Source: Minisyncoccota bacterium (GTDB taxonomy: Bacteria; Patescibacteriota; Minisyncoccia; Phycocordibacterales; UBA5272). Taken from it: a DNA stretch of 46,970 nt. Under the pieces are notes generated by a model. It searched no databases. It saw nothing but the letters and a program-made list of their open reading frames with translations, and was not told where the DNA came from. Positions 1-46,970 of the stretch are shown piece after piece; positions within the stretch are counted from its first letter, which is position 1, and every line of letters starts with the position of its first letter. The stretch is from positions 1-46,970 of the forward strand of contig JAGOQU010000006.1 of assembly GCA_018063165.1 (NCBI GenBank), written 5' to 3'. Position numbers and translations under genes: made by a program.

Positions 1-50
1 TCCACGTTTTACACTGTTTCTACACTTGTACAACTGTGCGCTAGGGCTTA

Positions 51-60
51 TTGTTAACAA
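51..60. promoter_or_regulatory. 10-bp perfect palindrome upstream of the RRM gene
   Basis: TTGTTAACAA is a perfect palindrome 17 nt upstream of the RRM start codon. Its position would suit an operator or RNA-level control, but there is no second copy nearby and a chance match is possible in A+T-rich DNA. Confidence 0.25.
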
Positions 61-77
61 TTAGTTTCTAAACATAA

Positions 78-359
78 ATGAATTCAAAACTTTACATAGG
101 TGGTATACCTTACTCTTCTACTAACGACGATCTAAAGGCACACTTTTCTCCAGCGGGAACTGTTGTATCTGCTCAGATTATCATCGATAAGATGACTAAC
201 CGTTCAAAAGGCTTCGGCTTCGTTGAAATGGCATCAGATGCAGAAGCTGAAAAGGCTATCGCTATGTTCCACGATCAGGAATTCCAAGGACGTCGTCTTA
301 CAGTTAATGTAGCTCGTCCACTCGCACCTCGCGAGGATCGTCCACGTCGTGCTTTCTAA
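78..359 (+). CDS. Small RNA-binding protein with a single RRM domain
   Basis: A 93-residue protein that is essentially one RNA recognition motif. The RNP2 strand LYIGGI lies at about residues 5-10 and the RNP1 strand KGFGFVEM at about 44-51, so the aromatic residues that stack on RNA are present. A short basic tail (PREDRPRRAF) follows. Stand-alone RRM proteins of this size in cyanobacteria and many CPR bacteria bind single-stranded RNA and are often cold-induced; a role as an RNA chaperone is inference. No Shine-Dalgarno sequence precedes the ATG. A strong hairpin terminator lies 20 nt after the stop, so the gene is probably monocistronic. Confidence 0.93.
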   Translation: MNSKLYIGGIPYSSTNDDLKAHFSPAGTVVSAQIIIDKMTNRSKGFGFVEMASDAEAEKAIAMFHDQEFQGRRLTVNVARPLAPREDRPRRAF

Positions 360-378
360 TTTTAATTAGAAAAACACA

Positions 379-410
379 AGAAAAAACACTTCGCAAGAAG
401 TGTTTTTTCT
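379..410 (+). terminator. Intrinsic terminator after the RRM gene
   Basis: A 14-bp stem (AGAAAAAACACTTC pairing with GAAGTGTTTTTTCT) with a GCAA loop and T-rich 3' side. The A/T symmetry lets it work in both directions, so it may also stop the converging ABC-F transcript. Confidence 0.88.
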
Positions 411-487
411 TTTCTTTAATATATATCAAAAATCTACTTTATTTTCTTCAATATTATTTATATACATGAATTTTTTAGGAATAACTA

Positions 488-1963
488 CTAAAGTTTACCT
501 AAATCAAGAGTTTGTGTTACACCGATATCTTTCACGAATTCATGTACGTGCGAGACTATAATCATAGGACCTTCGTATGCTTTAAGAGCTTCTGCAATTA
601 CTGGTATATGTCTAAAGTTAATATGGTTTGTTGGTTCATCAAGAATAAGTAATCCTGGTTGAAGTAGACGTAAGTACGCAAACATAAGAAGACCTTTTTG
701 ACCTTCTGATAAAAGACCTATTTTTGAAGCAAGTTGTTCACCTCCCAAAAGCATACTAGCTGCTGTGCGTCTCAATAGCTGGTCATCTAACCGTTTAAGC
801 ACTTTAGCAAGTTCTTCGTATGCACTCTTTTCAAAATCAAGCGTAGAAAAATCTTGTCTATAATACCCAACAGTAATACCATCTTGAATAGTAACTCCTT
901 TTTCTGTACGTTTTGCTATTTTTTCTAAAAGTGTTGTTTTTCCTATACCATTTGGTCCTATGATATGCAATTTTTCTCCCTTACGAAGCTCTATACTTAC
1001 TTTTCTTGTTACAGGTGTACCATCATGAAGCACTTGTACAGAATCAAAAGAAACGATAACACTACCGATATCTTCCTGACAGGGAATCGTAAATGGTCTA
1101 ATTGTTCTATCTTCTTTACGAACATCTACTTTACTGTCTTCTAATTCTTCTACTTCATCACGAAGTTTTGCTGCTAGTTTACGCATTTTTCCTCCTTTTA
1201 AAGCAAAAAAGTTTACTTTATCTTTATTGTTCTGTATTTCTTTTTCAAGTTGAGCATTTGCTCGTTCAGCTCTTTCTACTTGTCTTTTAATATCTTCTAC
1301 AACTTTAAAATAATTTCCTACATATTGTTCTATTTGATAGGTTTGAGTATTCATATAAATAACTCCATGTGTAAAAGCGTTAAGGAAAGATGCATCGTGA
1401 GAAATAACAATAACAGTCTTTTCATATGTCTTCATGAAATCAGTAAGAAGTTGTATACCAGCTTTATCGAGATTGTTAGTAGGTTCATCAAGAAGAAGTA
1501 TATCTGGTTCTTGGATAAGAGCCTGAGCAATGAGTAATCTACCTTTTTGTCCTCCAGAAAGATCTTTTATAGTCTTATCAAGTGGTACATTTAATTCTAC
1601 TGTTGCAAAAACAGAAATAGCACGCTTGTCGATGTCATACACTTTTTCTGTAAAAGCCAATTCCAAAAACTCACGAACTGTGAGAGACCACTGTGTATGT
1701 GAAATAAATTGTTTTGCAAGTGCGATTTTAAGACCTTGACCTACTATAACTCTTCCTTCATCTACATGACGTTCTCCTGTAATAAGTGAAAAGAGGGTTG
1801 ACTTACCTGCACCATTTGGACCCATAAGTGTCAATTTGATTCCTTTACGTACGACAAAATTAGTCTCAAAGAGAACTGGTTTATTTTCACTATAATTAAA
1901 AGTAACATCTTCGAAACGAAGTACTACTTCACCTCCAGTTGGAATTTGTTTTTCAACAGCCAT
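488..1963 (-). CDS. ABC-F family ATPase (ribosome-associated, Uup/EttA type)
   Basis: A 491-residue protein with two ABC ATPase domains in one chain and no membrane segments, the hallmark of ABC-F proteins that act on the ribosomal E site. Domain 1 has Walker A GPNGAGKS (about residues 48-55), signature LSGGQKGR and Walker B LLLDEPTNNLD. A charged, coiled-coil-like linker (about 225-290, rich in K/E/R) corresponds to the P-site-tRNA interaction motif. Domain 2 has GPNGIGKT, the variant signature LSEGQKG and DEPTNHIN, where Asn replaces the usual Asp after the catalytic Glu. Which ABC-F subfamily it belongs to (translation factor or antibiotic protection) cannot be decided by eye. The ATG is the only sensible start and has no Shine-Dalgarno sequence. 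Confidence 0.92.
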   Translation of the reverse strand: MAVEKQIPTGGEVVLRFEDVTFNYSENKPVLFETNFVVRKGIKLTLMGPNGAGKSTLFSLITGERHVDEGRVIVGQGLKIALAKQFISHTQWSLTVREFLELAFTEKVYDIDKRAISVFATVELNVPLDKTIKDLSGGQKGRLLIAQALIQEPDILLLDEPTNNLDKAGIQLLTDFMKTYEKTVIVISHDASFLNAFTHGVIYMNTQTYQIEQYVGNYFKVVEDIKRQVERAERANAQLEKEIQNNKDKVNFFALKGGKMRKLAAKLRDEVEELEDSKVDVRKEDRTIRPFTIPCQEDIGSVIVSFDSVQVLHDGTPVTRKVSIELRKGEKLHIIGPNGIGKTTLLEKIAKRTEKGVTIQDGITVGYYRQDFSTLDFEKSAYEELAKVLKRLDDQLLRRTAASMLLGGEQLASKIGLLSEGQKGLLMFAYLRLLQPGLLILDEPTNHINFRHIPVIAEALKAYEGPMIIVSHVHEFVKDIGVTQTLDLGKL

Positions 1964-2589
1964 ATATATGAGATAGGGTAAATGATAAGAATGGTAAGAA
2001 ATGATTCAAACAATACGTATCGATAATAAAATGGCCATGTGGCCAGATAAGAATATGATAACACACAAAGTATCTTTTGTCACCGTTTTTACACACAATC
2101 TTTAAAATTCTACGATATGCATAAAGTCGATGATGATCAAGTGTGAATCGGAAACATAATTTCATTTTTTAATGGAAAATATACATATAACTTTCAGTAT
2201 TTCTTGAATAGTTTTAAAAACTCTTACAGGTATTACAATATAATCTATTCTAAAAATACGATAGTTTACTACTTGTGATTCATAATACTTTTTATAAATA
2301 TTATTAAAAAAATACTGGTTATTATTTTAAATGATTCATAGTTATAATAGGGTATTTTGAGTCTAAAAATTTATCAAATTTCATACACATATTTTTACTT
2401 TTTTTATCAAGAATTATTTATATCAAAAATATCTAATTCTTATCCACAAAGAAATTTAAAATATGCTAAATAAACTAAACTGAGTATAGTATTATTAATA
2501 TATAAAACTAAAGGGTTTTTTGGAAAATTAATTTACATTTTGATTAACATTTAGGTTAACACTCTTGATAAAAAATTCTGCTTGATTTC
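1964..2589. other. A+T-rich intergenic region, no convincing gene
   Basis: About 625 nt between the divergent ABC-F gene and the HTH/giant-protein locus. It holds a perfect palindrome TGGCCA-TG-TGGCCA at 2032-2045, a perfect DnaA-box match TTATCCACA at about 2439-2447, and an inverted repeat next to the HTH gene (listed separately). A 70-codon minus-strand ORF (1953-2165) overlaps the ABC-F start and looks non-coding. The A+T-rich character would suit promoters for both flanking genes, but no clear -35/-10 pair stands out. Confidence 0.5.
2544..2559. promoter_or_regulatory. Inverted repeat TTAAC-N6-GTTAA upstream of the HTH gene
   Basis: Two perfect 5-bp half-sites separated by 6 nt, 30 nt before the start codon of the HTH ORF. 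The dyad layout and position suit an operator, possibly for autoregulation by the adjacent HTH protein. That is inference from geometry alone; the flank also contains the palindrome AAATTAATTT at 2525-2534. Confidence 0.3.
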
Positions 2590-2796
2590 ATGATGAAACT
2601 AGAAAGAAAACTTAAAGATATTTTGAACAAAAAAAGGACTGTAACTTCTGTTGCGGAAGAACTTCAAGTATCAAGACAAACCATTTATAAATGGCTCAAG
2701 GCGTATGATGAAAAAGGATCTAAAGCTTTTGCATATAGAAAAATTAAAAGTGGTATCTTTGCTGAAGAAAACATTGTCATAAAAATATATTTCTAG
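2590..2796 (+). CDS. Helix-turn-helix domain, probable cytoplasmic N-terminus of the giant protein
   Basis: A 68-residue ORF holding a helix-turn-helix of the transposase/resolvase-like type (HTH_23/29-like): helix-turn-helix residues about 17-43 include VTSVAEELQVSRQTIYKWLK. It ends abruptly after an A5 tract at 2781-2785. The next frame is open from 2766, has no start codon before 3045, and encodes plausible protein (LEETPTAVQQEITLPTSVLP...) leading straight into the membrane segment of the giant protein. One extra A in the A5 tract would join the two into one reading frame. I therefore read this as the first exon-like part of a frameshifted gene rather than a free regulator; a real short regulator is the alternative. 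No Shine-Dalgarno sequence. Confidence 0.7.
   Translation: MMKLERKLKDILNKKRTVTSVAEELQVSRQTIYKWLKAYDEKGSKAFAYRKIKSGIFAEENIVIKIYF
2781..2785 (+). other. A5 tract at the apparent frameshift between HTH domain and giant protein
   Basis: The upstream frame reads ...ATA AAA ATA TAT TTC TAG. Shifting by -1, or adding one A, gives ...AAA AAT ATA TTT CTA GAA GAA, which stays open for the whole giant protein. The sequence does not match a good XXXYYYZ slippery heptamer, so a sequencing or assembly indel or a true mutation is more likely than programmed frameshifting. Confidence 0.6.
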
Positions 2797-3044
2797 AAGA
2801 AACACCAACAGCAGTTCAACAAGAAATTACTCTTCCTACATCAGTTTTACCAAATATAACTCCAGTAGTTTTAGATAGAATTTCTGTCCAAGAAATTACA
2901 ACAACTTCTTTTAAGAAGGATGAGATTAATCTGATTCAAGCTTCTCAGGATCAAAGTTCTGAGCACATACTTCCACCAAATTTCAAGGAGTATATTTCAT
3001 ATTTTTTACATAATTTATCAACAGTTATTTCACAGACAAAAGTA

Positions 3045-6000
3045 ATGGCAGGCGTTGCTTTTATGAGTTCTATCCTTATTATTTCTACATTTTTTATTGA
3101 AACATATGATGTCGCGAGCTATGCAACATTTTCAAATTCTGCTTCAGCTGATACTTCAGAAAGACTTAACACTAATTCAATTTTAACAACAATTTCAATG
3201 AAGGTGTACTGTGGTGTAAATTATTTTTTTACTTCGCCTGAGACTTGGAAATGTAAAACTTTGACACCTCCTAATACTACGGTTACAGTAGCAACTACAA
3301 CGCAAACAACTCAAGCTGTAGCGCTTCCGATTGTAGCAACAACTTCTCAGCAAGTACTCAAAGAAATCGTAAAATATACTCCTCAAGTAGTTGCTAAAAA
3401 CGTTACAGTAAAACAAATTAATCAACCTGACCAAGGTAAAAATAACATTACGTATGTAACCAAATACATACCTGTACCAGGCCCTAAAGGTGAGACAGGT
3501 GAACGTGGTGCCATTGGACCTATTGGTCCAACTGGAAGCTTTTCATATGTTCCCGTTCTTAGTGTTGCAACTAATAACAACGGTGGAACTTTTTCAAACC
3601 AAAACTTATCATCAACTATTTTGACTAATACTATTTTAAATGGTTTATCGACATTTACAGGATCTTTAAATTCTCAAGATATATCTGCAACTTCGTTAAT
3701 AACTAGTGGTTCTACCACACTAGCTACAACCACTGTTACAAGTCTTACGACAAACTCATTAGAGAGCCTTCTATCATCTTCAACTGAAATTATTGCAACT
3801 AACGTTAGTGTCATTAACAGCACAACAACTAACGCATTTTTTTCTAATCTTTTTGGCGCTGGTTTAAATTCTTGTAATACTGTTGGTGACAAACTTATCT
3901 GGAACAATGGTACATTTTCATGTGGTGTTGATGCAGGTGCTGGTGGTGGAATCACCAATCTTAATGGAAGCATTATAGCTGGTCAAACATTCACCACCAC
4001 ATCTACTAGCGGACTTAATCTTTCTATAACAACTGCAACAACTACAGGTGTACATACATTTGCAATAGGTCTTGCAAGTGGTTACTTTATACCTAACACA
4101 GCATCTACAACTGACTGGAACAATTTCTTCAACACTCCAACAAATTATTTAACTGGTGGACAGAATATTATTCTCTCAGGAACTTCAACTATAGCTGTAA
4201 ATCCTAACTCAGTATTTACGAGTATTGGTATTGGTACGACAACACCATCTTTACTTTTTAGCATTGCTAGTAGCACAGGAGCCTCAATATTTGGTGTCAC
4301 AAATGATGGTATCCTTTCACTTTCAAATCCGGTATCTGGATCAAAATTTAGCTTAAATGATAACGGAAGTGGTGTTCTAGTTACAAAGAAAAATGGAGTT
4401 GAAATTGCAGGTCTCAATCTGGAAGGCTTCAGGGTTCCTGTTGATCTTTCAATTGGTTGGACACAAAACAGTGCTGCGACTATCGCAATGGACACAGCAT
4501 TCTCTCGTTTATCGGCGAATAAAATAGGTATTGGGAATGGTACCCCAGGAGATTTTTCTGGAACATTAATTACAAGTACTCTTGGTATTGGCACAAGTAC
4601 ATCTGGATCAGCTTTCACACTTGCATCGGGACAAATGAGTCTTCAGTTAGGAACAGCAGAAGCACCAACTATTACTCCTATTGGAAATGCAAGTTCTGGT
4701 ATATTTTGGACCTCACCTACAAATTTATCTGTGTCAGTTGATGGTGCTGAAAGATTTAGGGTCGGTTCAGGTGGAGCAATAGCTTCTACTGGTGGTTATG
4801 CAATTGGCCTTAGTGTGTCTGGAGCAGATGCTTGGTTAAACCGTATCTCTAAGGGTGTATTTGCAATTGGAAGTAGAGGACTCGGATATGATTCTACTAG
4901 TGATAAAAATGGAACTTTAATTGCTGGACAAATTAGTCTTGGTACCACAACACCATTTGCACAGTTTTCAATACAAGGTACATACGGTTCCACCACACCT
5001 CTTTTCTCTGTCGCTTCTACTACATCTTCTTCATTTGCAACTTCATCACTCTTTACCATTTTAGCTAATGGAAACGTAGGAGTTGGAACATCGACACCTC
5101 TTTCAACTCTTTCTGTTGTGGGTGGAACATCAGATCCATTTAATGTATATACAACTTCTTCAAGTTCTGTGTTCCATGTAGCAAATAATGGACTCGTATC
5201 GATAGGCACTTCTGCTGATGTAACTAATAAGGGTGAGATGCTCCGATTTAATATCGGAAGTTCTGGAGGTTCAACTGGTTATTTGTCATTTAATAGAGCA
5301 CATAATACCAATGCATCCTATCAATTTGGTTTTAATGATGGGGATGGTTTTGGGTTAAAACAAGTTGGTGATTCTGCTCCATTCTTAAAAGTTAGCTCAA
5401 CTGGTACATTAAATTCTAATAAACTAGTTTCTTTTGGAAGCAGTAATGGTGTAGTCGATAGTAGTGTTACCATTTATAACGGTTTTACGGGAGGAACTCC
5501 TACTCATTTATCATTATCAAATTTAGAAACACCTGCTTTTAGTAATACAAAAATTGCATTTCAAAGTTGGTATTCACCGGACACACTTGCTTACGAAACA
5601 GCATCAATAGTTGGAATTAAATATACTAGTAGTAATTTCCTTCCTCAATATGGCCTTGCTTTTAATATTGCCAATAACTCCACATCTACAACAGAAGCAA
5701 TGAGGATAAGTAGTAATGGTAATGTTGGAATTGGAACAACAGAGCCTGACTCAATACTTTCTATTGCATCATCTACTGCTAATGGTACATCGAACCTATT
5801 CTCTATTGCGTCATCATCATCAATATTTAATGTTCTTGCTAATGGAAATGTAGGAATAGGTATCATAAATCCAACAACGCAACTAGATTTGTCTGGTTCT
5901 ATGAAAATTGCAGGTCAGGCAACCATTAATGGCGCAAGTGGAGGAATTTTTGGTCTGACTTTCAATAACGGTCTATCAAACTATAATATTAACGCTCCAG

Positions 6001-9000
6001 GATACTCAATAATTGGAGGTGTTTCGTTTGATGCTAGTGGTCTTGGAAATGATATTGGTAATGTTAGAAAAATTAGTTTCACCAATGGTTATATTGATGC
6101 ATCTTCAGGAAGTAATCCTTCTACTGTTGCTGGTAGTTACCGTTTTAGTATTCTTAATAATAGTGGATGGACTCCTGCTCTTCAGGTTCAAGGAATAGCA
6201 TCTCAAAATGCTAATTTATTTCAAATAGACCCTTATGAATCATCTAATGGAAAATATTTTAATGTTTCAAGTTCTGGGAATGTAGGTATTGGCTCCACAA
6301 GTCCGTCATCGTTACTTTCTGTCATTGCATCATCTACAAATTATTTATCACCATTTATATCATTTAATTCAACAACTTCACCAATATTTAATATATTAGC
6401 AAATGGAAATATTGGAATAGGTACTTTATTACCACAGACACCTCTGCATATTTATGGTGATGGTTCAAATGGAATTACCCTTGAAACAGTTGGTGGATCA
6501 ATGAAACTTTCAAATCAAGGGGGAGGTCTTTTCAAAATTCAATCTGGAGTAAATGGTGGTCTTTCTCTTGGTAGTTCAGGTGATACTGAACTATACAGAT
6601 ACGCGCCAAGCACTTTAAAAACTACAGGAGATTTTATAGTTGATGATCGGATGAGTATTGGAACAAATACTTTATCATCAATGATTTCAATCACAGGAAC
6701 GTCAACAAGAGATTTAATGTCAGTAACTTCTTCGTCAAGTCTTCCTGTTTTTAATATTCTTGCAGATGGGAATATAGGAATTGGTACAAATAATCCTGAA
6801 CAAAAACTTTCTGTTATAGGTAATGTAGCTTTTACTGGTGGTTTAGGAATAGGCACAAGTAGTCCGTTGTCTGCATTAAATATCTACGCAAACCAAGATG
6901 ATGGTATTAGACTAGACGATAAAACAAATAATAGAACTAGTTATATTACCAATACAGCGTACGGTCTTGGTATTAATTCAGCTGGTAATGGACTACAACT
7001 ACTGACAGGTGGACAAATTAGACTAACCATAAACGACTCAGGAAACATAGGTATTGGTACAACTACTCCAGAAAATGCATTAGAGGTTATTGGAAATATA
7101 GGACTTACAGGCTCAAATGGAATAACTTTTGCTGATGGAACAAATAATCCATTATCATTATATAAACTTACAACCAACACTATGACGTTTAATTCTCGGG
7201 TGTATTCAAATTTTGTAGGTACATTGGTTGCACCTACATTTGCATACAACTCTGGATCTGCTGGAAATGGTATCTATTTTCCAAATAATGGAAGTGACCT
7301 TGGTGTTATAACTAACTCAACAGAAAGACTACGAATTGATATGAATGGTAATGTTGGAATTGGAACAAGTACACCAATAAGTTCACTTCATTTAGTTGCT
7401 CAAAATAATAGCACACCACTCATGGTAGCTTCATCATCTGGAAAATCTATGTTCTCTGTAGGCAGAGATGGCACCGTCTTAGTGGGTACAGATTATGCTA
7501 ATTATCCTGAAGTATTTCATTATGGGAATGGATTTTTGCTTGCACAAGGTGATATAGGTTTTATAGGTAATGGAACTCATCATTTAACAAATGCTTCAAC
7601 AGGTAACATAGGTATACAACTTTTTAATGGGTCACAAAATATTGTACCACTTACGGCATCCTACTCTGGACAAAACGGTCTTATCGGTATTAATAATAAT
7701 CATCCAAACTTTAGTCTTGATATTAAAGGCACTAGCACAACTAGCCCATTTAATGTTGCTTCATCTACAGGAGATTCGTTATTTACGATACTGGCTAATG
7801 GAAAAATAGGAGTAGGAACAAATAACCCTTTAGCGTTTATACACATTGAAAAAAATAAAAACGCCATTAATAATATGTATATAACCAACAGTGCGACAGG
7901 TACGTCAGCCTATTCCCAAATAGTACTAGGAGAAAATCCAGCAAATGCTCAGTCATTAACTTTCACTTATGCAAACACCGGTAATGGAGCATGGAGTTCA
8001 AATACAGGTGTCATAGAAGCAGGTGTTAATACTACAGGAGGTTTAGTACTTTCAACGACAGGTAATTCACCAGTTAAAATTTATACTAACAACACTGAGC
8101 GCGTACGTGTTACGAGTGCTGGTAATATAGGTATAGGCACCATCGCACCAACCTCACTTCTCACCATTGCCTCCTCAACAGCAAACGGAACATCAACTCT
8201 CTTTAGCGTGGCAACTTCTTCATCAGTATTTAATGTTCTTGCTAATGGAAATATTGGAATAGGAATAACAAACCCTGGATCAAAATTGGATATATTTGGA
8301 AGTTTATTTGTAACAGGTGGTGGAGACATTTACGCTGGCGGAGGAAATATTCAGATAGCTGGAGGGTACACTTTTAGAAATTTGAACGATGATTTACGAC
8401 TAGCAACTCAGGCTTCGAAGGATATTATTTTTTCAACATCTGCATCTTCTGAAAAGATGAGAATCAAAGATAGTGGTAATGTTGGAATTGGCACCACAAC
8501 ACCTAACTCAATACTTTCTATTGCGTCGTCTACTGCCAACGATACAACAAATCTATTCTCTATTGCAACATCATCATCAATATTTAATGTATTAGCAAAT
8601 GGAAATGTAGGTATTGGTACATCGAGTCCACAAACAAAACTTCATGTTTGGGGAAATAATGATGGTCATAATCTTGCTAGGTTTGGAGCATCATCAATAT
8701 ACCTTGATATACACGATAATGCTGGATATGGTAATCCTGGTATAAAAACTTCAACAGGAGTCTTAGACCTTAGCTACGTAACTATCGGAGGGATGGGTGG
8801 CACAGCATCACCTTCACTCAAAGTAAAATCGCAAATTGCCGGTACATTAATACAGAGTTGGTTAGATTTCTCAAATAATACTTTAGGTGTATTTACGTCT
8901 TCTGGTAATTTTGGAATAGGAACAACAACACCATTATCACTTCTTTCTCTTGCCTCCTCAACAGCAAACGGAACGTCAACTCTCTTTAGTGTGGCAACTT

Positions 9001-11375
9001 CTTCATCAATATTTACAATACTCGCAAATGGAAATATCGGTGCAGGTTTACATAATCCAACTAATTTATTTGATGTAAATGGAGTACTTGGTATCAAGCA
9101 ACCAGGAGGAACTTCTGGTGTTAATGAACTGACTATTTCTCATAATGGACATCAAGCTGAATTTATTAATTCTGATCTTGCTTCGTCGACAACTAAAGAA
9201 AACTTTGTTTTTACAGGTCCAAGAACCGGAGGAGGAACTGTTCGTATGGGATTTGATTCTGCTGGTCAAATCTTTTCTGATTATAGCTCTATTCGATTTA
9301 ACACAAGTGCAGGTCAGGTGGCTGCGGTTGTAAATGGAGGATGGGAAACAAGAGATTCTTATCAGTTCTTGTGGTCATCAGATCCAAATCCTGCAGGTCC
9401 TGCTGATGCAGGTCTCGGAAGATTCGCTACTAGTACAGTCAAGGTAACCAATGGCTCAGTAGGTTGGGGGAATCTCATTGCTGGAAATATAGGAATAGGA
9501 ACAACAACATCCTTAGCTACTCTAACAGTTGTAGGCACTTCAACTAAGGACAGTATATTTACTGTTGCTTCATCAACAGGTGAGTCACTTTTTTCTATTC
9601 TTTCAAATGAAAACATAGGAGTAGGAACATCCACTCCTCTTGCTAGAGTAGGAATCGCTGGAAAAAAATATGGAGAAACATTATTAGATCTTAGTACAAC
9701 CTTCGGAGGAACTATTGGTTTAAATATTTCACCAACTGGTATAGGTGTTCTTACTAGAGGTATCAATGTTAACGCTTCTAGTGTCGGTATTTATTCTACC
9801 GCTTCAGATACAAATGGAACAGGTATATATGGTGGTGGATATGGATTATCTGCAATAGGTGTCAAAGGATCTACTGGTGGAGGTGGTGTTGGTGTATTTG
9901 CGAAAGCAGATTCTATTGGTGGATATGCCATAAAAGCAGATGGAACTACTGGTGCTGACATTATGCTTTTACAGTCAGAAGGTATTGATAAATTTATAAT
10001 AATGAATAACGGAAATGTTGGTATAGGAACTTCAACACCTCAATATTTATTAGATGTTAATGGTGATACGAGAATCAAAGGTGAGCTTAAAATTTCTTCA
10101 ACATTAAATAATTTTACTGGTGGAATTGGTGTTGATGGAACTGGAACACTTTTACTTAATAGTACAAACGTTGCTGGAGTAAATGTATATGGTAAATTAG
10201 CACCTTCAATTAATAATTGGGAACTGGGAGATGCAACACGTAGATGGGACGGATATTTTACAAATATTAATAGTTCTGCTACTTCAACATTTTTTGGAAA
10301 TGTTGGTATAGGAACAATATCTCCTTCTTCAAAACTTACCATATACAGCACAACAACAAGTTCTGATATAGATATACTACAAATACTTTCAGATGTTGGA
10401 GGTGCTGGAAATCCAATTTTTAGAATTGATTCTGATGGTGATATATTCACAGATGGTGGTACCACAATTGGTAATCCGGCTGACGTTGCAGAGAATTACT
10501 CAAGTATAGAGATAATATCTCCAGGTACAATAGTCACACTCGCAACAACAACAGTAGAATGGAATCTTGCAGAAAATAACTATAGTTCTACTACATACAA
10601 CATATCACAAGTACGTATTGCTCATCCAGAAGACAAAGCTTTTGGAATAGTATCTACTAGACCAGGTATATTACTTGGTGGCAATACTGCTAGCGGAACA
10701 CCTATAGCTTTGTCTGGGCGTGTACCTGTACGAGTGACAAATGAAAATGGAAAAGTGAAGCGTGGTGACTACATAACACTTTCAAAAACTATGCCAGGTT
10801 ATGCAATGAAAATGCTAGAACACGGAAGATCGATCGGTAGATCATTATCTGATATGGAAACAACAAGTGAAGCAACGGGAACAATAATTGTTTTTATTGA
10901 TAATTCTTATAATTTTATATCTGTTACAAAAACAGAAGACTTAGAACCGTTTATACATCCTTCTGCGACACTAACACAAATCGAAACAATAATAACAGAA
11001 GCCTTATCTAATGGAACAGAAGTGCTATCTTCACTTTTAGTCACCAAAGTATCAGCTATAGTTGCATATATAGATACATTATTTGTAAAAAATATACACG
11101 CAGAAAAAATAGATGCAACAATGTTTTGTATCGGTGAAGAAGGAAATAAGACATGTCTGACAAAAGAAAAAATTGATCAGCTTCTTTTGTTACAATCAGT
11201 ACAAAATGTTTCAGCAAGTACAAATAACGTAACAGATACGAATGTTTCATCAACCACAGAAAATGTAAATAATACAAGTAATATACCTACAGAAATACCA
11301 GAGGCAGCAACATATACAATTCAAAATGAAACAAGTAGTAGCACAGAAATAACATCAACAACAACTATACAATAA
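3045..11375 (+). CDS. Giant membrane-anchored repeat protein with collagen-like segment and Peptidase_G2-like domain
   Basis: 2776 residues from the first ATG; the same frame is open back to 2766, so the true N-terminus is probably the HTH ORF. A hydrophobic segment (about residues 3-19, FMSSILIISTFF) would be the membrane anchor. A collagen-like Gly-X-Y run of seven triplets (GPK GET GER GAI GPI GPT) is at about 146-166. Most of the protein is a long array of tail-fibre-like units whose signature is NVGIGTTTP followed by LxIASSTxNGT and FNVLANG. Near 2479-2620 a conserved segment (DVAENY..., GIVSTRPG, GRVPVRV, GDYIT) resembles the phage appendage autocleavage domain Peptidase_G2. A cysteine pair and a Ser/Thr-rich tail end the protein. 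Probably a trimeric surface adhesin; function is inference. Antisense ORFs inside it are shadows. Confidence 0.85.
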   Translation: MAGVAFMSSILIISTFFIETYDVASYATFSNSASADTSERLNTNSILTTISMKVYCGVNYFFTSPETWKCKTLTPPNTTVTVATTTQTTQAVALPIVATTSQQVLKEIVKYTPQVVAKNVTVKQINQPDQGKNNITYVTKYIPVPGPKGETGERGAIGPIGPTGSFSYVPVLSVATNNNGGTFSNQNLSSTILTNTILNGLSTFTGSLNSQDISATSLITSGSTTLATTTVTSLTTNSLESLLSSSTEIIATNVSVINSTTTNAFFSNLFGAGLNSCNTVGDKLIWNNGTFSCGVDAGAGGGITNLNGSIIAGQTFTTTSTSGLNLSITTATTTGVHTFAIGLASGYFIPNTASTTDWNNFFNTPTNYLTGGQNIILSGTSTIAVNPNSVFTSIGIGTTTPSLLFSIASSTGASIFGVTNDGILSLSNPVSGSKFSLNDNGSGVLVTKKNGVEIAGLNLEGFRVPVDLSIGWTQNSAATIAMDTAFSRLSANKIGIGNGTPGDFSGTLITSTLGIGTSTSGSAFTLASGQMSLQLGTAEAPTITPIGNASSGIFWTSPTNLSVSVDGAERFRVGSGGAIASTGGYAIGLSVSGADAWLNRISKGVFAIGSRGLGYDSTSDKNGTLIAGQISLGTTTPFAQFSIQGTYGSTTPLFSVASTTSSSFATSSLFTILANGNVGVGTSTPLSTLSVVGGTSDPFNVYTTSSSSVFHVANNGLVSIGTSADVTNKGEMLRFNIGSSGGSTGYLSFNRAHNTNASYQFGFNDGDGFGLKQVGDSAPFLKVSSTGTLNSNKLVSFGSSNGVVDSSVTIYNGFTGGTPTHLSLSNLETPAFSNTKIAFQSWYSPDTLAYETASIVGIKYTSSNFLPQYGLAFNIANNSTSTTEAMRISSNGNVGIGTTEPDSILSIASSTANGTSNLFSIASSSSIFNVLANGNVGIGIINPTTQLDLSGSMKIAGQATINGASGGIFGLTFNNGLSNYNINAPGYSIIGGVSFDASGLGNDIGNVRKISFTNGYIDASSGSNPSTVAGSYRFSILNNSGWTPALQVQGIASQNANLFQIDPYESSNGKYFNVSSSGNVGIGSTSPSSLLSVIASSTNYLSPFISFNSTTSPIFNILANGNIGIGTLLPQTPLHIYGDGSNGITLETVGGSMKLSNQGGGLFKIQSGVNGGLSLGSSGDTELYRYAPSTLKTTGDFIVDDRMSIGTNTLSSMISITGTSTRDLMSVTSSSSLPVFNILADGNIGIGTNNPEQKLSVIGNVAFTGGLGIGTSSPLSALNIYANQDDGIRLDDKTNNRTSYITNTAYGLGINSAGNGLQLLTGGQIRLTINDSGNIGIGTTTPENALEVIGNIGLTGSNGITFADGTNNPLSLYKLTTNTMTFNSRVYSNFVGTLVAPTFAYNSGSAGNGIYFPNNGSDLGVITNSTERLRIDMNGNVGIGTSTPISSLHLVAQNNSTPLMVASSSGKSMFSVGRDGTVLVGTDYANYPEVFHYGNGFLLAQGDIGFIGNGTHHLTNASTGNIGIQLFNGSQNIVPLTASYSGQNGLIGINNNHPNFSLDIKGTSTTSPFNVASSTGDSLFTILANGKIGVGTNNPLAFIHIEKNKNAINNMYITNSATGTSAYSQIVLGENPANAQSLTFTYANTGNGAWSSNTGVIEAGVNTTGGLVLSTTGNSPVKIYTNNTERVRVTSAGNIGIGTIAPTSLLTIASSTANGTSTLFSVATSSSVFNVLANGNIGIGITNPGSKLDIFGSLFVTGGGDIYAGGGNIQIAGGYTFRNLNDDLRLATQASKDIIFSTSASSEKMRIKDSGNVGIGTTTPNSILSIASSTANDTTNLFSIATSSSIFNVLANGNVGIGTSSPQTKLHVWGNNDGHNLARFGASSIYLDIHDNAGYGNPGIKTSTGVLDLSYVTIGGMGGTASPSLKVKSQIAGTLIQSWLDFSNNTLGVFTSSGNFGIGTTTPLSLLSLASSTANGTSTLFSVATSSSIFTILANGNIGAGLHNPTNLFDVNGVLGIKQPGGTSGVNELTISHNGHQAEFINSDLASSTTKENFVFTGPRTGGGTVRMGFDSAGQIFSDYSSIRFNTSAGQVAAVVNGGWETRDSYQFLWSSDPNPAGPADAGLGRFATSTVKVTNGSVGWGNLIAGNIGIGTTTSLATLTVVGTSTKDSIFTVASSTGESLFSILSNENIGVGTSTPLARVGIAGKKYGETLLDLSTTFGGTIGLNISPTGIGVLTRGINVNASSVGIYSTASDTNGTGIYGGGYGLSAIGVKGSTGGGGVGVFAKADSIGGYAIKADGTTGADIMLLQSEGIDKFIIMNNGNVGIGTSTPQYLLDVNGDTRIKGELKISSTLNNFTGGIGVDGTGTLLLNSTNVAGVNVYGKLAPSINNWELGDATRRWDGYFTNINSSATSTFFGNVGIGTISPSSKLTIYSTTTSSDIDILQILSDVGGAGNPIFRIDSDGDIFTDGGTTIGNPADVAENYSSIEIISPGTIVTLATTTVEWNLAENNYSSTTYNISQVRIAHPEDKAFGIVSTRPGILLGGNTASGTPIALSGRVPVRVTNENGKVKRGDYITLSKTMPGYAMKMLEHGRSIGRSLSDMETTSEATGTIIVFIDNSYNFISVTKTEDLEPFIHPSATLTQIETIITEALSNGTEVLSSLLVTKVSAIVAYIDTLFVKNIHAEKIDATMFCIGEEGNKTCLTKEKIDQLLLLQSVQNVSASTNNVTDTNVSSTTENVNNTSNIPTEIPEAATYTIQNETSSSTEITSTTTIQ
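8167..8232 (+). repeat. Intragenic near-identical repeat, copy 1
   Basis: About 66 nt encoding the ASSTANGTSTLFSVATSSS unit. It matches 8950-9015 with only about three mismatches, whereas other copies of the same peptide unit in this gene (for example near 5762 and 8515) use different codons. This points to a recent duplication or gene conversion of this block. Confidence 0.75.
8950..9015 (+). repeat. Intragenic near-identical repeat, copy 2
   Basis: Second copy of the unit at 8167-8232, 783 nt (261 codons) downstream in the same frame. Recombination between the two would delete or add 261 residues without breaking the frame. Confidence 0.75.
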
Positions 11376-11399
11376 TACTTATGCAAAATAAGTATAAAA

Positions 11400-12287
11400 A
11401 TGTTAAAATTATACACACTATATATGAATTTACCAACAAACACACAACAGATTATTATTATTTATCATGGTTTTTGTACAGATGGGTTTGGTGCTGCATA
11501 TGCTGCATGGAAAAAATTCGGAAATAACGCAACATATATAGCTAGAAGTAGAGAAGATGAACCTTTTCCTATAGGATACTTATCAGATAAAGAAGTATAT
11601 GTTGTAGATTATTCATTTTCACGTGAAGAAATGATACGCTATCAAAAAGAGGCTACAGTGTTTATGGTGATCGATCACCATATTAGTTCTAAATCAGATG
11701 TGGAATCTTTAGATAGATATATTTTTGATAATAATCATTCTGGTGCATATTTAGCATGGCAATATTTTCATAAAGAACAAGAAATTCCTACGCTTATACG
11801 TTATATTTCTGATGCTGATACATGGTCACACTCATTACCTGACTGGAAGGAAATAGAGAGTTTTATTTATAGTAATGGGGAAGAACATTTTTCTTTTCAA
11901 CATTTTGAACATCTAGAAGAAACACTTGATTCTGAAGAAGGTTACACAAGGGCAAAAGAAATAGGTGCTTTACTCGATGGTTCTCATACAGCAAAAGTAA
12001 ATATGTATGTGGACCTTGCAGAATTAGTTATGTTTGAAGGATATGAAATATATGCAGTTAATGCTCCAAGAGAAGTGAGGAGTGAACTAGGTCATGTTTT
12101 GGCACAAAAAACAAATTCCTTTGCACTTATTTTTAATTATGAAAAAGGTAACTGGAAATGTAGTCTTCGCAGTGTTAAAGATTTTGATGTTAGTGTAATT
12201 GCGACTAAATATGGAGGAGGTGGACATAAAAATGCATCAGCATTTATGATACCTACAGATTTCCCTCTTAGATCATTTTTAAAATAG
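11400..12287 (+). CDS. DHH family phosphoesterase
   Basis: A 295-residue protein with the motifs of the DHH/DHHA1 superfamily (manganese-dependent phosphoesterases including RecJ, NrnA and cyclic-dinucleotide hydrolases). The first metal motif is HGFCTDGFGAA (about 22-32), followed by VVDYS, then the name-giving VIDHH (about 90-94), and the C-terminal DHHA1 glycine-rich loop YGGGGHKNASAF. Length is typical of short DHH-DHHA1 proteins acting on short oligonucleotides or phosphoesters; the substrate cannot be read off. The ATG at 11424 (MNLPTNTQQI...) may be the true start, since family similarity begins after it. The gene follows the giant ORF by 24 nt, with only a weak hairpin (ACTTAT/ATAAGT) between, so read-through is possible. 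Confidence 0.88.
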   Translation: MLKLYTLYMNLPTNTQQIIIIYHGFCTDGFGAAYAAWKKFGNNATYIARSREDEPFPIGYLSDKEVYVVDYSFSREEMIRYQKEATVFMVIDHHISSKSDVESLDRYIFDNNHSGAYLAWQYFHKEQEIPTLIRYISDADTWSHSLPDWKEIESFIYSNGEEHFSFQHFEHLEETLDSEEGYTRAKEIGALLDGSHTAKVNMYVDLAELVMFEGYEIYAVNAPREVRSELGHVLAQKTNSFALIFNYEKGNWKCSLRSVKDFDVSVIATKYGGGGHKNASAFMIPTDFPLRSFLK

Positions 12288-12305
12288 TCTAATAATACAT
12301 TCAAC

Positions 12306-12965
12306 CTACTGACTTAATTCAACTAAAGTACTTTCCGTTATAGAAAAAGATCTGGAAATTTCTTTAATGACTACTTGTTTATTTTGTTTTTCCTTCTCTG
12401 TATACGTAACAAAAATAGCATTATTTTTAAATTCTGTTGAGATAGGGGTTATGTTTTCTCCTAAAAGAACACCGTTGGTTCCTCTATAGTCACCATCTTT
12501 ACTTAAAGCAACTACTAGATAATAAAGCACTTCTGAAGATGATGTTGAGGAAGCTGTAAGAATAAAAGCTGAATCTTCTTTCGTGTTACCATCTAAATCA
12601 AGACGTAATTCCTTTCCAAAATATAAAAAAGCATAGTCAGTATCTAAGAATTCTCCGTCTTTTAGATATATCTCTTTACCTTCTATTGTATATGAAGTAT
12701 TTTTTGGATTCATGTGTACTTCAGTAAGCATAGGAACTTCTTTTTGCGTGTCTTCTTTTATCTGTTCTCCATTAACAAACACTTTTCCAGGTATTTTACA
12801 TTCTTCCGGATATTTTTCTAAAATAGGGTAGCCAGCTTCTACACATTCTTTAAATGTAGTTATAGACTCGTACTCCTTTTCTACATGAGAGAAAAAAGTA
12901 TACAACATACCAATTGCAATCAACAGACTTACATATATAACAAGAGTTTTTGTGCTTCTAAACAT
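12306..12965 (-). CDS. Membrane-anchored extracytoplasmic protein, unknown function
   Basis: A 219-residue protein with one N-terminal membrane segment (about 8-26, LVIYVSLLIAIGMLYTFF) and the rest outside the membrane. Residues about 36-66 carry a small two-cysteine motif (FKECVEAGYPILEKYPEECK) common in bacterial secreted proteins as C-x-x-AGxP-x-x-E-x-YP-x-x-C. The remainder looks like a beta-rich domain with a repeated LDLDGNTKEDSAFIL-type segment. No enzyme motif is visible. It is the last gene of the minus-strand cluster, 50 nt after the histidine kinase. A -10-like TAGTAT sits 15 nt before its ATG, so it may also have its own promoter. Confidence 0.75.
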   Translation of the reverse strand: MFRSTKTLVIYVSLLIAIGMLYTFFSHVEKEYESITTFKECVEAGYPILEKYPEECKIPGKVFVNGEQIKEDTQKEVPMLTEVHMNPKNTSYTIEGKEIYLKDGEFLDTDYAFLYFGKELRLDLDGNTKEDSAFILTASSTSSSEVLYYLVVALSKDGDYRGTNGVLLGENITPISTEFKNNAIFVTYTEKEKQNKQVVIKEISRSFSITESTLVELSQ

Positions 12966-13015
12966 AATAATACTTTTATGATACTACAAGTAACTAAAAT
13001 ATACCAAGATCATTT

Positions 13016-14824
13016 CTAGGAGTTCTGTGAAGAAATTTCTTGAGCAATAGGAAACGTAACTGTAAAGGTGGTTCCAACACCTAATTGCGATGTCACCGAA
13101 AGTGTTCCTCCCATTTTCTCAACCAATTCTTTAGTAATAAAAAGTCCAAGTCCAGTACCTTCGATAGATGTTTTTTTAACATCATTTGCTCTAAAGAATT
13201 TTTGGAATAAATGTTTTTGATCTTCCTCTGACATACCTCTTCCATTATCTGCTATAGACGTTGATATCACTCTATCTTGTATTTCATGCGTTACAGTTAT
13301 TGTTCCATTGTCATTACCATATTTAACAGCATTGGAAGCAAAATTCATAACTATTTCTTTAAAACTACCAGCATTAACTAACGCCAAAGGAATAGAAGCA
13401 TTTGTATTATACGAAATAGTCATATTTCTTTGTATTGCAAGTGGCCGTATTTCGTCTAAAATAGCAGAAACTTCATCTACTATAGATACAGGGGAGACAG
13501 CTATTTCTAATTTTCCAGCTTCAGATTTTGCAACTTTAAGAAGATCATTAACCAAAGCCACAAGTCTGTCATTAGAACGTTTAACAGGTAAGAGGAGATG
13601 TTCCATCTCTTTTGATACAGGACCACCACCACCGTCAAAAACAAGCTCTAGGTAGCCTTTTATGGCAGTAACCGGCGCACGTAGCTCATGTGCTGCAACA
13701 TATACGAATTCATTCTTCAATTCTTCTAAACGTTTAAGACCTAATGCCATAGTATTAAATGATTCACCAAGTTCTTCAAGTTCATTATCTGTTCTAATAG
13801 AAACCTCTTTATCAAAAATACCTTTTTCTATATCTTGTGTTGCTTCCATTAAACGTTTAATAGGTAAAACTAATTTTTGAGCAACAAAAAGAGCTAACAA
13901 AAAAACAATAATAATACTGACAGCCATTGTAATCAAAACTGTATTTCTAAAATCTTCAACAAGAATATCAGATTCTACCGTTGGCCACTCTACCATAAGC
14001 ACCCATGAAATATCAGGAATACGTACACCTGATCCTGTTACAGAACTTTGAGAGAAAAGACTCATATACCTATCTTCTTCTCTCTGGCCATTTTTATTTT
14101 CCCCAGACAAAATATTTTTAAATCGTACCCAAGAAGAGAAATTAGTTCTTCCTTTTGTTGATGCATGCTTAGAACCAACGTGTGTACCTTCGGTATCAAA
14201 AAGAAGTACATAGCCTTTACTACCAATAGTAACTTTTTCTAACGATGTTATAAGAGGTAGCAAGCTCACTTCAGCTATAACAACCTGAAACACTTTTCCA
14301 TTTAGAATAAGAGGCGTAGCTACGGTTACTGTTTGACCATGAAGCGTATTATGTACACTACTCATTACAATAGAACCTTTTTTTGCTTCTTTAAAAAGAG
14401 GTAATTCTTCGTAATGAAGCATAACACTTGCGTCTTTATTTATTTTTGAAAATTTAGCTGACTCTTTGCCACTAGGATCAACAAAACTTACTTCTAGAAT
14501 AGCTTGATTACTTTCTGCAAATTTTTTTGCATACATGTCTTGCCACGATACTGTTTCAGTAGTAAGTTTTTCTTCACTTAATGTATCAAAATTAGTTGAA
14601 AGTGTTTCAAAAATTGATGTAAAAAAAGATGTTGTCAATTCTGTAGTACTTACTAAAGTTTGTCGTTCAAGTTCTGAAACATTTTTTTTATGAGATGTAC
14701 TAATGTTAAGCAAAGACACGGTTCCCAAAATTAATATAGGAATACAAGAAATAAGAATAAAAAGCAAAATAAAAGTATCTCGCAATTGTCCTTTCTTTGT
14801 CTTTTTTTCTAGGTTTTGTTCCAT
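13016..14824 (-). CDS. Membrane sensor histidine kinase (Cache-HAMP-HisKA-HATPase)
   Basis: A 602-residue sensor kinase. TM1 spans about residues 16-38 and TM2 about 290-312 (VLITMAVSIIIVFLLALFVA), enclosing a roughly 250-residue extracytoplasmic domain of double-Cache type. HAMP follows (PIKRLMEATQDIEKG). The phosphoacceptor is His in AHELRAPVTAIKGY at about 379; the N box is NFASNAVKYG (about 498), G1 is DNGRGM and G2 GTGLGLF, so the kinase looks catalytically complete. No response regulator lies in the window, so it is an orphan here. It is 9 nt downstream of the metalloprotease gene and probably cotranscribed with it; sensing the envelope or an attachment cue is inference. Confidence 0.93.
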   Translation of the reverse strand: MEQNLEKKTKKGQLRDTFILLFILISCIPILILGTVSLLNISTSHKKNVSELERQTLVSTTELTTSFFTSIFETLSTNFDTLSEEKLTTETVSWQDMYAKKFAESNQAILEVSFVDPSGKESAKFSKINKDASVMLHYEELPLFKEAKKGSIVMSSVHNTLHGQTVTVATPLILNGKVFQVVIAEVSLLPLITSLEKVTIGSKGYVLLFDTEGTHVGSKHASTKGRTNFSSWVRFKNILSGENKNGQREEDRYMSLFSQSSVTGSGVRIPDISWVLMVEWPTVESDILVEDFRNTVLITMAVSIIIVFLLALFVAQKLVLPIKRLMEATQDIEKGIFDKEVSIRTDNELEELGESFNTMALGLKRLEELKNEFVYVAAHELRAPVTAIKGYLELVFDGGGGPVSKEMEHLLLPVKRSNDRLVALVNDLLKVAKSEAGKLEIAVSPVSIVDEVSAILDEIRPLAIQRNMTISYNTNASIPLALVNAGSFKEIVMNFASNAVKYGNDNGTITVTHEIQDRVISTSIADNGRGMSEEDQKHLFQKFFRANDVKKTSIEGTGLGLFITKELVEKMGGTLSVTSQLGVGTTFTVTFPIAQEISSQNS

Positions 14825-14833
14825 ACAATAATA

Positions 14834-15607
14834 TTAAATACCCATATTTTTTAAAGTATCTGTGTCTAAGTATGTTGAAGTAAGAGGTATATTAACTTGA
14901 CCCATAATGTCTTTTTTTGTAACTAAACTTGTTTTACTTTGACTTTTATCTTCATGAACAATAATAGAAGATTGATAATTATCAGGTATACCTAACGTAT
15001 GATAAAACTCATGAGCTAGAAATGTTGAACCCGTGTTTACATATTCTTTATCAGTAAGATACTTTCTTGAAATAAGAGCAAAATCACCATTACCCGCAGC
15101 ACCATTTCCTTCAAAAACAACCATAAATACATTACGAATATCGTTTTGTTTTTCGTTATTTTTTTCAATATACAAGTCTCCTCCTTTAGTTAAAACTCTT
15201 TTTGTTATTTCTTCTTTAATAGGAATAAGTGCATCATGATCTTCATATGAGCCTAATATGCCTTCATATTCCACCTTATCTTTTTCTCCTATAACGTATG
15301 AAGGTGAGAAGGTATATGTAATTTCTGAAGTGTTTTGAAACTGAAGAGTATGAAAAGTAATAAGATTTTTAAGGTGATTTTCTACATACTCTTTCCAATC
15401 CGAAATCTCATACTCTTTAACATCCTTAGGAATAAAATAAAAAACTGTAACATGAATTTTTTTAATTGATACATTTTTATTATTGTACATGTAAGGAGAC
15501 AGTTCTGTAAGTTCTGGTAGTGGTTTGGTTTTAGAAACACCGACAAAAAGACTTAGAACTACAAGCGATGCACACAAGAAAATAAATATACCAATAAGAT
15601 TTTTCAT
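14834..15607 (-). CDS. Membrane-anchored metzincin-like zinc metalloprotease
   Basis: A 257-residue protein with an N-terminal membrane anchor (about 3-22, LIGIFIFLCASLVVLSLFVG). The zinc-binding motif is HEFYHTLGIPD (about 198-208): HExxHxxGxx with Asp as the third-ligand candidate, as in snapalysin-type metzincins. A Met-turn candidate KDIMG follows about 30 residues later. Metzincins are endopeptidases; the target is unknown. Only 3 nt separate it from the upstream giant FN3 gene and 9 nt from the histidine kinase, so these three are surely one transcription unit. Processing of the cell's own surface proteins or of a partner cell is inference. Confidence 0.8.
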   Translation of the reverse strand: MKNLIGIFIFLCASLVVLSLFVGVSKTKPLPELTELSPYMYNNKNVSIKKIHVTVFYFIPKDVKEYEISDWKEYVENHLKNLITFHTLQFQNTSEITYTFSPSYVIGEKDKVEYEGILGSYEDHDALIPIKEEITKRVLTKGGDLYIEKNNEKQNDIRNVFMVVFEGNGAAGNGDFALISRKYLTDKEYVNTGSTFLAHEFYHTLGIPDNYQSSIIVHEDKSQSKTSLVTKKDIMGQVNIPLTSTYLDTDTLKNMGI

Positions 15608-15610
15608 GAA

Positions 15611-18600
15611 TTATTCTGTCAGACTACTTTCAATGATTTCATTTATCTTTTTTCTAGTTATAGGTCCAAGAACACCTGTGCCAATTTTATAGCCGTTTGG
15701 TATTAATAATTCTGCTTTGTAATAATTCTGAAAACGAAACACAGCATTTTCTGTTAATTTTCCATAATATCCTGTAATAGGTCCTGTTGCATAAAAACCA
15801 TCTAACTTGAGTGCTTTTTGAAGTGCAGTAACATCATCTCCTTTACTTCCTACACTTAATAAACGTGTTATTTTTCCTTCAGTTATCTGTCCAGGAGGTA
15901 AAAGTAGTGAAGGGGTTTCAGAATTATTTGTTGCTAAGCCATCAGCAACAGCATCTACTGTATACGCTATTTGAGAAAGATTAGTTGACTCGTTTCCTGC
16001 TGGGTCAACAGAACGCACTGTATAATAATACACTTTTTTAACCGCAGACTTTGTTTTATCAACAAAAGAATTAGAAAGGACTTCCACAGCTAAAATATCT
16101 CCCAGAACTCCTACTTTTTCTGAACGATAAATTTTTGCATGGCGGTAATCTGTAGAAGGTTTTTGCCATGTGATTCTTACATCAGTAGGTGTTTGTGCAT
16201 CTGTAACTACATTACTAGGTGGGAGAGGTGCTATAGTATCCGCGGCTGCAATAAGAGCAAAACGTGTAAGGTGATCAACTTGAAGTACGAATACTTTCTT
16301 TTCTTTGTTAATAATAAATTTAGTAACTGGAACCCAAGAACTAATACTTTCATCATAGTAACTAGGTATAACACTTTCTAAGGTTATACCTTTAGAACGT
16401 AATTCTTCTTCGTCGTAAGGAATCAAAATTTCGGCTTCTTCTTGTAACTTAGTTATTTTTTGACCATTTGAAGAATCTTTAATAGTGATATCATACGCTG
16501 TACTAACCACCGTTGAAGCCGATTGAGACAATGCTTCTACGGTAGGTTTTATTTCAACATTAATAGTATTTTGAACCTGTACAGAATTAGGTTGTACCGT
16601 AAATCTGGCTCCGTCATCTGCTATCACTCTCACTTCATTATGAGCACTTTCTACAACGTGTACAACGGGCGCTAGTTGCTTTACTTGACTCTTAAAAAAA
16701 GTAATATTGAGATTTTGTTTTGTTTTACTACTATGTATTGTTTGTTCATCTGAAATATACGATTCCTTACCTTCATCTTTTGCAGCTTTTATATGCCAAA
16801 CTTGATTAGGTAATAGAGAAAGTGAGTAATTACCATCTATATTTGTAAGTGTATCCACATGATCTCCTTGATCAGACCACGCTGAAACGAAAGCATTTAT
16901 AACTGGAGCTTTGTCATCAAATATTACATTTCCAGAAAGAACTATTTTTTCAAGTACTTGTTCTTTTTTTAAAGTGATAATAATATTTTTATTTTCATTT
17001 CCTGTTAAAGTAACAACCTCCTCCTTTGATTCAAGATATTTTAATGTATTTTGTACTGAGGTTCTAATATAATATGTTCCTTTTCTTATTGGAAAAGTTA
17101 CAAGACCATTTTCATTTGTCTTCTCCACAATAATGTTTCTGTTTTCAAGATTACCTACACTTTTCTTATAAGTGTCACTTAAACTATGGGTATCTATAAT
17201 AACTCCAACTTGATGCAACGACTTATTTTCTTCGTCAACTATTTTAACAACAAGGTTTGCGTTAAAGGAAGAAACAACAATCTTAGAAGCATTTATTGTT
17301 TCGTCTGTATTTTTATCAGAAAGTGTTACATCTTCTATTTCTTTAAGCATTTCCCAAGCGTTTGTTTCTGTGTTTTTTGGACGAGCAATAACATGCCATA
17401 CTCCTTGATTTACTTGTAATATATACTTACCAAAAATGTCTGTAGATGTTGCTATTCGTTCATTTGTAGATGCTTTATATGCAACTACTTCAGCATCAAA
17501 TACAGGCTTTCCATCTTCATGTACTACATAGCCTATAATATTTTTTTTAGTAGTTTTGTCAGTAACAGAAGTAACTTTTTTGTTTACTACAGTAATTATC
17601 TTATTTGGTGTTATACCTTCAACAATATAGGTTCCATCTGGAATATCCATAGAAAAAAGACCATTATCAAGAACAGTAGCAGAATAGGTACTCGAAATAG
17701 CACCAGACACATTAAGGGATTTTACCTGTATAAAATCTCCTTTTCTCAAAAAATTTCCTAATGCTTTCGCGACTTCATAATTAGGAGTTGGAATAGCAAG
17801 GTAGACAATATCACTTGCTGTGCATCCAGCTGTGTTACAAGATTCTATGCTGTAAGACATGTATCCTGTTGCTTTTGAATCATCTTGATAAGAAGTGCTA
17901 TTAGAAGAAAGCATTTTTAAAAGATTTCCGTTTTTTACAATTCTAAATGATGTTTCGTTATCAGAGGTATCTTTCCATGTTATAGAAACAATATCTGTAA
18001 GTTCACCGTTTATTCTAACTCGCTTTGATTCTAATGATGTTGGCTTATTAGGTTTAAGTACAATATCTTCCTTAATAACTACAGCTGGTGTTTCATTAAA
18101 AGTAATAAAACTAGTAGAAACTGTTGAAGTAGCAATAGATACTGCTAGTGTAGTAGTAGCTTTTGGTGTTGTTGTTGCTACTATAGTTGTATTCGGTTTT
18201 TCTAATGTTATAAATGAACTAAAAACAGGGTATGAACATACTTTTTCAGAAACACACGCTTCAAGTGAATACTTGTACGTAGAAAAGTCTAGGCCAGTAT
18301 CCGTGTACGTGGTTGCATTCTTACTTATTTGTTTAACCAAATTAAAAATTAACCCTCCTTTAGATTTTTTTAATACATAAAAATTTTCATTTTGAGAATC
18401 TTTCCATGCAAGCTTAATAGATGATGCTGATGGTGCTACATCAATATTAAAACCTATAGGCATACTAGGTAAGGTAAATGCCCCCAAACTTAAAGCAGGA
18501 GAACATATATTATTACTAGTACAAGCTTCTATTGTATATGTTGTAATACCTGTAGAAATAACATTATCTGTGTAGGTAGTCGTATCTTGTGGTAAAGATT

Positions 18601-19834
18601 TTGAACTAAAAGAACCATTTGCTGTACGTTTTTTTAGTATGTATTTTGATTCATTTGAAACATCTTTCCATGTAAAAATTACAGAACTACTACTAACTAT
18701 ATTCATTTTTGGTACAGTTGGTTTATCTGGAACAGAAAGAGGTGTTCTAGATAAAGTTATTGTAGTTGTGCCTGTTGTGGTTGTAGCATTTAAACTACTT
18801 GAAGCAGTTACATTATTTACCGCTGCAGATGGAATATTGTTCTCATTTGTTGTTGTGATTATTACCTCAGGAACTTGAATAGTAGTATAAGTAGACGCAG
18901 AACAAGAATTAGCAGAAGCATCATTTCTTGTACAAGCACGAACACTGTACATATTAGTATAACCATAATATGGGCTAGTATCTACAGATGAAGACGAGTT
19001 AGAAGAAACTTCTCTAAAAAGTCTCATACTTGGAGTTGTTGTACCACGCCATATTTCAAACAATGTCTCATTTGTTGATGTATCTGTCCATTTAAGAGTA
19101 ATCGTTGAAGTGCCTTCTGCTACAAAATTTGTTGGAGTAGATGGTGTAATTACAGTAACAGGAACACTTACATATTTTGGGTCAGAAGGATCAGAGCAAT
19201 GATTTGCATCACAAGACTGCACTCTGTAACTGTAACTAGTACCTGAAACTAGCAGCTGTGTATCTTTAAACGTTTTTGTAGCCAAATCACTTTGTTGAGC
19301 TGTAAAAGTTATAGGAGTAGCTCCTGGTAAAGACCGTGTAATCTTAAAATGTGTAGCGCTTGTAGATGAATCGACCCACGTAAGGGTGATATATGCTGAA
19401 TTTACTGCTGTCGCTTGATTAAACGTAGCAAATAATTGTGTAGGAACTAAAAGATTATCTAATGTTTTAAAATGTTTTATTTGAGTTGTGTCTTCTGGAT
19501 CTTTAAAATAGTACGTAGTGTTAGGTTTTAAATTTTTAATCTTAATACAAGAGTTCGTAATATTACCAGACACCGTCCCAACCGCGTAAGAAGAGGTAGG
19601 ACAAGACTCAGTAGAAGAATTGACAGTACTTTCATTTGGACTAAAAGTAGCATTTTCAGAAAAATAAAGGGGGTTTCCATATAAACCTCCTGTAGTAGTA
19701 CTAATTTGATTATTCCATATGATTTCAGCTTGAGATGATGTTATGTTTGAAACTACAGTTACAGCCGAAACAGAATCAATCTGACCAAGAACTATAAGCA
19801 AAAACAGCACTGAAATTAATTGATTTTTAATCAT
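15611..19834 (-). CDS. Large secreted FN3-repeat protein with C-terminal peptidoglycan-binding domain
   Basis: A 1407-residue protein with a signal peptide (about 1-25, LISVLFLLIVLG...SVSA). Several fibronectin type III domains follow, recognised by recurring ITLTWVDSS / ITLKWTDTS / VIFTWKD / IKLAWKD / VSITWKDTS strands and Y-x-V-x-AC strands with paired cysteines. Residues about 700-1050 hold carboxypeptidase-regulatory-like beta-sandwiches (repeated GTYIVEG, GKYILQV, GNYSLSL strands). Another FN3 (PPSNVVTDAQTP...) precedes a peptidoglycan-binding_1 domain (about 1320-1405: GSKGDDVTALQKAL, GYYGKLTENAVFRFQ). The layout suits a cell-wall-bound stalk or adhesin. A -10 TAGTAT lies 8 nt before the ATG and it is the first gene of the cluster. 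Confidence 0.87.
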   Translation of the reverse strand: MIKNQLISVLFLLIVLGQIDSVSAVTVVSNITSSQAEIIWNNQISTTTGGLYGNPLYFSENATFSPNESTVNSSTESCPTSSYAVGTVSGNITNSCIKIKNLKPNTTYYFKDPEDTTQIKHFKTLDNLLVPTQLFATFNQATAVNSAYITLTWVDSSTSATHFKITRSLPGATPITFTAQQSDLATKTFKDTQLLVSGTSYSYRVQSCDANHCSDPSDPKYVSVPVTVITPSTPTNFVAEGTSTITLKWTDTSTNETLFEIWRGTTTPSMRLFREVSSNSSSSVDTSPYYGYTNMYSVRACTRNDASANSCSASTYTTIQVPEVIITTTNENNIPSAAVNNVTASSSLNATTTTGTTTITLSRTPLSVPDKPTVPKMNIVSSSSVIFTWKDVSNESKYILKKRTANGSFSSKSLPQDTTTYTDNVISTGITTYTIEACTSNNICSPALSLGAFTLPSMPIGFNIDVAPSASSIKLAWKDSQNENFYVLKKSKGGLIFNLVKQISKNATTYTDTGLDFSTYKYSLEACVSEKVCSYPVFSSFITLEKPNTTIVATTTPKATTTLAVSIATSTVSTSFITFNETPAVVIKEDIVLKPNKPTSLESKRVRINGELTDIVSITWKDTSDNETSFRIVKNGNLLKMLSSNSTSYQDDSKATGYMSYSIESCNTAGCTASDIVYLAIPTPNYEVAKALGNFLRKGDFIQVKSLNVSGAISSTYSATVLDNGLFSMDIPDGTYIVEGITPNKIITVVNKKVTSVTDKTTKKNIIGYVVHEDGKPVFDAEVVAYKASTNERIATSTDIFGKYILQVNQGVWHVIARPKNTETNAWEMLKEIEDVTLSDKNTDETINASKIVVSSFNANLVVKIVDEENKSLHQVGVIIDTHSLSDTYKKSVGNLENRNIIVEKTNENGLVTFPIRKGTYYIRTSVQNTLKYLESKEEVVTLTGNENKNIIITLKKEQVLEKIVLSGNVIFDDKAPVINAFVSAWSDQGDHVDTLTNIDGNYSLSLLPNQVWHIKAAKDEGKESYISDEQTIHSSKTKQNLNITFFKSQVKQLAPVVHVVESAHNEVRVIADDGARFTVQPNSVQVQNTINVEIKPTVEALSQSASTVVSTAYDITIKDSSNGQKITKLQEEAEILIPYDEEELRSKGITLESVIPSYYDESISSWVPVTKFIINKEKKVFVLQVDHLTRFALIAAADTIAPLPPSNVVTDAQTPTDVRITWQKPSTDYRHAKIYRSEKVGVLGDILAVEVLSNSFVDKTKSAVKKVYYYTVRSVDPAGNESTNLSQIAYTVDAVADGLATNNSETPSLLLPPGQITEGKITRLLSVGSKGDDVTALQKALKLDGFYATGPITGYYGKLTENAVFRFQNYYKAELLIPNGYKIGTGVLGPITRKKINEIIESSLTE

Positions 19835-19842
19835 ACAGATAA

Positions 19843-19848
19843 ATACTA
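19843..19848 (-). promoter_or_regulatory. -10 element of the envelope cluster, predicted leaderless
   Basis: TAGTAT on the minus strand lies 8 nt before the FN3 gene's ATG. Transcription would begin at or next to the start codon. No -35 was recognised. Confidence 0.5.
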
Positions 19849-19933
19849 AATTTTTAAAAAGATTATATATATAGTATATATCCTACACACCTTAGATACA
19901 TATTATTTATATAAAAATATGTGTATATCCTTT

Positions 19934-21634
19934 TTATTTTTCAAAAACAAGTCTTTTGTTGGTGTATATTTTATAAAGCATGAACAATGTTAATAATAAA
20001 GTTATAACAATAGTAACCCATATTGGATATACATATCCTTTCGAAAGAGAGAGGTACAACATATAGTCCGTTAATGCTCCATACGTAAGCGCAAAAGCTG
20101 TAAAAAATAGACCAGACATACTTGTACTAATAGCTTCTGGGTCGTCAGTTTCTGTATTAGGAAATAACGCACCGAATACAAGACCTAATGTCACAATAAA
20201 AACAACAACAGATATAAAAAGAGCCATTGAATAGAATGTTTGTATACTAGATACCTGTAACACGATACTATTAATATAATTCATACATACACCAAGCAAA
20301 ACAAAAAATGAAACAAAAAATATATATTTACCAAAAAACACTTTTCTAAAATCAATAGGGGAACTTGAAAGTATCCACATAGTCTTCTTTTCTGTACTAA
20401 AAGATGGGAATACAAATCGTAACGTAAACGCACTAATAAAGTAAACAGCTATAATATATTGAAGTGATTGAAGTACGATACTTTTGTGACTTACGTCAGC
20501 ACCATGTTTTTGAATATTATATCCAAGAATATGATTTGCTGCGATTTGCATAGACCATATACTCAGTAGAAACAAAAACCACATAACTCCTTTTACATTT
20601 CTAACAAGAATTATAAATTCTTTTTTATATAAGGAAGACATAATACTGCCTGTAAAATAATATGTATGAGATGTATCTGAAATAGATTTTTTAGAAATAG
20701 AATTTGTTCCTTCTTGAAATTTTTGCCATAGTGGGTAAAATATTTTTGAAATATAAAACCATACATATACAGAAGATACTGCAGTAATTACTATAATTAG
20801 AAAAGCATAGAAAGCCTCGATAGTATTTCCTGTTTGAAAATTAAGAATAAGCATTGCAAGTTCATGCGTAGGTAGCATAAAAAAATACTGACTTATTGTC
20901 TCAACAGTAACTGTGTTAGTTATTTCATTTTCTTTAAATAAAATTAAAATATCAAGTGTGTGTAATTTTGACCAGACAAATAGAAAAACACCAGCTAGCA
21001 AAGAAGCAATGACAAAGAGTAAACCTTTAAAAGAAAATAGTATACTTTTTATTTTTTTAGAAACTATATAATACATAAAACTAACACCTACTACAAAAGA
21101 AAAAGTAACGGATTGTAAAAAAATAATACCAAAGAAAAAAGCAAATAAGATACCGATCACACTAAATAAACCTAAATGGTAAATAGTATTAAAAGCAAGT
21201 ATTGCAGGTAAAAAGATAACAAACATAGGTAATCCTGTTGCTTGTAACGTACGTATAAATAATACTTTTGGTAATACTGTATACGCAGGAGAACTCATAA
21301 GCCATGTATTATTAGTACCTCTAAAGAGTAAAAAAATAGAAGAAACAATAGTGCTACATATAATAATTACCGATAACACTAACAAAAAAACTTCATACAA
21401 AAAAAGTATCAATGCTAAACGTATCTCTTCTTCTGTTTCCATTCGTATAAAACGAAAACCTGAAACAAAAAATTCATATACACCTAATGCAATTATTCCA
21501 AAGACCATCATAAAAAGTAACAAAGTGATTATTTTTGCAACTGTTTTTGTCTTAAAATATTTAAGAATTTTACTTAATTCAAAACGAATAAAAAGTGATA
21601 ACATATTTTTGTATTCATTTAAAAAATTATGCAA
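19934..21634 (-). CDS. ABC transporter permease, exporter type
   Basis: A 566-residue polytopic membrane protein with roughly 12 hydrophobic segments (for example IITLLLFMMVFGIIALGVYE, FVIFLPAILAF, FVIASLLAGVFLFVW, IWVTIVITLLLTLFMLY). It overlaps the ATP-binding gene by 8 nt, so it is the membrane half of the same exporter. The long cytoplasmic N-terminus and 6+6 pattern match two-component ABC-2-like exporters; the substrate is unknown. It starts with MHNFLNEY; a second Met (KNMLSLFI) nearby could also serve. Confidence 0.85.
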   Translation of the reverse strand: MHNFLNEYKNMLSLFIRFELSKILKYFKTKTVAKIITLLLFMMVFGIIALGVYEFFVSGFRFIRMETEEEIRLALILFLYEVFLLVLSVIIICSTIVSSIFLLFRGTNNTWLMSSPAYTVLPKVLFIRTLQATGLPMFVIFLPAILAFNTIYHLGLFSVIGILFAFFFGIIFLQSVTFSFVVGVSFMYYIVSKKIKSILFSFKGLLFVIASLLAGVFLFVWSKLHTLDILILFKENEITNTVTVETISQYFFMLPTHELAMLILNFQTGNTIEAFYAFLIIVITAVSSVYVWFYISKIFYPLWQKFQEGTNSISKKSISDTSHTYYFTGSIMSSLYKKEFIILVRNVKGVMWFLFLLSIWSMQIAANHILGYNIQKHGADVSHKSIVLQSLQYIIAVYFISAFTLRFVFPSFSTEKKTMWILSSSPIDFRKVFFGKYIFFVSFFVLLGVCMNYINSIVLQVSSIQTFYSMALFISVVVFIVTLGLVFGALFPNTETDDPEAISTSMSGLFFTAFALTYGALTDYMLYLSLSKGYVYPIWVTIVITLLLTLFMLYKIYTNKRLVFEK

Positions 21635-22346
21635 GTTTTTGGTAAACAGCTTCTAGTGATGCATGCTTATCTAAGCCAGCTCTCTCTCTAAGTTCACTGA
21701 GAGTTCCTACAGCAACAAGGGTACCATTTTTAAGAATTCCTATTCTATGTGAAATTTCTTCAGCAACAGGAAGGGTATGGGTAACAAGAAGCACAGAGCA
21801 TCCTTTTGTTGCATAGTCGACAAATAATTTCTTTGCTATTTCAGCACCACTAGGATCAAGACCAACTATTGGTTCATCCACCAATAAAAGCTTTGGATCA
21901 TGCGACATCGCTGCTATGATGCTAAATTTTTGTTTATTACCACGTGAGTAATCTTCAAAATACTGTTTTTCTATTCCTGTAAGATCAAAAACATTAAGCC
22001 ACTTTGAAATAGTTTCTTTTCTTGTTTTTAAAGGTGTAGAAAATAGTGACTGTGTAAAATATAAAAATTCTTCTCCTGTCATATGTTGCCACAACGATGG
22101 TTCATCCGGAATATAACCAATACACGCTTTTGCTTGTTCTGGTTTTTTTGAAATATCAATACCATCTACAGTAATAGAACCAGAAGTAGCTTGTAAAAGA
22201 CCTAGTATACTTTTAATAATTGTCGTCTTACCTGAACTATTTGGTCCAATTAAAGAAAAAATTTCTCCTTTCTCAATAGAAAAGCTAACATTATCAACCG
22301 CTTTATTAGTGTTAAAATATTTTTTTAATGTATGTACAGTAAGCAT
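21627..22346 (-). CDS. ABC transporter ATP-binding protein
   Basis: A 239-residue single ABC ATPase. Walker A is GPNSSGKTT (about 34-42), the Q loop lies near YIPDEPSLW, the signature is the degenerate YSRGNKQKF in place of LSGGQ, Walker B is LLLVDEPIVGLDP, and the H loop is LLVTHTLP. The CcmA/NatA-like form and the 8-nt overlap with the following permease gene define a two-gene exporter. A -10 hexamer TATACT lies 9 nt before the ATG, which predicts a leaderless transcript. Confidence 0.93.
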   Translation of the reverse strand: MLTVHTLKKYFNTNKAVDNVSFSIEKGEIFSLIGPNSSGKTTIIKSILGLLQATSGSITVDGIDISKKPEQAKACIGYIPDEPSLWQHMTGEEFLYFTQSLFSTPLKTRKETISKWLNVFDLTGIEKQYFEDYSRGNKQKFSIIAAMSHDPKLLLVDEPIVGLDPSGAEIAKKLFVDYATKGCSVLLVTHTLPVAEEISHRIGILKNGTLVAVGTLSELRERAGLDKHASLEAVYQKLA

Positions 22347-22355
22347 ATGTATACA

Positions 22356-22361
22356 AGTATA
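22356..22361 (-). promoter_or_regulatory. -10 element of the ABC exporter operon, predicted leaderless
   Basis: TATACT on the minus strand, 9 nt before the ATG of the ATPase gene. No Shine-Dalgarno sequence fits in the gap. Confidence 0.55.
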
Positions 22362-22400
22362 CTAAGAGAAATACCATAAACCTAGGGATACGTATCATAT

Positions 22401-22432
22401 AAAAATACCACACGTGTATGTATGGTATTTTT
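22401..22432 (-). terminator. Intrinsic terminator after the slipin gene
   Basis: A 10-bp stem AAAAATACCA/TGGTATTTTT with a 12-nt loop, 25 nt beyond the slipin stop on the minus strand, followed by a T-rich run. Confidence 0.75.
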
Positions 22433-22457
22433 ATTGATATTTTTTAATTCTAAAAAA

Positions 22458-23198
22458 TTATTTCTTCATAAATCCTTCAAGAGCTTTCAACGCTTCAACA
22501 GGTACCATATACACAACAGTGTTTGATTGGTCTGATGACATATCATTAATTGATTGCAAAGTGCGCAAATGAAGAGCTCCTGGAGTAGAAGCAAGCATTG
22601 AAGCTGCTTGTGCAATATTTTGTGATGCCGCTAATTCTCCTTCTGAATTAATAATAACAGCACGTTTCTCTCTTTCTGCTTCAGCTTGTTTTCCTATGGT
22701 TCTTTCCATTTCTGGAGGAAGACTAACATCTTTTAATTCTACATTTTGAACTTTAAGACCCCACGCATCTGTTTCTTTATCAACAATTTCACGTATTCTA
22801 TCTGCTATTTTATCTCTACTTGAAAGAAGCTCATCGAGAGTTACTTCACCAACTATATTTCTCATTGTTGTTTGAGCGTATTGAGAAATAGCATATCTAA
22901 AATCTTCTACTTCTATAATAGCTTTTGGTGCATCACTCACTTTATAATAAATAACAGCGTTAACACGAACAGAGACATTGTCACGTGTAATAGCATTTTG
23001 ATCTGGCACATCAACAGCTTTTATTCTAATATCAACTTTTTGATATTCTTGAATAATAGGAATCACTATTCTCCAACCAGGTTCCATAACTGAAGTAAAT
23101 TTACCAAAAGTAAATTTAACACCACGTTGATATTGACTTATTTGGCGAATACTAATAAGTAAAACAAATAAAATTACTGGGAAAATTGTATAAAGCAT
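22458..23198 (-). CDS. SPFH/Band 7 protein, slipin (stomatin-like)
   Basis: A 246-residue membrane-associated SPFH protein. One N-terminal hydrophobic segment (about 2-18, LYTIFPVILFVLLISI) is followed by the Band 7 domain: YQRGVKFTFGKF, EPGWRIVIPIIQEYQKVDIR, the highly conserved TRDNVSVRVNAVIYYKV, and the coiled-coil-forming KQAEAEREKRAVIINSEGE. The C-terminus (LRTLQSINDMSSDQSNTVVYMVP) is the typical slipin oligomerisation end. Slipins form membrane rings that organise and regulate other membrane proteins, frequently with an NfeD-type protease. No NfeD partner is visible here. Confidence 0.94.
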   Translation of the reverse strand: MLYTIFPVILFVLLISIRQISQYQRGVKFTFGKFTSVMEPGWRIVIPIIQEYQKVDIRIKAVDVPDQNAITRDNVSVRVNAVIYYKVSDAPKAIIEVEDFRYAISQYAQTTMRNIVGEVTLDELLSSRDKIADRIREIVDKETDAWGLKVQNVELKDVSLPPEMERTIGKQAEAEREKRAVIINSEGELAASQNIAQAASMLASTPGALHLRTLQSINDMSSDQSNTVVYMVPVEALKALEGFMKK

Positions 23199-23270
23199 AT
23201 AATAGTATTTAATAAATAATGGGTACCTGTATACAAGTTTATACTAAAAAATATGTATGTACCAGTTTAT

Positions 23271-23825
23271 TTATACAGTAATTTTTTTTACTTCTACTGG
23301 ACGTATAACAATAAATCTTTTTTTCCAACCTTTTTGAAAATCTACAATAGAAATTTTTTTCTGTCCAACTTTTGCAGCAGGGTCATTATAATATATGAAT
23401 CCATTTTCAAAACCATCTAATACTACAAGATGTGGCACAGAACTTCGTGGATCAAATTTATAATGTACAGAAACAATAACAGGACCATCTGCTAAATATT
23501 TTTTTAATGTAGATAATGAGGCTTCTTTACCGAGAGACGACACATCATAACTTTTACCATCTAGATTATACTTTTTAGATAACGCAATTAAATCTTTATG
23601 TATCCATCCAGCTTTTTGATCATATGCACCATAAAGAATACCTGCTTTTAATAAGGTTTCAACTGATATAGTAGCAGTAGAGTAATAATCTATTACCATA
23701 GCAAGACTAGTAATACCACATCCAACTTTCTGCCAAGAAGTAGAATGTATATCACGAAATTGAGAATAGAAGGGGATAACAGGAGTATAGGAATAGTAGG
23801 GATCATATAATTCACTATGACAGGT
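23271..23825 (-). pseudogene. C39-like papain-fold peptidase lacking a recognisable start codon
   Basis: The open frame runs from just after a TAG (23826-23828) to the stop at 23271. The first in-frame ATG (23699) lies downstream of the catalytic cysteine, so a 142-codon call from that ATG is too short. Translating upstream gives IPFYSQFRDIHSTSWQKVGC then GITSLAMVIDYY, the classic peptidase C39-like N-terminal block; the Cys codon is 23718-23720. The catalytic His is in VPHLVVLDGF and the Asp/Asn region is YYNDPA. No ATG, GTG or TTG exists between the TAG and the Cys, and no signal peptide is recoverable. Either a non-standard start is used, a sequence error hides the 5' end, or the gene has lost its leader and is decaying. 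Confidence 0.72.
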
Positions 23826-23889
23826 CTAGTCACGGTTAGCAAGGAATCTTTTTATTAAGAATAATATATAACTATATACGTTTAGCTAT

Positions 23890-24729
23890 TTATTTTTGTA
23901 CCACTATCTTAGTTCCTATTTCTGCCCATTCATATAACTTTTTTGCATTTTCTGTAGAAAGATTAACACATCCATGTGACCACGGTTTACCAAAATGATC
24001 ATGCCAATATGTTCCATGAATAACAGCTCCATCTTTTGTAAAATATAAATTCCAAGGAACACCAGGTAAATCATAGATTTGTTCACTTACACCTTTTATA
24101 GGACCTTGCATGAACCTACTTGGTGTCATTTTAAATATACTAAAAGTTCCTTTAGGTGTTGGAGTAAATTCAAGACCTGTCGAGATCACTTCCTTCATAA
24201 AAATCACATCACCATCATACGCATACAACATTTCTTCTGAAATATCTATAGTAATAGTTTTTGTTGTAGTTGAAATAATATCAATCTCACTATTTTTATC
24301 TCCTTCATGTAAGAATAGCTTTACAAATTCTGAAGATACATACCAATCACTTGTTACTCTCTCTGGATATGCCAGCTCATTACTAAACAAAATCTTATAC
24401 CATTCTTTACCGTCTTTTGTTATATGTTCTGCAACTTTCAAAACAATACCATTTCTTAATTTAACAACGACTGGATATTCTAACCCTGGACCAGATCGTA
24501 CGTTTACACACTCACCACTAAAATCAAAAGCACAACCATTAATAACTTCTAGATATTCAAAAAGTTCATTTTTTGACGTTAAATTTGTTGTGGAAGCTGT
24601 ATCAGGTTTAGCTTCTAAAGAAACAGTATCATTTACATGCACGATTTTTTCTTTTGTGGAAAAAATATAGATCACGATAATTATACATACCATAGCAATA
24701 CTACAATATAGTATTATTTTTTTACTCAT
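23890..24729 (-). CDS. L,D-transpeptidase (YkuD) with SH3-like domain
   Basis: A 279-residue cell-wall enzyme. An N-terminal membrane segment (about 4-23, IILYCSIAMVCIIIVIYIF) anchors it outside the membrane. A bacterial SH3 domain at about 66-138 (CVNVRSGPGLEYPVVVKLRNG region) likely binds peptidoglycan. The YkuD catalytic domain follows (about 155-278), with the nucleophile motif HGTYWHDHFGKPWSHGCVNL: His, then SHGCVN with the catalytic Cys. It makes 3-3 or other L,D crosslinks or attaches proteins to the wall. A -10 TATAGT sits 8 nt before the ATG. Confidence 0.94.
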   Translation of the reverse strand: MSKKIILYCSIAMVCIIIVIYIFSTKEKIVHVNDTVSLEAKPDTASTTNLTSKNELFEYLEVINGCAFDFSGECVNVRSGPGLEYPVVVKLRNGIVLKVAEHITKDGKEWYKILFSNELAYPERVTSDWYVSSEFVKLFLHEGDKNSEIDIISTTTKTITIDISEEMLYAYDGDVIFMKEVISTGLEFTPTPKGTFSIFKMTPSRFMQGPIKGVSEQIYDLPGVPWNLYFTKDGAVIHGTYWHDHFGKPWSHGCVNLSTENAKKLYEWAEIGTKIVVQK

Positions 24730-24737
24730 AGACTCAT

Positions 24738-24743
24738 ACTATA
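24738..24743 (-). promoter_or_regulatory. -10 element of the L,D-transpeptidase gene, predicted leaderless
   Basis: TATAGT on the minus strand, 8 nt before the ATG, with no Shine-Dalgarno sequence between. Confidence 0.5.
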
Positions 24744-24933
24744 TCTATCTAATAATTACACAAGGAAACTTTTTGTTATATATTTTAAAATACATTAAAA
24801 ATTGGCATGAATATGTAAGGCTATATACTTTTCATGCTAGGGTTTATACACAAAATCACTTCTTGCAAAGACTTCTTTTTTTGTGTATGATTATATGTAT
24901 ATTTCCGGAAGGGGATATACATAAAAAAAATAT

Positions 24934-25005
24934 TCCGTGGTAGCTCAGCGGTAGAGCAGCTCGCTGTTAACGAGTTGGTCGTAGGTTCGATCCCTACCCA
25001 CGGAG
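24934..25005 (+). tRNA. tRNA-Asn (GTT)
   Basis: A complete cloverleaf. The acceptor stem TCCGTGG/CCACGGA is 7 bp with discriminator G; the D arm is TAGCTCAGCGGTAGAGCA; the anticodon loop is CTGTTAA with anticodon GTT between stems GCTCG/CGAGT; the T arm is GTAGG-TTCGATC-CCTAC. The 3' CCA is not encoded. A terminator follows at once. Confidence 0.96.
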
Positions 25006-25018
25006 CTAATAAAATCTT

Positions 25019-25046
25019 AATCCCTCGTTTGAGGGATTTTGATTTT
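25019..25046 (+). terminator. Terminator after tRNA-Asn
   Basis: Stem AATCCCTC/GAGGGATT with a GTTT loop followed by TTGATTTTTT, 13 nt after the tRNA. Confidence 0.85.
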
Positions 25047-25061
25047 TTAGGCTCAGTGGGA

Positions 25062-25157
25062 ATAAACCAAACTGCTTTGGTTTATGTTAGGGATCGAATG
25101 CGGGTCGGAAAATCATCTGCGACGAAGGAGCTGATTTTGTGACCGATCCCTACCAAC
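25062..25157 (+). ncRNA. Structured non-coding segment with tRNA T-arm-like inverted repeats
   Basis: A perfect 10-bp hairpin (ATAAACCAAA-CTGC-TTTGGTTTAT, 25062-25085) is followed by a longer imperfect one. Its outer arms are TAGGGATCG (25088-25096) and CGATCCCTA (25144-25152), and its inner arms GTCGGAAAATCA and TGATTTTGTGAC. The left arm TAGGGATCGAA is an 11-nt reverse complement of the neighbouring tRNA's T arm; the right arm repeats it directly. Expression, function and family are unknown; a decayed tRNA-derived repeat is equally possible. Confidence 0.4.
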
Positions 25158-25211
25158 CTAATTTTTAAAAATTTTACATATTTAGTACTATCTGATATCG
25201 TTATAGAATAT

Positions 25212-25613
25212 ATGGACAACTGTATTTTCTGCAAAATAGCAAAAGGAGAAGAAAAGTGTTGGAAAGTTTTTGAGAATGATAATGTGGTAGCTTTTTTTGA
25301 TTATAATCCAGTAAATGAATATCATACACTCGTTATACCAAAGCAACATTATAAGGATATTTTTAATACTCCTAAAGAAGAACTTCAACATATAATCTCA
25401 GCAATTAAAGAAATAGTTACAATATACAGAGAAAAACTTGGAATAAATAATATTCAAATTATTAATAGCTCAGGAGAAGAAGCACAGCAAGATGTATTCC
25501 ATATTCATTTTCATATAGTCCCTAGAAAAATTGGAGACGGTCAAGATATTAAATGGAAACCAAAAGAAGCTATTAGAAAAGAATTTGATGTTCTGTTAAC
25601 TAAAATATACTAA
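25212..25613 (+). CDS. HIT family nucleotide hydrolase
   Basis: A 133-residue histidine-triad protein of HinT type. The N-terminal zinc-like cysteine pair is CIFCKIAKGE (about 4-13), the nucleotide-contact segment is HTLVIPKQHYKD, and the catalytic triad is HIHFHIVPR (about 107-115), with GEEAQQDVFH just before it. HinT-like enzymes hydrolyse AMP-lysine and other nucleoside phosphoramidates. Length matches the family. A -10-like TATAGA immediately precedes the ATG with no Shine-Dalgarno sequence, in contrast to the cassette genes that follow. Confidence 0.94.
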   Translation: MDNCIFCKIAKGEEKCWKVFENDNVVAFFDYNPVNEYHTLVIPKQHYKDIFNTPKEELQHIISAIKEIVTIYREKLGINNIQIINSSGEEAQQDVFHIHFHIVPRKIGDGQDIKWKPKEAIRKEFDVLLTKIY

Positions 25614-25624
25614 CTATATCTTTT

Positions 25625-25693
25625 ACTTACCATATAGAGATATTTTCATACTTCCTCCAATCAAAGGTTCTGAACTTGGGTACCAGTTGGAGC
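25625..25693 (+). repeat. Cassette-boundary repeat R1
   Basis: First of four direct repeats. Shared blocks are TTTTCATACTT, CCAATCAAA, TTCTGAACTT and TACCAGTTGGAGC. It contains the near-palindrome GTTC-T-GAAC and the outer inverted pair CTCCAA...TTGGAG. Its end overlaps the -35 of the first cassette gene. Confidence 0.85.
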
Positions 25694-25715
25694 AAACCGA
25701 CAAAACTGGTATATA
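25687..25715 (+). promoter_or_regulatory. Putative promoter of the first cassette gene
   Basis: TTGGAG at 25687-25692, a 17-nt spacer, then TATATA at 25710-25715. The -10 lies inside a 15-bp hairpin (25700-25714 pairing with 25718-25732), a layout that could also be an operator. Confidence 0.45.
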
Positions 25716-25732
25716 TGATATACTAGTTTTGT
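25700..25732 (+). repeat. 15-bp inverted repeat directly after R1
   Basis: ACAAAACTGGTATAT pairs with ATATACTAGTTTTGT around an ATG loop, with one G:T pair. A strong hairpin also follows R2 and R3 at the same relative place but with unrelated sequence. Confidence 0.7.
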
Positions 25733-25757
25733 TCATTTCAATTCAGGAGTTCAAAAA

Positions 25758-26033
25758 ATGTTGCAACTTATTGTAATTCTTGCCGTCATCTTTGCTGGGT
25801 GGTTTATCGCTTCAACTTTCTCTACGGCCGTTCTGGTCATTCTGACAGTGCTAGGCATCAGCGCTTGGGTTTTGGTCAAGAAAGATGTCAAGGGGCGAGG
25901 TTTGGATGGAATTCTTCACATGCTCATCCTGGTTACCACATCCATCTTCTTTGTTTCAGTCTGGGTATCTTGGTACCTTGTGAACAACTTTGAGTTCGCT
26001 GGTCAGTTTCTTCGCACCTACATTTTGCGCTGA
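25758..26033 (+). CDS. Small membrane protein of the first cassette, unknown function
   Basis: A 91-residue very hydrophobic protein with three predicted membrane segments: about 2-17 (LQLIVILAVIFAGWFI), 23-40 (AVLVILTVLGISAWVLV) and 53-73 (ILHMLILVTTSIFFVSVWVSW). A short charged loop (KKDVKGRG) lies between the second and third. No family recognised. A good Shine-Dalgarno AGGAG (25745-25749) sits 8 nt before the ATG, and the gene is visibly richer in G+C than its surroundings, so it looks acquired. It ends in TGA and is followed by its own terminator and repeat R2. Confidence 0.7.
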   Translation: MLQLIVILAVIFAGWFIASTFSTAVLVILTVLGISAWVLVKKDVKGRGLDGILHMLILVTTSIFFVSVWVSWYLVNNFEFAGQFLRTYILR

Positions 26034-26043
26034 ACAAACTCAA

Positions 26044-26096
26044 TCCACCCCTTCGCAGAAAATCCACTCTGTCTTATTGGGGTGGTTTTCTTTTAT
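26044..26096 (+). terminator. Terminator of cassette 1
   Basis: CCACCCC (26045-26051) pairs with GGGGTGG (26079-26085) around a loop that itself contains CAGA/TCTG, followed by TTTTCTTTTA. The same GGTGG-TTTTCTTTT design ends the other two cassettes. Confidence 0.8.
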
Positions 26097-26160
26097 ATAA
26101 TCACCATATTTTCATACTTTTTCCAATCAAATATTCTGAACTTGTTTACCAGTTGGAGCC
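26097..26160 (+). repeat. Cassette-boundary repeat R2
   Basis: Second copy, beginning right after the terminator of cassette 1. It keeps TTTTCATACTT, CCAATCAAA, TTCTGAACTT and TACCAGTTGGAGC. The hairpin TGAAAAGCAC/GTGCTTTTCA (26163-26194) follows immediately. Confidence 0.85.
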
Positions 26161-26224
26161 CTTGAAAAGCACTTTTTAGATAAGGTGCTTTTCATTTACC
26201 TAGTTAGGGTTCAGAACTCACTTC

Positions 26225-26253
26225 TTGCCTAACACTGAATTTTATTGTAGTGT
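26225..26253 (+). promoter_or_regulatory. Putative promoter of the second cassette gene
   Basis: TTGCCT (26225-26230), 17-nt spacer ending in TTTTATTG, then TAGTGT (26248-26253). The third cassette has the same arrangement (TTGACA, 17 nt ending ATATTG, TAGTAT). Predicted leader is about 44 nt with SD-like AAAGGAA. Confidence 0.5.
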
Positions 26254-26303
26254 TTGTTTTGTCAAGTTACATTTCCCATTAACTCTCAAGAAAGGAATCC
26301 TAC

Positions 26304-26606
26304 GTGGACCATCAATTGAAACTTCTAAAAGACGCGGGGCTGCCCGCTCCTCAAAATCTACTCAGCAAGAACATCAAACTTGAGATTGATATTGGTGAAG
26401 TGTGGACGACAATCATCTCAGTATCCACAATCGCCAATGACGATGGCTATCCTGAGCTTGGCGTTGCTTCTGCGCTTTTCAGAGGCGATACCGTCGTAAG
26501 TATTCAAGTTCGTGAAGGAGGAGAGTTCTTTTGTCGATATAAGTACATGTCAAACAGAGGAGAGCAACAATCAGGTACGTACCCCTGCAAGATGACACTC
26601 CTCTGA
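26304..26606 (+). CDS. Small soluble protein of the second cassette, unknown function
   Basis: A 100-residue soluble protein starting with GTG, supported by the Shine-Dalgarno AAAGGAA (26291-26297) about 6 nt upstream. Beta-rich pattern (IKLEIDIGEVWTTIISVSTI, TVVSIQVREGGEFFCRYKY) with two cysteines (about residues 78 and 95). No family recognised. It ends in TGA and is followed by the terminator of cassette 2 and repeat R3. Codon choice and G+C content again differ from the chromosome around it. Confidence 0.65.
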   Translation: MDHQLKLLKDAGLPAPQNLLSKNIKLEIDIGEVWTTIISVSTIANDDGYPELGVASALFRGDTVVSIQVREGGEFFCRYKYMSNRGEQQSGTYPCKMTLL

Positions 26607-26631
26607 AGAAACTTTAGCTGATACACAACCC

Positions 26632-26670
26632 CCACCGAAAGCCACCGCGCGTTCGGTGGTCTTTCTTTTA
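26632..26670 (+). terminator. Terminator of cassette 2
   Basis: CCACCGAA (26632-26639) pairs with TTCGGTGG (26652-26659), followed by TCTTTCTTTTA. The CCACCGAAAGCCA 5' half is shared with the cassette 3 terminator. Confidence 0.85.
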
Positions 26671-26735
26671 TACACCCACCACATTTCCATACTTCACCCA
26701 AACAAATGTTCTGAACTTATGTACCAGTTGAAGCC
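26670..26735 (+). repeat. Cassette-boundary repeat R3
   Basis: Third copy: TTTCCATACTT, CCAAACAAA, TTCTGAACTT, TACCAGTTGAAGCC. A long hairpin (26733-26773) follows immediately. Confidence 0.83.
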
Positions 26736-26971
26736 AAATGAAACACACCCTTACGGGGTGTTTTTCATTTGGCATAGTGGAGAAAGTGACCTGCGTCACT
26801 TTCGTGTAGGCGACTAGTAAGTCGTACCGAGAGGAGATCGAATAGGCGAATTAGCAAATTCGGTTCTCGGAACTAGAGGAGTCTCCTGTTTTTGAATCAG
26901 CAGATTCACGTCTTGGACGAAATTAAATCTTAAACGAGACGAGGTAACTGATCCTGAAACTAGCAAGTTCA
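26733..26971 (+). ncRNA. Highly structured non-coding region with repeated AGYA-loop hairpins
   Basis: No coding frame. It begins with the stem GCCAAATGAAA.../...TTTCATTTGGC (26733-26773) and GAAAGTGAC-CTGC-GTCACTTTC (26782-26803). Four small hairpins share an AGYA loop: CGACT-AGTA-AGTCG (26811-26824), CGAATT-AGCA-AATTCG (26847-26862), TGAATC-AGCA-GATTCA (26893-26908), TGAAACT-AGCA-AGTTCA (26955-26971, one bulge). CCGAGA/TCTCGG encloses the second one, and AGGAG-T-CTCCT and CGTC-TTG-GACG lie between. A promoter for the next ORF lies downstream, so this is not simply that ORF's leader. It does not match an RNA family I can name. Confidence 0.55.
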
Positions 26972-26997
26972 CATCTTTAACTTACCCACGAGTTATT

Positions 26998-27026
26998 TTG
27001 ACAATATTAATATTATATTGTAGTAT
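26998..27026 (+). promoter_or_regulatory. Sigma70-type promoter of the third cassette gene
   Basis: Perfect -35 TTGACA (26998-27003), 17-nt A+T spacer, -10 TAGTAT (27021-27026). Predicted start near 27033, giving a leader of about 22 nt that contains AGGAG (27044-27048). Confidence 0.7.
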
Positions 27027-27054
27027 CTCCTTATCGTTCATTTAGGAGCTTGTT

Positions 27055-27405
27055 ATGAAACCAATACTTGTATTTAGCCAAATGGTGATGCAATCCAATA
27101 CATTTGTCAGATTTGCTTGTGACAACGTCCCAAATATTCTGATTGGTGATACTTTTTTATTACCACTAATGACAACAAAGGAAGCTGCTGAGTTTGGCTT
27201 TGCAACTTTAAAAAAACGACATTGGCAGGGCGGACAGTTAGTCCTCTCATGCGCAGTTAGTGAAGCTCTTCTTAAATATTTAGTTAAAATAGCAACTAAA
27301 GCAGAAGGCCACCATTTTATTTTTAATTTACCAGACCAAGACTGGTTACAACAACACGAAGATACTTCAACTGACTTCATTGAAGATAGAAGATATATGT
27401 TTTAA
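27055..27405 (+). CDS. Soluble protein of the third cassette, unknown function
   Basis: A 116-residue soluble protein with no membrane segment or recognised motif. The sequence mixes short hydrophobic strands (PILVFSQMVMQS, GDTFLLPLMTT) with helical stretches (TKEAAEFGFATLKKR, AVSEALLKYLVKIATKAE) and an acidic C-terminus (QQHEDTSTDFIEDRRYMF). AGGAG lies 6 nt before the ATG. It has its own promoter and terminator and sits between repeats R3 and R4. No toxin-antitoxin or defence domain is visible. Confidence 0.65.
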   Translation: MKPILVFSQMVMQSNTFVRFACDNVPNILIGDTFLLPLMTTKEAAEFGFATLKKRHWQGGQLVLSCAVSEALLKYLVKIATKAEGHHFIFNLPDQDWLQQHEDTSTDFIEDRRYMF

Positions 27406-27413
27406 CAATGATA

Positions 27414-27450
27414 CCACCGAAAGCCATTGCTTGTCGGTGGTTTTCTTTTC
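27414..27450 (+). terminator. Terminator of cassette 3
   Basis: CCACCGA (27414-27420) pairs with TCGGTGG (27434-27440), followed by TTTTCTTTTC, the same design as cassette 2. Confidence 0.83.
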
Positions 27451-27517
27451 ATATACTCACTATATTTTCACACTTACTCAATCAAAAGTTTTGAACCTGT
27501 ATTACTAGAAATGCGGA
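27450..27517 (+). repeat. Cassette-boundary repeat R4, degenerate
   Basis: Fourth copy. The left half is conserved (TTTTCACACTT, CAATCAAA, TTTTGAACCT) but the right half (TATTACTAGAAATG) has diverged from TACCAGTTGGAGC. No hairpin follows and normal chromosomal genes resume, so this is the end of the array. Confidence 0.7.
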
Positions 27518-27562
27518 ATAAGAATCGTATCCCAATGTCAAAATAATTTAAATATATTTATT

Positions 27563-27814
27563 TTAACGATGCACACACCCAATCCAACAACAAGGTCTAC
27601 GTTTTCCTGCTACAAGATTTTCACACATTATTTTTATTCTACGATTTCTTGTTTCTAATTTTTTAGCAGATTCGATCCAACAAATCCATTCATTTCGCGC
27701 TAGTGGAGTAATACTATTCCAAATCTCAAACACCTGATGATGTGATAAAAATATTTCTTGTAAATCTGTTGGAGTTTTGTGTATGGTATTTGTAGTAATG
27801 TTTTTATTAGACAT
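27563..27814 (-). CDS. YdeI/OmpD-associated family protein (short)
   Basis: An 83-residue protein matching the C-terminal part of the YdeI / OmpD-associated (bacteriocin-protection) family: ARNEWICWIESAKKLETRNR, then a basic segment and the signature RRPCCWIGCVHR at the extreme C-terminus, where the family reads RPCCWPGC-x-HR. The family is named for a genetic link to antimicrobial peptide resistance in Salmonella; the biochemical function is unknown. The four cysteine/histidine residues at the end may bind metal. It is A+T-rich and has no Shine-Dalgarno sequence, unlike the adjacent cassette genes. Confidence 0.85.
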   Translation of the reverse strand: MSNKNITTNTIHKTPTDLQEIFLSHHQVFEIWNSITPLARNEWICWIESAKKLETRNRRIKIMCENLVAGKRRPCCWIGCVHR

Positions 27815-27883
27815 AGTATAAATTTTATCATAGTAAATCTACTATTTACATGTAAGTTTATTTTGTTACTTATGTTTAAAAAC

Positions 27884-27914
27884 TAAAATCACCCTCAAGT
27901 AGGGGATGATTTTA
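27884..27914 (-). terminator. Terminator after the small Gly-rich membrane protein
   Basis: Stem TAAAATCA-CCCT pairing with AGGG-(GA)-TGATTTTA, with a short loop and T-run on the minus-strand 3' side. It lies 27 nt beyond the stop of the 27941-28168 gene. Confidence 0.7.
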
Positions 27915-27940
27915 TAAAAACTTTATTAAGTTAGATCTAA

Positions 27941-28168
27941 CTACTGTGTTTTTGTTGTTGAAGATGTACTAGCTCTTTCCATATTAACTCTATTTCCATT
28001 TTCATACCCATTCATCATTTTTTGAGAACCTCTATGTCCACCATCTCTCATATCTCTACTATATCCTCCTTTAGAAGAACTCATAGCCACACCAACAATA
28101 CCACCAACAATACCTCCTATTAAACTTGCAAGAAGTACTGTGATAATCAATTTCTTATCTATGTGCAT
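27941..28168 (-). CDS. Small single-span membrane protein, unknown
   Basis: A 75-residue protein: short basic start (MHIDKK), one glycine-rich membrane helix (about 7-29, LIITVLLASLIGGIVGGIVGVAM) containing GxxxG-type packing motifs, then a polar, glycine- and arginine-rich tail ending in Ser/Thr. No family recognised. GxxxG helices usually pack against each other, so oligomerisation is plausible. It has its own terminator and no Shine-Dalgarno sequence. Confidence 0.65.
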   Translation of the reverse strand: MHIDKKLIITVLLASLIGGIVGGIVGVAMSSSKGGYSRDMRDGGHRGSQKMMNGYENGNRVNMERASTSSTTKTQ

Positions 28169-28241
28169 ATTTTTATTATTTATTTTATTTACATATACTA
28201 TTACGTAATAACGTTTAATTTTCTTTCAAAGTGAAACAAAA

Positions 28242-28274
28242 TAAAAAACTTCGCTATTAAAGCGAAGTTTTTTA
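28242..28274 (-). terminator. Terminator after the polytopic membrane protein
   Basis: A 14-bp stem TAAAAAACTTCGCT/AGCGAAGTTTTTTA with a 5-nt loop, 26 nt beyond the stop of the 28300-29022 gene. Confidence 0.88.
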
Positions 28275-28299
28275 TTAGACAAACAAACTACATTATTTT

Positions 28300-29022
28300 T
28301 TAGTGTGTATGAACTTCAAGCTTTCTATATAGGTGTGCAAAAGCGAAGAGAGAAACAGGAACAGTTAAGAAAAGTCCTACTCCAAATGCTAATAAACCAA
28401 GAATATTAAGAGCTAAAAGTATAATAAGGAAAGCAAAGAGTTTCCAGAAAACACAGCATGTTAACTTTCTTGTATGCTTGATGATTTCAAGTATAGACAT
28501 GTGTTCATTTTCAAGGAGAACATACGGATAAAACTTAAAACAAATCATAACATATACACCAGGAATGATAAGAAGCGCTGTTCCTATTAAAATAGCAAGT
28601 AACTGAGGTGTGACAGCATTAAAACCTAAAAACACCAAAGTCTGAAGTGTTGCTAAAAACGCACCAACAAAAGGGATAAAACATATAGACAAGAACAATA
28701 CGTATAGAATTGTTAGTGTTAAAAAACTTAAAACTACTTTTGGTGATTTTAATTTATTAAATAAATCTGCAAATGTAAAACTTTCGTTACGAACAATAAT
28801 GAGAGACATTGAAACAGCTGAAAGAGCTATAAGTAATGCAACTAACTGTTCTAATAGAGGAACACCTTTGAAAGCTAAAAAACCAAGTAGGTGAACACCG
28901 CTTACAGCACTCATAATTACTGAATAAATAATAAAAGAACAGATCAAAAACCATGCATGTTGTTTTGTCTTAGACCATGCGAAACCAAATATTTCTTCAA
29001 AATTAAAATGTTGTTTTGTCAT
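28300..29022 (-). CDS. Polytopic membrane protein (DUF975/GdpD-membrane-domain-like)
   Basis: A 240-residue integral membrane protein with about six hydrophobic helices in pairs. The start FNFEEIFGFAWSKTKQHAWF is typical of a family of small membrane proteins annotated as glycerophosphodiester-phosphodiesterase membrane domain or DUF975. The conserved middle segment is IPGVYVMICFKFYPYVLLEN and the helix after it starts SILEIIKHTRKLT. No catalytic domain is attached. An extended -10 (TGATATACT) lies 8 nt before the ATG. Confidence 0.75.
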   Translation of the reverse strand: MTKQHFNFEEIFGFAWSKTKQHAWFLICSFIIYSVIMSAVSGVHLLGFLAFKGVPLLEQLVALLIALSAVSMSLIIVRNESFTFADLFNKLKSPKVVLSFLTLTILYVLFLSICFIPFVGAFLATLQTLVFLGFNAVTPQLLAILIGTALLIIPGVYVMICFKFYPYVLLENEHMSILEIIKHTRKLTCCVFWKLFAFLIILLALNILGLLAFGVGLFLTVPVSLFAFAHLYRKLEVHTH

Positions 29023-29030
29023 ATGTTATG

Positions 29031-29039
29031 AGTATATCA
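29031..29039 (-). promoter_or_regulatory. Extended -10 of the polytopic membrane protein gene, predicted leaderless
   Basis: TGA-TATACT on the minus strand; the hexamer ends 8 nt before the ATG. Confidence 0.6.
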
Positions 29040-29167
29040 AACTATAGCATTTGAAAATTCTTTTTTTATAGAAAACTGTGTATAAGAATTGACTATACGC
29101 ATCTAACATATTTGGTATATACTAAAGAGTGTAGATTACATTTATTAGTTAGTTATAGAAAAACTAT

Positions 29168-29530
29168 ATGCATATAATAATTACTGGTGTTCATATGGAA
29201 ATGACTGATGCTATACGTACATACGCAACAGAAAAAATGAATACACTTGAAAAATTTGTACCAAAAGATGATACGAGCGCAAAACTAACTCTTGAACTTT
29301 CAAAAACAACAAATCACCATACTCATGGTGATGTGTTTCAAGCAGAAGCAGATCTTCGCATGAGGGGAAAGACAATAACACTTAGATCAACACAAGACGA
29401 TCTTTATAAAGCAATAGACATACTCAAGGACATGCTTTCTCGTGAACTTTCTTCTCACAAAGACAAAGAACAATCTCTGTTCAGAAGAGGTGCACACAGA
29501 GTAAAAAATATGTTTAAAAAAATAGTATAA
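29168..29530 (+). CDS. hpf: Ribosome hibernation-promoting factor (HPF/RaiA family, short form)
   Basis: A 120-residue protein of the HPF/YfiA family: MHIIITGVHMEMTDAIRTYA (first strand and helix), the KLTLELSKTT-x-HHTHGD-x-FQAEADLRMRGKTI strands that sit in the 30S mRNA channel, and the helix DDLYKAIDILKDMLSRELSSH. A basic tail (FRRGAHRVKNMFKK) follows, but there is no long-form dimerisation domain. It inactivates ribosomes in stationary phase. A -10 like TGGTATATACT ends about 45 nt upstream, so this gene has a leader, unlike many of its neighbours. The cyclophilin gene follows after 12 nt. Confidence 0.93.
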   Translation: MHIIITGVHMEMTDAIRTYATEKMNTLEKFVPKDDTSAKLTLELSKTTNHHTHGDVFQAEADLRMRGKTITLRSTQDDLYKAIDILKDMLSRELSSHKDKEQSLFRRGAHRVKNMFKKIV

Positions 29531-29542
29531 AAGTAAAAGCTC

Positions 29543-30268
29543 ATGGATAAAGAAACAAGAATAACACACATAACTATAGGTACCCTTATTATTATTTTGG
29601 TAGGTATTGCTTATTTTTTACAAAAAACTGAGGAAACCATTGATACAAAAACTCAAGAGGTAAAACCTGTAACAAAAAAAGTAGTACAAGCTCCTACAAA
29701 AATAATAACAAGTACAAGTACTGCCACAACCACACCAATAACTAATTCAAGTTCTACAACTATGCAACCATCACAAAAAATAACACGAGGAATTATCACT
29801 ACCAATAAAGGAGTTATAGAAATTTCTTTCTTAGACACAACACCAAACACAGTAAAAAATTTCGTAACATTAGCTCAGTCAAAGTTTTATGATGGTGTAC
29901 GTTTCCATCGTGTTATTAAAGATTTTATGATACAAGCAGGTGATCCATTTTCTAAAGATAAAGAGAAAATGTCTAGCTGGGGAACAGGAGGTCCAGGATA
30001 TACCTTTAATGATGAACTTACAGGAAAAGAACAGTATACGTTCGGAACTCTTGCTATGGCCAACGCAGGACCTAATACTAATGGATCTCAATTCTTTATA
30101 GTGACAGCAAATCCTTCAGTACCACTTCCTCCAAACTATACAGTGTTTGGAAAAGTTACAAGAGGCATGGATATTGCAACAAAAATTCAAGATGTTGCAA
30201 CCACAGGATCTCCAAGCGATAGACCACTAGAAGATATTGTTATTGAAAAAATAGAAGTAATGGAATAA
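29543..30268 (+). CDS. Membrane-anchored cyclophilin-type peptidyl-prolyl isomerase
   Basis: A 241-residue protein. An N-terminal membrane segment (about 9-27, ITIGTLIIILVGIAYFL) and a Thr/Ser-rich linker (about 45-80) place a cyclophilin domain (about 85-240) outside the membrane. The active-site motifs are FHRVIKDFMIQAGDP, GPGYTFNDEL, LAMANAGPNTNGSQFFI and NYTVFGKVTRGMD; the catalytic Arg of FHR and the Gln of GSQFF are present. It isomerises X-Pro bonds in secreted proteins, which would help fold the large surface proteins nearby (inference). Confidence 0.94.
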   Translation: MDKETRITHITIGTLIIILVGIAYFLQKTEETIDTKTQEVKPVTKKVVQAPTKIITSTSTATTTPITNSSSTTMQPSQKITRGIITTNKGVIEISFLDTTPNTVKNFVTLAQSKFYDGVRFHRVIKDFMIQAGDPFSKDKEKMSSWGTGGPGYTFNDELTGKEQYTFGTLAMANAGPNTNGSQFFIVTANPSVPLPPNYTVFGKVTRGMDIATKIQDVATTGSPSDRPLEDIVIEKIEVME

Positions 30269-30289
30269 TTCATTCACTTTTTCAAATAT

Positions 30290-30318
30290 AAAAATGAGAC
30301 AATAGTTGTCTCATTTTT
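30290..30318. terminator. Bidirectional terminator between cyclophilin and fmt
   Basis: A 13-bp stem AAAAATGAGACAA/TTGTCTCATTTTT with a TAG loop between converging genes; A- and T-runs on either side suit both directions. Confidence 0.88.
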
Positions 30319-30339
30319 TTATACGAGATAAAAAATATT

Positions 30340-31221
30340 TTATTTACTATATCCTCTTAAAAAACTTTGAAAGTCCATTTCTTTTTTTCCTTCTGGTACA
30401 ACAGAAAGAATAATATCTTTAGCAGTTTGATCGTCTGACATATATGTTGTCATATCAATTGAAGCAACCTTAACACGTATTGTTTTTCCGTCATGCTTAT
30501 GGAAAAAATATACTGACGGCCAAGGAGTAAGTGCTCTAAACTTACATCTAACATCATTAGCGTTTATGTTTAGTGTTATCTCTCCTATTTCTTTAGTTAT
30601 TTTTTTACAAATAGATGCTTTACTGTGATCTTGTTCTTTTGGAATAAGTGTTCCTTCTAGGTAATGTGGTAAAACTTGCACCAGAAGCTCTCCTCCACGT
30701 TGACCAGACTCAACCTCTAATGTACCAGAGGTTACTTCAGGGTTAAGAGTGAACGCATTTTGAGCTACTATTGGCCCGTGATCCATCTCTTTATCAAGCT
30801 TAATGATTGTTACACCTGTGATCAGATCACCATGTAAAAGAGTTGATTCTATAGGGGAAGGACCACGATACAAAGGGAGGAGTGAAGGATGCACATTAAG
30901 CACACCATGAACTGGCAATATAAGAATATTTTCTGGAATTATTTTTCCATATGAAGCGACGATAAAAAGATCAGCATGCACTAAAGATAAAGTTTCAAAA
31001 AAATCTTGATCTAACTTTTTAGGTTGAAAGACGTCTATACCTTTAGAATCAGCCCATGTTTTTATGTGTGGAGAAGTAAGTTGCATATGTCTACCTTGAA
31101 GCGAGTCAGGTTTTGTTACTATTGCTTTTGGCGTATAACCTCCTCGCATAAGAGAAGCAAGCACACTTTCAGCTAATGCTCCTGTTCCAAAAAAAACGTA
31201 TGATACATTTGTTGTTGTCAT
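30340..31221 (-). CDS. fmt: Methionyl-tRNA formyltransferase
   Basis: A 293-residue formyltransferase. Recognisable blocks: VFFGTGALAESVLASL at the N-terminus, VASYGKIIPENIL, the catalytic segment LNVHPSLLPLYRGPSPIEST (Asn and His of the formyl transfer site), and TGVTIIKLDKEMDHGPI with the catalytic Asp. The C-terminal OB-like domain is present but short. It formylates initiator Met-tRNA using 10-formyl-THF. It is downstream of def (21 nt) and priA, the common bacterial order. Confidence 0.95.
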   Translation of the reverse strand: MTTTNVSYVFFGTGALAESVLASLMRGGYTPKAIVTKPDSLQGRHMQLTSPHIKTWADSKGIDVFQPKKLDQDFFETLSLVHADLFIVASYGKIIPENILILPVHGVLNVHPSLLPLYRGPSPIESTLLHGDLITGVTIIKLDKEMDHGPIVAQNAFTLNPEVTSGTLEVESGQRGGELLVQVLPHYLEGTLIPKEQDHSKASICKKITKEIGEITLNINANDVRCKFRALTPWPSVYFFHKHDGKTIRVKVASIDMTTYMSDDQTAKDIILSVVPEGKKEMDFQSFLRGYSK

Positions 31222-31242
31222 GAATTGTTTATTTAACTATTT

Positions 31243-31797
31243 TTACTTTAAAGATTCTTCTTTTCTCTTTTTTTCTGCTTCTATCATTTCTTCTTCTGTA
31301 AACTCTTCAAAATCAAAACCATGATCAATAAAAAGGGTGCCATGTAAATGGTCTATTTCATGTTGAAAAATATGTGCTATAAGACCAGTTGCTCCATAGC
31401 TAAATTTATTACCCTCAACATCAAACGCTTCAACTGTGGCAGAAACTGAGCGATTTGTTTTACCGTATATCCACCTTACTGACAAACAACCTTCTTGCAT
31501 TGTTGCTGTTTTTTTAGAAATTTTTGTTATACGAGGATTAATAAATATAAGAGGTTTCCATTTTGCATTTTCAGAATATGCAGAAGGAGCAACAACAAAT
31601 ATACTAAGAGAAAGTGCGATCTGAGGTGCAGCAAGAGCAACACCATCTGATTCTTTTGCTAATGCACTTTGCATTGTTTCTATTATATCTCTAAGATATG
31701 CAGTACCGAACTCATCTTTTGTAATAAGTCTTGCCTTTTGACGTAAAGGATTTTTGTCATTCTCGTCTATTTGTATTATGTTTCCTGATACTTTCAT
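31243..31797 (-). CDS. def: Peptide deformylase
   Basis: A 184-residue metalloenzyme removing the N-formyl group from new proteins. Motif II is EGCLS with the Cys metal ligand (MQEGCLSVRWIYG), and motif III is QHEIDHLHG with both His ligands and the catalytic Glu. Motif I reads GVALAAPQ, where the usual second Gly is Ala; the Gln that stabilises the intermediate is kept. The gene sits between priA and fmt in one probable operon. Confidence 0.95.
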   Translation of the reverse strand: MKVSGNIIQIDENDKNPLRQKARLITKDEFGTAYLRDIIETMQSALAKESDGVALAAPQIALSLSIFVVAPSAYSENAKWKPLIFINPRITKISKKTATMQEGCLSVRWIYGKTNRSVSATVEAFDVEGNKFSYGATGLIAHIFQHEIDHLHGTLFIDHGFDFEEFTEEEMIEAEKKRKEESLK

Positions 31798-31856
31798 GAC
31801 ACTACTTTATCATATTTTTGTAAAGAGGAGAAATGATAAACATAGACAAGCTTTTG

Positions 31857-33725
31857 TTATATAAAAAAGTGAAGTGGGTTAACAAGGGGTAGAGCATCAT
31901 ACACAACGCGCTTAACACGATCTCTTACCACCTGATTATTACACCATTCTGATTCTTGTATATGTATAAATAGCAGTGTTATACCTTTTCCTTGTTCAAA
32001 CCATTCAATTACATATGGTCCAATTTCTTCTTCTAAACGGGCACGCATATCATCTGGTAAGTTAGTAAAAGATGCTTTAATAACTGTATAATATGGAGGT
32101 AACAAAAACTGTTCTCTTTCTTTTAAAAGAGTATCATACACCTCTCTAAAACTAGGAGAAATAAGATGCTTCAGTGCTGGCGTATTTTTTAATCGTGTCT
32201 GAAGAAGTAACTTATTTGTATGCACGCCATTACTAGTTTTAATTTTTTCGGACATTTCTGTTACAAGCGTGAGTACTTTTTCATCTGTTCTATATTCCGG
32301 CAAAGAAAAAAGTGAATCGAGTGAAAGAATAATAATACCGTCACATTTCTCAAGTATATTTTGAGCCATTTCTGTTCCGATAAGAATACCGTACGGTGCA
32401 TCTAACCACTCTTTATATATTTTTTTAACTTTTGTTTTTGTTGATGTATGTTCACTATCAATAACAAATATAGGTAATTTTAATCTGGATAATTCTTCTT
32501 CTACTCCTCCAGTTGATATACCTAATAATGACATTCTCCATCCACCACAATGAGTGCAAGCAAGTGTTACATCTTCATCTACATGCACAACATGTTCGCA
32601 CCCATGACACATGTATGTTCTTACTCCCGCTATTTTATGTAATATATATGGTCTATTGCACGAAGGACAAGTAAAGAGTGTTCCACAATCTGAACAGATG
32701 GTTGTTGGGTACATTCCTTTTCTATGTGCATACAAAAAAAAGTGTCCATGTTCTTCTGTTTTCATTATATGAAGAAGCTTTAAAGCTTCACGAGATATAT
32801 ACGGGCTTCCAGTTTTGTGTTCATCTTCTTGCATTGGTATCATAACTATTTCTGAATCATTACGATACTGCAGAGGCACTATTTCATGTGCATTTCTTTG
32901 TTTGTAAAGCATGTGAGCACGAAGTGAAAGCATATGTGAACCGAGTACACACGGTATATCACTTTCCTTAGCCAAAGATTCTAAAACTACACGCATATCA
33001 TAACCATTTTCACCGTAAGAATAGTAATAATGACTATGTTCTCTTTCAATAACCACAATACCAAGATCCTCTCTTACCCAAGGTAATAATGATGGTGTTG
33101 AAAGAATAAGAAGGGGATGCGTGTTTTCTTTTAAATGTATATGAGATTCTTTATACTGCTTTTCTGTTAGTGAGCTATGAAGTGTAATAACATATTCTTC
33201 AATTCCTCTTGAAAGCATTTTTTTTGCATTTTCTAAATCTGTAACTGTTGGAAAAAAAATAACTAACGTTTTTTTCTTTGAAAAAGATTCTCGCACCATG
33301 GTTTTATAGCGTGCCATTCTTGTGTCATAATTTTGTTCAAGAAGTAGCAATTCAAAACCTTTTGTTTCTTTGGGTACGATTATCGTTGTTAATACTTCAA
33401 ATGATTTTTCTGAAAGAAAATCATAAATAATAGTCCCAATAGGTCTAAGTAAGCATGACGATGTATATTCTAATGATTTCCAAATTTTTGGATGAAGAAA
33501 TTCTTTTGTAATTACTTTTGATATTTTTTTAAGATTAAATGATGCATGTCTAAGAGATTGTCTTTCTTCTTCTGCGTTACAAGCAGAAAGCACAAGTGCT
33601 CTACATACACGACGTTTAATTGTAATTTCTACTAAATCACCAGCATCTACATCATCTTTTGCAAAATACGAAAGCTCTTCATAAGGAATTCCTGTGACTA
33701 ATGGTGAAACAGTAAGTAATCGCAT
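31857..33725 (-). CDS. priA: PriA-like primosomal protein with degenerate helicase motifs
   Basis: A 622-residue PriA homologue. The N-terminal 3'-DNA-binding domain is present (about 1-95, LVTGIPYEELSYF, GDLVEITIKRRVCRALVL). The zinc region (about 340-395) keeps paired cysteines (CSDCGTLFTCPSC, CHGCEHV, CTHCGG), and ILIGTEMAQ matches the family's GTQM motif. Where the P-loop GVTGSGKT should be, the chain reads LLLLEQNYDTRMARYKT, and the DEEH box is IEREHSHYYYS. So ATP binding by motif I looks lost. It may act as a DNA-structure-binding loader without helicase activity. An extended -10 TGGTATACT ends 8 nt before the ATG. Confidence 0.87.
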   Translation of the reverse strand: MRLLTVSPLVTGIPYEELSYFAKDDVDAGDLVEITIKRRVCRALVLSACNAEEERQSLRHASFNLKKISKVITKEFLHPKIWKSLEYTSSCLLRPIGTIIYDFLSEKSFEVLTTIIVPKETKGFELLLLEQNYDTRMARYKTMVRESFSKKKTLVIFFPTVTDLENAKKMLSRGIEEYVITLHSSLTEKQYKESHIHLKENTHPLLILSTPSLLPWVREDLGIVVIEREHSHYYYSYGENGYDMRVVLESLAKESDIPCVLGSHMLSLRAHMLYKQRNAHEIVPLQYRNDSEIVMIPMQEDEHKTGSPYISREALKLLHIMKTEEHGHFFLYAHRKGMYPTTICSDCGTLFTCPSCNRPYILHKIAGVRTYMCHGCEHVVHVDEDVTLACTHCGGWRMSLLGISTGGVEEELSRLKLPIFVIDSEHTSTKTKVKKIYKEWLDAPYGILIGTEMAQNILEKCDGIIILSLDSLFSLPEYRTDEKVLTLVTEMSEKIKTSNGVHTNKLLLQTRLKNTPALKHLISPSFREVYDTLLKEREQFLLPPYYTVIKASFTNLPDDMRARLEEEIGPYVIEWFEQGKGITLLFIHIQESEWCNNQVVRDRVKRVVYDALPLVNPLHFFI

Positions 33726-33733
33726 ATATGACT

Positions 33734-33742
33734 AGTATACCA
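33734..33742 (-). promoter_or_regulatory. Extended -10 of the priA-def-fmt operon, predicted leaderless
   Basis: TGG-TATACT on the minus strand; the hexamer (33734-33739) ends 8 nt before the priA ATG. Confidence 0.6.
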
Positions 33743-33846
33743 GTACAGAACACACTAGGTACAGTATATGGTTTTGCATAGCATACAACATATCTTTTGA
33801 CACTTTAGATAGATAGTGTAAAGGTCTATTTTCTATTTTTTCTTTA

Positions 33847-33855
33847 TGATAGAAT
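33847..33855 (+). promoter_or_regulatory. Extended -10 of mreB, predicted leaderless
   Basis: TGA-TAGAAT; the hexamer (33850-33855) ends 9 nt before the ATG. A TTGACA at about 33799 is too far upstream to pair with it. Confidence 0.55.
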
Positions 33856-33864
33856 AACCTGACT

Positions 33865-34878
33865 ATGGGATTTTTCTTCAAAAAACTTGGTATTGATCTA
33901 GGTACAGCAAATACTCTTGTATATGTTCCTGGTAAAGGTGTTGTACTTATAGAACCTTCTGTTGTGGCAGTTTCTCAGGTTGATAACAAAATTCTTGCAG
34001 TAGGAAGTGAAGCAAAAGATATGATAGGTAAGACACCTGATGCAATTATTGCTTACAGACCTATGCGTGACGGTGTTATAGCTGACTACAGAGTAACAGA
34101 AGCGATGCTACGCTACTATATAGGTAAAGCTCTTGGTGGTTTTAATCTTTTCAAACCAGATGTAATGATATCTGTTCCAGCTGGAGTAACTTCTACTGAG
34201 CGTCGTGCTGTTATAGAAGCGGCACTTAAAGCTGGTGCTCGTAATGCATACATTGTAAAAGAACCTATCCTTGCGGCTATTGGAGCCGGTATTCCTATTC
34301 ACGAAGCTCAAGGAAGAATGATTGTAGATATAGGAGGAGGCACAACAGATGTAGCAGTAATCTCTCTTGGTGGTATTGTATGTAGTACATCTGTTAAATG
34401 TGCTGGTAATAAAATAGATCAAGCAATTATTGACTACATTAAGAAAACATATAACCTAGCTATTGGTGATCAAACAGCCGAAGAAATAAAAATTAAAATA
34501 GGATCAGCTCTTCCTATAGAAGAAGAACTAACGTTAAAAGTAAAAGGACGTGACTTTATAGCAGGGCTTCCTCGTACTGTAGAAATAAGAACAAATGAAA
34601 TAGTAAAAGCAATAGATAAAGAATTACGTGCAATGATAAAAGCAATACGAGATGTACTCCAAGAAACACCACCAGAGCTCGCATCTGATATTATTGATAA
34701 TGGTATTATTATGAGTGGTGGATCTTCTATGCTTAGACATTTTCCTGATCTAGTAGAAAGAAGGACCGGTGTTAAAGCGGTTCTTGCAGAAGACGCTTTT
34801 TATTGTGTTGTTAAGGGGACAGGTGTAGCGCTTGAACATCTTGATACATATAAACGTAGTATTTTTACGAAGAGATAA
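33865..34878 (+). CDS. mreB: Rod shape-determining protein MreB
   Basis: A 337-residue bacterial actin. Phosphate-1 loop GIDLGTANTLVYV (about 9-21), the characteristic RPMRDGVIADY, SVPAGVTSTERRAV, phosphate-2 loop IVDIGGGTTDVAVISLGG (about 153-170), and adenosine motif IIMSGGSSMLRHFPDLV are all present. An amphipathic/hydrophobic start (MGFFFKKL) likely contacts the membrane. It organises side-wall synthesis, so the cell is likely to be elongated. It is transcribed alone: a strong terminator follows and mreC/mreD are not next to it. Confidence 0.97.
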   Translation: MGFFFKKLGIDLGTANTLVYVPGKGVVLIEPSVVAVSQVDNKILAVGSEAKDMIGKTPDAIIAYRPMRDGVIADYRVTEAMLRYYIGKALGGFNLFKPDVMISVPAGVTSTERRAVIEAALKAGARNAYIVKEPILAAIGAGIPIHEAQGRMIVDIGGGTTDVAVISLGGIVCSTSVKCAGNKIDQAIIDYIKKTYNLAIGDQTAEEIKIKIGSALPIEEELTLKVKGRDFIAGLPRTVEIRTNEIVKAIDKELRAMIKAIRDVLQETPPELASDIIDNGIIMSGGSSMLRHFPDLVERRTGVKAVLAEDAFYCVVKGTGVALEHLDTYKRSIFTKR

Positions 34879-34882
34879 AATA

Positions 34883-34919
34883 AAAACCGCTTATAGCTTC
34901 AAAGAAGCTAAGCGGTTTT
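34883..34919. terminator. Terminator between mreB and the glycosylase-like gene
   Basis: AAAACCGCTT..AGCTTC pairs with GAAGCT.AAGCGGTTTT around an AAA loop; suits both converging genes. Confidence 0.9.
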
Positions 34920-34938
34920 CTTATAAATGTCTCTACTA

Positions 34939-36159
34939 CTATTCTTGAAACAAAAGAACTTGCGGGTTAGTTGGAGCAGGTCTTCGGCTATACCTTACAG
35001 GTTTAGCTTCAGGCATTCCAAACGAAACCATATCCGATCCTTTTTTCATTGGAACGTCAGCTGAACCCCAGTAACCTTTTGCAAAATAATTGGCAGTGTT
35101 TTGACATCCTCGACAATCATCATAAATAGGACACATTTGAGGCGCATTTAATTTTTTAGAACAAGAGTTGCAAGCTTCGCTACCAAGTAGCCAAAATGCA
35201 TGTGAAATATCCTGTTTATTAAGACCATGGTAATGAGCAATAAGACATATAAATGGCCTTAATACTTTTTCCATGAGTGCGTTTGATGCATTTGTCTTTA
35301 GAATTATAGCGCCATATTGAATAAACAATCTCTGCACCTGCACATCAACAGGAAAGGCATCTAATGGGAACGGTAAAGCTCCTAAGCCATCCAAAAAAAG
35401 TGAATACAAGGAAGCAATTTTTGGTCCATAACCAGGAAGAGGGTCTCCACTTCCATCCAAATCATTCTTCTTTCTTAATTTTTTCTCTTGTTCTTTAAAC
35501 GTAAGAATACCTTTTACCGTTGATTCGTGTGATTCATAAAGACGAACAGGGTCTCCTTCATATTTTTCGAAGAGTGTTTTAGCACAACGTATCCAATATC
35601 CTGCAGATTGATTCGGAACACCAATTCTGTACTTACGAAGAATTTTGGCTAACTTTTCCTCATCCAACGTAATAACATCTTGGGTGTATAACTCAGGATA
35701 ATCACGATAAATAGCACAATGCGAAGCATATACACCGAAATCTCCACCACTTTTTTGTCGTCTATCAGTAAGTGTCGCAAAAAATAAGAAAAGAATATGT
35801 TCTTTGCTTGCTTTTGTTACAACATTTAATGTCGGACCTTCTACACCTGGCAAATAATCCATACCTCGAGCATGAATTTTTTGTATTTCGAATCCTGGAA
35901 TATACAAATTTTGAGGAGCATGAGTACTTGCTTGAACAGTGTTGAACATGTGACTTTGTCTTTTGTAGGCTCCTGTTAATCTAAGAATAAGTTCTTCTGC
36001 ATGAACTAAGTCTAAGATAAGGTTTTCATTTTCAAGTCTTTCTTTAGACTTAAAAAATGGGGATGTTTGATGCATATTTGCAATTGTAGATGCAGGTATA
36101 ACTTGAAGCAAACAAGCTTCAAGCCCTGCAACTGACATACCGGCTGATAGGATAGTCAT
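34939..36159 (-). CDS. HhH-GPD DNA glycosylase-like protein with a C-terminal cysteine cluster
   Basis: A 406-residue protein. Residues about 245-290 read like the helix-hairpin-helix-GPD core: LPGYGPKIASLYSLFLDG, then FPVDVQVQRLFIQYG. Compared with endonuclease III, the Lys of GYGPKIA matches the catalytic Lys of GVGRKTA and the Asp of PVDVQVQRL matches the catalytic Asp of VDTHVFRV, so a bifunctional base-excision enzyme is possible. A five-cysteine cluster near 338-360 (CNSCSKKLNAPQMCPIYDDC, then RGC) could hold an Fe-S cluster or zinc but does not have the endonuclease III spacing. The long N-terminal half is unrecognised. A Shine-Dalgarno-like AAAGGA (36167-36172) precedes the ATG. It pairs with the next gene. 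Confidence 0.65.
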   Translation of the reverse strand: MTILSAGMSVAGLEACLLQVIPASTIANMHQTSPFFKSKERLENENLILDLVHAEELILRLTGAYKRQSHMFNTVQASTHAPQNLYIPGFEIQKIHARGMDYLPGVEGPTLNVVTKASKEHILFLFFATLTDRRQKSGGDFGVYASHCAIYRDYPELYTQDVITLDEEKLAKILRKYRIGVPNQSAGYWIRCAKTLFEKYEGDPVRLYESHESTVKGILTFKEQEKKLRKKNDLDGSGDPLPGYGPKIASLYSLFLDGLGALPFPLDAFPVDVQVQRLFIQYGAIILKTNASNALMEKVLRPFICLIAHYHGLNKQDISHAFWLLGSEACNSCSKKLNAPQMCPIYDDCRGCQNTANYFAKGYWGSADVPMKKGSDMVSFGMPEAKPVRYSRRPAPTNPQVLLFQE

Positions 36160-36187
36160 GACAATTTCCTTTCATTTGTTGATATAA

Positions 36188-37348
36188 CTAAAATGGAATG
36201 TCGTTATCAGAATCACTTTTATTATTTTTACCATATGAATCACGAAGTCTATTTTCTGTGTTTCTAAGGTCCAATTTTTCAAGATGATCTCTACTACCTA
36301 CGATTGCAATACTAAAACAATCACTTGCGTGAATTTTTCGTACCACATCACATCTGTGTATTACCATCGGTTTAATATTACAAGAGTCTATAAGGTGAAG
36401 CGCATCCATTTCTCTTAACAAAAATTCATGTTCATCAAGAAAAACATCATTTTTGGGTTCGGTAATATCAAAAACACTAAAAAGTTTTTCAAAAAGTAAA
36501 ACAAAAGTTTCTCCTCCTTTTACTCTTAGTAAATTTTTTATTACTACAATTGAACGCGTCGTATAAACTCCTGACTTAATTTTTTTATTAATCCTTGTTG
36601 CTATTTTTGCTAAAGTAAATGATTTTTTTATTACTGAATCAGAGTAATCAGTTTCTTCATTAGGATGTACCTTCATGAAAAAAATAAACTCTTCTGCAAT
36701 AAGAGTACTAGAAGCGTCATAATTTTTGTTAGGAATGGATCTATCTATTTGATCTTTAATTTTCAAAATAGCATAGAGCAAAGAATATTCTTTTGGAATT
36801 CGTATCATAATCCATGCTTCATATGGAAGGAAATATGTAGAATTATTTTGTGTATACCTTGTAGATTGTATTAACCTTGCTCTTGTCCATTTTTCCATTT
36901 TCGAATCAACACAAAACTGTATCGCTTTATAAAGTGTCGGCAATATTTTTTGTGTTTTTTCCCAAGATAATGGCTCCACCAGATTTCTAGCATAAATTAT
37001 TTCGCGTCCATTTTTCTTATCTTTCTTATCAGTTTTTATTTGAGTCCTTTTATACGGAACAAAACGACTAATACCAATTTCAAGTACAATTGCTTTAATA
37101 GTTTTACCATCAAATTGTATTGGTGCGATAACAACAATACAATCAAGTAATGATTCAAAAGGAGGATTTGAATAATCTTCAAGTACGTTACCGTCTACAT
37201 CTAATTCAATAACATAGGACGCTCTATTTAAAAAAATAGCTGCATCTCTTGTTACTTTTGCTACTGTAATATCAGCTGCAGTAGTACTTTTTGTTAATCT
37301 TTTTACTCTTTTTTTTGAAAGAGATTGATTCAATGATTTTATACCCAT
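36188..37348 (-). CDS. Unknown protein ending in an SSB-type acidic tail
   Basis: A 386-residue soluble protein with no family I recognise. It has a basic start (SLNQSLSKKRVKRLTK), a mixed alpha/beta body, and a polar low-complexity end that finishes in SDSDNDIPF. That is the C-terminal protein-interaction tail of bacterial single-stranded-DNA-binding proteins (DDDIPF type), the docking peptide for PriA, RecO, ExoI and others. The tail is seen directly; a role in ssDNA metabolism is inference. It is upstream of the glycosylase-like gene by 28 nt, so they form an operon. GAAGGA (37358-37363) is a Shine-Dalgarno candidate. Homology to SSB itself is not visible: no OB-fold signature was found. 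Confidence 0.7.
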   Translation of the reverse strand: MGIKSLNQSLSKKRVKRLTKSTTAADITVAKVTRDAAIFLNRASYVIELDVDGNVLEDYSNPPFESLLDCIVVIAPIQFDGKTIKAIVLEIGISRFVPYKRTQIKTDKKDKKNGREIIYARNLVEPLSWEKTQKILPTLYKAIQFCVDSKMEKWTRARLIQSTRYTQNNSTYFLPYEAWIMIRIPKEYSLLYAILKIKDQIDRSIPNKNYDASSTLIAEEFIFFMKVHPNEETDYSDSVIKKSFTLAKIATRINKKIKSGVYTTRSIVVIKNLLRVKGGETFVLLFEKLFSVFDITEPKNDVFLDEHEFLLREMDALHLIDSCNIKPMVIHRCDVVRKIHASDCFSIAIVGSRDHLEKLDLRNTENRLRDSYGKNNKSDSDNDIPF

Positions 37349-37454
37349 GATAAAACGTCCTTCAAATAGTTGTATAGTTGCTCTTCTTTTTAAAAGAGCT
37401 GTCTCTATAGTACATTCTACGTAAATAATACTACTCTCGCAATATTGACTTATT

Positions 37455-37463
37455 TGCTATACT
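37455..37463 (+). promoter_or_regulatory. Extended -10 of holB, predicted leaderless
   Basis: TGC-TATACT; the hexamer (37458-37463) ends 6 nt before the ATG, so transcription should start on the start codon. Confidence 0.62.
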
Positions 37464-37469
37464 GTTTAT

Positions 37470-38126
37470 ATGAAATTTTCAGAATTAACCAAACATCATG
37501 CTGTCCTTTTGTATGACACAAATAGAATAGACAGAAGTAATGAGCTTTTTAAAGAACTTTTAAAACTGTCTCCTGTTCATAGATTTTTTAATCAAACAGT
37601 TCTTGATATAGAAACGGCTAGGAATATTATTATTTGGGCAAATACTCCTTATAACGAAGAAAAAATTGGCCTCATTTCTTTTCATACAATAGGACTTGAA
37701 GCTCAGAATGCACTTCTTAAGATTTTGGAGGAACCACGAAAAGGTGTACGTTTTATTTTAATTACAAGTAATGTTTCAACTATTATACCTACTGTTTTAT
37801 CAAGAGTTCTTCTTATTAAAGATACAAGCAAAAAAGAAGAGACTGTAACTGCTGAAATTTTTCTTAAAACTATGCCATCTCTTCGCATGAAATTACCAGA
37901 GATACTTACTATTCTTTCTCAAGTTGACGAAGAAGAAAGAAAAGATAGGGAAGTTGTAAAAGTTTTTATACTTTCTTTAGCGACACTCATTGGTAAAAGC
38001 AACAACGAACATTCAAAATATGTCAAAGAAATACTTGATATAGCATCTTTTGCAGCTGATCCATCTGTTTCAGGCAAGGCACTTCTTGAATATCTATCAT
38101 TACTCTTGCCTCAAATCAAACGGTAA
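37470..38126 (+). CDS. holB: DNA polymerase III delta-prime-like clamp-loader subunit
   Basis: A 218-residue AAA+ remnant matching the core of delta prime: AQNALLKILEEPRKGVRFIL (sensor-1 area) and STIIPTVLSRVLLI, where the usual SRC motif reads SRV. There is no P-loop, as in other delta-prime subunits, and the protein is shorter than the E. coli one (334 residues), lacking most of the N-terminal zinc-containing part. It would form the stator of the clamp loader. It is just upstream of frr. Confidence 0.85.
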   Translation: MKFSELTKHHAVLLYDTNRIDRSNELFKELLKLSPVHRFFNQTVLDIETARNIIIWANTPYNEEKIGLISFHTIGLEAQNALLKILEEPRKGVRFILITSNVSTIIPTVLSRVLLIKDTSKKEETVTAEIFLKTMPSLRMKLPEILTILSQVDEEERKDREVVKVFILSLATLIGKSNNEHSKYVKEILDIASFAADPSVSGKALLEYLSLLLPQIKR

Positions 38127-38207
38127 TGTACAATCGAAATACGTAATATTTTTAAGAATAATACAATTCTAAGCGCTTTTTATAATACATTTTAATTTTA
38201 TTTATAT

Positions 38208-38762
38208 ATGTCATACGATTTTTCACAAGTTACAAAACAAAAAGAAGCAATTATTGAATGGCTAAAATCTGAATACAGATCTATACAAACAGGTAGAGCA
38301 ACTCCTCAAGTTCTTGATCTTGTACATATTGATATGTACGGAGCGCGTACTGCTATAGCACATGCAGGAAGTATTACTATTGAAGATCCGCGAACACTAC
38401 GTGTATCTCCTTGGGATAAAACCATCGTGAGTGCAATAGAAAAAGCTATCAACGAAGCAGATCTTGGTCTCTCTGTTTCTTCTGATTCAGATGGGCTACG
38501 TGTGCACTTTCCAGCACTCACAACAGAAACAAGACAAAAACTTGTAAAACTTTTAAAAGACAGATTAGAGGAAGGACGTATACGGGTGAGATCAATGCGC
38601 GAAGACACAAATAAAGATATAGATGCTAGAGAGAAAGCTGGTGAATACGGAGAAGATGAAAAACGTAGATATAGAGATGAGATGCAAAAAATAGTAGACA
38701 CGTCTAATTTAGAATTAGAAGATCTTTTTCAAAAGAAAGAAAAAGAAGTGATGGGGGAATAG
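38208..38762 (+). CDS. frr: Ribosome recycling factor
   Basis: A 184-residue RRF, the full family length. Hallmarks: EWLKSEYRSIQTGRATPQVL at the N-terminus, the DMYGARTAIAHAGSITIEDPR beta domain, SSDSDGLRVHFPALTTETRQ and the long helix with RVRSMREDTNKDI. With EF-G it splits post-termination ribosomes. A TATAAT box (38181-38186) gives a short leader of about 15 nt. A strong terminator follows. Confidence 0.97.
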   Translation: MSYDFSQVTKQKEAIIEWLKSEYRSIQTGRATPQVLDLVHIDMYGARTAIAHAGSITIEDPRTLRVSPWDKTIVSAIEKAINEADLGLSVSSDSDGLRVHFPALTTETRQKLVKLLKDRLEEGRIRVRSMREDTNKDIDAREKAGEYGEDEKRRYRDEMQKIVDTSNLELEDLFQKKEKEVMGE

Positions 38763-38791
38763 TACAGAAAACAACGTTTCTATAACAATAT

Positions 38792-38830
38792 AAAAACATG
38801 CTGGACAACTTCGTTGTCCAGCATGTTTTT
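38792..38830 (+). terminator. Terminator after frr
   Basis: A 17-bp stem AAAAACATGCTGGACAA/TTGTCCAGCATGTTTTT with CTTCG loop and T-run, 30 nt after the stop. Confidence 0.93.
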
Positions 38831-38928
38831 TTGTGCACGTATTCTTAAAGATTACTTTACTACATATTATAATTATAACATAATTTAATATAAATGTCAA
38901 ATAATCTATAGAAATACATAAAGCACTA

Positions 38929-38937
38929 TGATATACT
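38929..38937 (+). promoter_or_regulatory. Extended -10 of rseP, predicted leaderless
   Basis: TGA-TATACT; the hexamer (38932-38937) ends 7 nt before the ATG. Confidence 0.62.
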
Positions 38938-38944
38938 TATTTTT

Positions 38945-40054
38945 ATGTCTTTAACTGCAATTATACTTTTTATTATCATTTTATTAGTCTTGGTTATCGT
39001 TCACGAATTCGGACATTTCATAGTGGCAAAATTAACAAATATGCGTGTGGATGAATTTGCTTTTGGTTTTCCTCCACGAATTTTTTCAAAAAAAATAGGA
39101 GAAACAACCTACGCAGTTAACGCGCTTCCTCTTGGAGGCTATGTATCTATACTAGGAGAAAATGGCGATGAAGAAGACCCGGTAAATAAAGCTAATAAAG
39201 CTAACCCTCGAGCTTTTAGTAATAGACCTTGGTGGGCACAACTACTTGTTCTTGTAGCTGGAGTTACCATGAACATGCTTCTTGCTTGGTTTATTTTTAT
39301 AGGTATTTCGTATGGAGATATTACAATGAGTACTCGAGATGAGAAGTATGGTTCTTTGGTTAAAAATCCATCTCTCATGGTCATAGATGCCGCACCAGAA
39401 AGTCCTGCGTATAAAGCAGGTATCATACCAGGTTCAACTCTCGTTAGTATTACTAGTAAGGGAACAGTAGCTCAATTAACAAACGAAAACTCTCTTATTA
39501 CATTTATAGAAAAACATGCTAATGATCCACTTCGTATTTCTTACAAACATCCAAGTGGTGACATAAAAGAAACTACCGTTGCTGCCATATACGGCATCGT
39601 ACCAAATAAAAAAGCTATTGGTATTTCTGTAGAAAATGTAGGCACATTACACACCACTTTTATCCAAGCCATTACAATTGGCACAGAAAAGACAATAGAG
39701 ATTACGCGTATGACATTTGAAGGTCTTGGTACATTAGTTACCTCAGTGATAAAAGGAGACAATGTTCTTAACTCGTTATCTGGTCCGGTAGGCATAGCAA
39801 AAATAGTCGGTCAGACGTCAGAATATGGCTATAGCGCTGTACTTACTCTTATTGCTGTACTCTCTATCAATCTTGCTATATTTAACATATTACCACTTCC
39901 TGCGCTCGATGGAGGAAGAATGGTAGTTGTTATTATTGAAACAGTTATACGAAAAAGAATACCATTTAAGTATTATTCTTGGGCAAATATTATAGGTTTT
40001 TCACTTCTTATGTTATTGCTCATTATTGTTACTGTGCACGACATACGTAGATAA
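38945..40054 (+). CDS. rseP: Site-2 intramembrane metalloprotease (RseP/RasP family)
   Basis: A 369-residue multispan protease. The zinc motif HEFGH lies in the first membrane helix (about 20-24) and the third ligand motif NILPLPALDGGRM near 313-325. A PDZ domain sits between (about 120-215, PESPAYKAGIIPGSTLVSI). Family members cut transmembrane anchors, including anti-sigma factors and remnant signal peptides. The window has several single-span proteins that could be substrates, among them the HTH-anchored giant (inference). It has its own leaderless promoter and proS follows. Confidence 0.96.
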   Translation: MSLTAIILFIIILLVLVIVHEFGHFIVAKLTNMRVDEFAFGFPPRIFSKKIGETTYAVNALPLGGYVSILGENGDEEDPVNKANKANPRAFSNRPWWAQLLVLVAGVTMNMLLAWFIFIGISYGDITMSTRDEKYGSLVKNPSLMVIDAAPESPAYKAGIIPGSTLVSITSKGTVAQLTNENSLITFIEKHANDPLRISYKHPSGDIKETTVAAIYGIVPNKKAIGISVENVGTLHTTFIQAITIGTEKTIEITRMTFEGLGTLVTSVIKGDNVLNSLSGPVGIAKIVGQTSEYGYSAVLTLIAVLSINLAIFNILPLPALDGGRMVVVIIETVIRKRIPFKYYSWANIIGFSLLMLLLIIVTVHDIRR

Positions 40055-40111
40055 TCAAAAAACTTTAAAAAGCATATTCAAAAAAAATTTCTTTTACTAC
40101 ATTTTTTACTG

Positions 40112-40117
40112 TAGAAT
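40112..40117 (+). promoter_or_regulatory. -10 element of proS, predicted leaderless
   Basis: TAGAAT ends 9 nt before the ATG, preceded by TG. Confidence 0.55.
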
Positions 40118-40126
40118 ATACAATAT

Positions 40127-41407
40127 ATGAGACAATCACACCTATATACAAAAACACGCAAAGAAGCACCTAAAGATGAAGTATCTAAGAATGCAATACT
40201 TCTTACTCGTGCTGGTTACATTCATAAAGAAATGGCAGGGGTGTATACCTTTTTACCTCTTGGTTTAAAAGTACTTCGAAAGATTGAAGACATTATACGT
40301 AGACACATGGATACTGTTGGAAATGAGTTAGTTATGCCATCTCTTTCCCCAGAAGAACGCTGGAGTGACACAGGTAGACTAGACACTATCGACGTATTAA
40401 TGAAAACAATACCTGCAAATACAATATCAAAAGAAAAAAACTCTAATTCATATGTACTCAATCCAACACATGAAGATGTTATTACTCCGATCATTAAAGA
40501 TATAGCAAGATCATACAGAGACTTACCTGTAATGGTATATCAAATTCAAACTAAATTTAGAAATGAAGCAAGAGCAAAGTCTGGAATTTTAAGAGGTCGC
40601 GAATTTAGAATGAAAGATTTATATAGTTTTCATAAAGATCAAGACGATCTTATGTGTTTTTATGACTCTATGAAAACAGTATACAAAAATCTTTTTAATG
40701 AGATTGGTATCGGCGAAGATACGTATATAACTGTTGCTTCTGGTGGAGATTTTACACCTAATTTTTCTCATGAATTTCAAACACTAACAGAATCTGGTGA
40801 AGATTTAATTTATGTAGATAAAAAAAATAAAATAGCATATAACAAAGAAGTTGTTAACGAAGAAAATGCCAAAAAATTAGGAGTTGATTTTAATTCTCTT
40901 GAACAAATAAAGGCGTGTGAAGTTGGTAATATTTTTCCTCTCGATACTCGTTTTAGTAAAGCGCTTAACTATATGTATACAGATGAAAAAGGTGAGCAAA
41001 AGCTTGTATATATGGGCTCATATGGTATTGGTCCAACAAGACTTATGGGTGTTGTTGTAGAAAAACTAGCAGATGAAAAAGGTCTCGTGTGGCCAGAATC
41101 AATAGCTCCATTTTCTGTTCATTTATTATTCCTTGGTAAAGATAAAACTAGTGATACTTTTAAAAAAGCAGAAACAATATACGAAACACTTTTAAAAAAT
41201 AATGTTGAGGTCCTCTTTGATGATAGAGAACTTTCAGTCGGGGAGAAATTTGCTGATAGTGATCTTATTGGTATTCCTATGCGAATAGTTATCAGTGACA
41301 AGTCACTCGAAAAAGGTGGAGTGGAAATAAAAGAAAGAAAATCAGAGTCATCTGAAATTATTTCTATTGAACAACTGACACACATGTATACAAAAACATG
41401 TTGCTAA
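40127..41407 (+). CDS. proS: Prolyl-tRNA synthetase, short form without editing domain
   Basis: A 426-residue class II synthetase. Motif 1 region AGVYTFLPLGLKVLRKIEDI, motif 2 FRNEARAKSGILRGREFRMKD (one residue over 20 including the Arg; key residues FRNE and RGREF), motif 3 GSYGIGPTRLMG, and the anticodon-binding domain (VHLLFLGKD..., FDDRELSVGEKFADSDLIG). The INS editing domain of the usual bacterial enzyme (about 180 residues between motifs 2 and 3) is missing, so alanine mischarging may not be edited in cis. Confidence 0.96.
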   Translation: MRQSHLYTKTRKEAPKDEVSKNAILLTRAGYIHKEMAGVYTFLPLGLKVLRKIEDIIRRHMDTVGNELVMPSLSPEERWSDTGRLDTIDVLMKTIPANTISKEKNSNSYVLNPTHEDVITPIIKDIARSYRDLPVMVYQIQTKFRNEARAKSGILRGREFRMKDLYSFHKDQDDLMCFYDSMKTVYKNLFNEIGIGEDTYITVASGGDFTPNFSHEFQTLTESGEDLIYVDKKNKIAYNKEVVNEENAKKLGVDFNSLEQIKACEVGNIFPLDTRFSKALNYMYTDEKGEQKLVYMGSYGIGPTRLMGVVVEKLADEKGLVWPESIAPFSVHLLFLGKDKTSDTFKKAETIYETLLKNNVEVLFDDRELSVGEKFADSDLIGIPMRIVISDKSLEKGGVEIKERKSESSEIISIEQLTHMYTKTCC

Positions 41408-42352
41408 ATGTAAATAGTAGTAAGAGGGTGCTGACTATAATTTTTAGATATAAATTGATAGACTTTTAAGTAAGAATAAGAACTTTCTGCTTAATCTAAT
41501 AGTTTAAAAATACTGTGAAAATAGATATTTTTATAGATATACAACTTATACTCAGAATAATGGGACAGCCATAAAAATACTCACATACATTTTACTGTGA
41601 GTATTTTTATTTCTATGTAATAACTCTTTATGTATTTATAAAAAATATTTACATATTTAGGAGCGAGATACACAACATACTTTTTATAATAATACATACT
41701 TATACATAGATAAGAAGATTCCATAGCTATACTTTTATGAGAAAGCATTTAAAAAGTTATAAATATCTATATATACACAATATATCAAACATCTGTACAA
41801 AATATGATATAAAAAATATAACATAAAAATCATTGAGTTTAGGCACTAAAGTAAGACGACATCTATATCAACTATACTATATAGACGGGCCTTAAAATCG
41901 ATTTTTGAGGCTCATATTATACAGAGAATACTGGATATTATGTATATATCCTATAATCAGAGGATTACGTAAAATAATTAGGAATACATATACATTTTAT
42001 GTTTAATGTTAAAAGAGCTAAGTAAGGATCTAGAAAATACAATAAAAAAATAGTGTAGAGTAATAAGAAATAATAAATTCTATTCTAATGAAATAGGTGA
42101 GAGCATATTTATGTCAAAATATATTTTGAGTAAGTTTAATTATTATTAAAAGATAGTTCTTATTTAAGCTATATATATAAGGGGTTTTTGATTATATGTT
42201 AATGTCGCACAATATATCTTTTACGACTATTGTTATCCAAAAACGCTTTCAATTAGATATTGTACTAAGAACAACATTAAATTCCTTTAGAAAGCTACTG
42301 TAGTAAATTCTATATAATAATATTAATAATAATTTAAAAATCAAAAATAGTA
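41408..42352. other. Long A+T-rich intergenic region between convergent genes
   Basis: About 945 nt with no convincing ORF. It holds a terminator-like hairpin (41573-41608), a 27-nt near-palindrome GGGCCTTAAAATCG-ATTTTTGAGGCTC (41887-41913), and otherwise homopolymer-rich A/T sequence. A non-coding RNA or a decayed gene is possible; I see no tRNA, rRNA or tmRNA features. Confidence 0.55.
41573..41608 (+). terminator. Terminator-like hairpin downstream of proS
   Basis: A 13-bp stem AAAAATACTCACA/TGTGAGTATTTTT, 165 nt after proS. A long 3' UTR or an unannotated short transcript may end here. Confidence 0.75.
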
Positions 42353-45300
42353 CTAAGGAGTTGTTGAAGCAGTATCTACTTCTTCCGTTACAGTATTATC
42401 TACTGGTGTTGTTAGAAGATCTACTGATATATTATCTTCACTTGTTGTAGAAGCTACAGAAGTAGTGTTGCCCCCTTCTGGAATTATTATATCCTCTGTT
42501 GACGTACTTACTGATGTTGTGCTTTCTGTACTCGTGGAAATATCGATACTATTATTTTCTGTTGATGTGGCAACATCTAGCACTCCTTCTGTAGAGGTTG
42601 AATCACCAAGCACTTGTGACGGAATACCATCAGGTATAGAAAGTGTCTGTTGCTGTAATAATATTTTTAATTTTGCTTCATCTATACAAGTCTCTCCAAG
42701 ACATATAGTCTTCGCTGTCACCTCCCCTGTAATTAATTTATTCTTAAGATCATCCACCTTCATAGCGAGACTCTTTATACTCTCTATAATATATGGAATA
42801 AACGATGACATAGAGAATGATGCTTTACCTACAATATCCACTCTTACTAAGTCTGGGAATAGTGTTTGTATATCAGAGAGTATAAGTCCTGCATATGAAC
42901 CAGCGGATTCGTTTTCTTGAAGTGTATAAGTAACAACACGGAGAGCTGTAAGCTTCTCAAGTGTAGTAGAAGATGTAGATGCTGTAGTAAGTAATTGTGT
43001 AGTAGTAGATACAGTAGATGTAGTATCTATAAGATATTGATTTGTTCTTTGTGTGTCATTTGTAGTACACACAATACCGTGAGTAGTTGGATCTATATCA
43101 CAGTATCCTTCTTTGTTTTCAAAGCGGGCTACTGTACTTGTTGCTTCGGTGTCTTTGGTGTGGAGCATGACGAGTGGATGTTCACCTGCAGTAAACCCAA
43201 TACCTAATTTTCCTTCACTTGTTATAGAAAGTTTAGATACTTGTGACGATTCTATAGCTAAGAGACGAATATCTAATGACTGTGTTGAAGAAGCGAGTGT
43301 TATATATGAAGCAATACTCTGTGATAATGACTCAGTTGTACTTGCTTGCATTGTCACAAGACTTTCTAATATAGGAGTTGAGCTAGCTTCTTTTTGAGCA
43401 AGCTCTTGTATACCTTTTACAGCATAGATACCTAGTCCTGTATAATTTACTTGCTTGTAACCATTCTTATCAGTAACTACCATTTCTGGAAAAAGAGCTT
43501 CTATGTTCTGTGCGAGATAACCAGTATTTTCTACTGTTGTATCATTGCTATATACAGAGTTTGCTATATCATTCCATTTGTAGTTAACAATACGCATATC
43601 TTTGATTTTGTTAAGTAGAGATGGTAAATCAATAATAGCTGTCTTTAGTCGTTCATCAGAAGAGCATGTGCCAGCGATTGACGCACCTGAGAAGTTTTCT
43701 ATACAACCATATGATGATGCTGCACCTACACGTATATCACCAACAACCTGAAGAGCTTTTTGAGGAGCAGATGTGTTGATACCTACTTTTGCATTAGGTA
43801 CCACTACTGTTGGTTCATAATTTAATGTATAAATATAATTCCCAGGATACGCAACAGCTGTTTGTCTAAGTCCATCAGATGATATTGCTACAGTATCCCA
43901 AGATGTACCTGGACCTTTTGCTGACCAGTTATTACCAGAATCTACTGATATATATATTTGACCACCATTAACTACAGCTGTTTGCTTATTACCATAAGAT
44001 GATACATCTACAGAAATCCAACTTCTATTTGAGTCTTTTGGTGTCCATGTATTACCATAATCTGTTGAAACATATATTTGACCACCATTAACTAAAGCTG
44101 TTTGTTTACTACCATCTGATGACATTGCAACTGAAACCCAATTTCTATTTGAGTCTTTCGGTGTCCACGTATTACCGTAATCTGTTGAAACATATATTTG
44201 ACCACCATTAACTAAAGCTGTTTGTTTACTACCATCTGATGACATATCAATTGACCACCATACTCTATTTGAGTCTTTTGGTGTCCATGTATTACCATAA
44301 TCTGACGAAACATATATTTGACCATTATTAACTGCTGCAGTCTGTCTACTGCCATCTGATGACATTGTTACTGCAAGCCAATATCTATTTGATTCTTTTG
44401 GTATCCATGTATTACCATAATCTGACGAAACATATATTTGACCACTATAAGCTATAGCAGTTTGTTTACTTCCATCTGATGACATCGCAATTCCGTACCA
44501 GTTTCTACTTGACTCTTTTGGTGTCCATGTATTACCATAATCGGTTGATACGTAAATATATCCATTGGAAACTACAGCAGTTTGTTTACTACCATCTGAT
44601 GACATTGCAACCGACCACCATTGTCTAGTTGATTCTTTTGGTGTCCAGGAATTAGGAGTAGGATTGTATGTTATATTTCCTTGTCCTGTTACTATCAAAT
44701 CATTATTAATCGTAGTTGTACCCATAGCTGTTATTTTACCTTGTGTTTGAAAATCACCAGTACCAACATTAAGAGCTGTAACAGGAGTTGTTCCATTTTG
44801 ACCCCATGTAAAACCTCTAGTGTTACCGTTACTATCTATAGTATTTTTAATTGAATAATCAGTAACTGGGCCATAATGATATTCTGACGCATTACCCATA
44901 GATATTTTATATGTATCACTTCCATTCCAGAACTTGAGACCGTTACCGTCCCCTGCTGTTACTGGATATGATGCATTGTTTCCTGATGACATAAATGATG
45001 CAGAAGAAAGACCATCTAAAAGGTCAGCATCGAGACCGGAACTAGCACCGTCATTACTATCATCCCATAATGTTTTCCAAGAAGTCCAAGAATTTCCACT
45101 GCTAACATCATAATTACCATATCTTACTTTTAATCCATTGCCTCCGTATGTAGGACTATACGGTGTATATAACTGTAATGCTCCTCCACCACCACTATAA
45201 GTATTCATTGTCATTACAGATCCATAATTAGGAAATCCTTGTGCAGAAGAAACAAATGAACTTTGTATACCTTGGTTATACCCTGTTGGAAGCGTTGCTG

Positions 45301-46018
45301 CTGACCAAACATAATTCCCTAAGGCTGATAATAATGGTGAAGAAGCAGAACTACCTCCAACACTTAATGAAGATGCTGTACCAGTAAGACCTGCACCTGA
45401 ACCATTAAACTGACCACCACTTGTGGTAATATTTCCAGTGGAAGAGAAACTAGAAGCACCTGAAAGAGCTCCATTAAAATTGACGGCACCATATATCCAA
45501 GAATTTGAACCATTTGCCCAGAGTCCGCTTGGGAAATATGCTGCACTCCCTGTGCCACCGTAATTACCGCTAGAGATATATCCACCAGATCCTCCATTTG
45601 ATGCTGCGTTAACCTGTGAAGCAGTTGTAAGTGTTCCTGTGAAGTTAGCAGCACTTGAGATAGTTTGACCATTAATGAGACCAGAGGTAATAGTGTTAGC
45701 TCCTAAGTTAAGAGCACCGGAAGATGTAATAGCTCCTGAGTTAATAGTGCCTATATTAGATAAGTTACCAGAAGAATCTACTCTTGTTGTTCCATTTGTT
45801 TGAATGGCTACATCAGAATTAATTACCCCAGTAGCTCTAAATACTCCTGGAGTATAGACTCCACTTGTAAATTGACCATCTTGATTTAAGCGCAAATAAC
45901 TATCATTACCTCTAAGTGCATTTTTCCCTTGAATATTGAAGTCTCCTATATTAGTTATCTTTGCAACTTCTCCCTGTGTCCCATTACCAAACTTTACACC
46001 CCTGTTCCTGTGTACCAA
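42353..46018 (-). CDS. Giant surface protein: tail-fibre repeats, Asp-box propeller, peptidase S74 domain (3' part)
   Basis: 1221 residues from a TTG that is probably not a real start: the frame joins the upstream ORF (45994-46970) if one base is added in a C4 tract (45999-46002). N-terminal region: tail-fibre-like repeats (SGLINGQTISS, LDADLLDGLSSASFMSSG). About 452-735: seven WxSVAMSSDGSKQTA units, six with an Asp box (STDYGNTW), predicting a seven-bladed propeller. About 785-880: peptidase S74 / endosialidase chaperone domain with SSDERLKTAI, whose Ser and Lys form the autocleavage dyad, followed by NTGYLAQNIEALFPE. The C-terminus has a cysteine pair (TICLGETC) and a Ser/Thr-rich tail. Probably a trimeric, self-processing adhesin or glycan-binding fibre. 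Confidence 0.87.
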   Translation of the reverse strand: MVHRNRGVKFGNGTQGEVAKITNIGDFNIQGKNALRGNDSYLRLNQDGQFTSGVYTPGVFRATGVINSDVAIQTNGTTRVDSSGNLSNIGTINSGAITSSGALNLGANTITSGLINGQTISSAANFTGTLTTASQVNAASNGGSGGYISSGNYGGTGSAAYFPSGLWANGSNSWIYGAVNFNGALSGASSFSSTGNITTSGGQFNGSGAGLTGTASSLSVGGSSASSPLLSALGNYVWSAATLPTGYNQGIQSSFVSSAQGFPNYGSVMTMNTYSGGGGALQLYTPYSPTYGGNGLKVRYGNYDVSSGNSWTSWKTLWDDSNDGASSGLDADLLDGLSSASFMSSGNNASYPVTAGDGNGLKFWNGSDTYKISMGNASEYHYGPVTDYSIKNTIDSNGNTRGFTWGQNGTTPVTALNVGTGDFQTQGKITAMGTTTINNDLIVTGQGNITYNPTPNSWTPKESTRQWWSVAMSSDGSKQTAVVSNGYIYVSTDYGNTWTPKESSRNWYGIAMSSDGSKQTAIAYSGQIYVSSDYGNTWIPKESNRYWLAVTMSSDGSRQTAAVNNGQIYVSSDYGNTWTPKDSNRVWWSIDMSSDGSKQTALVNGGQIYVSTDYGNTWTPKDSNRNWVSVAMSSDGSKQTALVNGGQIYVSTDYGNTWTPKDSNRSWISVDVSSYGNKQTAVVNGGQIYISVDSGNNWSAKGPGTSWDTVAISSDGLRQTAVAYPGNYIYTLNYEPTVVVPNAKVGINTSAPQKALQVVGDIRVGAASSYGCIENFSGASIAGTCSSDERLKTAIIDLPSLLNKIKDMRIVNYKWNDIANSVYSNDTTVENTGYLAQNIEALFPEMVVTDKNGYKQVNYTGLGIYAVKGIQELAQKEASSTPILESLVTMQASTTESLSQSIASYITLASSTQSLDIRLLAIESSQVSKLSITSEGKLGIGFTAGEHPLVMLHTKDTEATSTVARFENKEGYCDIDPTTHGIVCTTNDTQRTNQYLIDTTSTVSTTTQLLTTASTSSTTLEKLTALRVVTYTLQENESAGSYAGLILSDIQTLFPDLVRVDIVGKASFSMSSFIPYIIESIKSLAMKVDDLKNKLITGEVTAKTICLGETCIDEAKLKILLQQQTLSIPDGIPSQVLGDSTSTEGVLDVATSTENNSIDISTSTESTTSVSTSTEDIIIPEGGNTTSVASTTSEDNISVDLLTTPVDNTVTEEVDTASTTP
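43921..44640 (-). repeat. Tandem 120-bp repeats encoding the Asp-box blades
   Basis: Six units of exactly 120 bp (40 codons) in register at 43921, 44041, 44161, 44281, 44401 and 44521, with diverged partial units on each side. The units at 44041 and 44161 are nearly identical at the DNA level, indicating recent duplication or conversion. Constant length without indels shows selection on the 40-residue blade. Confidence 0.92.
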
Positions 46019-46970
46019 TTAAGTTCAAGGGCATCTCCTGCAACACCAGAATCTACAGTATCAAAGACACCAGAATTTCTATTTGCAGAGTTAACTCCTA
46101 TACCATATGTTGTCCCACCATTTAAACCAACGTAACCACCAACAGCAACAGAATCACCAGTAGTGTTTAGCCAGTTATCTGTAGCAGATGTCATAAATGA
46201 CGCAGAAGAAAGTCCATCTAATGTGTCTGCATCGAGTCCGGAACCTGCACCGTCATTTGAAGATGTCCAAGCATACGAACTAACATTACCAGAATGAAGT
46301 ATTGTATACCAAGAATTCCATGTACTATCTATTCCTTTACGAATATTAAGCTGTGGAATACCTCCACCATTTGTAGCTGTTGAACCAAATGCAAGTTGAT
46401 ACGATGCATCACCTGTTGAAGCAGTAGTTCCTGTCCATGGAGCGTATGTCATAAGTCCAGCATAATTACCTCCTGTACCAGCACTAGCAGCACTAACAAA
46501 ATCATAACGTACACCATTTGTGGATGTTGTTGGTAATTTTGTAGCAGCATTTCTATCACCGTCTGGTGCATTTATAAAATTAGTAGAAGATGAAACTCCA
46601 TTTATATTAATACTATATGTTCCGGATGTAATTTTACTTGAATAATTACCAGCAACAAGTGAAGCTATAGGCACCGTGTTAGAAGTAAGCCCAGCACCTG
46701 ACCCATTAAATTGAGATGCTGTAACTGCACCTGATAATGTAGCTGTTGTTCCTGTGATAGCACCTAGATTAGCTATTGTAGAGTAGAGGTTAGTAGCAGT
46801 GAGAGCAGAAGAGGAAGCATTGGTTAGTGTTGTCTTACCTGTTACTCCAAGAGTTGTAGCAATAGCAACTGATCCTGTGAAGTTAGCAGTACTTGAGATA
46901 GTCTGACCATTAATGAGACCAGAGGTAATAGTACCTATGTTAGAGAGATTACGTGATGAGTCTAAGAACT
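45994..46970 (-). CDS. Giant surface protein, upstream part (partial, runs off the window)
   Basis: The frame is open from the window edge to a TAA at 45994, so the start lies outside. A 226-codon call from GTG at 46674 misses real coding sequence: upstream codons read NLSNIGTITSGLINGQTISS and QFNGSGAGLTSNT, the same repeats found in the downstream ORF. It ends ELNWYTGTGV*, while the overlapping frame continues GVKFGNGTQGEVAK, so one missing base in the C4 tract explains the split. Content is tail-fibre-like (LDADTLDGLSSASFMTS, WNSWYTILHSGNV). Confidence 0.82.
   Translation of the reverse strand, partial: FLDSSRNLSNIGTITSGLINGQTISSTANFTGSVAIATTLGVTGKTTLTNASSSALTATNLYSTIANLGAITGTTATLSGAVTASQFNGSGAGLTSNTVPIASLVAGNYSSKITSGTYSININGVSSSTNFINAPDGDRNAATKLPTTSTNGVRYDFVSAASAGTGGNYAGLMTYAPWTGTTASTGDASYQLAFGSTATNGGGIPQLNIRKGIDSTWNSWYTILHSGNVSSYAWTSSNDGAGSGLDADTLDGLSSASFMTSATDNWLNTTGDSVAVGGYVGLNGGTTYGIGVNSANRNSGVFDTVDSGVAGDALELNWYTGTGV
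45999..46002 (-). other. C4 tract (G4 on the coding strand) at the frameshift in the second giant
   Basis: Coding strand ACA GGA ACA GGG GTG TAA. A fifth G gives ACA GGG GGT GTA AAG and continues the downstream ORF. The tract is short for slipped-strand phase variation. Confidence 0.65.

Follow-up and report, generated by a model that had tools for sequence, protein, structure and literature searches.

The four repeats of the window, i.e., the whole 46,970-nucleotide stretch of Minisyncoccota DNA analyzed here, are very probably attR-type junctions of large serine recombinase (LSR) elements of Patescibacteria, which integrate at the 3' ends of tRNA genes and, in this case, at that of tRNA-Asn. 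The repeats (R1-R4, ~60 bp each) were located at 25640, 26106, 26681 and 27462. In profile searches, the E-values of R1-R3 were 1e-12 to 1e-14 and that of R4 was 3e-4, which excluded a chance origin, and a search of the window's own genome revealed these four as its only strong copies. R1-R3 showed identities of 76-82% across 74 bp; R4 was decayed in the half facing away from the preceding gene, and its reading frame and core were lost. The original prediction had described four such repeats between three small genes, the last one without its right half; both points were confirmed, and the repeats are in register.

Upon reading the repeats as attR-type sites, all four were found on the minus strand. 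R1 spans 25621..25693, with a P' half that encodes LQLVPKFRTFDWRKYENISIW on this strand and a core GGAGC at 25689-25693; R2 (26088..26159) encodes LQLVNKFRIFDWKKYENMVII and has the core GGAGC at 26155-26159; R3 (26663..26734) encodes LQLVHKFRTFVWVKYGNVVGV and has the core GAAGC at 26730-26734; and the decayed R4 (27444..27514) forms the distal end of the array. R4 is probably its oldest end, as a decayed site farthest from tRNA-Asn is the expectation if insertion occurs at the tRNA. R1 and R4 had been taken as the two array ends; this held for R4, but at the left the array reaches past R1 to the tRNA-Asn gene.

The tRNA-Asn(GTT) gene was identified with ARAGORN at 24934..25006 (+), and its 3' terminus GGAGC (25002-25006) represents the anchoring, attB-derived core. 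The order at the left was tRNA-Asn, HIT gene and R1, and within the units it was gene, terminator hairpin and repeat. Since the array extends left to tRNA-Asn, the HIT segment at 25007..25693 (+) is probably a fourth unit (unit A), which lies between two GGAGC cores, contains the tRNA terminator, a tRNA-derived repeat and the gene of a HIT-domain protein (25212..25613, +; Pfam PF01230, 5.6e-23), and ends in R1. Because its GC content of about 27% is low and host-like, we only infer that unit A is a cassette; genus mates had no HIT gene at their tRNA-Asn locus. Delimited by core position, unit B (25694-26159) holds ORF1 (25758..26033, +), which encodes a 91-residue membrane-like protein, unit C (26160-26734) holds ORF2 (26304..26606, +; 100 aa) and unit D (26735-27514) holds ORF3 (27055..27405, +; 116 aa). 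Family searches gave no match for any of the three products, in agreement with the earlier description of three unrecognised proteins, and no homologues of ORF2 and ORF3 were found in plasmids. The GC content of ORF1 and ORF2 was 44-46%, compared with ~31% in the surroundings.

Folding against shuffled sequences revealed two kinds of hairpins in these units. The terminators of one design, CCACC...GGTGG-TTTTCTTTT, which had been noticed previously, were confirmed by folding energies below those of the shuffles (z -4.1 to -4.5); the terminator hairpins of units B and D were located at 26045..26095 (+) and 27412..27450 (+). A second strong hairpin (z -5.9 to -6.4) was present directly 3' of R1, R2 and R3, where it opens unit B (25699..25733, +; a promoter/operator-like dyad with a z of -6.4), unit C (26163..26194, +) and unit D (26735..26771, +). 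We also observed a similar dyad 3' of a site in the genus mate G223.

The opposite-strand reading of each window repeat was LPLxDxFRTLDWxxI. As proposed in the original prediction, the repeat was searched across its own and related CPR genomes, and the profile search revealed relatives in dozens of genomes of other Patescibacteria, many of them likewise in arrays, with six copies in L077, and L043, L078 and L079 had two or three copies each. The sites of these relatives carried a near-universal peptide, LPLxDxFRT[LFIV][DN]Wxx[IV], on the strand opposite the cassette genes. In the FRTLDW codons, 66% of the single-base differences were synonymous, compared with 14-25% in the two other frames; therefore, this stretch varies as protein-coding sequence. 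In L078, the peptide was found in frame at the end of a 134-residue LSR C-terminal fragment directly behind a site. The homologues of this fragment were full LSRs, and its plasmid matches were annotated as 'recombinase family protein'. These results indicated that the repeat peptide is the C-terminus of an LSR. An assignment of FRT-LDW to the C-terminus of a target protein was dropped once the joining of attL and attR yielded the frame of the LSR. The site was also sought in viral contigs, phages and plasmids, with no useful result.

Complete LSR elements were found in nine related genomes, with the LSR at one end and the repeat at the other. The LSRs of G296 and G742 contained the Resolvase, Recombinase and Zn_ribbon_recom domains, and recombinases of this kind at one end of the element were seen in other relatives as well. 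The full-length LSRs of this family lacked the FRT-LDW tail, and their frames instead entered the antisense strand of a tRNA 3' end (e.g., NWLPGSDSNRRPIG), usually that of tRNA-Asn; the FRT-LDW stretch was thus predicted at the other end of the element. In G742 and in G296, a genus mate of the window's genome, the LSR abuts tRNA-Asn and the site lies 9 kb away, and in G766 and G800 the LSR and the site share a strand and are separated by about 8.5 kb. When 20 further LSR elements were searched upstream for up to 20 kb with an E cut-off of 0.01, a site was found in six, each time on the predicted strand.

Upon joining the LSR end, the core and the distal site of the nine elements, we obtained one open frame that ran into FRT[LIV][DN]W or a close variant, which demonstrated the restoration of the attP frame. 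The automatic core search hit the core at the tRNA terminus in G877 (8 bp), G766 (7 bp), G653 (5 bp), G850 (5 bp) and G645 (4 bp). In G742, G296 and G837, its longest matches were chance matches of 4-6 bp, and the core was taken from the target terminus instead; in G800, whose target is not recognisably a tRNA, it found no tRNA motif. With the core chosen by hand at the target terminus, the frame was also restored in these four genomes. The core corresponds to the 3' terminus of the tRNA over 4-8 bp and tracks the target, with GCTC(C) for tRNA-Asn, GCAG for tRNA-Glu and AGCGG for a tRNA with an Asp-type anticodon. Additionally, a single cassette behind tRNA-Lys in G296 showed an 8-bp overlap, ACACAGAA. 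The recombinase-side halves of the sites were homogeneous within arrays (ratio of within- to between-array divergence, 0.24 vs 0.79), and because of this a crossover in the central GTTCTGAAC palindrome was considered; it was rejected, as it would destroy the tRNA acceptor stem, and a core at the tRNA terminus explains all junctions. The distance between the core and the sequence GAAC, a zinc-ribbon-like motif, was 5 bp greater in P' than in the tRNA half. Judged from this spacing in the sequence, the offset fits the rule described for serine integrases, whose attP half-sites place the zinc-ribbon motif 5 bp more distally than attB half-sites do (PMC3783163).

These results also bear on a plainer reading, in which the repeats are a standard intergenic or regulatory sequence (a leader RNA or terminator module) acquired as one block with its donor's sequences. 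The position of the repeats between a terminator and a second hairpin would suit such a module. Against this, dozens of CPR genomes carry homologous sites with unrelated genes as neighbors, the coding signature is on the strand opposite the genes, and the sites terminate complete LSR elements whose attL and attR can be joined; we therefore reject this alternative, which the original prediction had also offered, as highly improbable. A leader RNA or riboswitch was also sought in Rfam, where the repeat matched no family, and this candidate was set aside.

The array had been described as an integron-like or different cassette system, and the part of this description that stood is its logic of mobile, tandem units of a gene plus a 3' site. 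In an integron or CALIN, attC-type cassettes would be moved by a tyrosine integron integrase, and the polarity of gene and 3' site, the tandem small cassettes and the strongly array-like layout all resemble this arrangement. In contrast, RNAalifold revealed no conserved pairing in 27 homologous sites, including that of R'' with R', so that the attC structure suggested for folding did not emerge, and the CTCCAA/TTGGAG inverted pair once read as an attC-like layout was not conserved among relatives. As anticipated, GTTGGAGC does not fit the R' consensus GTTRRRY, and most homologues lack any GTT box. The absence of an integrase was likewise upheld, as TIGR02249 matches in the 93%-complete genome remained below the cut-off and no IntI exceeded it; CALINs lack IntI in any case. 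The site measures about 40 bp, and known attC sites are longer. Finally, the sequence of the site forms the 3' terminal part of a gene for a serine recombinase. Taken together, the repeats are not attC sites, and we reject an integron in the strict sense as extremely unlikely.

The attR-type reading was further examined through the tRNA-Asn locus itself. A tRNA-Asn gene was present at the array start in seven genomes (the window's, L077, L079, L043, L113, L032 and G223), which established the tRNA anchoring; no tRNA was found in the stretches analyzed around the L078, L191, L192, L194 and L195 arrays. Within the genus, the locus is neighbored by DUF975, S30EA and cyclophilin genes, and its content varies: a four-unit array in the window, a complete LSR element of 8.9 kb in G296, two units in G223, units plus an LSR fragment in G740 and G1096, and no site in G1095 and G250. 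A cassette of ~1.05 kb was found to be common to G587 and G609, which belong to two genera, with 94% identity; on the site side, the flanks were unrelated from the core outwards, with the switch exactly at the core, and in G587 the other end of the cassette meets tRNA-Asn. In 34 of 43 cases, the gene was oriented towards the site (p = 2e-4, by a crude count), which demonstrated the polarity of the layout. The units measured about 0.5-2.4 kb, mostly with one gene. The cargo of arrays elsewhere included AbiV-HEPN and SIR2-like genes in L032, a Panacea-domain antitoxin in L078, and methyltransferase, MOSC, sigma-factor and ParB-like genes in L077; restriction-modification genes were found in the G742 element.

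The same observations have to be weighed against a decayed accretion island, in which successive full LSR elements at tRNA-Asn lost everything except a cargo gene beside attR, and the units were never mobile singly. The LSR remnant right behind a site in L078, the decay of R4 and the complete element at the same locus in G296 would be expected of such an island. Additionally, the window's genome, which is 93% complete, contains two LSRs of other kinds and yielded none of the FRT-LDW subfamily; as far as this genome shows, the window's array is therefore an orphan. However, in ~35 sites P' and core are intact and non-LSR sequence begins exactly at the core, which is unlike random deletion, and the cassette common to two genera and the regular gene-to-site layout also speak against it. 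We judged the decayed island possible but somewhat doubtful. It is compatible with the identity of the site, and the two readings part only over the origin of the small units.

With the repeats taken as attR-type junctions, the following course of events is proposed. In the circular form, the LSR gene would pass through attP, with P' encoding its last ~20-30 residues (...LPLxDxFRTLDWxxIxxEL). Strand exchange would occur, as we infer, inside the short core, which has the sequence of the tRNA 3' terminus and reads GCTCC on the strand of the LSR. Integration would leave the tRNA intact, give the LSR an antisense-tRNA tail and place P' and core at the far end of the element. Repeated insertion behind one tRNA could then generate a tandem array with the newest unit beside the tRNA. 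Each unit of the window comprises a single gene, with a P'-core site at its 3' end, and lacks an LSR; the units are thus recombinase-less cassettes of an orphan array, and an LSR of this family presumably mobilises them in trans. No conserved P arm was found at the left ends of the cassettes, which share no sequence. As two arms would be expected of the attP of an LSR, the LSR-less units with their unconserved ends may be decayed elements or users of a lax P arm.

This leads to a broader proposal that we put forward tentatively and would sooner doubt than assert, namely a serine-recombinase counterpart of integrons. LSRs acting in trans would gather single-gene cassettes with a 3' P'-core site behind tRNA-Asn, and the LSR itself would be rewired on integration, because its FRTLDWxxIxxEL tail, present only in the circular form, is swapped for tRNA-derived codons; such a built-in switch could set the direction of recombination. 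Control of direction by a recombinase whose C-terminus is exchanged on integration is a testable idea. Few routes of gene acquisition have been described for CPR bacteria, whose genomes are tiny; here, a precise site, an anchor and an enzyme family can be named for a cassette system that is widespread among them and carries defence and toxin-antitoxin genes in several of its arrays. The signature of an FRT-LDW P' site beside tRNA-Asn makes such cassettes findable in existing data, and the small attP/attB pairs that occur naturally at tRNA 3' ends may serve as integration tools. The system also shows that an anatomy like that of integrons can arise with serine recombinases. A literature search, outside of which lay bioRxiv and most subscription papers, revealed no description of the system.

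To place the array among known systems, we compared it with four of them. The array belongs to a family of tRNA-targeted LSR elements with CIME-type accretion: recombinase domains, a shared core and joinable attL and attR were found in the relatives, with no recombinase in the window's array itself, and units A-D are recombinase-less, att-bounded and in tandem at one target, as are those of L077, L079 and L043. In CIME/ICE/IME accretion, recombinase-less att-bounded units likewise pile up in tandem at one tRNA; in contrast, the units described here are only about 0.5-2.4 kb in size, mostly with a single gene, gene-to-site polarised and carried by CPR hosts. Staphylococcal SCC islands, the nearest well-known parallel, use Ccr serine recombinases, insert at the 3' end of rlmH and form tandem elements with and without ccr. 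As in the present system, serine recombinases insert the elements at a gene's 3' end without disrupting the gene, and elements with and without a recombinase lie in tandem, whereas here the target is a tRNA, the cassettes are an order of magnitude smaller and the site overlaps the end of the recombinase gene. The LSRs are not SCC members, as they scored 50-77 bits against the NCBIfam CcrA/B/C models, with cut-offs of 700-900, and target tRNAs rather than rlmH. Integron arrays and CALINs combine a gene with a 3' site, are polar from a fixed anchor and carry small cargo including defence and TA genes, all of which was also seen here; the differences are a serine instead of a tyrosine recombinase, the lack of a folded attC and tRNA-Asn in place of attI. 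Described LSR attachment systems (Rutherford et al. 2013, PMC3783163) are similar in that the enzyme has Resolvase, Recombinase and zinc-ribbon domains and the sites have a short core, P and B half-sites and the 5-bp offset; here, in contrast, attP is contained in the 3' part of the LSR gene itself, integration swaps the C-terminus for tRNA-derived codons, tRNA 3' ends are targeted and one side of the cassette site is unconserved. The unusual features of the system are the size of its units, the overlap of attP with the end of the recombinase gene and the resulting exchange of the C-terminus upon integration.

Comparison of the related stretch L253 with window positions 21627-30268 revealed that, in the genus mates G296 and G223, the tRNA-Asn and its island lie in the opposite orientation to those of the window when set against the common flanking genes. 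In the related stretches L043 and L256, the array was bracketed by duplicate copies of the tRNA-Asn and of a DUF975 gene end, with a C-terminal fragment of a large serine recombinase (LSR) located between them. We also found that the tRNA-Asn of G223, which adjoined two P' sites, had a group I intron inserted in it (L235, 1547-1830; Rfam RF00028).

Inside unit A of the window, positions 25080-25160 contained an interspersed repeat of tRNA origin (GGGATCGAATGCGGGTCGG...GTGACCGATCCCTACC), which had seven matches across the window's genome; resembling copies in L235 and in another stretch, L011, adjoined tRNAs and sites. Additionally, a promoter- or operator-like dyad (GACAAA...GTATATATGATATACT...TTTGT) was closely alike in the window (25699-25733) and L235 (655-690), where it immediately followed a site in two species with different genes downstream. 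Elsewhere in the window, positions 3045-11375 formed an ORF of 2776 aa.

In the related genome G742, a complete 9.4-kb LSR element lay at the tRNA-Asn (L255, 602-9975); it carried a restriction enzyme resembling BpuJI, together with two DNA methylases of the C5 type. A single unit in a further relative (L032, 4199-5843), with the tRNA-Asn at one end and a P' site at the other, carried an AbiV-like HEPN gene and a SIR2-like gene, which likely constitute an anti-phage pair.
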